From contig CAIRBF010000444.1 of assembly GCA_903876715.1 (NCBI GenBank), positions 1 through 49,518 of the forward strand: DNA of 49,518 nucleotides, written 5' to 3'. Within the stretch, counting starts at the first letter, position 1, and the number at the start of each line of letters is the position of its first letter. Below the pieces are notes generated by a model, which saw nothing but the letters and a program-made list of their open reading frames with translations, had not been told where the DNA came from and ran no database searches. This stretch comes from an uncultured beta proteobacterium. Its GTDB lineage: Bacteria > Pseudomonadota > Gammaproteobacteria > Burkholderiales > Burkholderiaceae_C. Shown here in pieces: positions 1 to 49,518 of the stretch. A program made the position numbers and the translations under genes.

Positions 1-482
1 GTGGTGCCGGAGAAGAAGGCGTAGGTGCCACGCTTGCGCTCGAGCAGCACGCTGCGCTGCGTGGGCACCAGTTGGTTCGCCCAGGCGGCTGCGAGTTCGG
101 GCGTGGCGCAGAGATCGCCCCACAGGTCGCCCAGGTGTTCGATGTAGGGCGGGTCGTCGTCCTGGATGGCGTCGAAGAGGCGGTCGAGCCACTTCATCCG
201 CACCGCGGCGTCCGCGGGCGCGCTGCTGATGATGGGTACCAGTTCCTGGACGGCCGAGTAGGTGGCGTTGCCCAGGGCACCCGAGGAGCTGTCGATCTGG
301 TTCAGGGCAGGGGAGAGTTTCTCCAGGAACAGGACAGCGCCCTCGGCTGCGCTGGCGGGGTCGTGGCGTGCCACGGCGCGGATTTCGGCAAGGGCTTCGT
401 GGATGCGCTCGATCGCGAGCTTGGTGCCTTTCCAACCGAAGGCGGTCCGGCGGAAGCGAGCCCGAAATACCCAGGGATGCAT
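1..482 (-). CDS. Unrecognised protein, C-terminus beyond the window
   Basis: An uninterrupted leftward reading frame begins at ATG 482 (MHPWVFRARFRR) and runs off the left edge, giving about 160 residues. I do not recognise the family. The visible part is mostly helical in character and soluble: no signal peptide, no membrane segment, no obvious catalytic motif. It contains acidic and aromatic patches such as FDAIQDDDPPYIEHLGDLWGD. It starts 17 bases after the stop of the PIN-domain gene and reads the same way, so it is probably the third gene of the antitoxin/toxin operon. Whether it belongs functionally to that pair is unknown. The frame is long, GC-rich and free of stops, which supports it as real. 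Confidence 0.7.
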   Translation of the reverse strand, partial: MHPWVFRARFRRTAFGWKGTKLAIERIHEALAEIRAVARHDPASAAEGAVLFLEKLSPALNQIDSSSGALGNATYSAVQELVPIISSAPADAAVRMKWLDRLFDAIQDDDPPYIEHLGDLWGDLCATPELAAAWANQLVPTQRSVLLERKRGTYAFFSGT

Positions 483-499
483 GAAGAATGATCTCGTCG

Positions 500-1111
500 T
501 CAAAGGCGCTCGGCGCCCTGTTGCCAGGCGTCGTGTAGGGCCGCCGCCGTCAGGCTCTGGCCGTCCGCTGCCAGTCGTTCCAGCAGCCGGTCGGGTTCGG
601 GTGCCGAGCGCAGCGTGGCGCGAAGGGCGGCGAAGGCCGAAGCGACGGCTGCGGGGTCTTGCCGGAACTGATTCAGCAGGAAGGCATCGGGCTGCTGGAC
701 TTCGATGCCCAGGGCGGCCAGCTTGCGGACGCCGAAGTCGCGGATGTTCTGGGTGACGAGGCTGACGACCTGGGTACTGGAATAGAAGTCACCGGCCAGG
801 ATGGCTGCTGCGCAGGCAGCGACGTGGGTGTCTTTGGCGCAGCGCATCGCTGCCGCCACTCCGGCGAACTGGGCCTGGACTTGCTGTGTCGGAATCTCTG
901 CTTGCGGCCAGGCAGCCCGCATGAGTTGCTCGTGGCGACGCGCCGATTCGGCGTCCGGCTTGCGGCCGGTATCGACGAGCGCCCGGCTCATCTCGTCAAG
1001 GATCAGCGGGCTCCAGTGCAGGCGGATCACTCCCTGGTAGTCGAGATGGATCAACAGGCCGCGGGTGGTGGCGCCGAACAGGGTGTCGGCGTCGGCAACG
1101 ACAGGGACCAC
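500..1111 (-). CDS. PIN-domain protein, probable VapC-like toxin
   Basis: A 203-residue protein with the features of a PIN-domain ribonuclease, the toxin class that cuts RNA with a metal held by acidic residues. The N-terminus VPVVADADTLF carries D7/D9. E40 lies in the segment ILDE, D94 in CAKDTHVA, and the closing motif VTQNIRDF (N122, D125) matches the usual PIN fourth strand. The frame stays open upstream to 1201, but that stretch overlaps the antitoxin gene. I choose GTG 1111, five bases after the antitoxin stop, because it places the first acidic residue at the normal distance from the N-terminus. The downstream 80 residues extend past the core PIN fold. Coupling to an HTH gene upstream supports a toxin-antitoxin role, but a plain RNase-like domain protein is possible. 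Confidence 0.75.
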   Translation of the reverse strand: MVPVVADADTLFGATTRGLLIHLDYQGVIRLHWSPLILDEMSRALVDTGRKPDAESARRHEQLMRAAWPQAEIPTQQVQAQFAGVAAAMRCAKDTHVAACAAAILAGDFYSSTQVVSLVTQNIRDFGVRKLAALGIEVQQPDAFLLNQFRQDPAAVASAFAALRATLRSAPEPDRLLERLAADGQSLTAAALHDAWQQGAERL

Positions 1112-1116
1112 GGATC

Positions 1117-1563
1117 TCAGCCCGCGAAGATCTCGCTGTCGAGGTCGGCACCGAGCTGGCCCAGGGCCTTGCGGCGTCGGGTCTGCTCCTGGCGGTGCCA
1201 TGCCAGGGCGGCGGATTGGAGGACACGTCGCTGGTTGCCCACTTGCTGGTGCAGTGGGATGTCACCGGCTTCGATGCGCGCCACGATGTAAGGGCGGGAG
1301 ACGCCGACCAGATCAGCCGCTTCCTGGGTGGTGAATACCGGGTCCGTTGCAGGTTCTGACTTGATGGTCGTGGGCTTTCGGGTGCTGCCGCTGATGGTCG
1401 GGTTCTGGAAGAGCTGCGCGAATTCGCTCTTGATCAGCCGCGTGGCCTGGGGTGTCAGCTTGACGTGGCGCCGCACGACCTCGACCAACGGGTCGATGTT
1501 CACCGACATGGCTGGTGGGGCGATGCGTTGCGAGGATTCGGTGGGCTTGCGGGCGGTCTTCAT
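1117..1563 (-). CDS. Excisionase-type HTH protein, probable antitoxin
   Basis: A 148-residue protein whose second half (about residues 76-125) is a MerR/excisionase-like helix-turn-helix: FTTQEAADLVGVSRPYIV followed by the wing residues of IPLHQQVGNQRRV. The first 70 residues are basic and low-complexity and may bind the toxin. The PIN gene follows after 5 bases, which is the order expected of antitoxin then toxin. ATG 1563 is taken as the start (MKTARKPTES); ATG 1509 (MSVNID) would also give the full HTH domain. A role as antitoxin and autorepressor is inferred from gene order and domain type. Confidence 0.72.
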   Translation of the reverse strand: MKTARKPTESSQRIAPPAMSVNIDPLVEVVRRHVKLTPQATRLIKSEFAQLFQNPTISGSTRKPTTIKSEPATDPVFTTQEAADLVGVSRPYIVARIEAGDIPLHQQVGNQRRVLQSAALAWHRQEQTRRRKALGQLGADLDSEIFAG

Positions 1564-1584
1564 GCAGTCGAGTTTATCTGGTTC

Positions 1585-1602
1585 ACTCGAAATAGTCGAA
1601 GT
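1585..1602 (-). promoter_or_regulatory. Imperfect inverted repeat before the antitoxin gene
   Basis: About 22 bases upstream of ATG 1563 lies ACTCGA-AATAG-TCGAAGT, whose arms are complementary apart from one extra base. It sits in the locally AT-richer stretch upstream of the HTH gene. It could be the site for autoregulation of the toxin-antitoxin operon. The rest of 1603-1811 shows no gene. Confidence 0.3.
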
Positions 1603-1811
1603 TTGCGAAACGGCGAGCAGGGTCGAAGCTGGGCGTGAACGATCTGGCGGCGGAAGGTGTGGCGTTGAGCCTTGTTGCGCAGCTGGTGCAGGTGGTGGCG
1701 CCAGGTCTCCGTGGGCCTGGGCGTGTCCCCGCTGCGCGGGGCCGGGCTGTTGCGCTGCGCGTCGAGCCGCTGTCAAAGGCCCAGCGTCTCGCCCCTGACG
1801 GGCTGCCATCG

Positions 1812-1877
1812 GTAGATGGCGTTCAGGACTTCGACCGATGCGCGCTGGACGATCTTGTCCTCCAGCGCGGGCACGCC
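1812..1877. repeat. 66-bp direct repeat, copy A (RT fragment)
   Basis: Identical to 4089-4154 except for one base (aggact here, agggct there). It encodes the reverse-transcriptase segment GVPALEDKIVQRASVE on the minus strand. Different sequence flanks the two copies, so they are independent scraps of one parental element. Confidence 0.85.
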
Positions 1878-1998
1878 CAACGGGCGCTTGCTCGCGTCGG
1901 CCTTGTCGATGCACGCCCTCCTCACGGGCTGGGGGCGGTAGCCGCCTCGGCCCAGCTGGTCCGGCAGGTTTCGAAGGTTGGCCTCCAGGTTCTCGGCC
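1812..1998 (-). pseudogene. Group II intron reverse-transcriptase remnant (copy 1)
   Basis: Leftward translation shows an N-terminal piece of a group II intron-encoded reverse transcriptase: NLEANLRNL, then GGYRPQPVRR, then SKRPLGVPALEDKIVQRA and EVLNAIY. This is the region around RT blocks 0 and 1, which normally begins a protein of 400 or more residues. The catalytic YADD block is absent, so it is a fragment. At its left it runs into an unrelated tail (RWQPVRGETLGL), and at its right it is joined in frame to an ABC-transporter ATPase fragment. Positions 1812-1877 are almost identical to 4089-4154. Confidence 0.7.
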
Positions 1999-2105
1999 CG
2001 CGGGCAGCGGGTGTGGAAGCGGCAGCCCGGCGGTGGGCCGCGGGTTCTCTGGCCCGAGGCCGCCTTGGTCGCGCCGCCGGAGATGAGCGCGTCCAGGTAG
2101 TGCCG
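1999..2105 (-). pseudogene. Oligopeptide ABC-transporter ATPase 3' remnant
   Basis: The leftward frame reads GPPPGCRFHTRCPRAE, the cysteine-bearing C-terminal motif typical of DppD/DppF/OppD-type ATPases (compare the intact genes at 43-45 kb in this window). The preceding residues, YLDALISGGATKAASG, are degenerate. No Walker motifs are present, so the ATP-binding core is missing. The fragment is fused directly to the reverse-transcriptase remnant downstream, showing that a rearrangement joined two unrelated genes. Confidence 0.55.
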
Positions 2106-2249
2106 ACGCCACGGCCGTGGTTCATGCGGGCACTCCGGTGACCGCCGACCCTCCATCGGCATCCCCCATCGTAGTGATCCACGCGGGGGTGGGCAGGCCC
2201 GGCGATCCGAGCGACGCTGTGCGCTTCCGGACTGCGCCGCACCCCGACC

Positions 2250-2444
2250 ATGTCGAACGCCCGCCGGCGGCCTGCCCGCGCGGGATCTTGCGCGGCGCGG
2301 CCCGCCCACCCTCGCCCGTTCCACTACGAGCGCCACCGCCCCGAGCAGACCACGCTGTACCGCCTGGTGCAGCAGCACGCGGCCCACTTCATCGCCCACA
2401 CCGAGGCCAGCACCGGCGTTGAGTCGCCCCGGTTCATCAAAGCT
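2250..2444 (+). pseudogene. IS91-family transposase, 5' remnant
   Basis: Beginning at ATG 2250, the frame reads a short basic leader and then ERHRPEQTTLYRLVQQH and FIAHTEAS, the known N-terminus of IS91-family rolling-circle (Y1 HUH) transposases. Those proteins normally continue with a zinc-finger and the HUH/tyrosine catalytic region, which is missing here. The homology stops at FIK, exactly where the ~215-bp repeat begins at 2445. The matching C-terminal piece of such a transposase lies at 4154-4437. Confidence 0.72.
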
Positions 2445-2663
2445 GAGCCCGGACACAAGCAGTCCAGTGGACTGCTTGTGCCTGGCGATGGGCCGGGCCA
2501 CTGGCCCGGCGCGCCCTGCAAGGGGCCCCGGGGCCGGGCGCGCGAGACGGGTGAGGCCTGGGTGCACTGAGCCCGGACCTGGTGGAGCGGGGCTTCAGGC
2601 GACTGCCCAAGCGCACCGCACCCACCGAAGGCACATCGAGGCCTTGAGGTGTGACCTGAATCG
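2445..2663. repeat. ~215-bp palindrome-rich repeat, copy 1
   Basis: Starts GAGCCCGGACACAAGCAG and aligns at roughly 95% with 4438-4651. Inside are a 12-bp inverted repeat around one base (ACAAGCAGTCCA-G-TGGACTGCTTGT) and a second one (GCCGGGCCA-C-TGGCCCGGC), then the block GGGGCCCC. It has no convincing coding content. Both copies abut a broken end of an IS91-family transposase, which suggests either an end of that element or a small separate mobile repeat. Confidence 0.8.
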
Positions 2664-2978
2664 GCCCGGGCTGGGCGTCATCGGGCGGGCCGGGCTTGCT
2701 GCGACGTGGGCTGGCGTGGGTGGTGTGTTCCCAGTGCGGGTTCTCGTGCGCGGTATGGGCGTTCACTCAAGCGGCTCACGGGCCCTCAGGCCAGGGTGAC
2801 CCCCTCCGCTCATGTCCTCCGGGGTCGGCCTGGAGGCCGATCCCTCCCCCTTGACTTCGCGGCGGGGCGCGCCCTGTCCCGCCGGGCTCGCCGTGGTGCA
2901 GGCTTGCGCGGGCATGACCGGCCCCCACTGCGCAAGAACCGGATCGCCACCGCCTGCCGCCTCTGCCACACTGCGCTG
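2664..2978. other. Non-coding stretch before the ada-like gene
   Basis: About 315 bases with no gene I can support on either strand. Open frames here have no recognisable protein features. The region carries the upstream signals of the ada-like gene, but I could not identify a clear promoter or an Ada box. Confidence 0.45.
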
Positions 2979-3860
2979 GTGCTGCCTGACGACCCCAGCC
3001 TCGACGAACACGCCCGCCACTACGCCACCGTGGCGCGGGCCATCGCCTACCTGCGCGCGCACGCCGTGCGCCAGCCCGGGCTGGAGGAACTGGCCGCCGC
3101 GGTGCACCTGAGCCCCGCGCATCTGCAGCGCGTGTTCGCGCGTTGGGCCGGGATTTCCCCCAAGCGCTTCCTGCAGGTGCTGACGAAGGACAGCGCGCTG
3201 CAGCGCCTGCGCGCCTCGGCCAGCGTTCTGCAGGCGGCCTGCGAAGTGGGGCTGGGCAGCACCAGCCGGCTGCACGATCTCATCGTCAGCAGCGAGGCCA
3301 TGACGCCGGGCGAGCTGAAGTCCGGCGGACGTGGCCTGGACATCGGCTGGGGGTTCGGGCCCACGCCCTTCGGCACCGCCTTCGTTGCCTGGACGCCGCG
3401 CGGGGTGTGCCAGCTCGACTTCGTTGATGAGGCCGCTGCAGCCCCGACATCGACGCTGGGCACGCGATGGCCCCAGGCCGCCTTCGCGCGCGACGACGCG
3501 CAGGCCGTCGCCCTACTCGCCCGCGTGTTCCCGGCCACACCCACGCGCGGCACGGTGCACTTGGTGCTGCGCGGCACGAACTTCCAGATCCAGGTCTGGC
3601 AGGCGATGCTGCGTACGCGGCCGGGCCAGGTGCTCAGCTACACCGACCTCGCGCAGGCCGTCGGCGCGCCGCGCGCGCAGCGCGCCGTGGGCAGCGCGCT
3701 GGGGGCGAACACGATTGCCTGGCTCATTCCCTGCCATCGCGTCATCCGTGACAGCGGCGAGATCTCGAACTACCGCTGGGGGCCGCAGCGCAAGGCTGCG
3801 ATGCTGGGCTGGGAGGCGGCGCGCGCCGGCTCCCATGACTCTGGGAGTCCTCAGTCGTAG
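2979..3860 (+). CDS. ada: Ada-like HTH / O6-alkylguanine-DNA methyltransferase
   Basis: A 293-residue protein joining an AraC-type HTH (about residues 15-105, with LEELAAAVHLSPAHLQRVF) to a methylated-DNA-protein cysteine methyltransferase domain (about 180-285). The active-site motif IPCHRV places the acceptor cysteine at residue 252. This class removes methyl groups from O6-methylguanine irreversibly. It lacks the N-terminal zinc domain of E. coli Ada that repairs phosphotriesters and switches on the response. The frame is open further upstream, but the protein similarity begins near LPDDPSLDEHARHY, so GTG 2979 is the best start. Its last 10 bases overlap a leftward ABC-ATPase scrap. The last ~340 bases are repeated at 15674-16013. 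Confidence 0.88.
   Translation: MLPDDPSLDEHARHYATVARAIAYLRAHAVRQPGLEELAAAVHLSPAHLQRVFARWAGISPKRFLQVLTKDSALQRLRASASVLQAACEVGLGSTSRLHDLIVSSEAMTPGELKSGGRGLDIGWGFGPTPFGTAFVAWTPRGVCQLDFVDEAAAAPTSTLGTRWPQAAFARDDAQAVALLARVFPATPTRGTVHLVLRGTNFQIQVWQAMLRTRPGQVLSYTDLAQAVGAPRAQRAVGSALGANTIAWLIPCHRVIRDSGEISNYRWGPQRKAAMLGWEAARAGSHDSGSPQS
3484..3823 (+). repeat. ~340-bp duplication, copy A (ada 3' part)
   Basis: Aligns without gaps to 15674-16013 at a constant offset of 12,190 bases, with only scattered mismatches. It covers the methyltransferase catalytic domain. The sequence outside these bounds differs, so this is a partial gene duplication that brackets the mobile-element and sugar-acid region. Confidence 0.85.
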
Positions 3861-4034
3861 GTCACCATGCGCGCCGCCGCCTCGCGGTCGTAGCCGCGCG
3901 AGGACAGCAGGATCTGGCGCGTGTAGGGCTCGCGCGGGTCCTCGCGCCGCAGCGTGGCCACGTCCATCTCCTCGACGACGAGGCCGCGGTTCATCACCGC
4001 GAGCCGGTCGCACATGTGGGCCACCACGGCCGTT
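3851..4034 (-). pseudogene. Peptide ABC-transporter ATPase 3' remnant
   Basis: The leftward frame reads VVAHMCDRLAVMNRGLVVEE, then REDPREPYTRQILLSSRGYD, ending at TGA 3851-3853. This is the segment after the Walker B/switch region of a Dpp/Opp-type ATPase (normally followed by a loading-zone sequence like HPYTR). The N-terminal three quarters, with Walker A and the signature motif, is gone. It is joined upstream to a reverse-transcriptase fragment, and its end overlaps the end of the ada-like gene. Confidence 0.65.
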
Positions 4035-4154
4035 GTGCGCGCTCCAGCCCAGCCTGAAGCCGTAGCTGAAGCCTTTGAAGTCAGCGTCGTAGATGGCGTT
4101 CAGGGCTTCGACCGATGCGCGCTGGACGATCTTGTCCTCCAGCGCGGGCACGCC
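4035..4154 (-). pseudogene. Group II intron reverse-transcriptase remnant (copy 2)
   Basis: The leftward frame gives GVPALEDKIVQRASVEALNA followed by IYDADFKGFSYGFRLGWS, the RT block 1-2 region of group II intron proteins (family consensus FLGFSYGFRPGRS). Only about 40 residues survive. It begins at the exact base (4154) where IS91-family coding sequence starts on the other strand, and ends where the ABC-ATPase scrap starts. Confidence 0.72.
4089..4154. repeat. 66-bp direct repeat, copy B (RT fragment)
   Basis: Second copy of the 66-bp sequence at 1812-1877, with one mismatch. Here it is fused to IS91-family transposase sequence rather than to more reverse transcriptase. Confidence 0.85.
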
Positions 4155-4437
4155 TGGCCCCGAACGCCAAACTGCGCCCGCTGGTGGTACCGCAGCCCCT
4201 TCCCGCACAAGCACAGACCTCTGCTGAGGCGGCAGACACAGAAGGCTGCAAGACCTAGACGGTTCAGGCCCGGCTGCACCGCATCAGTTGGGCGCGGTTG
4301 CTCAAGCGCGTGTTTGACATCGACACGGAGCGGTGCCCGAACTGTGGCGACGGAGAACTGAAGATCATCGCGGCCATCCTTGAGCGGCCGGCGATCGAAA
4401 AGATCCTGAGCCACCTCGGACTGGATCCACAGCCGCC
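4154..4437 (+). pseudogene. IS91-family transposase, 3' remnant with amber codon
   Basis: Rightward translation starts inside the gene with LAPNAKLRPLVVPQP and continues to RLHRISWARLLKRVFDIDTE, CPNCGDGELKIIAAILERP and IEKILSHLGL, the typical C-terminus of IS91-family transposases. An in-frame TAG interrupts it after GCKT (near 4257). The N-terminal and catalytic regions are absent. The sequence ends precisely at the start of the second ~215-bp repeat. Together with 2250-2444 this could be the two ends of one broken element or two different copies. Confidence 0.78.
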
Positions 4438-4651
4438 GAGCCCGGACACAAGCAGTCCAGTGGACTGCTTGTGCCTGGCGAAGGGCCGGGCCACTGGTCC
4501 GGCGCGCCCTGCAAGGGGCCCCGGGACCGGGCGCGCGAGACGGGTGAGGCCTGGGTGCACTGAGCCCGGACCTGGTGGATCGGGGCTTCAGGCGACTGTC
4601 CAAGCGCATCGCACCCACCGAAGGCACATCGAGGCTGTGACGTGTGACCCG
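4438..4651. repeat. ~215-bp palindrome-rich repeat, copy 2
   Basis: Second copy of the repeat at 2445-2663, same orientation, with about ten substitutions. It directly follows the 3' remnant of the IS91-family transposase, a place where the replication-origin end of such elements would be expected. The 285 bases from 4652 to 4936 hold no gene I can support. Confidence 0.8.
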
Positions 4652-5179
4652 ACCGGGGTGGGGCTGCCCGCCTCAAGTGTCACCACGCTGGCGGGCGGCC
4701 TCAGGACCCGTGTGAACCCGGGCGCGCGACCGTGCGGGCGGCGCGCGACGTGTCGGGCTGAGCCTCGAGGCGTCTTGTCTGGCCGTGGATGGATGGGCGG
4801 GGCCTGCGAGACCTCGGATCAAGCGGCGCTGTCGGGTTTACTCCGGGGCCTGTCGGCTTGAAGAGGGCGGTTGAATTTTCTATGCTCCGCGGCCCATCTG
4901 GGCGAGTGATCGCGCTGCCGGCCCGATCCTGCCGCCTCAGGTGATGACGCCGAGCTGCTACGGCACGAACTCCTGCTGGCCGTAGCCGTGCTGCTCGCTG
5001 CGCGAGCGCTTGCCCGAGGCGGTGCCCAGCATCAGCTGGAACAGCTCGGAGCCGAGCGCCCCGATCGTCCTGGAGCCGTCGAGCACCTCGCCGCAGTTCA
5101 CGTCCATGTCGTTGGTCTGCGCCTTCCAGAGCGCGGTGTTGGTGGCGATCTTGAGCGACGGCGAGGGCGTGCAACCGTA

Positions 5180-5187
5180 GGCCGAAC
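5180..5187. repeat. 8-bp target-site duplication, left
   Basis: GGCCGAAC immediately left of the IS256-family element; the same 8 bases follow it at 6639-6646. IS256-family elements usually duplicate 8 or 9 bases. Confidence 0.9.
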
Positions 5188-6638
5188 GAGCCTGTCCGGA
5201 ATTTTGTGTGCGAGGCATAGCATGACCAGAAGGAGCATGTATGCCGAGCAGGAAGACGACGAAGGCGGCGCTGGCCGCAGTGGCGGCGATGCCGCCGATC
5301 CCTAAAGACATCATTGACCAGTTCGTCACCGGGCCGATGAGCGCGGAGTCGGTGGAGTCGATTTCCCTGGCCTTCAAGAAGGCGCTGATCGAGCGGGCGC
5401 TGGGCGCCGAGCTGTCGCACCACCTGGGCTACCGGCCGGGTGCGGACAAGCCCGAGGACAGCAGCAACCACCGCAACGGTGCCAGCGCCAAGACGGTGTT
5501 GACCGGGGACGGTCCGCTGCGCATTGAAGTACCGCGCGACCGGCAGGGCAGTTTCGAGCCACTGCTCATCGCCAAGCACGAGCGCCGCTTCAGCGGCTTC
5601 GACGACAAGATCGTGGCCATGTATGCGCGCGGCATGACGGTGCGCGAGATCCAAGCCTTCCTGGCCGAGCAGTACGGCACCGAGGTCGCGCCGGACTTCA
5701 TCAGCAGCGTCACCGACGCGGTGATGACCGAGGTCACCGCCTGGTAGGCCAGGCCGCTTGATCCGATGTACCCGGTGGTCTTCTTCGACGCCCTGCGGGT
5801 CAAGATCCGCGAGGACGCGGTCGTTCGCAACAAGGCGATCTATCTGGCGCTGGGCATCCTGCCCGATGGCACGCGCGACATCCTGGGCCTATGGATCGAG
5901 GGCACCGAGGGGGCGAAGTTCTGGATGAAGGTCTTCAACGACCTGAAGACCCGTGGCGTGGCCGACATCCTGATTGCCGTCACCGATGGACTCAAGGGCA
6001 TGGCCGAGGCGCTGGGCGCGGTGTTCCCGGCCACCACGCTGCAGACCTGCATCGTGCATCTGATCCGCAACAGCCTGGACTACGCCAGTTGGAAGGACCG
6101 CCGGGCGCTGGCAGCAGCGCTCAAGGCGATCTACACCGCCCCCAGTGCCGAGGCCGCGCTGGGCGAACTGGATGCCTTCGAGCAAGGCGACTGGGGCCGG
6201 CGCTTCCCCACCGTGGTGGCCTCCTGGCGCCGGGCTTGGGACAAGGTGATCCCGTTCTTCGCGTTCCCGCCGGCCGTGCGCAAGGTGGTCTACACGACCA
6301 ACGCCATCGAGAGCATCAATGCGCGGCTGCGCAAGATCATCAAGACCCGCGGGCACTTCCCCAGCGACGACGCGGCGTCCAAGCTGATCTGGCTGGCGCT
6401 GCGCAACATCACCGCTGACTGGGGCAACGCGGCGCAGGACTGGAAGACGGCGATGAACCAGTTCGCGATACTCTATGAGGATCGATTCACGCGGGGCGCG
6501 CACGGCCCCGGCTGATCGTGGGGTTGAACCATGAATACATGGCTCAACCGGGGCGCCTCCGGCGGCCTGGCAGGGGCCTGAAGATCATCAAGAGTCAATT
6601 CAGCAAACCGCCTCACACACAGAAATCCGGACACTCCC
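5188..6638 (+). mobile_element. IS256-family insertion sequence, 1451 bp
   Basis: The ends are imperfect inverted repeats: GAGCCTGTCCGGAATTTTG on the left and GGGAGTGTCCGGATTTCTG on the right (reverse complement), matching at 23 of the first 29 bases. GGCCGAAC is duplicated on both sides. Length and single transposase gene fit the family. The element lies in the opposite orientation to the dehydratase gene it breaks. Its transposase carries an internal amber codon, so it is probably immobile unless helped by another copy. Confidence 0.93.
5241..6515 (+). pseudogene. IS256-family (mutator-type) transposase with amber stop
   Basis: Starts at ATG 5241 behind an AGGAG site. The first piece (168 residues) includes SSNHRNGASAKTV and KHERRFSGFDDKIVAMYARG, and ends in TEVTAW at TAG 5745-5747. 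The same frame continues ARPLDPMYPVVFFDALRVKI; the family has glutamine at this position, so CAG has become TAG. The second piece carries the DDE residues: D in FFDALRVK, D in VTDGLKGM and E in TTNAIESINARLRK. Reading through the stop gives about 424 residues, the usual length. Translation could in principle restart at ATG 5766, but that product would lack the DNA-binding half. Confidence 0.9.
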
Positions 6639-6646
6639 GGCCGAAC
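6639..6646. repeat. 8-bp target-site duplication, right
   Basis: Second GGCCGAAC, directly after the right inverted repeat of the IS256-family element. In the dehydratase frame it encodes the end of GRGSA. Confidence 0.9.
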
Positions 6647-7939
6647 CGCGTCCCGTGGTGAAGCAGATCACGTTCGCGCCGCCGGCGACCTGGCCGGTCG
6701 CCGACACCGGGTCGTAGCCGGGCGTATCCATGAACACCAAACCATGCGCGCGCACCGGTTCGGCGTACTCGTAGACCTCGACCAGGTTGGTCGAGCCCGC
6801 CTTGGCGATTCCGCCAAGTGATTTCTCCAGCACGGTGGTCAGGCCGCCGGTCTTGTTGCCGGCGCTGGGGTTGTTGTCCATGCTCGCGCCGTTGCGGGCG
6901 CAGTGCGCTTCCCACCAGCGGATCCGTTCCACCAGCTTGCGGCCGATTTCGGGTGTCTGCGCGCGCCGCATGAGCAGATGTTCCGCGCCGTAGATCTCGG
7001 GCGTCTCGGAAAGGACCGCTGTGCTACCCTGAGCGACCAGCAGGTCCACCGCAGCGCCCAGCACCAGGTCGGCCGAAATGCCGAAGTAACTGTCCGAGCC
7101 GCCGCACTGCAGGCCCACGGTGAGCAGGCGCGCGGGCACCGGCTCGCAACGGGCCTTATCGGCCTCGGGCAGCGTATGCTCGACGAGCTCGATGCCGCGC
7201 GCGATCGCCCCGGTCGTGCCACCGCTGTCCTGGATCGTGAAGGCACGCAACCGGTGGCTGTCCTCGAGCCCCTGGGTCGCTAGCAGTTTCGGAATCTGAT
7301 TGGTTTCGCAGCCCAGGCCGACCACCAGCACGCTGGCGAAGTTGGGATGACAGGCGTAGCCGCCCAGCGTGCGCTACAAAACGGCGAGATCCTCGCCCTC
7401 CGAGTCGACCGCGCAGCCCGAGTCATGGGTCAGGGCGACCACGCCGTCTACGTTTGGGTAGCACGCGAGCGCCTCGGGGTGAACGTCGCGGCTGTAGCGA
7501 TCGGCGATGGCGCGCCCCAAGGTGGCCGAGCAGTTCACCGAGGTGAGGATGCCGATGTAGTTGCGCGTGGCCACGCGGCCATCGGGCCGCACGATGCCAT
7601 CGAACGTCACCTGCGCGGCGGGGCTGGGCGTCTGGCACGTTTCCTCGGCGAGCGCATAGTCACGTGCGAAGTCGCCGACGATCAGATTGTGCGTGTGCAC
7701 GTGCTGGCCGCGCGCGATGGGCCGGCTCGTGAAGCCGATCACCTGGCTGTAGCGGCGAACGGCCTGGCCTTGCGCGATGGCGCGGGTGGCGATCTTGTGG
7801 CCTGGCGGGATCAGCCCGGCCACCGTCAAATCCTCGCTTTCGACCCGTGCGCCGGCGATGAGCTGATCGAGCGTGATGATCACGTCGTCTTCCGGGTGCA
7901 GCTGGATGACGCGCGGCGAACCCGCTCGCGTGGAGTCCA

Positions 7940-9154
7940 TCATCGTGCCTGCGCCGTACCGACCAGCAGGCCGCGTCGTGCCAGATTCGTCATCAGCGCG
8001 CTGACGCCGAAGGTCCAGCGCTCAGCCTTGTCCGACGTCACCACGCGGTTGGTGAGCAGGCCCAGGCGCGGCGTGGAGATTCGCACCACGTCGCCCACTT
8101 CGTGGGTGAAGCCTTTGCCCGGGCCGTGCCGGTCTTCGATGGGCGCGAACATAGTGCCCAGGAACAGCATGAAGCCGTCGGGGTAGTCGTGGTGGGCGCC
8201 GATGACCTGCGAGACCAGGTCCAGCGGGTCGCGGCTGATGCGGCTCAAGGAACTCGCGCCGCGCATGACGAAGCCGCGCTCGCCCTGCACGTGCAGCGCG
8301 AGGTCGCAGGCGCGCACATCGTCCATGCCGAAGTGCTCGTCGAACAGGCGGATGAACGGGCCGATGGCGCAGGATGCGTTGTTGTCCTTGGCCTTCGAGA
8401 GCAGCAGCGCGCTGCGGCCTTCGAAATCCCGCAGGTTCACGTCGTTGCCGAGCGTCGCGCCCACCACCGCGCCGCGGCTCGTGACCGCGAGGACGACCTC
8501 GGGCTCCGGATTGTTCCAGTCTGACTGGGGGTGCACGCCGACGTTCGCGCCGGTGCCCACCGCAGACAGGACGGGCGTTTTGGTGAACACCTCCGCGTCC
8601 GGGCCGATACCGACTTCCAGGTACTGGGACCACACGCCACGCTCGATCAGCAGCCGCTTGACCTGCATGGCGCGCGCCGAGCCCGGTGCGACGCCGGCGA
8701 GATTGCCTCCGAGCGCGCCGGCCAGCTCTTCACGGATCGTACGTGCCTTGAGGGCATCGCCCCGGGCCTGCTCCTCGATCACGCGCTCCAGCAGGCTGTC
8801 GATGAACGTGACACCGCTCGCCTTGATCACCTGCAGGTCGCAGGGAGCGAGCGGCCACGCGCGAGCGCTGTCACGCGAACGCTCGTCGCCGTTGCCCAGA
8901 ACTTCGCCGAGCGTCGCGACGACGGGCGCGCCGTCCAGCGCCGCGCGCACGTGCCGCGCAAGCTCGGCGAGTTCCAGCAATTGGCTCATGATGGGCGCCA
9001 GCGCCGAGAGATCGACGAGATGCTGGCCGTGCACGCCGACGAGGATCGGCCCGACGCCGGGTTGCCAAATGCGGCCCACCAACAATGCGAGATCCGCATC
9101 GGAGGGCAAGGTCTCCGCGACCGGGGCGACAGTGGAAAGATTCATGGATTGCAT
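7940..9154 (-). CDS. Fumarylacetoacetate-hydrolase-family protein
   Basis: About 404 residues (start ATG 9154, or ATG 9145 giving MNLSTV). The C-terminal half is an FAH-type domain: NNPEPEVVLAVTSRGAV provides the metal-binding glutamate region, and GNDVNLRDFEGRSALLL carries the ND pair normal for the family. FAH relatives split diketo acids or dehydrate 2-keto-3-deoxy sugar acids. In L-rhamnose and L-fucose oxidative pathways an FAH member hydrolyses the 2,4-diketo-3-deoxy acid. Placement between an aldolase and a sugar-acid dehydratase (ATGA overlap with the latter) points to such a role here. The exact substrate cannot be read. The N-terminal ~110 residues are less conserved. Confidence 0.85.
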   Translation of the reverse strand: MQSMNLSTVAPVAETLPSDADLALLVGRIWQPGVGPILVGVHGQHLVDLSALAPIMSQLLELAELARHVRAALDGAPVVATLGEVLGNGDERSRDSARAWPLAPCDLQVIKASGVTFIDSLLERVIEEQARGDALKARTIREELAGALGGNLAGVAPGSARAMQVKRLLIERGVWSQYLEVGIGPDAEVFTKTPVLSAVGTGANVGVHPQSDWNNPEPEVVLAVTSRGAVVGATLGNDVNLRDFEGRSALLLSKAKDNNASCAIGPFIRLFDEHFGMDDVRACDLALHVQGERGFVMRGASSLSRISRDPLDLVSQVIGAHHDYPDGFMLFLGTMFAPIEDRHGPGKGFTHEVGDVVRISTPRLGLLTNRVVTSDKAERWTFGVSALMTNLARRGLLVGTAQAR

Positions 9155-9213
9155 CGAGCGGTGACGCGGCCGGGATCGTCTGGCTGGGCCGCACGCCTCG
9201 CGGTGCGTGGACT

Positions 9214-10002
9214 TCAGCGGGAAGCGCCGAAGCGGCTCTTGAACTCGTGCGCGACCTGATCCGCCGACTTGCGCAGCATCACCACATCGGTGGCCACGGC
9301 GACGAACAGCGCGCCTTGCTCGAGACACTCGCTGACGTGCGCCTGATCGAGCAGGATGATGCCCGGCGCCTTGTTGCAGGCGAGGATGCGCCGGATCGCC
9401 GAGCGGATCGCTTCGCGCACCTTGGGATGGCCTGTGTCGCCCGGCACGCCCAGGCTGGCCGACAGGTCCCCCGGGCCGATGAAGACGCCGTCGACGCCTT
9501 CGACGCTGGCGATGGCCTCCAATCGTTCCAGAGCCTCCGCGGTCTCGACCTGCACGATCAGGCAAAGCTCGTCTTGCGCCGTCTGCACGTAGTTCGCGTC
9601 GCGGCCGAAGCGCGCCGATCGCGTCGCACCGCCCATGCCGCGCGTGCCGTGCGGGGGATAGCGCGTCGCCGCCACCGCGCGCTGCGCTTCCTCTTCGGTC
9701 TGCACGAAGGGCAGCAGCAGCGACTGCGCGCCGATGTCCAGATACTGCTTGATCAACACCGGATCGTTCCACGGCGGACGAACGACGGCCGACGTCGGCC
9801 GCTCTCGCTCCGCCTGCACCGCCTGAAGCAGTTGCATCATCAGCACCGGGTCGCTGGGCGTGTGCTCGGCGTCCAGCATGATCCAGTCGAAGCCGGCTCC
9901 CGCGATCAGTTCCGCGACGTGCGGGCTCGGGATGACCGACCAACAGCCGATCTGCGGAATCTTGGCGGTGAGGGCGTGCTTGAGGGGATTGGGGGCGGGC
10001 AT
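9214..10002 (-). CDS. HpcH/HpaI-family 2-keto-3-deoxy-acid aldolase
   Basis: A 262-residue class II (metal-dependent) aldolase of the HpcH/HpaI/GarL/YfaU family, which cleaves 2-keto-3-deoxy acids to pyruvate and an aldehyde. Motifs in order: IPSPHVAELIAGAGFDWIML, the catalytic histidine in DAEHTP, the arginine in VVRPPWND, the metal glutamate in VQVETAEALE and the metal aspartate in GPGDLSASLG. Length and motif spacing are normal. It lies 59 bases upstream of the FAH gene on the same strand and would perform the last step of a sugar-acid route producing pyruvate plus lactaldehyde or tartronate semialdehyde, depending on substrate. Confidence 0.9.
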   Translation of the reverse strand: MPAPNPLKHALTAKIPQIGCWSVIPSPHVAELIAGAGFDWIMLDAEHTPSDPVLMMQLLQAVQAERERPTSAVVRPPWNDPVLIKQYLDIGAQSLLLPFVQTEEEAQRAVAATRYPPHGTRGMGGATRSARFGRDANYVQTAQDELCLIVQVETAEALERLEAIASVEGVDGVFIGPGDLSASLGVPGDTGHPKVREAIRSAIRRILACNKAPGIILLDQAHVSECLEQGALFVAVATDVVMLRKSADQVAHEFKSRFGASR

Positions 10003-10052
10003 GGATCTTGTGGACTGGCGGTGGTTGTGGGGTGCGAAGCGCGCGGCAGCGA

Positions 10053-11039
10053 TCAGTCGATGCGGATGTTGTTGGCTTTGATCAGTGTCGAGAATGCCGC
10101 GCTCTCGGTCCGCATGCGGTCCCCGAACTCGCGCGGCGTGGTGGAAAGCAGCTGGAAGCCCTGGGCTTCGAGCGGCGCGCGGAAGGCGGGATCCTGCAGG
10201 ATGGCCTGCGACTCCCGGCTGATGCGCTCGACGATGGCGGACGGCGTGCCGGCCCTCATCAGGATGCCGGTCCAGGCGAGCGACACGACGCCCGGCACGC
10301 CGGCTTCCGCGATGGTGGGCACGTCAGGAAGTTGCGGCGAGCGTTGCCGATCGGCGACGGCGAGGATGCGCACGCGCCCCTGTTTGTGCAGGTCGGCCAC
10401 CGCTGAGAGCGCGTGGATCATCAAGGGAATGTGGCCGGCCATCATGTCGGCCAGCGCCGGCGGGCCACCCTTGTAGGGCACGTGCACCAGGGAAATGCCG
10501 GCAGCAGCCCCCAGCTGCAGGCCGAGCAGATGCGTCGTGTTTCCGTTGCCTCCCGATCCGAAGCTGATGGTGCCCGGCTTGGCCTTAGCGGCGGCGACCA
10601 CGTCCCCCAGCGTTTTGTACGGCGACTGGACGTTGGCCACGAGCACGTTGGGCGCCTGGAAGGCGTTGGTGATCGGCTGCAGATCCGTCAACGGATCGAA
10701 GGGCAGGGATGTGTAGAGATGCGGGTTGATCACCATGGTGCTGATGCCGCCGAACAGCAGCGTGTAGCCGTCCGCAGGTTGCGTGCGTGCCACGTGGGCG
10801 GCGCCGATGTTGCCGTTGGCGCCGGTCTTGTAGTCGAGCACCACCGGCTTGCCGAGCCGCTTGGACAGCATCACGCCGTAGGGACGCGCGACCACGTCGA
10901 CCACCCCCCCCGGCGGCGTGGGCACCACGATGGTGATCGTGCGTGACGGGTAGGTGTCCTGCGCGCTCGCAAATGTGCACAGCGCAGGCAACAGGGCGAC
11001 GCCGACGCAACGGCGGACAAAGCGAGCTAACCGATTCAT
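10053..11039 (-). CDS. Bug/TctC-family periplasmic solute receptor
   Basis: A 328-residue tripartite-tricarboxylate-transporter-type receptor. A Sec signal peptide ends at about ASA (residue 26). The mature protein starts QDTYPSRTITIVVPTPPGG and continues with GKPVVLDYKTGANGNIGAAH and HVPYKGGPPALADMM, hallmark segments of the Bug family. Such receptors capture carboxylates or sugar acids outside the inner membrane. No TctA/TctB membrane genes are present in the window, which is common in Burkholderiales where orphan Bug genes abound. ATG 11039 is preceded by GAAGGAG. As the first gene after the GntR gene it probably heads the transport step for the sugar-acid substrate. Confidence 0.9.
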   Translation of the reverse strand: MNRLARFVRRCVGVALLPALCTFASAQDTYPSRTITIVVPTPPGGVVDVVARPYGVMLSKRLGKPVVLDYKTGANGNIGAAHVARTQPADGYTLLFGGISTMVINPHLYTSLPFDPLTDLQPITNAFQAPNVLVANVQSPYKTLGDVVAAAKAKPGTISFGSGGNGNTTHLLGLQLGAAAGISLVHVPYKGGPPALADMMAGHIPLMIHALSAVADLHKQGRVRILAVADRQRSPQLPDVPTIAEAGVPGVVSLAWTGILMRAGTPSAIVERISRESQAILQDPAFRAPLEAQGFQLLSTTPREFGDRMRTESAAFSTLIKANNIRID

Positions 11040-11099
11040 GGGATCTCCTTCAAGGCGGGCGATGGTTCGCGACGATGCGCAGGGCAGGCGGAGTTTGCG

Positions 11100-11160
11100 T
11101 CGCCGTCGCCCTTCGGTTTTATAAGATGCCAATGAGATATTACGCATGATTTATCCGTGC
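11100..11160 (-). promoter_or_regulatory. AT-rich promoter region of the Bug/aldolase operon
   Basis: This is the only AT-rich stretch in the 270-base gap between the GntR and Bug genes. Read leftward it contains CTTATAAAAC, a possible -10 region. TGAGATATTA at 11133-11142 recurs exactly at 12050-12059 in the gap between the GntR and sulfatase genes, suggesting a shared regulator site. Confidence 0.45.
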
Positions 11161-11310
11161 CGTCAACCCCAGTGTTCGTGGACGCCGCGCGCCGCCGCAG
11201 AATCCAGTCAGTCCGCGAGGAGTCCGTTGATCAGGGGTGCCGGAGGAGGCGCAGGCACAGAGAGGCGGGATGGAGCGACCGGGGCCTCAGGGCGCGCCGG
11301 CACAGGGGAG

Positions 11311-11985
11311 CTACAGCCCCAATGCGCGCCGCTCGGCACCCTTGAGGTGCTCGTCGAGCGCGGCGGCGGCGCGCTCTGGATCGCGTGCCTTGACCGCCGC
11401 GATCACGTTCAGGTGTTCTTCCAGCGCCATGGGCAGGTAGCGCGGAGAACGTCCGTGCAGCCGGATCATCCGGATCTTGTCAAAGTTCTGCTGATGCGCG
11501 CTCATGGTGATGCTGTTGCCCATCGCCTCCACCATGCGGTTGTGCATGCCCCAGTCCACCCGCAAGGCCATGTCGATCAGGCGCGGATCGTCATTGCCTC
11601 CGCCAGCGAAACGGGCGAGAACCTCGGTGGTCTCGCGTTCGAGTTCCGCGATCGCCCCGTCTGTGGCTTCCACCGCATACCGGCGTACCGCGGCGCACTC
11701 GATGATCCGGCGAAAGTCGAAGGCGTCATGAATCAGCGCGACGCCGATGTCGGCGATCTGTACGCCGCGCTGGGGGATCAGCTTGACGAGACCCTCCGCC
11801 TCCAGCCGTTTGAGGGCTTCGCGCGTGGGCCCGAGCGGGACGTCCAGAAGTTCGCAGAGGTCGCCTTGCGAGACGAATTGCCCTGGCACCAGATGGCGCT
11901 TGAACAGATGCAGCTTGAACCGCTCGTACGCCACCTCGCGCATCAAGGCGCCCCCCCGGGGTTTGCGAGCGATGTTGGCGGGCAT
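11311..11985 (-). CDS. GntR-family (FCD/FadR-type) transcription regulator
   Basis: A 224-residue regulator. The winged HTH spans about residues 15-75 (FVSQGDLCELLDVPLGPTRE, then LKRLEAEGLVKLIPQRGVQI). The helical FCD effector domain follows, with metal-ligand-like D and H residues in LIDMALRVDWGMHNRMVEAM and LEEHLNVIAAVKARDPE. This subfamily senses sugar acids or carboxylates. ATG 11985 is chosen because AGGAG lies just upstream. It stands between the leftward catabolic operon and the divergent sulfatase operon, so it is the natural candidate to control both. A perfect inverted repeat at 12031-12049 lies 46 bases upstream of its start. Confidence 0.88.
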   Translation of the reverse strand: MPANIARKPRGGALMREVAYERFKLHLFKRHLVPGQFVSQGDLCELLDVPLGPTREALKRLEAEGLVKLIPQRGVQIADIGVALIHDAFDFRRIIECAAVRRYAVEATDGAIAELERETTEVLARFAGGGNDDPRLIDMALRVDWGMHNRMVEAMGNSITMSAHQQNFDKIRMIRLHGRSPRYLPMALEEHLNVIAAVKARDPERAAAALDEHLKGAERRALGL

Positions 11986-12030
11986 GTGTAGCGGCTCCTG
12001 TTCTGCTAACGCTATTGTCAGCGAAGATGC

Positions 12031-12049
12031 GTCGTATGTAGAATACGAC
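12031..12049. promoter_or_regulatory. Candidate GntR operator, GTCGTAT-N5-ATACGAC
   Basis: A perfect 7-bp inverted repeat, GTCGTAT-GTAGA-ATACGAC, in the 204-base gap between the divergent GntR and sulfatase genes. GntR/FadR-type operators commonly contain GTAT...ATAC half sites. It is followed at once by TGAGATATTA (shared with the Bug promoter), and by a second inverted repeat, GATATT-N10-AATATC at 12053-12074. Confidence 0.55.
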
Positions 12050-12189
12050 TGAGATATTAGAGATCGACAATATCGATCCTGGCACCGAGACTCGGACCAG
12101 CGAGCCGCACGAGGAGACGAGCGCGGCACCTTCCCCGAATCCATCGGGTACATCTTTTCCCGCAACCGTGAATAGGAGCACACGCTGCA

Positions 12190-13680
12190 ATGCCATCTAC
12201 CCAACGGCCCAATCTCCTGTTCCTGTTCTCCGACCAGCACGCGCGCCGCATCGCGGGCTGCTATGGCGACAAGGTGGCCGAAACTCCGAACCTAGACGCA
12301 CTCGCGGCATCAGGCGTCACTTTCGACAACGCGTACTGCCCGTCGCCCCTGTGCGTGCCCAGCCGGATGGCGATGCTCACCGGCCGCCACCCCTATGCGC
12401 AGGAGTGCTGGACCAACGACGACTACCTGCGATCCGATGCCGCGACGTGGCTGCACGCGCTGGGCGCGGGCGGCTACCGGCCACTGCTCGCGGGACGGCT
12501 TCATTCCATGGGGCCCGATCAGCTGCACGGCTACGCGGAACGCACTGTGGGCGATCACAGCCCCAACTGGGGTGGGGTGCCGCGCCACGACCTCGGCGTG
12601 CTCGATCGTGCCAACGATCCGTGGCCCGAGAGTCTCGCGCAGTCCGGCGTGGGGCAGTCGGCCTACCAGGTCAAGGACTTCGACACTGCCAAAGCCGCCT
12701 GCGAGGCCATCCGTGCCCATGCCCGTGCGCGGGCGCAGGGCAGCGACGCCCCGCTTTGCCTGACCGTCGGCTTTCTGCTGCCGCATCCACCCTATGTCGC
12801 CTGGCGCGAGGACTACGAGCGCTTCGCCGGGCGCGTGCCGCCGCCCCAGCATGGCTCGCCGCCGGTTCCCACCCACGCCTGGGAGCGGTGGTGGCGCGAC
12901 GACCGCCAGTTGCACGACATCGATCCGGTCGCAGTGGAGCGCGCCAGAACCGCCTACTACGCGCTGACCTATCGGCTGGATTGCCTGATCGGGCAGGTGC
13001 TCGCCGCGCTGAAGGCGACAGGCGAAATGGACGACACGCTGATCGTCTACACCACCGACCACGGCGACCAGCTCGGCGAGCGCGGGCTGTGGTGGAAGCA
13101 CACGCTGCTCGAGGATTCGCTGCGCGTTCCGCTCATCATGCGTTGGCCGGCACGTCTGCCGGCCGGCCAGCGGCGTGCCCAGGTCTGCAACCTCGTCGAC
13201 GTGGCCGCCACCATGGTGGAAGCGCTGCACGCGGAGCCGCTGCCCCACGCGCAGGGTCGCAGCCTGCTGGGCGTGGCCATGGACGCGGGCGTATCCTGGC
13301 TCGACGTGACCTTCAGCGAGCATTGCACCGACACCGTTCCCGCTTGGACGGGTGGCAGGTCGGTGCAGCAGCGCATGGTGCGCGAGGGGAAATACAAACT
13401 CATCTACACCCACGGCGACGCGCCGATGCTGTTCGATCTCGATCGCGATCCGGCCGAACGGCACGACCTCGCGTCCGATCTCGCGCATGGCGGCACGCGC
13501 GAGCGCCTGCTCGCCAAGGTGCTGGATGGCTGGGATCCCGAGCGGATCGCAGCCACCATCGCGGCAAGACGGCGCGAGAAGAAGGTGATCGACGCGTGGG
13601 CCCGTCATGTGCGACCCGAGGACAGCTTCCGCTGGTCGCTCACGCCCGAGCTCAATCGCCTCGAGCGGGCCGCATCGTGA
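12190..13680 (+). CDS. Cytoplasmic S1-family sulfatase
   Basis: A 496-residue type I sulfatase (formylglycine-dependent, alkaline-phosphatase superfamily). The metal aspartate lies in LLFLFSDQHARRI (D15). The catalytic cysteine is C55 in PLCVPSRMAMLTG, matching C-x-P-S-R, which the formylglycine-generating enzyme or an anaerobic maturase must convert. A second metal motif is TTDHGDQLGERG (D290, H291). No signal peptide is present, so it acts in the cytoplasm on a small imported sulfate ester rather than on polymer. AGGAG precedes ATG 12190. It overlaps the aldo/keto reductase start (GTGA), placing desulfation and sugar oxidation in one unit. Choline-sulfatase-like substrates are an alternative, but the neighbours argue for a sulfated sugar. 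Confidence 0.9.
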   Translation: MPSTQRPNLLFLFSDQHARRIAGCYGDKVAETPNLDALAASGVTFDNAYCPSPLCVPSRMAMLTGRHPYAQECWTNDDYLRSDAATWLHALGAGGYRPLLAGRLHSMGPDQLHGYAERTVGDHSPNWGGVPRHDLGVLDRANDPWPESLAQSGVGQSAYQVKDFDTAKAACEAIRAHARARAQGSDAPLCLTVGFLLPHPPYVAWREDYERFAGRVPPPQHGSPPVPTHAWERWWRDDRQLHDIDPVAVERARTAYYALTYRLDCLIGQVLAALKATGEMDDTLIVYTTDHGDQLGERGLWWKHTLLEDSLRVPLIMRWPARLPAGQRRAQVCNLVDVAATMVEALHAEPLPHAQGRSLLGVAMDAGVSWLDVTFSEHCTDTVPAWTGGRSVQQRMVREGKYKLIYTHGDAPMLFDLDRDPAERHDLASDLAHGGTRERLLAKVLDGWDPERIAATIAARRREKKVIDAWARHVRPEDSFRWSLTPELNRLERAAS

Positions 13681-14618
13681 ACACGGTCGCGGCGGCATGG
13701 CCCCGGCTCGGGGTCGGTTGTGCGGCGCTGGGCCAGCCCGATGTCTCCGATCATGATGCGCAAGCCACGCTCGCGCGCGCGCTTGAATGCGGGATCCGCC
13801 TGTTCGATGTGGCGCCCCTGTATGGCGGGGGGCTGGCCGAGCGTCGCCTCGGACGCGCGCTGCGTGGTGCCGCCCGCGACGAGATCGTGGTCACCACCAA
13901 GACAGGAGTTACGCGCCCTGCAGGCCAGGGAGCGACACCGCTCGGGGCGACGCAGCGTCGCGCCGCGGACCGGTGGAACTACTCTGCCGCCGCCACCCGC
14001 GCCTCGGTGGAGCACAGCCTCGAACGCCTGGGGCTCTCGCGGATGGACGCCGTCCATCTGCACGATGTGGAGCACCACGTCGAGGTCTGTCTCGAAGCGC
14101 ATGATGCGCTCGGGCAGATGCGTGCGGAGGGCCTCGTGGGCGCGATTGGCATCGGCAGCAACGAGGTCGCCCCGGTGGCCACCCTGGTATCGCGTGCTCG
14201 TTTCGATGTCATCCTGCTGGCGGGGCGCTACACGCTGCTGGACGACAGCGGCGTGGCGCTGATCGCCGCCGCCGCGCAAGGCGGCATCGCGGTGGTGGCC
14301 GCGGGCGTCTTCAACTCCGGCGTGCTCGCGGCATGGCCGCAGGCCGCGCCCTTGTTCGCGTATGAGCCGGCGAGCGCGCACGTGTTGGAGCGCACGGCGC
14401 GCATCGCAGCCGTCTGCGAGCGTCATCGCATTCCCCTCGCCGCCGCCGCGCTGCAGTTCGTGGCCCGCAATCCCGCGGTGCACACGGTGCTGCTCGGCCC
14501 CAGAAGTCCGGCGGAGCTCGATGCCAATCTGGCCGCGATGCGGACCGAGATCCCCCCCGGCTTCTGGATCGAGCTCGCCGGCACCGACACGAGAGAGAAA
14601 ACCCATGACCATCGATGA
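13677..14618 (+). CDS. Aldo/keto reductase, L-fucose (D-threo-aldose) dehydrogenase type
   Basis: A 313-residue AKR starting at GTG 13677, overlapping the sulfatase stop by GTGA. It shows the AKR catalytic set: D44 and Y49 in FDVAPLYGGGLAERRLG, K75 in VTTKTG, and histidines in VHLHDVEHH. AGRYTLLDDSG and GVFNSGVLA are segments characteristic of the D-threo-aldose 1-dehydrogenase/L-fucose dehydrogenase group, which oxidises the sugar to its lactone with NAD(P)+. A lactonase-type gene follows with a 14-base overlap. Pyridoxal or other aldehydes are possible substrates in this family, but the neighbours favour a sugar. Confidence 0.87.
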   Translation: MNTVAAAWPRLGVGCAALGQPDVSDHDAQATLARALECGIRLFDVAPLYGGGLAERRLGRALRGAARDEIVVTTKTGVTRPAGQGATPLGATQRRAADRWNYSAAATRASVEHSLERLGLSRMDAVHLHDVEHHVEVCLEAHDALGQMRAEGLVGAIGIGSNEVAPVATLVSRARFDVILLAGRYTLLDDSGVALIAAAAQGGIAVVAAGVFNSGVLAAWPQAAPLFAYEPASAHVLERTARIAAVCERHRIPLAAAALQFVARNPAVHTVLLGPRSPAELDANLAAMRTEIPPGFWIELAGTDTREKTHDHR

Positions 14619-15498
14619 TCCCGCCAGTGCCGACGCCCAGCCCGCTTCCATGCGGATCGACGCCCATCTGCATCACTGGCAACCCGCGTGCAACTTCGAC
14701 AACCGCCCGGTCGCCGACCAGCCGTTCTATCGGCGCGACTTCATGCCGGCCGATGCGCGAGCCGCGCTCGACGCATGCCGCATCGACGGCGTGATTCTTG
14801 TGCAGACCGCACCGCAGACCGAGGAAACCGACTGGTGCATCAGGCTGGCGAGCGAGACGCCGCGCATCTGGGGGGTCACCGCATGGGTCGATCTGGACGG
14901 TGCGCCCGTGGACTTCGGCGCGCTGGCCCGGCGTCCCAAGGTGGTGGGTATTCGTGCCCAGCTGCGCCGGATCGCCGACAGCGATTTCATCGCGCGGCCG
15001 CAGGTCACCGAAAACCTGGCGGCCGCACTGCACGCGAAGCTCGGCGTCGTGCTGCTCGGGGAAGCGCGGCACTACGCTGCCGTGAGCAGGGCGCTGGACC
15101 GGTTGCCTCCCGGGCCCCTCACGGTCAACCATCTGGCGCTGCCCGCGCCCGACATGGACGCCGAGCCATGGCGTGCGTTCATGCGCCGCCTCGCCGAGCG
15201 TCCCGACACGTTCGTTCAGTTCTCGGGCATCCCGTTCTGCTTCGGCGCGCAGTGGCGTGACGGCCACGCGCGCGCTTGTATGGAAGACGCGCTGCGCATC
15301 CTGGGGCCGCAGCGGATGCTGTATGCATCCGACTGGCCGATGCTGCTGCGCTTCGCCCAGTACGAAGAGTGGTTCGAGACGGCCTGGAAGTTCTTCGCCA
15401 CCCTCGCGCCCAAGGACGTGGCCGCGATCTTCGCGGGCAATGCGCTACGTGCCAATCCGCGTCTGCGTGTTCCGCAGCGCACCCTTGACGTAGGCTGA
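14605..15498 (+). CDS. COG3618 amidohydrolase, probable sugar lactonase
   Basis: A 297-residue amidohydrolase_2 family protein, homologous in type to L-fucono-1,5-lactonase and 2-pyrone-4,6-dicarboxylate lactonase. Metal-site features: H21 and H23 in MRIDAHLHHWQ, a histidine in LTVNHLALP and an aspartate in MLYASDWPMLLRF. It would open the lactone made by the preceding dehydrogenase. ATG 14605 overlaps the reductase gene by 14 bases; a second possible start, MRIDAHL, lies 15 codons later. It is the last gene of the sulfatase operon. Confidence 0.85.
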   Translation: MTIDDPASADAQPASMRIDAHLHHWQPACNFDNRPVADQPFYRRDFMPADARAALDACRIDGVILVQTAPQTEETDWCIRLASETPRIWGVTAWVDLDGAPVDFGALARRPKVVGIRAQLRRIADSDFIARPQVTENLAAALHAKLGVVLLGEARHYAAVSRALDRLPPGPLTVNHLALPAPDMDAEPWRAFMRRLAERPDTFVQFSGIPFCFGAQWRDGHARACMEDALRILGPQRMLYASDWPMLLRFAQYEEWFETAWKFFATLAPKDVAAIFAGNALRANPRLRVPQRTLDVG

Positions 15499-15525
15499 GC
15501 AGGGATTCGCGGTTCTTCACCTTGG

Positions 15526-15544
15526 CCTCTCGCAAAGGGAGAGG
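15526..15544 (+). terminator. Small hairpin after the sulfatase operon
   Basis: CCTCTC-GCAAAGG-GAGAGG forms a 6-bp stem 28 bases after the lactonase stop. There is no following T run, so it is at best a weak or Rho-assisted terminator. Confidence 0.35.
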
Positions 15545-15585
15545 GAGAAGCGTGCCTCGGACGCGGACGGGTCAATCCACCTTCG

Positions 15586-16020
15586 TTGCGGCAGGCGATG
15601 CGCCCGCGGCTGGGCATGCGAATGCGGATGCAGCGACCGCTGAGCCGGTGGCCGCGCTGGCCACACGCGGTGCTGGCGCGCGACGATGCGCAGGTCCGCG
15701 CCCAGCTCGCCCGCGTGTTCCCGGCCACGCCCACGCGCGGCACGGTGCACCTGGTGCTGCGCGGCACGAACTTCCAGATCCAGGTCTGGCAGGCGATGCT
15801 GCGCACGCGGGCGGGCCAGGTGCTCAGCTACACCGACCTCGCGCAGGCCGTCGGCGCGCCGCGCGCGCAGCGCGCCGTGGGCAGCGCGCTGGGGGCGAAC
15901 ACCATCGCCTGGCTCATCCCCTGCCACCGCGTCATCCGCGACAGCGGCGAGATCTCCCACTACCGTTGGAGGCCGGAGCGCAAGGCCGCGATGCTGGGCT
16001 GGGAGGCGGCGCGATCCTGA
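15586..16020 (+). pseudogene. Truncated ada copy (methyltransferase domain only)
   Basis: Open frame whose last ~115 residues nearly repeat the C-terminus of the ada-like protein at 2979-3860, including FQIQVWQAMLRT and the active motif IPCHRV. The AraC HTH and the first part of the methyltransferase domain are missing. The first ~30 residues (MRQAMRPRLGMRMRMQ) are unrelated, low-complexity sequence. It has no clear ribosome-binding site. A stand-alone alkyltransferase domain might still fold and react, since the acceptor cysteine and DNA-binding helix are intact, but a non-functional duplicate is more likely. Confidence 0.75.
15674..16013 (+). repeat. ~340-bp duplication, copy B (ada 3' part)
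   Basis: Direct repeat of 3484-3823 (offset 12,190). The two copies bracket the mobile debris, the IS256 element and the whole sugar-acid locus. Confidence 0.85.
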
Positions 16021-16099
16021 CTTCCCGGGGCACCGTGGCGGCTGCGCGCAGCCCGGCGCCTGCCGTTCCGACCGCCTCCCGGTGGCGCGGGCAGGCGCG

Positions 16100-16780
16100 C
16101 TACCAGCTCGCGCCGAACTGCCGCCGCAGCGCCTCGATCTGCGCCTCGTCCAGCGGCGCGGGCCGCGGCTGGCACAGCAGCCACAGGCGCGCCGTCTCCT
16201 CCAGCTCCTCCAGCACCGCGCTCGCCTCGGCCGGGCTGCGGTGCCACACGTTCGGCCCCAGGCGGTCCAGCATCACGGCCCGGATCGGCGTGCCGCGCGC
16301 GGCCATCGCGCCGATGCGCTGCGCGACGAGCTCGGCCACGGCCGGGTCGCCCGGGCGGTGGTAGGGGATCAGCGGCACGTGGCCGACCTTCATCACGAAG
16401 TAGGGCGTGATCGGCGGCACGATGTCGTCCGCGCTCCACACCCCCTGCAGCGTCAGCGCGACCAGGTGCGTGCTGTGGGTGTGGATGACGCAGCGCGCCT
16501 GCGGGTCGGCGGCATAGATGCGCCGGTGCAGGGCCAGGGTCTTGCTGGCGCGGTCGCCTTCCAATTGCACGCCATGGGCGTCCACGCGCGCCAGCCGCGC
16601 CGGGTCCAGGTGGCCCAGGCAGGCGTCGGTGGGCGTGATCACGAAGCCGTCGTCCAGCCGCACGCTGATGTTGCCGGCGGCGGCGTGGACATAGCCGCGC
16701 TCGTACAGGCTGCGGCCGACGCGGCAGATCTCCTCGCGCAGCGAGGATTCGGGGGTGGTGGTGTGGGCAGGGGTGTTCAC
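16100..16780 (-). CDS. Class II aldolase/adducin-family protein, OtnC-like
   Basis: A 226-residue member of the class II aldolase family, nearest in style to 3-oxo-tetronate 4-phosphate decarboxylase (OtnC). The zinc pair H100/H102 is in CVIHTHSTHLVALTL, and AAAGNISVRLDDGFVITPT is the phosphate/substrate loop. Two usual catalytic features seem changed: the glutamate expected in the SKE-x-x-x-H segment is threonine (ASKTLALHR), and the usual NHG region reads MLDRLGPNVW, so the third zinc histidine is not evident. It may therefore act on another substrate or use different ligands. It is the last gene of a leftward run with PhyH, an amino-acid lyase, an SDR and a D-aminoacylase. Confidence 0.8.
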   Translation of the reverse strand: MNTPAHTTTPESSLREEICRVGRSLYERGYVHAAAGNISVRLDDGFVITPTDACLGHLDPARLARVDAHGVQLEGDRASKTLALHRRIYAADPQARCVIHTHSTHLVALTLQGVWSADDIVPPITPYFVMKVGHVPLIPYHRPGDPAVAELVAQRIGAMAARGTPIRAVMLDRLGPNVWHRSPAEASAVLEELEETARLWLLCQPRPAPLDEAQIEALRRQFGASW

Positions 16781-16805
16781 GAGCTCTCGGTAAGGGGGAG
16801 CCGTG

Positions 16806-16830
16806 GGCCCGCGGGAAGGACGCGCGGGCC
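16806..16830. terminator. GC-rich hairpin between the aldolase and PhyH genes
   Basis: GGCCCGCG and CGCGGGCC form an 8-bp stem around a 9-base loop in the 51-base gap. No T run follows on either strand, so it may be an mRNA-stability or attenuation hairpin rather than a true terminator. Confidence 0.35.
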
Positions 16831-16831
16831 G

Positions 16832-17686
16832 TCAGGCCGGCTGTTGTTTGGCCTGCTCGATCGCCTCGCGCACGCGCTTCAGCACCTCGCCGTGGATGCC
16901 CTCGCCCGCGCGGCCGTCGTTGCGCGTGGGGCGCTCGGCGAGCGTGAAGTGGCCGTGGCGGTTCTCGCCCCGCACCAGCATGGCCAGCGGCCGGCTGCCG
17001 TCGCGCTGGCGCACCTGCGCCGCGACGTAGCGGATGGCCAGACCGACCCGCGGCACGTCGCTGCGGTTGGCATCCGAGCCGTGGACGATCCAGAGGTGGT
17101 GCATCGACATCTGGCCCGGCTCCAGGGCCAGGTCCACGGCCTGCGCCTCGTCCACCGCGACCTCGATCTCCTGGCCCCGTGACAGCGCGTTGTCCGGGGC
17201 GAAGGTGTCGCGCTGCTTCAGGGCCGGGCCGCGGTGCGAGCCCGGCAGCACGCGCATGCAGCCGTTGGCGCGCGTCGCCGGCCCGAGCGCGACCCAGGCC
17301 GTCAGCACCTCCATCGGCTCCAGGCCCCAGTAGGCGCCGTCCTGGTGCCAGCTGATGTAGGTCGGATCGCCCGGCATCTTGACGAACCAGACCGTGTTCC
17401 AGGCCAGGAGGTCGGGCCCGAGCACGCGTTCGACGGCGTCCAGGATGGCCGGGTGCCGTGTCAGCCGGTCCACCCACTCGAAGGCGAAGTGGGTGTCGGA
17501 GTTCACCTGCCAGCGCTGGTTCGGGGGCAGCGCCTGCAGCCGGTCGCGGTGGCGCGCGGCGAAGTCGTCGTAGCAGGCGCGGAACCCGGCAGTCTCGGCA
17601 GCCGTGAGCACCGGCACCGGGCAGACGTAGCCGTCGCGGTCGAAGTCACCACGCTGCACCGAGCGCGGCGGGACGGGCTGGACCAT
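16832..17686 (-). CDS. Phytanoyl-CoA-dioxygenase-family Fe(II)/2-oxoglutarate oxygenase
   Basis: A 284-residue PhyH-type enzyme. The iron triad is visible: H114 and D116 in YISWHQDGAYWG, and the distal H202 in WIVHGSDANRS, with R208 as likely 2-oxoglutarate anchor. MRVLPGSHRGP is the usual family strand. Members hydroxylate acyl-CoA, amino acids or small metabolites. The context (amino-acid lyase of the D-threonine aldolase type, SDR, D-aminoacylase) suggests hydroxylation of an amino-acid-like or acyl group, perhaps creating the beta-hydroxy group that the lyase cuts. That link is inference. Confidence 0.87.
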   Translation of the reverse strand: MVQPVPPRSVQRGDFDRDGYVCPVPVLTAAETAGFRACYDDFAARHRDRLQALPPNQRWQVNSDTHFAFEWVDRLTRHPAILDAVERVLGPDLLAWNTVWFVKMPGDPTYISWHQDGAYWGLEPMEVLTAWVALGPATRANGCMRVLPGSHRGPALKQRDTFAPDNALSRGQEIEVAVDEAQAVDLALEPGQMSMHHLWIVHGSDANRSDVPRVGLAIRYVAAQVRQRDGSRPLAMLVRGENRHGHFTLAERPTRNDGRAGEGIHGEVLKRVREAIEQAKQQPA

Positions 17687-17741
17687 GGCGAGACCTCCAG
17701 GAGTGTCAGGTCGGGGAGCGGCTCGGCGGCCAAGCCGGCCC

Positions 17742-18866
17742 TCAGATCGTCAGCCGCCGCGCCCGTGCCGTGACGGGCCAGCGCTCGTCAGCGCGGCCGT
17801 CGCGCACGGCCCAGACCTCGCTGTGCAGCGCCATCGTCGGACAGACGTGGCGCGGCAGGCCGTAGACGACGTCGCCGACGCGGTACTGCCCGGCGCGCGG
17901 CGTCTGCAGCACCAGGTGCTCTTCGCTGTGGACGACGGCTTGGGCATCCTCCAGCCCGAACAGGCGCACCCGCGGGTGCGTCATCTCCGAGCCCACGGCC
18001 TTGTGGCCGAGGTCGAGGCAGATCCGGTCCGACGTCGGTTTGCTGATGACGCGCGCCATCAGCACCGCCGCGTTGCGCATGCGGTGCGAGGGGCTGACCT
18101 CCTCCTGGCCGAAGTCCCACAGCGCCGTCGTGCCCGCGCCCACCTCGACCTCGATGCCCGGCGTGCGCGCCATGATCGCGAAGGTGGGCGTGCCGCTGGC
18201 GATCAGCCGGGGCACGGGCAGGCCCTGGGCCAACAGCCGCTCGCGCAGCGCCCACACCGGCGCGAAGGTCTCGCGCACCTGGGCCTCGAGCACCGCATCG
18301 TCGGGGTCGCGCAGGTGGCCGTCGTAGGCGTGCAGGCCGCCCGCAGCCACCCCCGGCGTGCGGCAGAGCTGCGCATACAGCGCCGCGGCCGCCTCGCCCG
18401 GCGCGATGCCGGTGCGGTTCATGCCTACGTTCAGGTCCACGTACAGCGGCAGCGTGAGGCCGGCGGCCTGCGCCGCCTGGCCGAGCGCCGCCAGGTTGCC
18501 GGCGTCGTCGACCAGCGTCGACCAGCGCACCTTCGGGTAGGCCTGCATCAGGGCGATCAGGCGCGCGATGCCGGGGCCGCTGGGCTGGTGCGCGAGCAGG
18601 ATGTCGGGGCCGCCGGCCTGGGCCGTCATCTCGGCCTCGGCGATGGTCGAGACCTTGAACTTGCGGATGCCGTGCGCGAGCTTCATGGCCACGATCGGGG
18701 CGAGCTTGTGCGTCTTGACGTGCGGACGCAGCCGGGCGGGGTCGCCGCCGACGAGTTCGATCATGCGCCGCAGGTTGTGCTCGACGCGGTCGGTGTGAAC
18801 AAGCACCGTCGGCGAGGCGATCTCGGCGGCGTTGGCGATCTCGTACCTGGGGACGTTCTGGGTCAT
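17742..18866 (-). CDS. D-threonine aldolase / D-3-hydroxyaspartate-type PLP lyase
   Basis: A 374-residue fold-type III PLP enzyme of the alanine-racemase-N plus DSD/DTA group. The PLP lysine lies in LRPHVKTHKLAPI (K51). MNRTGIAPG and LHAYDGHL follow the barrel pattern. The metal site of the DSD-like C-terminal domain is seen in GLPRHVCPTMALH (H340, C342). Enzymes of this family cleave D-beta-hydroxy amino acids to glycine and an aldehyde, or dehydrate D-serine and D-hydroxyaspartate. ATG 18866 (MTQNVPRYE) fits the family start; the open frame upstream is not conserved in character. A D-aminoacylase upstream could supply free D-amino acids. Confidence 0.87.
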   Translation of the reverse strand: MTQNVPRYEIANAAEIASPTVLVHTDRVEHNLRRMIELVGGDPARLRPHVKTHKLAPIVAMKLAHGIRKFKVSTIAEAEMTAQAGGPDILLAHQPSGPGIARLIALMQAYPKVRWSTLVDDAGNLAALGQAAQAAGLTLPLYVDLNVGMNRTGIAPGEAAAALYAQLCRTPGVAAGGLHAYDGHLRDPDDAVLEAQVRETFAPVWALRERLLAQGLPVPRLIASGTPTFAIMARTPGIEVEVGAGTTALWDFGQEEVSPSHRMRNAAVLMARVISKPTSDRICLDLGHKAVGSEMTHPRVRLFGLEDAQAVVHSEEHLVLQTPRAGQYRVGDVVYGLPRHVCPTMALHSEVWAVRDGRADERWPVTARARRLTI

Positions 18867-18987
18867 CGGGGGCTCCGTAGGAGGGCGGTCTGGCGGGACG
18901 GGGGGGGCGCTGCGCTGTTGCCGGGGGTACTGCGGTCGTACGACCTGCCCGTGCCGGCGGGCGCGCGCTTGTCGATGGCGACGGGGC

Positions 18988-19800
18988 TCACCAGACGCTC
19001 CAGCCGCCGTCGACAACCAGATTCTGGCCCGTGATCCAGCGCCCGGCCGGCGAGGCGAACAGGGCGATCGCGCTGCGCAGGTCCTCCGGCACGCCCAGAC
19101 GCCCCAGCGGCACCTGGTTGCGGAAGCGCTCCCGGGTCACTGCGTCGATCGTTGCCTTGGGGATCTGCCCCGGGCTGATGCAGTTCACGGTGATGCCGTG
19201 GGCCGCCCGTTCGCACGCCAGGGCGCGCGTCAGGTTCAGGATCGCGCCCTTGGCGGCGTGGTAAGACTGCGACGAGCGCCGGAACTCCGGCGCGTACAGC
19301 CTCGGGTCGCTGCCCAGGCTGCCGTGGATCGAGCCGACGGTGACGATGGCGCCGCCACCGCGCGGGATCATCGCCCGCGCCGCGGCCTGCGCGCACACGA
19401 GCGTCGTGGAGACGTTCTTGCGCAGCGTGGCTTCGAGGTCGTCGCGACGGATCGCCGGCGCGATGTCGCTGCCCTGGCCGCCACCGGCGTTGCACAGCAT
19501 CAGGTCCAGCCGTCCGTGGCGCGCCAGCAGCTCCTGCACCATGGCCTCGATGGCGGCTTCGTCGGCGGCGTCGGCGCCGAGGCCCTGCGCGTCCAGGCCC
19601 TCGCCGCGCAGCGTGGCGGCGGCGGCCTCGACGACCTCGGCGCGGCGGCCGACGAGCACCACGCGCATGCCCAGTTCGGCCACGGCCCGGGCCATCGCCA
19701 GCCCGAGGTGGGTGCCACCACCCGTGACCACGCCGACCTGGCCGGACAAGTCGAGCCAGCCAGGCAGGGCGGGGCGGGCGGAGTCGGTGGGGGCGGACAT
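18988..19800 (-). CDS. Short-chain dehydrogenase/reductase
   Basis: A 270-residue classical SDR. The cofactor motif is TGGGTHLG (26-33), NAG occurs at 104-106, and the catalytic S157, Y180 and K184 lie in VGSIHGSL and SQSYHAAKGAILNL. It ends WITGQNLVVDGGWSVW, as most family members do. It would oxidise or reduce an alcohol/ketone with NAD(P)H in the cytoplasm. It lies 26 bases after the D-aminoacylase gene and before the PLP lyase gene in the same direction. Substrate not predictable. Confidence 0.88.
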   Translation of the reverse strand: MSAPTDSARPALPGWLDLSGQVGVVTGGGTHLGLAMARAVAELGMRVVLVGRRAEVVEAAAATLRGEGLDAQGLGADAADEAAIEAMVQELLARHGRLDLMLCNAGGGQGSDIAPAIRRDDLEATLRKNVSTTLVCAQAAARAMIPRGGGAIVTVGSIHGSLGSDPRLYAPEFRRSSQSYHAAKGAILNLTRALACERAAHGITVNCISPGQIPKATIDAVTRERFRNQVPLGRLGVPEDLRSAIALFASPAGRWITGQNLVVDGGWSVW

Positions 19801-19826
19801 CGCGGTGCGGCCAAGGATGGCGATGT

Positions 19827-21425
19827 TCAGGCTGCGCGCAGAACCCGGCCGGGCCGGGCGCCGTTGAGCTCGCCGTCCTCCAGCACGCGCACGCCGTTGA
19901 CCCAGACGTGACGCACGCCCACGGCCTGCTGCGCCGGGCGCAGGTAGGTGGCGCGGTCGGCCACCTCATCGGGGTCGAACAGCACGAGGTCAGCGGCCTG
20001 GCCGACGGCGATGCGGCCGCGGTCGGTCAGGCGCAGGCGCTCGGCCACCCGGCCGCTCATCTTGGCGACCGCCGTGGCCAGGTCGAGGTCGCCGCGTTCG
20101 CGCACAAAGCGCCCGAGCACGCGCACGCTGGCGCCGAAGTTGCGCGGGTGCGGGCGGCGGCTGCCCTGGTCGAAGCACAGCGCCGAGCCGTCCGAGCCCA
20201 TCACGCAGTGCGGGTGCGTCAGGAAGGTCAGCATGTCGGCCTCGGTGCGGTAGAACAGCACCACCATCACGCCATTGCCACCCTCGCGGCACAGTAACAG
20301 CACGAGGCGGCCCGGGCTGACGCCAGCCGCCGCCGCCGCCTGTTCCAGCGTCTGCCCCTCGACGGTGCCGAGCAGGCCGTCGGTGCGTGCCAGCACGAAG
20401 CGGTCCCACAGCCAGGGGATGCGCTGTGCCGACCAGCCCTGCAGCAGGTCGGCCTCGGCGCGCCGCAGCGTGGCCTCGTCCTGCAGCCGCGCGCGCATCG
20501 CCGCCACACCGCCCTCGACCACCCACGGCGGCAGGTACTGCGTCAGCGCCGAGCTCGAGGCGTCGTAGGGGTAGACGTCGAAGCCCGCGTCCAGGCCTTC
20601 GGCCACCGCCCCGTCGAAGTGCCTGGTCCAGCGTCCGGCCGTGCCCCAGTCCGAAGGGGTGTTGATCGCGGCGTGCGAGTACTGCACCCGCACCCCGGTC
20701 TCGCGGCCCAGGTGCAGGGCCTCGTTCAGCGGCCCCAGCTTGTGGTCCGCGCCGGTGGGGTCGCGGTCGCGCGCGTGCGTGGCATAGAGCCGGCCGCGGC
20801 GCTGCAGCACCCGGCACAGCGCGAGCAGCTCCGAGGTCGGCGCGTAGCGCGAGGGCACATAGGTCAGGCCCGTGGTCATACCGAAGGCGCCCTGGTCGAG
20901 CATGCGCTCCAGCAGCGCGCACAACGCCTGCAACTGCGGCGCGTCGGGCTCGGCCGTCGACACGCCCATCACGGCGATGCGCAGCGCGCCGTGGCCCACC
21001 AGCGGCGCCGCGTTCATGGCCAGGCCGCGCCGCTCGGCGGCACGACGGTAGCCTTCCAGGTCGGTCCACTCCAGCGCCTGCGGGTCGTCGCCGATGCCGG
21101 CCATCAGGTCCTGGTGCAGTTCCAAGCGCGCCGGGTCGATCGGGAAGGGCGAGAAGCCGCAGTTGCCGGTGACGTCGGTCGTCACGCCCTGCGACACCTT
21201 GCTCTGCGCCCGGCCGTCGAGCAGCAGGCTCATGTCGGAGTGGGTGTGGATGTCGATCAGGCCGGGCGCCGCGACGAGGCCGCGGGCGTCGACGACCCGC
21301 CGCGCGAAGGCGCCGAGGCCGGGTTCCAGCGCGACGATGCGGTCGCCCGCGACGCCGATGTCGGCTGCGCGCGGCGGCGCGCCGGTGCCGTCGACGACGA
21401 GCGCGTCCTTGATCAGACAGTCCAT
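19827..21425 (-). CDS. N-acyl-D-amino-acid deacylase (D-aminoacylase) family
   Basis: A 532-residue amidohydrolase of the D-aminoacylase group. The metal site shows H60 and H62 in GLIDIHTHSDMS, C89 in DVTGNCGFSPFP (the bridging cysteine of this family), and the aspartate in VMGSDGSALCFDQG with the usual HPRNFGASVRVLGRFVRE strand. It hydrolyses N-acyl-D-amino acids or related N-substituted D-peptides in the cytoplasm. It heads the leftward operon and diverges from a complete peptide-type ABC transporter, so import and deacylation are probably linked. Confidence 0.9.
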   Translation of the reverse strand: MDCLIKDALVVDGTGAPPRAADIGVAGDRIVALEPGLGAFARRVVDARGLVAAPGLIDIHTHSDMSLLLDGRAQSKVSQGVTTDVTGNCGFSPFPIDPARLELHQDLMAGIGDDPQALEWTDLEGYRRAAERRGLAMNAAPLVGHGALRIAVMGVSTAEPDAPQLQALCALLERMLDQGAFGMTTGLTYVPSRYAPTSELLALCRVLQRRGRLYATHARDRDPTGADHKLGPLNEALHLGRETGVRVQYSHAAINTPSDWGTAGRWTRHFDGAVAEGLDAGFDVYPYDASSSALTQYLPPWVVEGGVAAMRARLQDEATLRRAEADLLQGWSAQRIPWLWDRFVLARTDGLLGTVEGQTLEQAAAAAGVSPGRLVLLLCREGGNGVMVVLFYRTEADMLTFLTHPHCVMGSDGSALCFDQGSRRPHPRNFGASVRVLGRFVRERGDLDLATAVAKMSGRVAERLRLTDRGRIAVGQAADLVLFDPDEVADRATYLRPAQQAVGVRHVWVNGVRVLEDGELNGARPGRVLRAA

Positions 21426-21473
21426 CGGCTTTCCTCATCGGCAGCGCTGCCCCTGGCCGGTGCGGACGCAGCT

Positions 21474-21489
21474 TCAATATGGCTATTGA
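21474..21489. promoter_or_regulatory. TCAATA-N4-TATTGA inverted repeat
   Basis: Perfect 6-bp inverted repeat TCAATA-TGGC-TATTGA, 49 bases upstream of the D-aminoacylase start in an otherwise GC-rich 342-base divergent gap (21426-21767). It may overlap the D-aminoacylase promoter. No other gene is seen in the gap. Confidence 0.45.
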
Positions 21490-21579
21490 TTATGGGAGCG
21501 GGGTCCGGTACGGCCACTGGGCTTTGCGTTTCGTCGCAAGCAACGCGGGGCTCGAGACGCGTTGCGTGCAACGGACCAG

Positions 21580-21604
21580 CGATGTTTCGCGAAGTGAAAC
21601 ATCG
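21580..21604. promoter_or_regulatory. Candidate IclR site 1, CGATGTTTC-N7-GAAACATCG
   Basis: Perfect 9-bp inverted repeat with a 7-base spacer (GCGAAGT), near the middle of the gap between the D-aminoacylase gene and the first binding-protein gene. The core TTTC-N7-GAAA recurs at 35556-35572 and 37366-37384. Confidence 0.6.
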
Positions 21605-21767
21605 ACCCTGCGAGCGCAGTCTCTGGCCTAGCATGTTCCGTCAGCTGGTGCTGCGGCACGTGGGCGCACCATGTCGAGCCTGCGGCTGGCTGAGTTCGTC
21701 GCGTCCTGCTGCGCCTGCCCAGGCGTTCGGCCGTCGCGTGTCACGTCCATCGCCAGAGGGCCTCCCC

Positions 21768-23357
21768 ATGATGCATCCGATTCCTGCCGACTCCGAGCTC
21801 AGCGTCGACGCGTTCGACACCGACCTGGCCCGGCGCAGCGCCCTGCGCCTGATGTTGGCCGGCGGTGCCGCAGCATTCGGCCCCTGGGCGATGGCCCAGT
21901 CGGGTGCTCCCCGGCGCGGTGGGCGCCTGACCATCGGTGCCGACGCTGACCCGATCGGCCTGGACCCGGTCACGCTGGCCGCGTTTTCGTCCTACGATTT
22001 CACGTCGCTGCTCTACAGCGGCCTGCTGCGCTGGAACGCGGCGATGAAGATCGAACCCGATCTGGCTATCAGCTACGACACGCCCAACAGCACGACCTAC
22101 GTCTTCAGGCTGCGTCGCAACGTCAAGTTCCACAACGGGCAGCCCTTCACCGCGGAGGACGTCAAGTTCACCTTCGACCGCATCCTCGACCCTGCCACGG
22201 GCAGCCCGAGCGCCAGCTTGTTCTCCGGCGTCAAGGCGGTGACGGTCGTCGATGCCTACACGGTGCGTTTCGAGCTCAAGGCGCCGAGCGCCACCTTCCT
22301 GAGCTATCTCGCGACCAATCCCAACGGGGTCATCGTGCCTCGCGGCGTGCAGGGCTTGAACACGAAGCCGGTGGGTACAGGCCCCTTCGTGTTCGACGCC
22401 TATGACCCCAACCGTCAGTTCAGCCTGAAGGCGAACCCGAACTACTACGAGGAGGGGCAGCCTTACCTGGAGTCGGTCCAGTTTCGCTTCTTCAAGGACC
22501 AGGCTTCGCTCGCCTCGGCGCTGCGGTCGCGTTCCATCGACATGACCTGGTTCAAGGACCCGAAGGTCTCGGCACAGATCGTGCGCACTGCGCCCGATCT
22601 GGTGTCCGCGCCAGGCAAGACCACGCGGACCTTCCCGGTGTGGTTGAACATCAAGTCGCAACCGCTGAGCGATGTCCGGGTACGCCGCGCGCTGAGCCTG
22701 GCGACCGACCGCAACGCCTGCCTGCAGACGGTGCTGGGCGGCTCGGGCAAGGTCGGCGCGATGATCCCCGAGACCCAGGTCGGCGGCTATGACGGTGTCT
22801 CGGACCTGCCTTACTACAAGACCGACGTCGCGGCGGCCCGCAAGCTGCTGGCAGAGGCCGGGCATCCTGGCGGCATCGACCTGGGCGACTACATCGTCGT
22901 CGCGGCCAACGCGCTGGATGTGCAGTGCGCGCAGATCCTGCAGCAGCAATGGGCTGCTGCCGGCATCAAGGTGACCCTGAAGCCGATGGAGACGGCGCCC
23001 CTGCTGGCACGCTGGGCCAGTGGCGACTACGGCATCCTGTCGGTGGCGCTCGCCTGGAGCCCGGACCCGGACGCCATCCTCGCGCGGATGACCTCGGACA
23101 ACCGTTACGGCAAGTCGATGGGCATGGCGGACGCCGCGCTCGACAAGATGATCGACGATGCACGCTCGCTGCTGGACGACGGGCGCCGGGCCGAGGCCTA
23201 CCAGCGCATCCAGCGCCACATCGCCGATCAGGCCTACGTGCTGCAGATCTACCAGTACCCGTTGCGCTGGGAGGCTTGGTGGAATTACGTGCAGGGCTAT
23301 GTGGCGCTGGCTTCGAACATCCGTAGCTTTGTCCGCACCTCCTGGATCAACAAGTAG
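21768..23357 (+). CDS. Peptide-type ABC transporter binding protein (system 1)
   Basis: A 529-residue SBP_bac_5/DppA-OppA-family receptor. It opens with a probable Tat signal, twin arginine at 22-23 in LARRSALRLMLAGG, ending near AMAQSGA. Family segments: GLLRWNAAMKIEPDLAISYD, FRLRRNVKFHNGQPFTAEDV, TGPFVF and VRRALSLATDR. It captures peptides or similar compounds in the periplasm and hands them to the permeases that follow. The start is at ATG 21768 (MMHPIP) or the next ATG. The long open frame upstream is an antisense shadow of the D-aminoacylase gene. Ends in TAG. Confidence 0.93.
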   Translation: MMHPIPADSELSVDAFDTDLARRSALRLMLAGGAAAFGPWAMAQSGAPRRGGRLTIGADADPIGLDPVTLAAFSSYDFTSLLYSGLLRWNAAMKIEPDLAISYDTPNSTTYVFRLRRNVKFHNGQPFTAEDVKFTFDRILDPATGSPSASLFSGVKAVTVVDAYTVRFELKAPSATFLSYLATNPNGVIVPRGVQGLNTKPVGTGPFVFDAYDPNRQFSLKANPNYYEEGQPYLESVQFRFFKDQASLASALRSRSIDMTWFKDPKVSAQIVRTAPDLVSAPGKTTRTFPVWLNIKSQPLSDVRVRRALSLATDRNACLQTVLGGSGKVGAMIPETQVGGYDGVSDLPYYKTDVAAARKLLAEAGHPGGIDLGDYIVVAANALDVQCAQILQQQWAAAGIKVTLKPMETAPLLARWASGDYGILSVALAWSPDPDAILARMTSDNRYGKSMGMADAALDKMIDDARSLLDDGRRAEAYQRIQRHIADQAYVLQIYQYPLRWEAWWNYVQGYVALASNIRSFVRTSWINK

Positions 23358-23404
23358 GCAGCGGGGCGGCGGGAAGCATCGGCGGTCGCACGGAGCCTGA
23401 ACGG

Positions 23405-24352
23405 ATGCTGAGCCGACTGGTGCTGGTCCGCCTGCTGTGGTCGGTGCCGATCCTGCTCGGAGTGTCGGTCGTGGCGTTCGTGCTGATGCGCGCGCTGCCA
23501 GGCGATTTCGCCCAGGCTGCCGCCGGCACCTCGGAGATCTCGGCCGAGGCGCTCGACACGCTGCGCCGCAATCTCGGGATCGACCAGCCGGTGTGGGCGC
23601 AATACCTGCACTGGCTCTCGGCGGCGCTGCGCGGTGACCTCGGCCAGTCGTTCGCGACCAAGTCGCCGGTGCTCGGCGAACTGCTGCCGCGCTTGATGGT
23701 GACCGCCGAGCTCAGCCTGATCGCGGGCGCGATGGCGATGTGCATAGGCGTCGGCGGGGGGCTGGCTTCGGCGCGGCTGCGTGGGCGAGTCGACTGGCTG
23801 GTCCGGGGGATCAACGGCCTGTTCCTGGCCATCCCCAACTTCGTCGTGGCCACACTGATCGTGCTGACCGCCGGGCTGTATTTCCCGTCCGTGGGCATCT
23901 TCAACTACGTCCCCTTCGCGCAGGACCCCTGGGCCAACCTCGGCAGCATGCTGCTGCCGGCGCTGTCGCTGGCGCTGGCCGTGTCGGTGACGATCTCGGA
24001 GAACACGCGCGCGGCCGTGCTCGAGGTGGCGAGCCAGGACTTCGTGATGGTGGCCCGGGCCAAGGGGCTGCGCCGCGGCAGCGTCCTGGTCCACTACCTG
24101 ATCCGCAATGCGCTGACGCCGGTGATCACCGTCATCGGCCTGCAGCTCGCCACGCTGCTGGGCGGCAGCATCCTGATCGAGACCATCTTCACGATCCCGG
24201 GCATGGGGCAGTACCTGTTCGACTCCATCAGCAACCGGGACTACCCGGTGATCCAGGCGATCGTGCTGGTGGCGGCCGCGATCGTCCTCTTCGTCAACGT
24301 GCTCGTCGATGTGGCCTATGCCCGCGTTGACGCGCGGGTCCGGTATGACTGA
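23405..24352 (+). CDS. ABC transporter permease, DppB-type (system 1)
   Basis: A 315-residue inner-membrane permease with six predicted helices. The N-terminus is LVLVRLLWSVPILLGVSVVA. The EAA cytoplasmic loop reads VARAKGLRRGSVLVHYLIRN, followed by ALTPVITVIG and the terminal helix. RALPGD and LGIDQPVWAQYLHWL are typical of the DppB group. It overlaps the next permease gene by 8 bases. Confidence 0.92.
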   Translation: MLSRLVLVRLLWSVPILLGVSVVAFVLMRALPGDFAQAAAGTSEISAEALDTLRRNLGIDQPVWAQYLHWLSAALRGDLGQSFATKSPVLGELLPRLMVTAELSLIAGAMAMCIGVGGGLASARLRGRVDWLVRGINGLFLAIPNFVVATLIVLTAGLYFPSVGIFNYVPFAQDPWANLGSMLLPALSLALAVSVTISENTRAAVLEVASQDFVMVARAKGLRRGSVLVHYLIRNALTPVITVIGLQLATLLGGSILIETIFTIPGMGQYLFDSISNRDYPVIQAIVLVAAAIVLFVNVLVDVAYARVDARVRYD

Positions 24353-25208
24353 GGCGGTCCTGCAAGACGAGAGTGGCGCACAGCTGACGCCGGCGCCGCG
24401 ACGCTCGCGCGGCACCGTCCTGCTGGGCATCGGCATCGCGATGCTCGTGCTGATGCTGGTCGCCACGGTCCTCGGCCCCTTGATCGCGCCCCATGGCGCG
24501 GCCCAGACCTCACCCAATTCGCTGGCCGGGCCGAGCGCAGCGCATTGGCTGGGCACGGACTCCATCGGGCGCGACGTGCTCAGCCGCCTGATCATCGGCG
24601 GTCGCACCACGCTGTTCATCACCTTCGTCGCGGTGGCGCTGGCGGTGTCGTGCGGCCTGGTCCTGGGTCTGGCGTCTGGCTACCTCGGCGGCTGGGTCGA
24701 CCAGGCGGTGATGCGGGCGCTGGACATCGTGTTCGCCTTTCCTGTGTTCCTGCTCGCGATCGCAGTGGTGGCCGCGCTCGGGCCGAGCGTGCCCAACCTG
24801 ATCCTGACGATTGCGATCGTCTACACCCCGACGCTCGCCCGCGTGGTCCGCGGGCCGGTGCTGAGCATCAAGCGCTGGGACCACGTCGAGGCGGCACGCA
24901 GCGTGGGCGTGTCTGAATTCGCGATCGCCACCCGCCATGTGCTGCCCCTGGTCATCTCCCCGGTCCTGGTCCAGACCAGCCTGACGCTGGCGCACACGAT
25001 CTTCACGGTGACCGCGCTGTCTTTCCTGGGCATCGGCCCGCCACCGCCCAACCCCAACTGGGGCAGCATGCTGTCGGAGGCACGTCAGTTCATGGAGTTG
25101 GCGCCGTTGACGGTGATCGGGCCGGCCTTGGCGATCACTTACGCCACGATGACCTTCATCGTGCTCGCCAACGGCCTGCGCGAGTTTCTGGACGTGGGCA
25201 ATCGATGA
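24345..25208 (+). CDS. ABC transporter permease, DppC-type (system 1)
   Basis: A 287-residue permease starting at ATG 24345 (MTEAVLQDES) within the end of the previous gene. Typical DppC segments are HWLGTDSIGRDVLSRLIIGG, the EAA loop EAARSVGVSEFAIATRHVLP and FLGIGPPPPNPNWGSML. It pairs with the DppB-type subunit to form the membrane channel. It ends with ATGA overlap into the ATPase gene. Confidence 0.92.
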   Translation: MTEAVLQDESGAQLTPAPRRSRGTVLLGIGIAMLVLMLVATVLGPLIAPHGAAQTSPNSLAGPSAAHWLGTDSIGRDVLSRLIIGGRTTLFITFVAVALAVSCGLVLGLASGYLGGWVDQAVMRALDIVFAFPVFLLAIAVVAALGPSVPNLILTIAIVYTPTLARVVRGPVLSIKRWDHVEAARSVGVSEFAIATRHVLPLVISPVLVQTSLTLAHTIFTVTALSFLGIGPPPPNPNWGSMLSEARQFMELAPLTVIGPALAITYATMTFIVLANGLREFLDVGNR

Positions 25209-26044
25209 GCGCGCCTACGCAGCCGGCCGACCCCGCGGCAGCGATGTTGCGGGTGCGGCAATTGACGGCGCGGTTCACCACCCGCAGCGAGACCGTGGAG
25301 GCGGTGCGCGCGATCTCCTTTGACATCGCCTCCGGTGAGGCCGTGGGCTTCGTCGGCGAATCGGGCTGCGGCAAGAGCGTGACCGCGCGGGCGTTGATGC
25401 GCTTGGCGCCGGAAGGCTCTTCCGTGCAATGGGGTGGTTCGGTGCAGTTCCAGGGGCGGGATCTGCTGCGCCTGCCCGAGGCAGCGATGCAGGATCTGCG
25501 GGGCCGTCGCATCGCGATGGTGTTCCAGGACCCGATGACCTCGCTGAACCCGGTGTTGAGCGTCGGCCGCCAGATCGACGACATGATCCGCCGGCACGCC
25601 GGCGTGTCGGCACGCGAAGCCCGGCGGCGGACGGTCGATCTGCTGGGGCTGGTGGGCATTCGTGACCCCCAGCGCCGCGCCGACGATCACCCGCATCAGT
25701 TTTCCGGCGGGATGCGCCAGCGCGTGCTGATCGCGATGGCGGTGTCCTGCGAGCCGGACCTGCTGATCGCCGACGAGCCGACGACCGCGCTGGACGTGAC
25801 GGTGCAGGCGCAGATCCTGCGTCTGCTCAAGCGCTTGCGCGCTGAACTGGGCATGGCGCTGATGCTGATCACGCACGACTTCGGCGTCATCGCGGGCATG
25901 GTCGACCGCGTGCATGTGATGTACGGGGGCGAGATCGTCGAGCATGGGGCGGTCGATGACCTCTTCGCGGCGCCCGCGCACCCTTACACCCGCGCGCTGC
26001 TCGATGCGGTGCCGCGCCTGACGCAGAGGGGAGGGGCGGCGTGA
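25205..26044 (+). CDS. ABC transporter ATPase, DppD-type, short (system 1)
   Basis: A 279-residue ATP-binding subunit. Walker A is GESGCGKS (51-58), the signature is FSGGMRQR, Walker B LLIADEP, and the switch histidine lies in LITHDFG. It ends soon after [20 protein letters not shown]. Most DppD/OppD proteins run about 320-340 residues and finish with a cysteine-rich tail (GC-x-FHPRC); that tail is missing here, while the ATPase of system 3 keeps it. The reading frame ends cleanly with ATGA overlap into the next gene, so this is a genuine short form rather than a frameshift. Confidence 0.9.
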
Positions 26045-27051
26045 ACGCCCCGCTACCCCTGACGCCCGACGCGCAGTCTGTGCCTGCGGGCCCTGCGCCG
26101 CCGCCGCCCCTGCTGCAGGTGCGCGACCTGAGCGTCACCTTCCCCGCGCGTCATGCCGGCCCGGCGGTGCGGGCCGCCGACGGCGTGTCCTTCGACATCG
26201 GCCGCGGAGAGACGCTGGGCCTGGTGGGCGAGTCGGGTTCGGGGAAGACCACGACGGGGCGGGCCATCCTGCAACTGCAGCAGGTCAGCGCCGGCTCGGT
26301 GCGCCTGATGGGCCGGGAGCTGGTCGGCATGCGCCCGGCCGAACTGCGCGCAATGCGCAGGCACATGCAGTTCGTGCTGCAGAACCCGTATTCCAGCCTG
26401 AACCCGCGGATGACCGTGGCCCAGATCCTGGCCGAGCCGCTGCGGGTGCACCAGACGGTGCCTGCCCGTGCGGTGGTCGAGCGGGTGGCTGAACTGATGA
26501 CCCTGGTGGGCATGGATCCGGCGGTCGTCCGCCGCTATCCGCACGAGTTCTCGGGTGGCCAGCGGCAGCGCATCGTGATCGCGCGTGCGCTGGCCGTGAA
26601 CCCGGCCTTCGTGGTCTGCGACGAGCCCGTGTCGGCGCTGGACGTGCGCACCCAGGCGCGCATCGTCGACCTGCTGCAGTCGCTGCAGCAGCGGCTGGGC
26701 CTGTCCTACCTCTTCATCGCCCATGACCTGGCCATCGTCAGGCACGTGGCGCATCGGGTGGCCGTGATGTTCGGGGGCTGCATCGTCGAGATGGGGCGCG
26801 CCGACGAGGTGTACGGGCAGCCGTCGCACCCCTACACCCGGGTCCTGTTGGACGCGGTACCGATTCCCGACCCGGCGCGCCAGCGCGAGAAACTGGCACA
26901 GGCCCCCGCGGAACTGGACTTTCACGCGCTGCGCGCGTCCGCCGGCCCCTGTGTCTTCGGCGAAGACCATGCGCGGAACGGGACCGCGGCGTGGCATGCG
27001 TTGTCGCCCACCCACGGTGTGTCCTGCCGCTTCTGCCCGCCGCCGGCCTGA
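26041..27051 (+). CDS. ABC transporter ATPase, DppF-type (system 1)
   Basis: A 336-residue partner ATPase. Walker A is GESGSGKT (63-70), the signature EFSGGQRQR, Walker B FVVCDEP, and the switch FIAHDLA. The dimer-contact segment LQNPYSSLNPRMTVAQILAE is typical of DppF. The end, CVFGEDHARNGTAAWH and SCRFCPPPA, replaces the usual GC-x-FHPRC tail with a related cysteine pattern. It ends 33 bases from the convergent M81 gene, with no obvious terminator between them. Confidence 0.9.
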   Translation: MNAPLPLTPDAQSVPAGPAPPPPLLQVRDLSVTFPARHAGPAVRAADGVSFDIGRGETLGLVGESGSGKTTTGRAILQLQQVSAGSVRLMGRELVGMRPAELRAMRRHMQFVLQNPYSSLNPRMTVAQILAEPLRVHQTVPARAVVERVAELMTLVGMDPAVVRRYPHEFSGGQRQRIVIARALAVNPAFVVCDEPVSALDVRTQARIVDLLQSLQQRLGLSYLFIAHDLAIVRHVAHRVAVMFGGCIVEMGRADEVYGQPSHPYTRVLLDAVPIPDPARQREKLAQAPAELDFHALRASAGPCVFGEDHARNGTAAWHALSPTHGVSCRFCPPPA

Positions 27052-27084
27052 ACACGCGCGGCCGATCTCCCGCCCGTCGCTGGT

Positions 27085-28572
27085 TCAGGGGTGGCGGGTG
27101 TCGGCCTCGAAGGGATACATCGGTTGGCGCCGGTGGCGGTAGACGAAGGTGGACAGGTCGGCCGTCGTCACGCCGGGCGTGGCCACCCAGTGCATCGCCC
27201 GGGCGATGGGTGCCACCGTCGGCCGCGGCGAGTGCACGCCCTTGGCCACGATGATCCGGTAATCGGCGGGCTCCAGACCGAGGTGGCGGAACTGTTCCAG
27301 GCTCTGGGTACCGCTGCTCAGCGTGGACAGCACCAGGCCCCAGCCCTCGTCGGTGATGACGGACGCGCTCGGGCCATCGTCATAGAACCGGAATCCCCCG
27401 TGGGTCGGGCCTGTGGCCTCGTAACGGCCGTTCGACAAGGCGTGCACGCGTCCCCGCACAGGCACTGGCGCGCCATGCCGGCTGTCCTGGCGGCCGCCGA
27501 CCATCAGATTCACGGTACCACCCAGGCCGGCCTCCTGGCAGGCCTGGACGGCCTGCGCATCGCGCAGGGCCTGCAGCACCGAGCCGATGCCCGACTGGCG
27601 CGCCGCGTGCAGCAGGAGCGTGCCATCGCCCGGCGATCCGCCGCCGACGTTGTCGCCGACATCGAACAGCACCACCGGCCCGCGCGGGCAGGCGAGCGCG
27701 GCGATCAACGCCTGCTCGATCGACAGACCGCCCTGGTTCAGCGCGACGCGCTGCGACCAGGCCAGCGCCGCCAGATCGTTGGCGATCTCGCGCGCGAGCG
27801 CGGGCTGGTCGTCGGTGATGGCCAGGAAGGACATGCCCATGTCGGCCACGTCGGCATAGGGGTAGCCCTCGATGACGCTGACTGACAGCACGCCCTGGCG
27901 GCGCTGATGTTCAGCGGCGCGGGCCAGCAACTGCGCCATCGGCGCCTCGTCCGTGCCCTGGTTCAGGATGTTGACCACCAGCGGTGGCTGTGCCAGCGCC
28001 TGGGCTGGTCGAACCCGGCCCGCGATGCAATCGAGCAGCAGCGTGGCGCAGCGCAATGCCTGCGCGCGCGCATCGACGTGCGGGTTGGTCTGGTAGACGG
28101 TCGTGATGTCAGCGTTAGCGACCATGCGCTGCGACACATTGGCATGCATGTCCAGCGTCACACCGATCGGCACCGAAGGGCCGACCAAGGCCCGCACGGC
28201 GGCGATCAACTCGCCTTCGGGGTCATCGCAATCCTCGGCCACAGCCGCGCCGTGCAGGGCCAGCAGCACGCCGTCCCAGCGCCCGCCGGTGCGCAGCGCT
28301 TCCAGGATAAGGTCGAAGATATTCCGCCATGCCTGCGACGTCAGCGCGCCCATCGGCGTCAGGCGCGTGAACACCAGCGGTTCGAGATGGACGCCCGAGA
28401 CCTGCTCTGCGATGGCCAGGAAGCCGGCCAGCGTCGACTCGGAGTCCGCAAACCGCTGGCGGATTGCATCGCCTGCGAGCACGCCCGAGCGTTCGAACTT
28501 TTCCCACGTCGCCGGAATCGCCGAGAAGGTGTTGGACTCGTGCTGGAACCCAGCGATGGCGATGCGTGTCAT
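27085..28572 (-). CDS. M81-family (MlrC-like) metallopeptidase, copy 1
   Basis: A 495-residue protein of the MlrC (microcystinase C)/DUF1485 family, zinc hydrolases known from degradation of linearised microcystin peptides, though most members have unknown substrates. Conserved segments: IAIAGFQHESNTFSAIPATW at the N-terminus, GVTLDMHANVSQRMV, TVYQTNPHVD, and VVLFDVGDNVGGGSPGDGT in the second half. No signal peptide, so cytoplasmic. It is the last gene of the system 2 operon, 15 bases after the permease stop, and closely resembles copy 3 at 37453. It likely hydrolyses a compound imported by the transporter. Confidence 0.9.
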   Translation of the reverse strand: MTRIAIAGFQHESNTFSAIPATWEKFERSGVLAGDAIRQRFADSESTLAGFLAIAEQVSGVHLEPLVFTRLTPMGALTSQAWRNIFDLILEALRTGGRWDGVLLALHGAAVAEDCDDPEGELIAAVRALVGPSVPIGVTLDMHANVSQRMVANADITTVYQTNPHVDARAQALRCATLLLDCIAGRVRPAQALAQPPLVVNILNQGTDEAPMAQLLARAAEHQRRQGVLSVSVIEGYPYADVADMGMSFLAITDDQPALAREIANDLAALAWSQRVALNQGGLSIEQALIAALACPRGPVVLFDVGDNVGGGSPGDGTLLLHAARQSGIGSVLQALRDAQAVQACQEAGLGGTVNLMVGGRQDSRHGAPVPVRGRVHALSNGRYEATGPTHGGFRFYDDGPSASVITDEGWGLVLSTLSSGTQSLEQFRHLGLEPADYRIIVAKGVHSPRPTVAPIARAMHWVATPGVTTADLSTFVYRHRRQPMYPFEADTRHP

Positions 28573-28587
28573 GCCGCCGTGAGCCGG

Positions 28588-29535
28588 TCAATCGTAGTTG
28601 ATGCGCGGGTCGATGTAGGCATACAGCACGTCGACCAGCAGGTTGATCAGCACGAAGACCATGAGGATGAACAGGATGCAGCCCTGGATCAGCGGGTAGT
28701 CTCGCGTGCTGATGGCCTGGATCAGCAGCCGGCCCAGGCCCGGGTAGGTGAACACCGACTCGGTGACGACGGTGCCGCCGATGAAGTTGGCCATCATCAG
28801 GCCGACAATGGTGACGAAGGGCAGCAGGGCGTTGCGCATCACGTGCCGGCCCACCACGTCGCGTTCGCGCAGCCCCTTCGAGCGTGCGGTGCGCACGTAG
28901 TCGGCGCGCAGCTCGCCCAGCAGCGAGGCGCGCAGGAAGCGGGCGAAGATGCCCGAGACGTAGACCCCGAGCGTCAGTGCCGGCAGGAACAGGTTCACGA
29001 CCGCCTGCCCCGGTGACTCGAGGAAGGACACGTAGGTCGACGCCGCCGGCAGCCAGCGCAACTGCACGGCAAACAGCAGGATCAGCAGGATGCCGAGCCA
29101 GAAGGTGGGCACGCCCAGGGCCAGGGCGCTCCAGCCGCTGAGCGAGCGGTCGATCCAGGACCCGGGCCGCAGCGCGCTGATCACGGCCACGGGAATCCCG
29201 AGCAGCAGGCCCACGACCGTGGCGGCCAGGCCGAGCTGAATCGTGGCCGGGATGCGCTGCGCGATCAGGTCGCGCACCGGCTCGCGGTTCTGGATCGACA
29301 GGCCCAGGTCGCCCTGGAGCGCATGGCCCAGCCAGGACAGGTACTGCTCGTGCGCCGGCCGGTCCAGGCCCAGGCGCTCGCGCACGGCCTGCATCTGCTC
29401 CGGCGTGGCGTTCTCGCCCACGATCACCGCCACCGGGTCGCCGGGCACGGCGTAGATCATGCTCCAGATGCCGATCGAGGCGAGCAGCAGCACGGGCAGC
29501 AGCTGGGCCAGGCGGCGCAGGATGAAGCCGATCAC
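28588..29535 (-). CDS. ABC transporter permease, DppB-type (system 2)
   Basis: A 315-residue permease starting at GTG 29535, overlapping the DppC-type stop by four bases. N-terminal helix FILRRLAQLLPVLLLASIGI, then YAVPGDPVAVIVGENAT. The EAA loop is RTARSKGLRERDVVGRHVMR, and the C-terminus LLVDVLYAYIDPRINYD is standard for the group. The frame remains open upstream through the previous gene, but that sequence has no membrane pattern. Confidence 0.92.
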   Translation of the reverse strand: MIGFILRRLAQLLPVLLLASIGIWSMIYAVPGDPVAVIVGENATPEQMQAVRERLGLDRPAHEQYLSWLGHALQGDLGLSIQNREPVRDLIAQRIPATIQLGLAATVVGLLLGIPVAVISALRPGSWIDRSLSGWSALALGVPTFWLGILLILLFAVQLRWLPAASTYVSFLESPGQAVVNLFLPALTLGVYVSGIFARFLRASLLGELRADYVRTARSKGLRERDVVGRHVMRNALLPFVTIVGLMMANFIGGTVVTESVFTYPGLGRLLIQAISTRDYPLIQGCILFILMVFVLINLLVDVLYAYIDPRINYD

Positions 29536-30403
29536 GTGCGACCCCCCTCGAGGGCCGGGTCGGCAGCCTCGTGCCGGTCCTCGAGCACCCGCGCGAGCGT
29601 GCGCCCCAGGGTGTCGAGCGACAGGATCGTGAAAGTCAGCACCAGGCCGGGGAAGATTGCGTACGTGGGCGCGTCGTGCAGGTAGGACTTGCCCGTGCGC
29701 AGCATCTCGCCCCAGCTCGGCGTCGGCGGCGGGATGCCCAGGCCCAGGAAGGCGAGCGAGGCCTCGATCAGGATGGCCATCGACGACAGGATGACCACCT
29801 GCACCAGGATCGGGCTCCAGGCATTGGGCAGCACGGTGCGGAACATGTTGTAGGCCGCCGAGCCACCCAGGGCCTCGACCGCGGTGACGAAGTCGCGCTG
29901 GCGCAGCGACAGCACCTGCGCGCGGGTGATGCGGGCGAAGGTGGGCACGCCGGTGATCCCCACCGCCACCAGCGCCGCGACCTGGCTGCGGCCGAGCACC
30001 GCGATCATGGCCATCGCGAACAGGATGCCCGGCAGCGACAGCAGCACGTCGACGAAGCGCATCAGCACGGCGTCGCGCCAGCCACCGAAGTAGCCGGCCA
30101 CCAGCCCGATGGGCACGCCGACGACAGCGGCGATCGCGACCGCGCCGGCGGCGGTGACGAGCGAGGTGCGCGCGCCGTAGACCACACGCGCCAGCACGTC
30201 GCGGCCGAGTTCGTCGGTGCCGAACCAGTGCGCTGCGCTCGGTCCCTGGAGCATGTTGACGTAGTCCTGGCCCAGCGGGTCCAGCGGCAGCGCCCAGCCC
30301 ACCAGCAGCGAGGCCAGGATCATGAGCCCAAGGTAGAGCACGCTCAGCAAGGCGCCCCGGTGGCCGAGCACGCGGCGCACAGCCTCGCGCGTGGCCGCCG
30401 CGT

Positions 30404-30407
<4 letters not shown>
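29532..30407 (-). CDS. ABC transporter permease, DppC-type (system 2)
   Basis: A 291-residue permease starting at GTG 30407, coupled by GTGA to the fused ATPase gene. Diagnostic segments are HWFGTDELGRDVLARVVYGA, the EAA loop TAVEALGGSAAYNMFRTVLP and FLGLGIPPPTPSWGEML. It forms the channel with the adjacent DppB-type protein. Confidence 0.92.
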
Positions 30408-32430
<2,023 letters not shown>

Positions 32431-32434
<4 letters not shown>

Positions 32435-33957
32435 CGCAGGCCCATGGTCCGGAAGACCGGCATGTTGTCGATCTCGCGCACGATGCCACCCACGTTCTTG
32501 GCCGCGACGATGAGGCCGATGTCGTAGGTGTTGGTGGGGATGGCGAAGGCAGCGTCGACCAGCACCTTGTTCAGGTGGTCGTAGGCGGCCTTGATCTCGG
32601 CGCCGCTGCCGAAGGTGCTGTTGACGCGGTCGATCGCCGCCACATACGCCGGGTGCGGATGCGGGTCGCCCAGCACCGGGTTCTTGCTCGTGCGGTAAAT
32701 GCTGTTGGTCGTGACCCGGGTCGGGAACTTCTGGATATTGCCGATGCCGCCGAACAGCGCATTGAACTTGCCGGCCAGCAGCGCAGTGGTGAACTCGGGC
32801 GCGCCCATCACGTCGAGCTGCACGTTCAGGCCGACCTTGGCCAGCGTGCCCTGCACGACTTGGCTGATCGCAGCCGTGGCCGGGTCGCCGCCGTTGACCA
32901 GGATCTTCCAGTTCTCCATCTCGGCCTTGGACAGGCCCGAGGCCGTCAGCAGCGCGCGGCCCTTGTCCAGGTTGAAGCCGTAGGCCGTGTTGTAGGACTT
33001 GTCCGCTGCAGGGCTGGCCGGTGCCCAGGGCAGGGCGGTGACCTCGCCCAAGCCGGCGTAGCCCACCTGCAGGATGGCCTGACGGTCCATCAGGAAGTTG
33101 AAGGCCTGGCGGAACTTCTCGTTTCGGAACGGCCCTTGCGTGGTGTTGATGCGGAAGACCTGCACCAGCGGTCCAGGACCCTGGATCAGCTGGTAGCCGG
33201 CCGCGCGCAGGCGCAGCGCCTGGCGCGAGGCGCCACCGTAGATCATGTCGATCGAGCCCGACTCGAGCGCGGCCGCAGCCGCGTCGTTGTCGCTGAAGAC
33301 GGTCAGTACCACCTCGGTGAGCAGCGGCTTCTCGGCCCGCCAGTAGCGTGGGTTGGCGGTCATGCGCACGCGTTGGCCGAGGACACGCTCGGCGAGCACG
33401 TAGGGCCCGGTGCCGGCGGGCTTGGCCTCGACGTCGGCGATGCCGGCCGGGTCGATCGGGGAGATGAACTGCAGCAGGTCGGTGATCTGCTTGTCCGGCA
33501 TCGGGCTGCTGAAGTTCAGCCGGATCGTGTAGGGGTCGACGACGGTCCAGTCCTTGACCGTGGCCATGGTCGCGAACAGGTTCTTGCCGGCCTTCGGGTC
33601 GGCCGCCTTCTTCAGCGTGGCCGCGACGGCGGCCGCGTTGCAGGGCGCACCGCTGTGGAAGGTGACGTCGCGGCGCAGCGCCAGCGTGACCGAGTTGTTG
33701 CCCGCGCCGATGGTCCAGGCCGAGGCGATGCTGGGGACCGCCTCGCCGTCGGCGGTGTACTCGATCAGCGAGTCGTACAGGCTCTTGATCAGCGGGAAGT
33801 TCTGGCTCGAGAACTGGGCCGGGTCGAAGTTGACGATGTCGGCCAGGATGGCCACGCGCAGACGCCCGCCCTTGAGGGCCTGGGCGCGCACGAGCGGGGC
33901 TGCACCCAGCGCCAGCGAGGCGGCCAGGACAGAACGGCGGTCGACGAGATGCTTCAT
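32431..33957 (-). CDS. Peptide-type ABC transporter binding protein (system 2)
   Basis: A 508-residue SBP_bac_5-family receptor. A Tat-type signal, HLVDRRSVLAASLALGAAP, ends near VRAQA. Family segments are YTADGEAVPSIASAW, LALRRDVTFHSGAP, GTGPYVL and FRQAFNFLMDRQAI. ATG 33957 has AGGAG at good spacing; an in-frame ATG at 34005 is less likely because it would bury the signal peptide. The alanine-rich, low-cysteine mature domain is normal. It is in a leftward operon with M81 genes on both ends. Confidence 0.92.
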
Positions 33958-34001
33958 CGGTGAGCTCCTGCTGAGGGTGGTTCCGAACCGGTTCCGGATC
34001 A

Positions 34002-35489
34002 TCATGGCCCGACGCCGCGCCAGGCGTCAATAGGGTCCAACGGGTACATCGGCCGCGGGATGCGCTGCCAGGGCAGGCCGAGCACGTCCGACTGCCCCGG
34101 GCCCGTGGTGTCCACGCGGATCACGCGCGAGGCGATGGGGGCGAAGTACTGGAAGTTCGATGCCGTCTTCAGCACTGCCATGTGGTGCTCGGCGGGTTCG
34201 ATGCCGAACGCACGGTAGACCTCGGGCACGTTGCCGGCCACGCCGCGCAGCTCGCTGACGAGCAGCGTCACCGGGCCGATGTCGAACACGGCGCTCGCGC
34301 CCATGTCGACCATCTCCTGGTGGTGGCCGGCCACGCGCACCCAGCCGCCGCCCACGCGGCGCACCGTGCCGGTGACGCGCAAGGGCTTGAAGAAGGCCGT
34401 GGCGCTGTGGCCGCCGACGTCGATCTCGAGCGTCGCTCCGGCGCCGGCCCGCACCAGCGCCTGCGCCGTCACGGGCTCGATCAGCGGGATCAGCGCGCGC
34501 TTGCTCACGCGCTGGCGCAGCATCGACTCCAGGATCAGGTTGCTGTCGCCGGCCGAGCCGCCGAACACGGTGTCGCCGGTGTCGCTGAGCACGACCACGC
34601 CGCGCGGCTCGCGCTCGGCCTGGCGCACAGCCTCGTCGATGGGCAGGGCCTCGCGGACCTGGAAGTCCGCGCGCATGGACCACACCAGGTCGGCCAGCTC
34701 GTCGGCCAGGCGGTCGGCCAGCGCGGCGTCGCCGTCAGTGACGACGATGGTGGCCCAGCCGCCTTCGGCCACGTCAAGCCAGGGCTGCATCGGGTAGTTC
34801 GAGGCCTGCAGCACGCGCGGGTCGGACTCCATCTCGCGCGCCCGGTCGAACCAGCGCTTCATCGGCCCGTGCGAGGTGAGGAACTGCTCCTGGTGCGACA
34901 GCAGCGGGATCTTGCGCCAGCGCATGACCGGCCGCACCTCGCCCCGCACGATGCGCAGCAGCAGCCGCGTGCCGATGACGCCGGTGTCGAAGGGGTCGTG
35001 GGGTTGGGTGCGGTGGCCGACGATCGCGTCGCAGTGGGCCACCATCTTGCGCGTGATGTTCGCGTGGTGGTCCAGACCGAGCACGATGGGCACGCCGGGC
35101 CCGAGGATCTGGCGGCACAGCGCCACCTGCTCGCCCTCGACGTCGTCGATGCCCTCGGCCGAGCACGCGCCGTGCAGTTGCAGCGCCAGTCCATCGACAC
35201 GGCCGGCTGCCCGCAGACCGTCGGCGATCTTGCCCTGGAACAGCTCGAAGCAGCTGCGCTCGACGCGGCCGCCCGCTGTGGCCCAGGCGCGCACGATGGG
35301 CACGGTCTCGACGTCCAGGCCCGAGTCCTCGACGGCCTGCAGGTGGCCGCCGACCTGGCCGATGCCGCGCAGCTGCTGCAGGATCTCCGCCCCTTCGAAG
35401 ATGCCGAAGGACTCGAAGTCCCGCAGCGTCGTCAGCACGGGGTTGAAGTCGTTGGTTTCCTGGCCGATGTGGATCAGGGCAATGCGCAT
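34002..35489 (-). CDS. M81-family (MlrC-like) metallopeptidase, copy 2
   Basis: A 495-residue MlrC-family protein, more distant from copies 1 and 3. Its N-terminus is IALIHIGQETNDFNPVLTTL instead of the FQHESN-type motif. Other family segments are VLGLDHHANITRKMV, VGHRTQPHDPFDTG and GVVVLSDTGDTVFGGSAGD. Conserved Asp/His residues in LDHHAN are retained. It precedes the binding protein of system 2 by 44 bases. A TTTC-N7-GAAA site lies 67 bases before its start, so it may be the first gene of the operon. Confidence 0.88.
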   Translation of the reverse strand: MRIALIHIGQETNDFNPVLTTLRDFESFGIFEGAEILQQLRGIGQVGGHLQAVEDSGLDVETVPIVRAWATAGGRVERSCFELFQGKIADGLRAAGRVDGLALQLHGACSAEGIDDVEGEQVALCRQILGPGVPIVLGLDHHANITRKMVAHCDAIVGHRTQPHDPFDTGVIGTRLLLRIVRGEVRPVMRWRKIPLLSHQEQFLTSHGPMKRWFDRAREMESDPRVLQASNYPMQPWLDVAEGGWATIVVTDGDAALADRLADELADLVWSMRADFQVREALPIDEAVRQAEREPRGVVVLSDTGDTVFGGSAGDSNLILESMLRQRVSKRALIPLIEPVTAQALVRAGAGATLEIDVGGHSATAFFKPLRVTGTVRRVGGGWVRVAGHHQEMVDMGASAVFDIGPVTLLVSELRGVAGNVPEVYRAFGIEPAEHHMAVLKTASNFQYFAPIASRVIRVDTTGPGQSDVLGLPWQRIPRPMYPLDPIDAWRGVGP

Positions 35490-35555
35490 GGTGCCTGGCT
35501 GCCTAGGGTCTCGAAAGATGTTATCGGCGGGGTCCGGAACGCCTGCGTCAGCCGT

Positions 35556-35572
35556 GTTTCATCGCGCGAAAC
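35556..35572. promoter_or_regulatory. Candidate IclR site 2, GTTTC-N7-GAAAC
   Basis: GTTTC-ATCGCGC-GAAAC in the 114-base gap upstream of M81 copy 2. Its near edge is 67 bases from the start codon, almost the same spacing as site 3 before M81 copy 3 (69 bases). Confidence 0.5.
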
Positions 35573-35603
35573 CACAGCCGGTGTGGTGGCCGCAGCGCGC
35601 GGT

Positions 35604-36263
35604 TCAGAGGATCCCCAGGCGCGCGAACACCGAGGCCAGCGATTCGCCGGCGCGCAAGGCGTCGCGGGTGTGGTTCTCTCCCCGCACCTTGGCCTGCGCC
35701 AGCTCCATCACTTGCGACTCGGCATGCCGAGGCACGACGACCACGCCGTCGACGTCGCCGAAGACCAGGTCGCCCGGGTCGATCTGCACCCCGCCGCATT
35801 CGACGCGCACGTCCCGCTCGACCATGCGCGCCCGGCCCTTGGTGTCCAGCGGCCCGATGCCGCCTTGGAAGACCGCGAAACCCATCTCGCGGATCTGCCG
35901 CACGTCGCGTACGAGGCCGTCGGTGACGCAGCCTGCTGCACCACGCGCTGTCGCCGCCGTGGTCAGCAGTTCGCCCCAAGGCGCGATGCGCTCGGTCGGC
36001 CCGTTGCACGCCAGAACGACGACGTCGCCGGGCTGCAGGTCGTCCACGAGCGCGATCTCGACCTCGTAGGGGTTCTCGCCCTCGCGCACCGAGTACGCGG
36101 GCATGTACAGCCCGGTGCGCGCGCGGCCTGCGAGCACGAGGGTGTCGTCCAGCGGGCGGACGAAAGACGCCATCGCGCGCCGCCCCAGCCCCAGGCTGTC
36201 CATGATGTCCGAGAGGATGGCTGCGCTCAAGCCGCGCAGTTCGTCCTGATCGATCGCCTTCAT
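35604..36263 (-). CDS. RraA-family protein (HMG-aldolase-like)
   Basis: A 219-residue RraA/4-hydroxy-4-methyl-2-oxoglutarate aldolase-type protein. Segments: AAILSDIMDSLGLGRRAM near the N-terminus, then AAGCVTDGLVRDVRQIREMG with the substrate-binding arginine and aspartate, and DLVFGDVDGVVVVP. Members of this fold act as metal-dependent aldolases or decarboxylases of oxo acids, or as RNase E inhibitors; neighbours favour a metabolic role. It diverges from the IclR gene across 289 bases and precedes M81 copy 2 on the same strand. Confidence 0.85.
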   Translation of the reverse strand: MKAIDQDELRGLSAAILSDIMDSLGLGRRAMASFVRPLDDTLVLAGRARTGLYMPAYSVREGENPYEVEIALVDDLQPGDVVVLACNGPTERIAPWGELLTTAATARGAAGCVTDGLVRDVRQIREMGFAVFQGGIGPLDTKGRARMVERDVRVECGGVQIDPGDLVFGDVDGVVVVPRHAESQVMELAQAKVRGENHTRDALRAGESLASVFARLGIL

Positions 36264-36552
36264 CGTGTCTCCTTCGTGCTCGCGGCGCCCCGGCGCCCCT
36301 TGATCGGCCGGGTGCGACGTGCTGCGCTTTCATCGTACACAGCGGCGGAGCCTGTGGGAAGCCCGGGTCTGGTGGCGCGCCGCCACAACTCGAAAAGGCC
36401 CGGACGGGCCCGGATTGACGAATGCGCGGCGCCCGGCTAGCCTGTGCGATGGTGAGCGGGTGTACCGCCCTTCCGTGGGCCCGTGGCAGCGCAGCCCTGC
36501 GCCCGCGCTCCCAGGTCGGCGTGGAGGCAGGAACAAGGGACGAGAGGCGAAG

Positions 36553-37323
36553 ATGAGTCTGGATCCGCGCTACGTGGTGATCCCGGTGCACAAGTCCATG
36601 CAACTGCTCGACGTGCTGGAGGCCAGCGATCAGCCGATGGCCTTGTCCGACCTGGCCGCGCGCACGGCGCTGCCGAAGACGACCGCCTTCCGCTACCTGT
36701 ACACGCTGCGCGCGTCGCGCCTGGTCGACTACGACGAACACACGGAGCGCTACAGCGTGGGGCCGCGCCTGGCGACCGCGCCACCGCTGCCCGAGCGCGC
36801 GCGCCGCATCCGCGAACAGGTGCACCCGGCCCTGCGGCGGCTGCAGCGCCAGTTCAACGAGACCGTCAATCTCGCCATCCGAGACGGTTGCGACATCGTC
36901 TACATCGACATCGTCGGCTCGTCGCGCCTGCAGCGGGCCGAAGCCGCCATCGGCAAGCGCGACCCGCTGTACTCCACGGCCCTGGGCAAGGCCATCCTGA
37001 CCGGTCTGCGCGCCGAGGAGATCGAGCGCGCCGTGCCCGAGCGCATCGAGCCGCGCACGCCGCACACCATCACCGACCGAGAACGCCTGCTGCAGGAGAT
37101 CGAGCGCAGCGCGCGCCGCCGTTACGCGCTCGACCTAGAGGAGAACGAACTCGGCGCCTGCTGCGTGGCCGCGCCGATCGCTTCGCCCGAGACCGGCGAG
37201 CCGATCGCCGCGATCAGCATCTCCGGACGCTCCGAACTGATGCCCATGGAGACGCTGGACCGCATGGGCCGGGTGCTGAACCGGACCGTGCACAGCCTGC
37301 GGGAGGGTGGACTGTTGCAGTGA
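36553..37323 (+). CDS. IclR-family transcription regulator
   Basis: A 256-residue regulator. The N-terminal winged HTH spans about residues 12-70 (LLDVLEASDQPMALSDLAAR, then LPKTTAFRYLYTLRASRLV). The IclR effector domain follows, with YIDIVGSSRLQRAEAAIGKR, STALGKAILTGL and NELGACCVAAPIASPETGEP (cysteines as usual). ATG 36553 follows AGGCGAAG; the frame is open upstream but without protein character. Position between the leftward RraA/M81/system 2 operon and the rightward M81/system 3 operon suggests it controls both, probably in response to an imported substrate. Confidence 0.9.
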   Translation: MSLDPRYVVIPVHKSMQLLDVLEASDQPMALSDLAARTALPKTTAFRYLYTLRASRLVDYDEHTERYSVGPRLATAPPLPERARRIREQVHPALRRLQRQFNETVNLAIRDGCDIVYIDIVGSSRLQRAEAAIGKRDPLYSTALGKAILTGLRAEEIERAVPERIEPRTPHTITDRERLLQEIERSARRRYALDLEENELGACCVAAPIASPETGEPIAAISISGRSELMPMETLDRMGRVLNRTVHSLREGGLLQ

Positions 37324-37365
37324 GGTGCCGGAAACGGACCGCCCCGGCCGGCCGGGCCGCCGGGC

Positions 37366-37384
37366 CGTTTCGTCACCGGAAACG
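37366..37384. promoter_or_regulatory. Candidate IclR site 3, CGTTTC-N7-GAAACG
   Basis: Perfect inverted repeat CGTTTC-GTCACCG-GAAACG in the 129-base gap between the IclR gene and M81 copy 3, 69 bases before the latter's start codon. Same spacer length and core as sites 1 and 2. Confidence 0.6.
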
Positions 37385-37452
37385 ATGGGGCTGCCCCTGG
37401 TGCGGCGTGCCCGCCACAATCGTGCGCACTTCAGCAACGGCATGACCGCATC

Positions 37453-38940
37453 ATGATCCGCATCGCCACCGCGGGCTTCCAGCACGAATCGAACGTCTTC
37501 TCCGCCGTGCCGGCCACGCTGGCGCAGTTCGAGCGGGCGGGCATCCTGCGCGGCGCGGCCATCCGCGCCGAGTACGAGGCCTCGCGCTCCTCGCTGGCGG
37601 GCTTCTGGGCCGTCGAGCGCGAGGACCCGGGCGTGCACATCGAGCCGCTGGTTTTCAGCCGCCTCACGCCCATGGGCGCCATCACGCCCGAGGCGCTGGA
37701 GTACCTGTTCGAGCGCATCCTCGACGCGCTGCGCGCCGGCGGTCCCTGGGATGGCGTGCTGCTGCCCCTGCACGGCGCCGCCGTGGGCCAGGCCTGCCAC
37801 GACGCCGACGGCGAACTGATCAAGCGCGTGCGCGCGCTCGTCGGCCCGCAGGTGCCGATCGGCGTGGCCCTGGACATGCACGCCAACGTGTCGCCGCGCA
37901 TGGTGATGAATGCGGACATCACCACCGTCTACCAGACCAACCCCCACATCGACGCCTTCGAACAGGCGCAGGCCTGTGCCCGGCTGCTGGTGCGCCAGAT
38001 CCGCGGCGAGGTCCGGCCCTGCAGCGCGCTGGCGACGCCGCCGCTGGTCGTCAACATCCTGTGCCAGGGCACGCAGGACGAGCCGATGGCCACGTTGCTG
38101 CGGCGCGCCGACGAACACCGTCGCCGGCCCGGCGTGCTGACGCTGAGCGTGGTCGAAGGCTACCCCTACGCCGACGTCGCCGAGATGGGCATGTCCTTCA
38201 TCGCCATCACCGACGGGCAGCCGGCGCTGGCGCGCGAGATCGCCGACGACCTGGCCGCCACCGCCTGGTCGCTGCGCGAGGCACTGAACCAGGGTGGCAC
38301 GCCGATGGACGAGGCGCTGCGCCGGGCCCTGGCCGCCCCGCGCGGGCCGGTGGTGCTGTTCGATGTCGGCGACAACGTCGGCGGCGGCAGCCCCGGCGAC
38401 AGCACGCACCTGCTGCACCGCGCGCGCGAGTTCGGCGCGCGCTCGGTGCTTCAGTCCTTGTGCGACGCGCAGGCGGTGCGCGAATGCGTCGCGGCCGGCG
38501 TGGGCGCGCGCATGGAGTTCGCCGTCGGTGGCAAGAGCGACGACCGCCACGGCCGGCCCCTGCCGGTGCGGGCGCAGGTGCTGGCGCTGTCGGACGGCCG
38601 CTACGAGGATCCCGGCCCGACGCACGGCGGCTTCCGGCATTTCGACGACGGCCCGAGCGCGGCCCTGCGTACCGACGAGGGCTGGACCCTGGTGCTGACC
38701 TCGCGCGGCGGCGGCACACAGAGCCTGCAGCAGTTCCGTCACCTCGGTGTGGAGCCGACCGACCACCACATCCTCATCGCCAAGGGCGTGCATTCGCCCC
38801 GGCCGACCGTGGAGCCGGTGGCGGCGCAGATGATCTGGGTCGCCACGCCCGGCGTGACGAGCGCCGACCTGGGCACCTTCGACTACGCGCACCGGCGGCG
38901 GCCGATGTACCCCCTCGAGCCGGGTGCGGTCTGGGGCTGA
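37453..38940 (+). CDS. M81-family (MlrC-like) metallopeptidase, copy 3
   Basis: A 495-residue MlrC-family protein closely matching copy 1 along its whole length: IATAGFQHESNVFSAVPATL, GVALDMHANVSPRMV, TVYQTNPHID, DVGDNVGGGSPGDST and IAKGVHSPRPTVEPVAAQM. Cytoplasmic, no signal peptide. It lies downstream of the IclR gene and a candidate operator. The following transporter operon begins 537 bases later, so it may be transcribed separately. Close similarity of copies 1 and 3 suggests duplication with the transporter modules. Confidence 0.9.
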   Translation: MIRIATAGFQHESNVFSAVPATLAQFERAGILRGAAIRAEYEASRSSLAGFWAVEREDPGVHIEPLVFSRLTPMGAITPEALEYLFERILDALRAGGPWDGVLLPLHGAAVGQACHDADGELIKRVRALVGPQVPIGVALDMHANVSPRMVMNADITTVYQTNPHIDAFEQAQACARLLVRQIRGEVRPCSALATPPLVVNILCQGTQDEPMATLLRRADEHRRRPGVLTLSVVEGYPYADVAEMGMSFIAITDGQPALAREIADDLAATAWSLREALNQGGTPMDEALRRALAAPRGPVVLFDVGDNVGGGSPGDSTHLLHRAREFGARSVLQSLCDAQAVRECVAAGVGARMEFAVGGKSDDRHGRPLPVRAQVLALSDGRYEDPGPTHGGFRHFDDGPSAALRTDEGWTLVLTSRGGGTQSLQQFRHLGVEPTDHHILIAKGVHSPRPTVEPVAAQMIWVATPGVTSADLGTFDYAHRRRPMYPLEPGAVWG

Positions 38941-39239
38941 GAGTTTCCACCGTCGCTCTCGCCGGGGGGCCGTCCCGGGGGTATCGCAGCGCGCGGCGAC
39001 GGCAGCTGCAGCGTCCCCGTTCCCAGTCCGATGCCTGTGGCCTGAATGCACGGTTGAGCGACCTCGCAATTGTTCGGGGCAACGCCGGTCACAACCCGGC
39101 GCCAGCTCCTTGGCAAGAACTTGACGCCGATTTGGGATTGTGGGCCAATGAGTTGGTTAAAGCAGCACCTCTCAAATTGAACGAATCTGGTCTCGTGGAA
39201 GTGGAAGCTCGATCGCCGGCCTCACGCCCCTCATATGAA
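38941..39239. other. Non-coding, locally AT-richer stretch
   Basis: About 300 bases after M81 copy 3 with no gene I can support. From about 39060 the sequence is clearly less GC-rich than its neighbours, including TTGGTTAAAG and TCAAATTGAACG, and could hold a promoter for the downstream transporter or be foreign DNA. Confidence 0.45.
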
Positions 39240-39460
39240 GGCGTCGGCAAGACAGACGAACTGCGTTTTCTGCGCCAGCGGGCCGATGCCATCCATGTAC
39301 CCAGGCTGCGTCCTGGAACCCAGTTGCCGCGGAGCGAGCGGTGTGTCGCACCTTTGGCGTCTCGCCAGGAACGGCTCGCAAGGTGCTGAGCCGTCTCCTC
39401 GCGGAGCAGACAGGCCGTTTCCAGCCAGCCGCCACTCTCGGATCGAATCACCACTCACCA
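39240..39460 (+). pseudogene. Degenerate GntR-type HTH remnant
   Basis: Two frames together resemble a GntR winged helix: RLRPGTQLPRSER in one frame, followed in another by VCRTFGVSPGTARKVLSRLL. Intact GntR proteins read LRPGTQLPSERELA-x-x-FGVSRGTVRKVLxRL. A frame change near 39340 and the absence of an effector domain mean it cannot be a working regulator. It ends just before the binding protein of system 3, where a local regulator would be expected. The assignment rests on motif resemblance only. Confidence 0.42.
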
Positions 39461-39477
39461 TGACAGGAGTACGAAGC

Positions 39478-41056
39478 ATGAAGAAGAGTTTGATCGCGTT
39501 GGGCATGGCCGCCGCCCTTGCGCTGGGCACGGCCGGAATCCAGGCCAAGCCCTTCACCTGGGCCGCCTCGGCCGACTTGTTGTCGCTCGATCCGTACTCG
39601 ACCAACAACACGTTCACGAATTCGTTCATGAACAACATCTACGAGGCGATGGTGCGCTTCAACGAGGCGATGGAGATCGAGCCTGCGCTGGCCGAGTCCT
39701 GGCAGAACACGAGCCCGACGGTCTGGCGTTTCAAGCTCCGGCGCAACGTGAAGTTCCACAACGGAGAGAACTTCACTGCGGATGACGTGGTGTTCAGCTG
39801 GCAGCGGATCCAGACTCCCGGCTCGCTGTCCCGCCTCAACCTGGGCAACGTCAAAGACGTCCGAAAGGTCGATGCCTTCACCGTGGATGTCGAGACGAAG
39901 GGTGTGTTCCCTCTCCTGCTCAACGAGTTGCTGAACCTGACGGTGATGAGCAAGGCCTGGTCGGAGGCGAACAACGCGCGCGAGGCCAGTGACCTCCAGC
40001 AGAAGCGCGAAAACTTCGCCAACCGCAACACCAACGGGACGGGCCCGTTCAAGCTGAAGTCGCGCGAGGTCGATGTCAAGACCGTCTTGGTGCCGCACGC
40101 AGGCTGGTGGGACAAACCCAAGCACAACCTGACCGAGGTGACTTTTGCCCCGATCGGGTCCGATGCCACCAGGACCTCGTCCTTGCTCTCGGGCGCGATC
40201 GACGCCACCGTCAACGTGCCGCTGCAGGATGTCGCCCGGATCAACAGTTCAGGCAATTTCACGGTGGTGCAGGGCCCCGAACTGCGCACGATCTTTCTCG
40301 GCATGGACCAGTTCCGCGACGAACTGCTGTACTCGGACGTGAAGGGCAAGAATCCCTTCAAGGACGTCCGTGTGCGCCGCGCGATGTACCAGGCGATCGA
40401 CATCGAAGGCCTGAAGCGTTCCGTGATGCGCGGTGTTTCCTGGCCTGCCGGGGATGGTGCTCTCGCCGCAGCTCAACGGCGCGCCCAAGGCACTGCACGC
40501 ACGGCACCTGGCCTATGACCCCGAGGCGGCCAGGAGGCTGCTTGCCGAAGCCGGCTATCCGAACGGTTTCTCGGTGGGTCTGCAGTGCACCAACAACCGT
40601 TACGTCTATGACGAGCAGATCTGCCTGGCGCTGGTCCCCATGCTCGGTCGGGTCGGCATCAAGATCACGCCACAGCTCGAGCCGATCGCCAAGATGAGTG
40701 TGCGCTGGAACACCCAGGATGCGTCCTTTTACATGATCGGTCACGCCGGTCTGCCGATGGCCGACTCGTTCGCCCTGCTGTCCGACGTTGCGGCGACGCG
40801 CACCAAGACGGCGGGCGGCCTGAACATCGGCGGTTACTCGAACCCGGCCTTCGACGCCTTGCTGCCGAAGATCGCTTCCGAGCTCGACATGACCAAGCGC
40901 AACGCATTGATGGCCGAGGCCACCTCGATCATCCGCAACGACGTGGCCTACATCCCGCTGCATCAGCAACCCATCACCTGGGCAGCGCGCAAGGGTGCCG
41001 ACCTGAAGCAGGCCCCCGACAACCAGCTGCGGCTGTGGTTGGTGACGGCGCCTTGA
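39478..41056 (+). pseudogene. Peptide-type ABC binding protein (system 3), frameshifted
   Basis: Starts at ATG 39478 after AGGAG with a Sec signal peptide (KKSLIALGMAAALALGTAG, ending near IQA). It follows the SBP_bac_5 pattern: IYEAMVRFNEAMEIEPALAE, FKLRRNVKFHNGENFTADDV, GTGPFKL and VRRAMYQAIDIEGLKRSVMR. At the G run 40450-40453 the frame is lost: GVSWPAG should continue MVLSPQLNGAPKAL, which is found one base over and runs to the stop at 41056. One extra G explains it. The two halves together give about 525 residues, the normal length. Either a real mutation or a sequencing error; everything else in the operon is intact, which makes error or a very recent event likely. Confidence 0.88.
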
Positions 41057-41205
41057 GTCGTCAGCGCGCCCACTCAGCGATGCCTCTTCCGAATGCCCGC
41101 CAGGTGGGCGCTGCAATCTGGCGGCGCCCTCCCGGCCGGTGTCGCGGTGGCGGCAATCGGTCGACCTGACCCCGGAAACACCCGTCCCACGAGGAGCGAG
41201 CCACG

Positions 41206-42171
41206 ATGCTGCGCTTTCTGTCCGTCCGCCTGTGGAACGGCCTGCTCGTCATGGTGGGCGTTTCCTTCGTCTCCTTTCTGCTGTTCAACTACATCGGCGA
41301 CCCGGTCAACAACCTCGTCGGCGAGACGGCGACGATCGAGCAGAAGCAGCAGATGCGCAGTGCGCTCGGGCTGGATCAACCCATGCTCGTGCGGTTCGGA
41401 AAGTTCGTGTGGCTGGCTGCACAGGGCGAGTTCGGCATCTCCTACAGGAACCTCGAACCCGTCGGGCGGGTGCTCCTGGGGCGGGTGCCCGCGACGCTGG
41501 AGCTGAGCCTGTGCGCGGCAGTCCTCGCGCTCGGCGTGGGCATCCCGATGGGCGTCTACGCCGGAATTCGCCGCAACGCGCTGCCGGCGCAGATCATCCA
41601 GGTGATTTCGCTGGTCGGCGTTTCGATCCCCTCCTTCCTGACCGGCATCATCCTGATCCTGTTCTTCTCCGTCGAGTTGCAATGGCTGCCCGCCTTCGGG
41701 CGGGGCGACGTGGTGAGCCTGGGCGCCTGGAGCACCGGATTGCTGACCGCCAGCGGCTGGAAGTCCCTGATCATGCCCGCGATCACGCTGGCGCTGTTCC
41801 AGCTCACGCTGTTCATGCGCCTTGTACGCTCCGAGATGCTCGAGGTGCTGCGTACCGACTACATCAAGTTCGCCCGCGCGCGCGGCATCCGTGACCGCTC
41901 GATCCACTTCCGCCACGCGCTCAAGAACACGCTCATCCCGGTCATCACCGTGGCGGGGCTTCAACTGGGCGCGCTCATCGCGTTCTCCATCATCACCGAG
42001 ACGGTGTTCCAGTGGCCTGGGCTGGGGCTGCTGATCGTTCAGTCGATCACTTTCAGCGACATCCCGGTGATCTCCGCCTACTTGATGCTGATCGCGCTCC
42101 TGTTCGTCACCATCAACGCCATCGTGGACGTCCTGTACTTCCTGGTCGATCCCCGGGTGCGCATCCAATGA
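41206..42171 (+). CDS. ABC transporter permease, DppB-type (system 3)
   Basis: A 321-residue permease. First helix NGLLVMVGVSFVSFLLFNYI, then GDPVNNLVGETATIEQKQQM. The EAA loop is KFARARGIRDRSIHFRHALK, followed by NTLIPVITVAGLQLGAL. Ends FLVDPRVRIQ and overlaps the next start as ATGA. A 149-base gap separates it from the binding protein; that gap shows no gene. Confidence 0.92.
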   Translation: MLRFLSVRLWNGLLVMVGVSFVSFLLFNYIGDPVNNLVGETATIEQKQQMRSALGLDQPMLVRFGKFVWLAAQGEFGISYRNLEPVGRVLLGRVPATLELSLCAAVLALGVGIPMGVYAGIRRNALPAQIIQVISLVGVSIPSFLTGIILILFFSVELQWLPAFGRGDVVSLGAWSTGLLTASGWKSLIMPAITLALFQLTLFMRLVRSEMLEVLRTDYIKFARARGIRDRSIHFRHALKNTLIPVITVAGLQLGALIAFSIITETVFQWPGLGLLIVQSITFSDIPVISAYLMLIALLFVTINAIVDVLYFLVDPRVRIQ

Positions 42172-43121
42172 GTCCGTCGAACCCATCGACTCCCGAGCCT
42201 GCGCTCCCGGCCTCTGCCTGGGAGCGTCTGCGTGACAGCGATTTCATGTACAGCTTCCGACGCACGCCCACGGCGCTGGTGTCGGCCTTGGTCCTCTTGC
42301 TGTTCGTGCTGATCGCCGTGCTCGCGCCGTGGATCGCGCCGCAGAACCCCTTCGACCCGATGGCGATCGACTTGATGGACGCGCGCCTTCCACCGGCTTG
42401 GATCGAAGGCGGGAACCTGCGCTACCTGCTGGGAACCGACGGGCAGGGACGTGACCTGCTGTCCCTGCTGATGCACGGCCTGCGGATCTCCCTGCTGGTG
42501 AGCTTCTGCGCAACCCTGTTCGCGCTGGGCGTCGGGGTCACGCTCGGGCTGCTCAGCGGCTATGTCGGGGGACGGCTCGACAACCTGGTGATGCGTCTGG
42601 CCGACATGCAACTGAGCTTCCCGACGATCCTGGTGGCACTCCTGATCGACGGGCTCTCGCGCGCCGCGCTCCCGCGCGAATTGCACGCGAAGCTGGCCTT
42701 GCTCGTCGTGATCTTTGCCATCGGCATATCGACGTGGGTGCAGTACGCGCGCACGGTCCGGGGGGCAACCCTGGTCGAGAGGTCGAAAGACTATGTTCAT
42801 GCGGCCAGACTGATCGGCATGGGGCCTCTGCGCATCCTGTTCCGCCATGTCCTGCCCAACGTCCTGGGCCCTGTCCTGGTCATCGCAACGTTGGCGCTCG
42901 GCCTGGCGATCCTCACCGAGGCCACGCTGAGCTTCCTGGGACTCGGGGTGCCCCCTACCTCACCTTCGCTCGGCACCTTGATCCGCATAGGCAACGAGGT
43001 GCTGTTTTCCGGGGAGTGGTGGGTGACGCTCATGCCCGGCCTGTGTCTGGTGGTGCTGGTGCTGGCGATCAACCTGCTGGGAGATTGGCTGCGCGATGTC
43101 CTCAACCCGAGGTTGAAGTGA
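42168..43121 (+). CDS. ABC transporter permease, DppC-type (system 3)
   Basis: A 317-residue permease starting at ATG 42168 (MSPSNPSTPEP). After the first helix comes a longer periplasmic loop (LMDARLPPAWIEGGNLRYLL), then GTDGQGRDLLSLLMHGLRIS, the EAA loop YVHAARLIGMGPLRILFRHV and FLGLGVPPTSPSLGTLI. The longer loop resembles DppC subunits of non-dipeptide substrates. GTGA coupling to the ATPase gene follows. Confidence 0.92.
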   Translation: MSPSNPSTPEPALPASAWERLRDSDFMYSFRRTPTALVSALVLLLFVLIAVLAPWIAPQNPFDPMAIDLMDARLPPAWIEGGNLRYLLGTDGQGRDLLSLLMHGLRISLLVSFCATLFALGVGVTLGLLSGYVGGRLDNLVMRLADMQLSFPTILVALLIDGLSRAALPRELHAKLALLVVIFAIGISTWVQYARTVRGATLVERSKDYVHAARLIGMGPLRILFRHVLPNVLGPVLVIATLALGLAILTEATLSFLGLGVPPTSPSLGTLIRIGNEVLFSGEWWVTLMPGLCLVVLVLAINLLGDWLRDVLNPRLK

Positions 43122-44094
43122 GCAAGGTGTCATCCCCCCTGCTGCGCGTCCAGGGCCTGCGGGTCGAGATCCCGACGCGGCGCGGCGTGCTGCTTGCGCT
43201 GGACGGCGTGGACTTCGACATCGCGCCCGGCGAGGTCCTGGGCATGGTGGGCGAGTCTGGCGCCGGCAAGTCGCTGACGGGCATGGCGGTCCTGGGTTTG
43301 CTCGACGCGCCGGGGCGCATCGCGGGCGGAGAGGTCTGGTTGAGCGGCCGCCGCATCGACGACCTTCCTGCTCGTGAGATGCGCAAGATCCGCGGAAAGG
43401 AGATTGGCGCCATCTTCCAGGATCCGCTGATGAGCCTGAACCCCGTGCTGCGCATCGGCGAGCAGATCGTCGAGACCATCCGGACTCACCTGGCGGTCGG
43501 CCCGGAGGAGGCGCGTGAGCGTGCGCTGGGCTTGATGCGTGCGGTCGGCATCCCCTCACCCGAGGTGCGATTCGACGCCTATCCGCACCAGTTCTCCGGG
43601 GGCATGCGCCAGCGGATCGTGATCGCGCTGGCGCTGTGCGCAGAGCCGAGCTTGGTCGTCGCCGACGAGCCGACCACGGCTCTGGATGTCTCCATCCAGG
43701 CGCAGGTCCTGCAACTGCTGCGCCAACTCTGCCGCGAGCATGGCACCGCCATGCTGCTGGTCACACACGACATGGGCGTGATCGCGGAGACCGCCGACCG
43801 CGTCGCCGTGATGTACGCAGGGCGCATCGTCGAGATCGGTGCTGTCGACGACGTCATCCGCGCGCCGGTGCATCCCTACACGCGCGGCCTGATGGGCGCT
43901 ATTCCCTCGCTCGGTCCGGTACGCGGACCCCTGGCCCAGATCGACGGCTCGATGCCGCGCTTGAACGCCAGGCCCGAGGGGTGTGCCTTTCACCCGAGAT
44001 GTTCCCAGGCCGTCGAACGCTGCCGATCCGAAAGCCCAGCCTTGATCCATGGACTCGGCCGGAAGGTGGCGTGCTGGCTGTCGCAGGAGGGTTC

Positions 44095-44098
<4 letters not shown>
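43118..44098 (+). CDS. ABC transporter ATPase, DppD-type (system 3)
   Basis: A 326-residue ATPase starting at GTG 43118, overlapping the permease stop. Walker A is GESGAGKS (45-52), signature FSGGMRQR, Walker B LVVADEP, switch LVTHDMG, and the full cysteine tail GCAFHPRCSQAVERC. Normal length for the group, unlike the short homologue of system 1. Confidence 0.92.
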
Positions 44099-45087
<989 letters not shown>

Positions 45088-45209
45088 CTTGAACGCGCTG
45101 CCCGGACTGAACATCCCATCCCTGGCGACCACTGTGCGTGCGCAGGCCTGGCGCACGCAGGCCCCCGACCCGCGTCGTGCCGGGGTCGCATCGAATCCTG
45201 GAGGAACAC

Positions 45210-46697
45210 ATGGCGACGATCGAGGACATTGACCTGTTGATCGAGCGCGGAACGGTGATCACCGTCGACGCCGAGCGACGCATCATCGAGGACGGAGCGA
45301 TCGCCGTGCACGACAAGCGCATCGTCGCGGTTGGCACGACGGCCGAACTGCGCTCACGCTACCGGGCCAGGCGTACGCTGGACGCGCATCGCAAGGCGGT
45401 ATTGCCGGGTCTGGTCGATGCGCACGCACACGCCGGGCACGGCTTGCTCAAGACCATGGGCGCCGGCGACACGGCAGCCTGGACCGAGGCCTGCCGCGTT
45501 GTCTACACGGTGGCGTCGGACGAGGAGTTCTGGCATGCCGAGGCACGCCTGGCGGCGCTGGAGCGCCTGCGCTGCGGCACGACCACCGGCGTATGCCTGT
45601 TCGGCGGGGGCGACGACATCATGCGTGTCGATGATCCCTGCTACGCAGCACGCCACAGCGATGCGATCGAGCAGGCTGGCACGCGCTCCATGCTGGCGGT
45701 CGGGCCGGCGCAGCCCCCCGCCCCCCGCACCTATGCTCACTGGGATGCAGACAGGCGCACCGACCATGCCGTCTCCTTCGAACAGATGCTGGAGACCTGC
45801 ACGGAGATCGTGCGCACCCAGCATGGTCGCGGTGACGGCCGTGTCAACATCTGCGTGACGCTGCCGGTTTATCGGCCCGAGTACGCCCCCGAGCAGAGGG
45901 AACAGGCGGCATTGTTCCGGCGCTTTGCGCGCGACTACGGCGATCTGGCGCGCCGCCATGATCTGGCCTTCACGCAGGACGGGCACCGTGGCGGCACGTT
46001 GAAGCTGGCGCAGGAGGAGCTGGGGCTGCTCGGCCCGCGCTCTTTCATGTCCCACTCCATCGACCTGCGACAGGAGGATGTCCGAGCCTGCCTCGACACG
46101 GGCACGAGCATCGTGCACAACCCGAGTGCCATCATGTCGATCCGCGGCCGCTGCCCCGCCCCCGAGCTGATCGAGGCCGGCGTCAACGTCGCGCTGGGCT
46201 CGGATGGCATCGCGCCCGATCGCAGCTACGACATGTTCCGCCACATGTGGCAGGCGATGCACTACCACCGGCGGCACTTCCGCGACGCGCTGGTGCTCCC
46301 CCATGGCAAGGTGCTCGAGATGGCGACCATCGATGGAGCGCGCGCGCTGGGCCTGGCCGACGAGATCGGCTCGCTGGAAGTCGGCAAGCGCGCCGATATC
46401 ATCCTCGTCGACCTGTTCAAGCCGCACCTGATGCCGCTGAACATGCCCTTGTACCGCGTCACCTGCTTCGCCACCGGCGCTGATGTCTGCACGACCATCG
46501 TCGACGGCCGGGTGCTGATGGAGGACGGCAAGGTGCTCACGCTGGACGAGGCCGAGGTGATGGAGGCGGCGCAGGCGGCCACCGAGCGCATGCTCGATCG
46601 CGCCGGGCTGCGCGATCTGCTGCGCACGCCGGACAGCGCCTGGCGCGGTGCCCACTACGCTGGCCGGCTTCCCGTGCCCCCGGCAGCGGCGGCATGA
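45210..46697 (+). CDS. Amidohydrolase, TrzA/AtzA/8-oxoguanine-deaminase type
   Basis: A 495-residue metal-dependent hydrolase with the composite domain and barrel of the cytosine-deaminase-like branch. Metal residues: H72 and H74 in LPGLVDAHAHAGHGLLKTMG, a histidine in FTQDGHRGGT, one in FMSHSIDLRQED, and the aspartate in ALGSDGIAPDRSYDMFRHMW. C-terminal ALGLADEIGSLEVGKRADII is standard. Family members deaminate or dechlorinate purine, pyrimidine or triazine rings, or hydrolyse amides. ATG 45210 follows GGAGG. Adjacent to a transporter, so it probably acts on the imported compound in the cytoplasm. Confidence 0.88.
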   Translation: MATIEDIDLLIERGTVITVDAERRIIEDGAIAVHDKRIVAVGTTAELRSRYRARRTLDAHRKAVLPGLVDAHAHAGHGLLKTMGAGDTAAWTEACRVVYTVASDEEFWHAEARLAALERLRCGTTTGVCLFGGGDDIMRVDDPCYAARHSDAIEQAGTRSMLAVGPAQPPAPRTYAHWDADRRTDHAVSFEQMLETCTEIVRTQHGRGDGRVNICVTLPVYRPEYAPEQREQAALFRRFARDYGDLARRHDLAFTQDGHRGGTLKLAQEELGLLGPRSFMSHSIDLRQEDVRACLDTGTSIVHNPSAIMSIRGRCPAPELIEAGVNVALGSDGIAPDRSYDMFRHMWQAMHYHRRHFRDALVLPHGKVLEMATIDGARALGLADEIGSLEVGKRADIILVDLFKPHLMPLNMPLYRVTCFATGADVCTTIVDGRVLMEDGKVLTLDEAEVMEAAQAATERMLDRAGLRDLLRTPDSAWRGAHYAGRLPVPPAAAA

Positions 46698-46959
46698 GCG
46701 GGCTGCCGTCGAGGACGTCGAAACGGGACTCCCTGCGGCGGGCTGCGACGTGTGGGCAGGGGCAGCGGTGCTTCGCACGCTGACCAATCGGCAGTGCTGC
46801 AGCCGCTCGTCCCGGCGCAGCGCATGGCCTTGAATGGCCGCAGCACCGTGCCCTCCTTGCGTGGGTCGGTTCATACGGCGGTACGCGTCGCCGTGACCGC
46901 GCGTCATCCGGGGTGAATCCGGGCTGCAGGGAAGTCGGGCAGAACGAGGAGGTCAAGCC

Positions 46960-48198
46960 ATGAGTAGCAACAGCGGTGACGGCACACGGCAAGTGCTGCG
47001 CAATGTGCGCCCGATGGGCGGCGCGGCCTGCGACTTCGTCATCGACGGTGCCCGCATTGCCGAGCGTCTGCCCGCCGGCACGGCCGACGCCACCTTGCCG
47101 ACGCTCCTGGATGGTGCCGGCGCGCTGGCGCTGCCGCCGCTCGTGGAGGCTCACACGCACCTGGACAAGACCTTGTGGGGTCAGCCATGGCGGCCCAACA
47201 GCGCAGGACCGACACGCGCAGACCGCATCGCCAACGAGCAGCGCATCTTGCGCGATTTCCCGGTTCCGGTGACGCAACGGGCGGCGGCGCTGCTGGAGCA
47301 CTGCGCAGCACTGGGCTCCCTGCATGTGCGCAGCCATGTCGACGTGCAGCTCGAATGGGGTCTGCGCCATGTGCGTGAAATGCTGGCGCTGCGCGAGGCT
47401 TGGCGGGATCGGGTCTCGATCGAACTGGTGGCCTTTCCTCAGGGTGGCCTGCTGGTGCGGCCCGGCGTCGCCGAATTGATGGAAGAGGCGATGGCGCTGG
47501 GCTGCGACATCGTCGGCGGCATCGACCCGGCGGCTATCGATCGCGACCCGATTCGCCACCTGGAGACCGTGTTCGGCCTGGCCCGCGACCACGACCGTGG
47601 GGTGGACATCCATCTTCATGATCCCGGGGAACTCGGCCGCTGGCAGATCGAGCGCATCTGCGACTTCACCGAGTCGCATGCCCGCCAGGGCCGCGTGATG
47701 ATCAGCCACGCCTACTGCCTGGGAAGCTTCGCCCCGGCCGAGATCTGCGCGCTGGCCGATCGGCTGGCCGCGCTGGGCATCTCGATCATGAGCTGCGCTC
47801 CGCCGCACGTGAGCGTGCCGCCCCTGGGTCTGTTGCGGGCGTGGGGTGTGAACTGCTGCTCGGGATCGGATGGCATCCGCGATCTTTGGAGTCCGATGGG
47901 CAATGGCGACATGCTGGAGCGCGCGCGGCTGATCGCGATGCGTTTCGGATGGTCCCGCGACGAGGACCTGGCTGGCGCGCTGGACATCGTCACGCAGGGT
48001 GGCGCGCGGGCGCTCGGGATATCCGGCTACGGACTCGAGACCGGCTGCGCCGCCAGCTTCGTGCTGGTGTCGGCCGAGACGGTCGGCGAGGCGGTCGTAT
48101 CCCATCCCGTGCCGCGCGCCGTGATCGCCCATGGGAGAGTGCTCGTGCCGCGGCCGTCGTTCGGCAGCGCTGGCGCCTCGAGCCGGGCAGCATCGTGA
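46960..48198 (+). CDS. Cytosine-deaminase-like amidohydrolase
   Basis: A 412-residue CodA-type protein. Motifs: H65 and H67 in LVEAHTHLDKTLWG, VDIHLHDPGELGRWQ with the third metal histidine, VMISHAYCLGS, and the aspartate in NCCSGSDGIRDLWSPMGNGD. CodA-branch enzymes deaminate cytosine, creatinine, isoguanine or similar N-heterocycles. ATG 46960 follows GAGGAGG. The 262-base gap before it holds no gene. Its stop overlaps the next start by one base (TGATG). Confidence 0.88.
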   Translation: MSSNSGDGTRQVLRNVRPMGGAACDFVIDGARIAERLPAGTADATLPTLLDGAGALALPPLVEAHTHLDKTLWGQPWRPNSAGPTRADRIANEQRILRDFPVPVTQRAAALLEHCAALGSLHVRSHVDVQLEWGLRHVREMLALREAWRDRVSIELVAFPQGGLLVRPGVAELMEEAMALGCDIVGGIDPAAIDRDPIRHLETVFGLARDHDRGVDIHLHDPGELGRWQIERICDFTESHARQGRVMISHAYCLGSFAPAEICALADRLAALGISIMSCAPPHVSVPPLGLLRAWGVNCCSGSDGIRDLWSPMGNGDMLERARLIAMRFGWSRDEDLAGALDIVTQGGARALGISGYGLETGCAASFVLVSAETVGEAVVSHPVPRAVIAHGRVLVPRPSFGSAGASSRAAS

Positions 48199-49518
48199 TG
48201 CGCACCCTGCTTCGCGCAGACTGGGTCCTGGGCTACGACGGCCGCGGTCATCGTCTGATCGAGGGCGGGGAGGTCGTGTTCTCCGGCACGCGGATCGAAT
48301 TCGTCGGGCGAGGCTTCCAGGGTCATGTGGACCGTCGCAAGGACTACGGCAGGGCGCTGATCAGTCCGGGCCTGATCGATCTGGACGCGCTGGGCGACCT
48401 GGACTCGGGCGTACTGACCGTCGACAACGGCGACAAGCTGGAGATGGGCCGCCTCTGGTCAGAGGACTACCTGCGCGCCGGGCCGGTTGAAGCCTACAGC
48501 CTCGAGCAGGAGGTGTTCAAGTACCGCTATGCCTTCAGCCAGTTGATCCGCAATGGCATCACCACCGCGCTGCCGATCACCTCGATGTACTACCGTGCCT
48601 GGGCCGAGCACTACGACGAGTTCGCGGGCGTCGCCCAGGTGGCCCAGGACCTGGGGCTGCGCGTCTACCTCTCGCCGTGCTACATGAGCGGCATGACCTA
48701 TGTGCGCCGCGACCGCACGCTCGCGCGTCATTGGGACGAAGCGCGCGGCCTGGCCGGGCTGGATGCTGCGCTGCGCTTCATCCGCGACTTCGACGGCGCG
48801 GGTGGCGGTCTGGTGCGTGGCGCGCTGATGCCCGACCGCATCGAGACGTGCACGCCGGCACTGCTGGCCCGCACCGCGGCCGCAAGTGCCGAACTCGGGG
48901 TGCCGGTACGCCTTCACTGCTGCCAGTCGGCCTACGAATTCGAGACCGTCCTCACGCTGCGCGGCCGCACGCCGCTGGGCTGGTTGGAGGAGTTGGGCCT
49001 GCTGAACCCCCGCGCCATCCTGCCGCATGGTCTCTACCTCAGCGGCCACCCCAGGGTCGCGCGGCAGGGTGACGAGGACTGGCAGCGGCTGCGTGCCAGC
49101 GGGGCCACGGTCGCCCACTGCCCGGCGGTGTTCGCGCGTGGCGGCGAGGCACTGGACTCCTTTGGCCGCTACCGCGCCGACGGCATCAAGCTCGGGCTGG
49201 GCACCGACACCTGGCCGCCCGACCTGGTGCACAACATGCAGCTGGGCCTGTACCTGGCACGGGTGAAGGAGGGCAACGCCTCACAAACCTCGATGGCTGA
49301 TCTGTTCAACGCCGCCACGCTGGGCGGCGCGCAGGCGCTCGGTCGCGACGACCTGGGCCGGCTGGCGCCCGGAGCCCAGGCCGACATCGTGGTGTTCGAC
49401 CTGAATGGTGCCCACCTCGGGCCGATCTTCGAACCGCTCAAGAACCTGCTGCTGGCGGGGCGCGGCGACGACTGCCGCGCCAGCTACATCCAGGGGCGCC
49501 AGGTGATGGAGGACTTCA
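48198..49518 (+). CDS. Chlorohydrolase-like amidohydrolase, 3' end beyond window
   Basis: At least 440 residues from ATG 48198 (MRTLLRADWV), running off the right edge. It has the composite domain and barrel layout of the TrzA/guanine-deaminase branch. Later motifs are VRLHCCQSAYE, AILPHGLYLSGHP, VAHCPAVFARGGE and LGLGTDTWPPDLVHNM. However, where relatives have the metal-binding HxH after PG, this protein reads LISPGLIDLDALGDLD, with aspartates in place of histidines. It may bind metal differently or belong to a divergent, perhaps non-classical, subgroup. Translational coupling to the CodA-like gene suggests they work in sequence. Confidence 0.83.
   Translation, partial: MRTLLRADWVLGYDGRGHRLIEGGEVVFSGTRIEFVGRGFQGHVDRRKDYGRALISPGLIDLDALGDLDSGVLTVDNGDKLEMGRLWSEDYLRAGPVEAYSLEQEVFKYRYAFSQLIRNGITTALPITSMYYRAWAEHYDEFAGVAQVAQDLGLRVYLSPCYMSGMTYVRRDRTLARHWDEARGLAGLDAALRFIRDFDGAGGGLVRGALMPDRIETCTPALLARTAAASAELGVPVRLHCCQSAYEFETVLTLRGRTPLGWLEELGLLNPRAILPHGLYLSGHPRVARQGDEDWQRLRASGATVAHCPAVFARGGEALDSFGRYRADGIKLGLGTDTWPPDLVHNMQLGLYLARVKEGNASQTSMADLFNAATLGGAQALGRDDLGRLAPGAQADIVVFDLNGAHLGPIFEPLKNLLLAGRGDDCRASYIQGRQVMEDF

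Follow-up and report, generated by a model that had tools for sequence, protein, structure and literature searches.

A predicted sulfated-sugar catabolic locus with a cytoplasmic sulfatase in an uncultured beta proteobacterium

The window, i.e. the whole analysed stretch of 49,518 nucleotides from an uncultured beta proteobacterium (GenBank assembly GCA_903876715.1, contig CAIRBF010000444.1), contains two divergent operons with a common intergenic region at 11986-12189 (Table 1). Pfam and NCBIfam scans agree with the positions of the eight gene families named in a preliminary description of this DNA, and the CVPSR sulfatase and the GTGA overlap that it reported are both present. The dehydratase had been placed within 7940-15498; the family assignment holds, but most of the gene lies beyond that span (7943 to 4958).

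Table 1. Features of the locus, with positions in the window.
Feature	Position	Strand	Support
UxaA/GarD-superfamily sugar-acid dehydratase gene, broken by TAG and insertion element	4958..7943	-	PF08666 and PF04295 (first piece); PF04295 and PF20629 (second piece)
IS256-family (Mutator-type) insertion, 1451 bp	5188..6638	+	PF00872 on both pieces, 5241-5747 and 5766-6515
FAH-superfamily protein, predicted 2-keto-3-deoxy-pentonate dehydratase	7940..9154	-	
HpcH/HpaI-family aldolase, predicted 2-keto-3-deoxy-aldonate aldolase	9214..10002	-	PF03328 165 bits; NCBIfam HpaI 307 bits, cut-off 369 missed
Bug/TctC-type periplasmic binding protein	10053..11039	-	PF03401 214 bits
GntR/FCD-family regulator	11311..11985	-	PF07729 69 bits; PF00392 37 bits
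Perfect inverted repeat GTCGTAT-5-ATACGAC between the divergent operons, candidate operator	12031..12049	.	Pattern search
Cytoplasmic S1 (formylglycine-type) sulfatase, 496 aa, CVPSR motif (C55)	12190..13680	+	PF00884 132 bits; SGSH_C 60 bits
Aldo/keto reductase, predicted aldose 1-dehydrogenase	13677..14618	+	PF00248 154 bits
COG3618-type sugar lactonase, 297 aa	14605..15498	+	PF04909 (Amidohydro_2) 91 bits

In the right-hand operon, sulfatase, reductase and lactonase appear to form one functional unit, given their overlapping starts and stops: at 13677-13680 (GTGA) the reductase begins with a GTG that overlaps the sulfatase stop codon TGA, and the lactonase ATG (14605) falls within the 3' end of the reductase. 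Residues C55, P57 and R59 of the sulfatase are invariant among 22 aligned rows. Its start at 12190 is the first ATG, GTG or TTG past a stop, immediately 5' of PNLLFLFSDQH, and by reading of the sequence the N-terminus has no space for a signal peptide. The preliminary description had proposed a search for a sulfatase-maturing enzyme in the genome; FGE-sulfatase (PF03781) scores above its cut-off at 5 places, with a best score of 268 bits. The top five PDB matches of the reductase are all L-galactose dehydrogenases (9w6y, 99.7 bits), and the only PDB match of the lactonase is 4dlf (57 bits). Since the sulfatase, reductase, lactonase and aldolase all miss their NCBIfam cut-offs, no substrate is assigned from NCBIfam. 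Hobbs and co-workers reportedly described, in 2013, an L-fucono-1,5-lactonase of COG3618 in L-fucose oxidation; against the NCBIfam model of that name, its sole match, the window lactonase reaches 113.5 bits, below the cut-off of 400.

In the left-hand operon the dehydratase ATG overlaps the FAH TGA, and the dehydratase is broken by an in-frame TAG (7374-7376) and by an insertion element, past which its frame resumes to terminate at 4958. The element is flanked by identical 8-bp target repeats, GTTCGGCC, at 5180-5187 and 6639-6646, its terminal sequences are alike at 23 of 30 positions, and its transposase frame is itself interrupted by a stop. A 300-nt repeat brackets the region, with the insertion element inside. 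Cysteines 138, 177, 212 and 280 of the dehydratase, numbered across the TAG, correspond at a constant offset of +4 to the four iron-binding cysteines published for the Herbaspirillum enzyme (134, 173, 208 and 276). According to the available part of that report (PMC6336799), these are common to the UxaA/GarD superfamily except sulfolactate sulfo-lyase, so they do not fix the substrate group. Three intact relatives score 404, 402 and 390 bits against the GarD model (cut-off 731), and the name GarD (galactarate dehydratase) was rejected on these scores. The pathway may be decaying in this organism, or may be served by a dehydratase paralogue elsewhere; the one at C427 might take over from the broken gene.

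The core of the inverted repeat, CGTAT-N5-ATACG, occurs once in the window. Among 20 shuffled versions of the same 443 kb, two also held one copy, and the 25 other loci that we searched held none. We rejected the repeat as a conserved operator because the 25 loci lack it, and for that reason consider it a weak operator candidate.

We compared 24 relatives of the sulfatase together with their flanking genes, the flanks being short in L006, L008, L009, L016, L025 and L027. The reductase belongs to the sulfatase cluster in nine of them, across Beta- and Alphaproteobacteria: eight carry it in the flank, and the ninth (L102) on a second contig that opens with the C-terminal part of the sulfatase. 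A tenth linkage is probable in L103, on a split contig, and in 14 of the 24 loci a linked reductase was not found or assigned. It is the next gene to the sulfatase in L005, L006, L007, L008 and L102, whereas in L010, L012, L015 and L019 transporter genes separate the two, within about 6 kb. L015, from Sinorhizobium medicae USDA1037, combines GntR regulator, sulfatase, SsuA/ABC genes, reductase and lactonase. The lactonase is present in 6/24 loci, also in L102 and probably in L103; it was not found near the sulfatase of L006, and in the L008 genome it is located on another contig. A GntR relative lies near the sulfatase in 13 of the 24 loci and a UxaA-type dehydratase in four. The linkage that the preliminary description had proposed to check thus recurs, for sulfatase, GntR regulator, reductase and lactonase, in other genera and classes. 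It had also counted the FAH and HpcH proteins in the sulfatase gene set, which found no support in these loci: neither gave a match of at least 60 bits in the flanks of any of the 24 loci, some of these flanks being short. Several relatives carry an SsuA/TauABC-like ABC transporter. One SsuA-type binding protein (from L006), used as a query, had no close relative in the genome of the window (best 47 bits, 31%), and we rejected the idea that the transporter is encoded in trans there.

Co-occurrence adds to the linkage. In one family, the same 5 of 64 genomes carry both the sulfatase (E 1e-110) and the reductase (E 1e-58); the chance of this is 1.3e-7 if genomes are independent, a value that overstates the evidence because the five may be related. 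In the family of the window, the sulfatase is found in 1/299 genomes, its own, and reductase matches in four, the three others scoring 204-206 bits against 673. In a reductase tree, 11 linked sequences and two from Granulosicoccus form a 13-row group, split by a 97/96 branch from 18 others that come from the same genomes; the tree took 20 of 57 non-linked matches, hand-picked mostly from the top of the list, and omitted 37. The 11 linked reductases do not form a single clade (2 label changes); they come together as one in 10% of 200 bootstrap trees. That of L015 sits on a long branch. Both Granulosicoccus reductases lie in clusters with an FCD-type regulator, a UxaA-type dehydratase, an HpcH aldolase and a COG3618-type lactonase, which joins the linked-reductase group to families of the left-hand operon. 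The same clusters carry an aldehyde dehydrogenase, an enolase-family enzyme and a sugar transporter.

The locus brings together families of an aldose dehydrogenase, a lactonase, a dehydratase (the gene being broken) and an enzyme processing 2-keto-3-deoxy-pentonate. We read it, with a probability of roughly 0.57, as a locus for the catabolism of a small sulfated aldose that would be imported, desulfated inside the cell and oxidized without phosphorylation. In several relatives the sugar sulfate would enter through an SsuA/TauABC-like transporter; the candidate here is the Bug receptor. The cytoplasmic formylglycine sulfatase would remove the sulfate. The reductase could then oxidize C1 to yield a lactone, the COG3618-type lactonase would open it to the aldonate, and the UxaA/GarD-type iron dehydratase would convert this to a 2-keto-3-deoxy acid. 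The HpcH aldolase would cleave that acid, or the FAH-family protein would dehydrate it towards alpha-ketoglutarate semialdehyde. Judged by the enzyme families, the substrate probably has the D-arabinose/L-fucose/L-galactose configuration. We infer that desulfation and oxidation follow each other in this order and that both operons act on the same sugar. The preliminary description, which proposed import of a sulfated monosaccharide and its desulfation before oxidation, is partly supported by these results.

The closest published parallel that we found, as far as the available text goes, is the D-arabinose Route II cluster of Paraburkholderia mimosarum (cluster 4 in PMC6336799). This D-arabinose-induced cluster shares with the window an aldo/keto reductase aldose 1-dehydrogenase, a COG2721 dehydratase of the UxaA/GarD superfamily and a COG3970 FAH-type 2-keto-3-deoxy-pentonate dehydratase, and its reductase acts on D-arabinose, L-fucose and L-galactose. 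No sulfatase is mentioned for that cluster in the part available. The window carries one, together with a COG3618-type lactonase, an HpcH aldolase and a Bug receptor, and has a broken dehydratase. The fucose locus of Campylobacter jejuni (PMC6946681) has the same succession of dehydrogenase, hydrolase, dehydratase and aldolase-type step; it differs in its FabG-like dehydrogenase and DapA-type enzyme, and the accessible portion of that report mentions no sulfatase. A dehydratase and a hydrolase, which the preliminary description paired for C. jejuni, are both listed there, but that portion does not name the families UxaA and COG3618.

Might the enzyme instead be BetC, a choline sulfatase, or an arylsulfatase of general type, with neighbours that are unrelated to it? 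The nearest NCBIfam model is indeed choline-sulfatase, and BetC/SmCS (PDB 6fny, 192 bits; PMC5870055, PMC9063841), likewise an S1 sulfatase with a CxPSR-type motif, is the nearest solved relative by sequence. However, the score of 293.9 bits misses the cut-off of 433.45, and the choline hairpin GW-X13-WYHN, with Trp129 and His145 (PMC9063841, in the part available), is found in none of the 20 rows inspected; the window sulfatase lacks this choline clamp. Its neighbours also differ from those of BetC, with reductase and lactonase recurring. We rejected choline sulfatase on score and hairpin, and regard this explanation as very improbable. Sulfur scavenging, in which sulfatase and SsuA/TauABC-like transporter of the relatives would take up a sulfate ester, of a sugar or not, mainly for its sulfate, with reductase and lactonase disposing of the carbon, seems unlikely to us. 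The transporter type would fit it: in L015 the best match of the binding protein is the aliphatic sulfonate family SsuA (158 bits against a cut-off of 163.5), that of the ATPase is to taurine and nitrate types, and that of the permease is to SaoP, TauC and SsuC; none of these scores reaches its cut-off. Against it stand the GntR/FCD regulator as the recurrent neighbour, the lactonase and dehydratase links, which argue for carbon use, and TctC/TctA-type (tricarboxylate) transporter genes, recognised by sequence rather than by family scan, in other relatives.

It is also rather improbable, in our judgement, that the locus is two unrelated modules, the right-hand operon next to a separate operon for sugar acids (Bug, HpcH, FAH, dehydratase), neighbours by chance or through the rearrangement that gave rise to the flanking repeats. 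The missing FAH and HpcH genes in the other loci would agree with this, as would the bracketing repeat with its insertion element, and dehydratase and FAH genes lie one gene apart without a sulfatase in G052:C30 and G124:C41. On the other side, reductase, dehydratase and FAH protein occur together in P. mimosarum (PMC6336799, in the part available), and the two Granulosicoccus clusters unite the linked-reductase group with lactonase, UxaA-type dehydratase and HpcH aldolase.

Work on the desulfation of sulfated glycans from algae and soil has mostly dealt with sulfatases that polysaccharide degraders secrete or keep in the periplasm. The gene set shared with other bacteria suggests use of a sulfated sugar through an intracellular sulfatase and sugar oxidation enzymes. 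We see about even odds of a dedicated route in Proteobacteria, in which a free sulfated monosaccharide would be taken up intact by a sulfonate- or tricarboxylate-type transporter and desulfated in the cytoplasm before non-phosphorylating oxidation, the unit having spread between Beta- and Alphaproteobacteria. If the catabolic reading is true, inheritance of a cytoplasmic sulfatase together with a pathway of sugar oxidation would open a route for scavengers of released sugar sulfates, a function would be indicated for a sulfatase group below all curated cut-offs seen here, and the sulfatase with its own reductase group could serve as marker genes for such scavengers in genomes.

Titles and opening lines of abstracts, mostly from non-subscription literature on sulfatases with fucose or D-arabinose oxidation or on intracellular sugar desulfation, did not describe this gene set. 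Judged likewise by title and abstract opening, PMC13050008 (ulvan use by Pseudoalteromonas), PMC4454575 and PMC3346939, the last of which concerns a plasmid bearing a putative operon for organic sulfate metabolism, may bear on it. Plasmid records gave seven matches, the best 39.4% identical.

The earliest possible start codon of the sulfatase, at 12190, lies immediately 5' of the first strand (MPSTQRPNLLFLFSDQH), so a signal peptide could not fit. Of 19 relatives, 8 have an in-frame stop 18 codons or fewer upstream of the matched start; the absence of signal peptides from the sulfatase and its relatives was judged by eye. C55, P57 and R59 are invariant in an alignment of 22 rows. Both the nearest NCBIfam model and the nearest PDB entry are choline sulfatase. 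We rejected that identity since the score falls under the curated cut-off and the hairpin GW-X13-WYHN, in which Trp129 and His145 of choline sulfatase are reported to clamp the ammonium group (PMC9063841), was found in 0 of the 20 sulfatase rows searched for it. None of the curated NCBIfam models scanned names a substrate. The genome (5.58 Mb, 505 contigs) gave 20 sulfatase matches, at least two pairs of which are pieces of one gene, and a search for a sulfatase-maturing enzyme, as the preliminary description proposed, located FGE-type proteins at 5 places.

Features of the locus and its surroundings (window coordinates)
Feature	Position	Strand	Remark
Group II intron maturase-like remnants	1773-2567, 3513-4214		short stretches, by eye
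232-nt repeat	2442-2673, 4435-4666		93%
ada/ogt-type gene	2706-3860		full copy (Pfam)
300-nt direct repeat	3463-3762, 15653-15952		92%; within 3' half of ada/ogt-type gene
Last part of dehydratase	ends at 4958
IS256-type element	5188-6638		1451 bp; 8-bp target repeats
IS256-type transposase frame	5241-6515		stop codon at 5745-5747
TAG in dehydratase	7374-7376
GntR/FCD regulator, Bug receptor, HpcH/HpaI aldolase, FAH-family protein, UxaA/GarD-superfamily dehydratase	diverge from 12.0 kb	-	Pfam/NCBIfam families
Sulfatase	12190-13680	+	first of three overlapping genes
Aldo/keto reductase	13677-14618	+	start/stop overlap with sulfatase
COG3618-type lactonase	14605-15498	+	start/stop overlap with reductase
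ada/ogt-type gene	about 15586-16020		second copy, truncated
Class II aldolase, D-serine/D-threonine-type PLP enzyme, SDR, M81/MlrC, permease genes	16100-30597		Pfam
D-aminoacylase-like stretch	19827-21425		by resemblance

The preliminary description made its case depend on conserved linkage of the sulfatase to its neighbors, and this held for the GntR regulator, the reductase and the lactonase. Scanning named genomes, we obtained 24 sulfatase relatives, of which 21 are 52-79% identical. With matches of at least 60 bits counted and some flanks short, 13 of the 24 loci have a GntR regulator near the sulfatase, 8 have the reductase, 6 the lactonase and 4 a UxaA-type dehydratase, while none has FAH or HpcH. 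One further contig of the L009 genome (L102) begins with the C-terminal part of the sulfatase, followed by reductase and lactonase, and raises the totals to 9/24 and 7/24. A split contig of the L025 genome (L103) has the order SsuA-B-C-C-reductase-lactonase, as does locus L010, and is probably the tenth reductase-linked and eighth lactonase-linked locus. The reductase adjoins the sulfatase directly in L005, L006, L007, L008 and L102, and lies within about 6 kb of it, transporter or regulator genes intervening, in L010, L012, L015 (Sinorhizobium medicae USDA1037) and L019.

Several results count against import, cytoplasmic desulfation and non-phosphorylating oxidation of a sulfated aldose, a reading to which we give a probability of about 0.57. 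The left-half gene set (Bug, HpcH, FAH and dehydratase) does not recur next to the sulfatase in relatives, and a linked reductase was neither found nor assigned in 14 of the 24. One query of the window's genome with the relatives' transporter type found no close relative. The window's dehydratase gene, moreover, is broken twice, by a TAG codon and by the IS256-type element.

Proteins related to an NMT1/SsuA-type binding protein (cluster c6) are present in 9 of 23 sulfatase loci. Other loci, of Granulosicoccus, Rhodobacter and Oceaniglobus, combine TctABC-like genes, recognized by sequence, with an enolase-family enzyme, a UxaA-type dehydratase and a protein of unknown family. In the Rhodobacter and Oceaniglobus relatives, two sulfatase-family genes flank a nickel-pincer-cofactor isomerase group 22 protein (L023:8667-9986, 443 bits, over the cut-off of 400; L024:8691-9992, by similarity). 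Nine of 23 loci also encode, close to the sulfatase, a conserved protein (cluster c7) with a length of about 460-470 aa; the one member scanned (L018:14268-15635) matched nothing in Pfam or NCBIfam.

Within the window's own family the sulfatase occurs in 1 of 299 genomes, the window's own. Three genomes of the same genus gave no match to it, which suggests that the window's genome acquired the gene. The reductase reaches E 1e-58 or better in 4 of the 299, the other three scoring 204-206 bits against 673. In the family of genome G299, 5 of 64 genomes carry the sulfatase, and the same 5 the reductase. A tree of 31 reductases separated the 11 sulfatase-linked sequences (one from the window and ten more, of which L103 is only probably linked) plus two of Granulosicoccus from 18 further reductases of those genomes (support 97/96), with a long branch for L015. 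The 11 do not form a clade alone: there are 2 label changes, and a single clade appears in 10% of 200 bootstrap trees. The genes of both Granulosicoccus reductases lie in clusters that also hold an FCD-type regulator, UxaA-type dehydratase, HpcH aldolase, aldehyde dehydrogenase, enolase-family enzyme, sugar transporter genes and COG3618-type lactonase (L105 by family scan, L106 by similarity), tying the reductase group to the families seen in the left half of the locus. These stretches gave no sulfatase match; the same genomes carry the sulfatase on another contig.

The four iron cysteines of the window's dehydratase, counted across the TAG, are all shifted by 4 relative to the published positions; a paralogue on another contig of the genome (C427), 68% identical to the second piece, has them at exactly the published numbers, and spacing differs in L018 and L093. 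They do not fix the substrate, because most of the superfamily is reported to share them (PMC6336799). Three intact relatives all fall below the galactarate dehydratase cut-off. The C427 paralogue adjoins an SDR and a protein near 2,4-didehydro-3-deoxy-L-rhamnonate hydrolase (445 bits, cut-off 500). In G052:C30 and G124:C41, of the window's family (200 genomes searched for each gene), a single gene separates the dehydratase gene from the FAH gene.

Watanabe and co-workers characterized two Herbaspirillum enzymes, a COG2721 D-arabinonate dehydratase and an FAH-family D-KDP dehydratase, and describe such genes in P. mimosarum in a D-arabinose-induced cluster whose aldo/keto reductase accepts D-arabinose, L-fucose and L-galactose (PMC6336799). 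This cluster is a closer parallel to the window than the C. jejuni fucose locus (PMC6946681), which resembles it in outline. A sulfated sugar would be imported, desulfated inside the cell and oxidized at C1; the lactone would then be opened and the product dehydrated, with aldol cleavage or a second dehydration last. The gene families and associations behind this pathway are those observed here; its sugar, sulfate position and order of first steps we infer, and the enzyme families suggest a D-arabinose, L-fucose or L-galactose configuration.

The two copies of the 300-nt ada/ogt-type repeat lie on either side of the sulfatase/dehydratase region, as though the island had arrived together with a duplication. 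A Pfam scan of the second maturase-like stretch gave no match. Downstream, the genes at 16100-30597, with the D-aminoacylase-like stretch, read like a D-amino-acid or peptide neighborhood.
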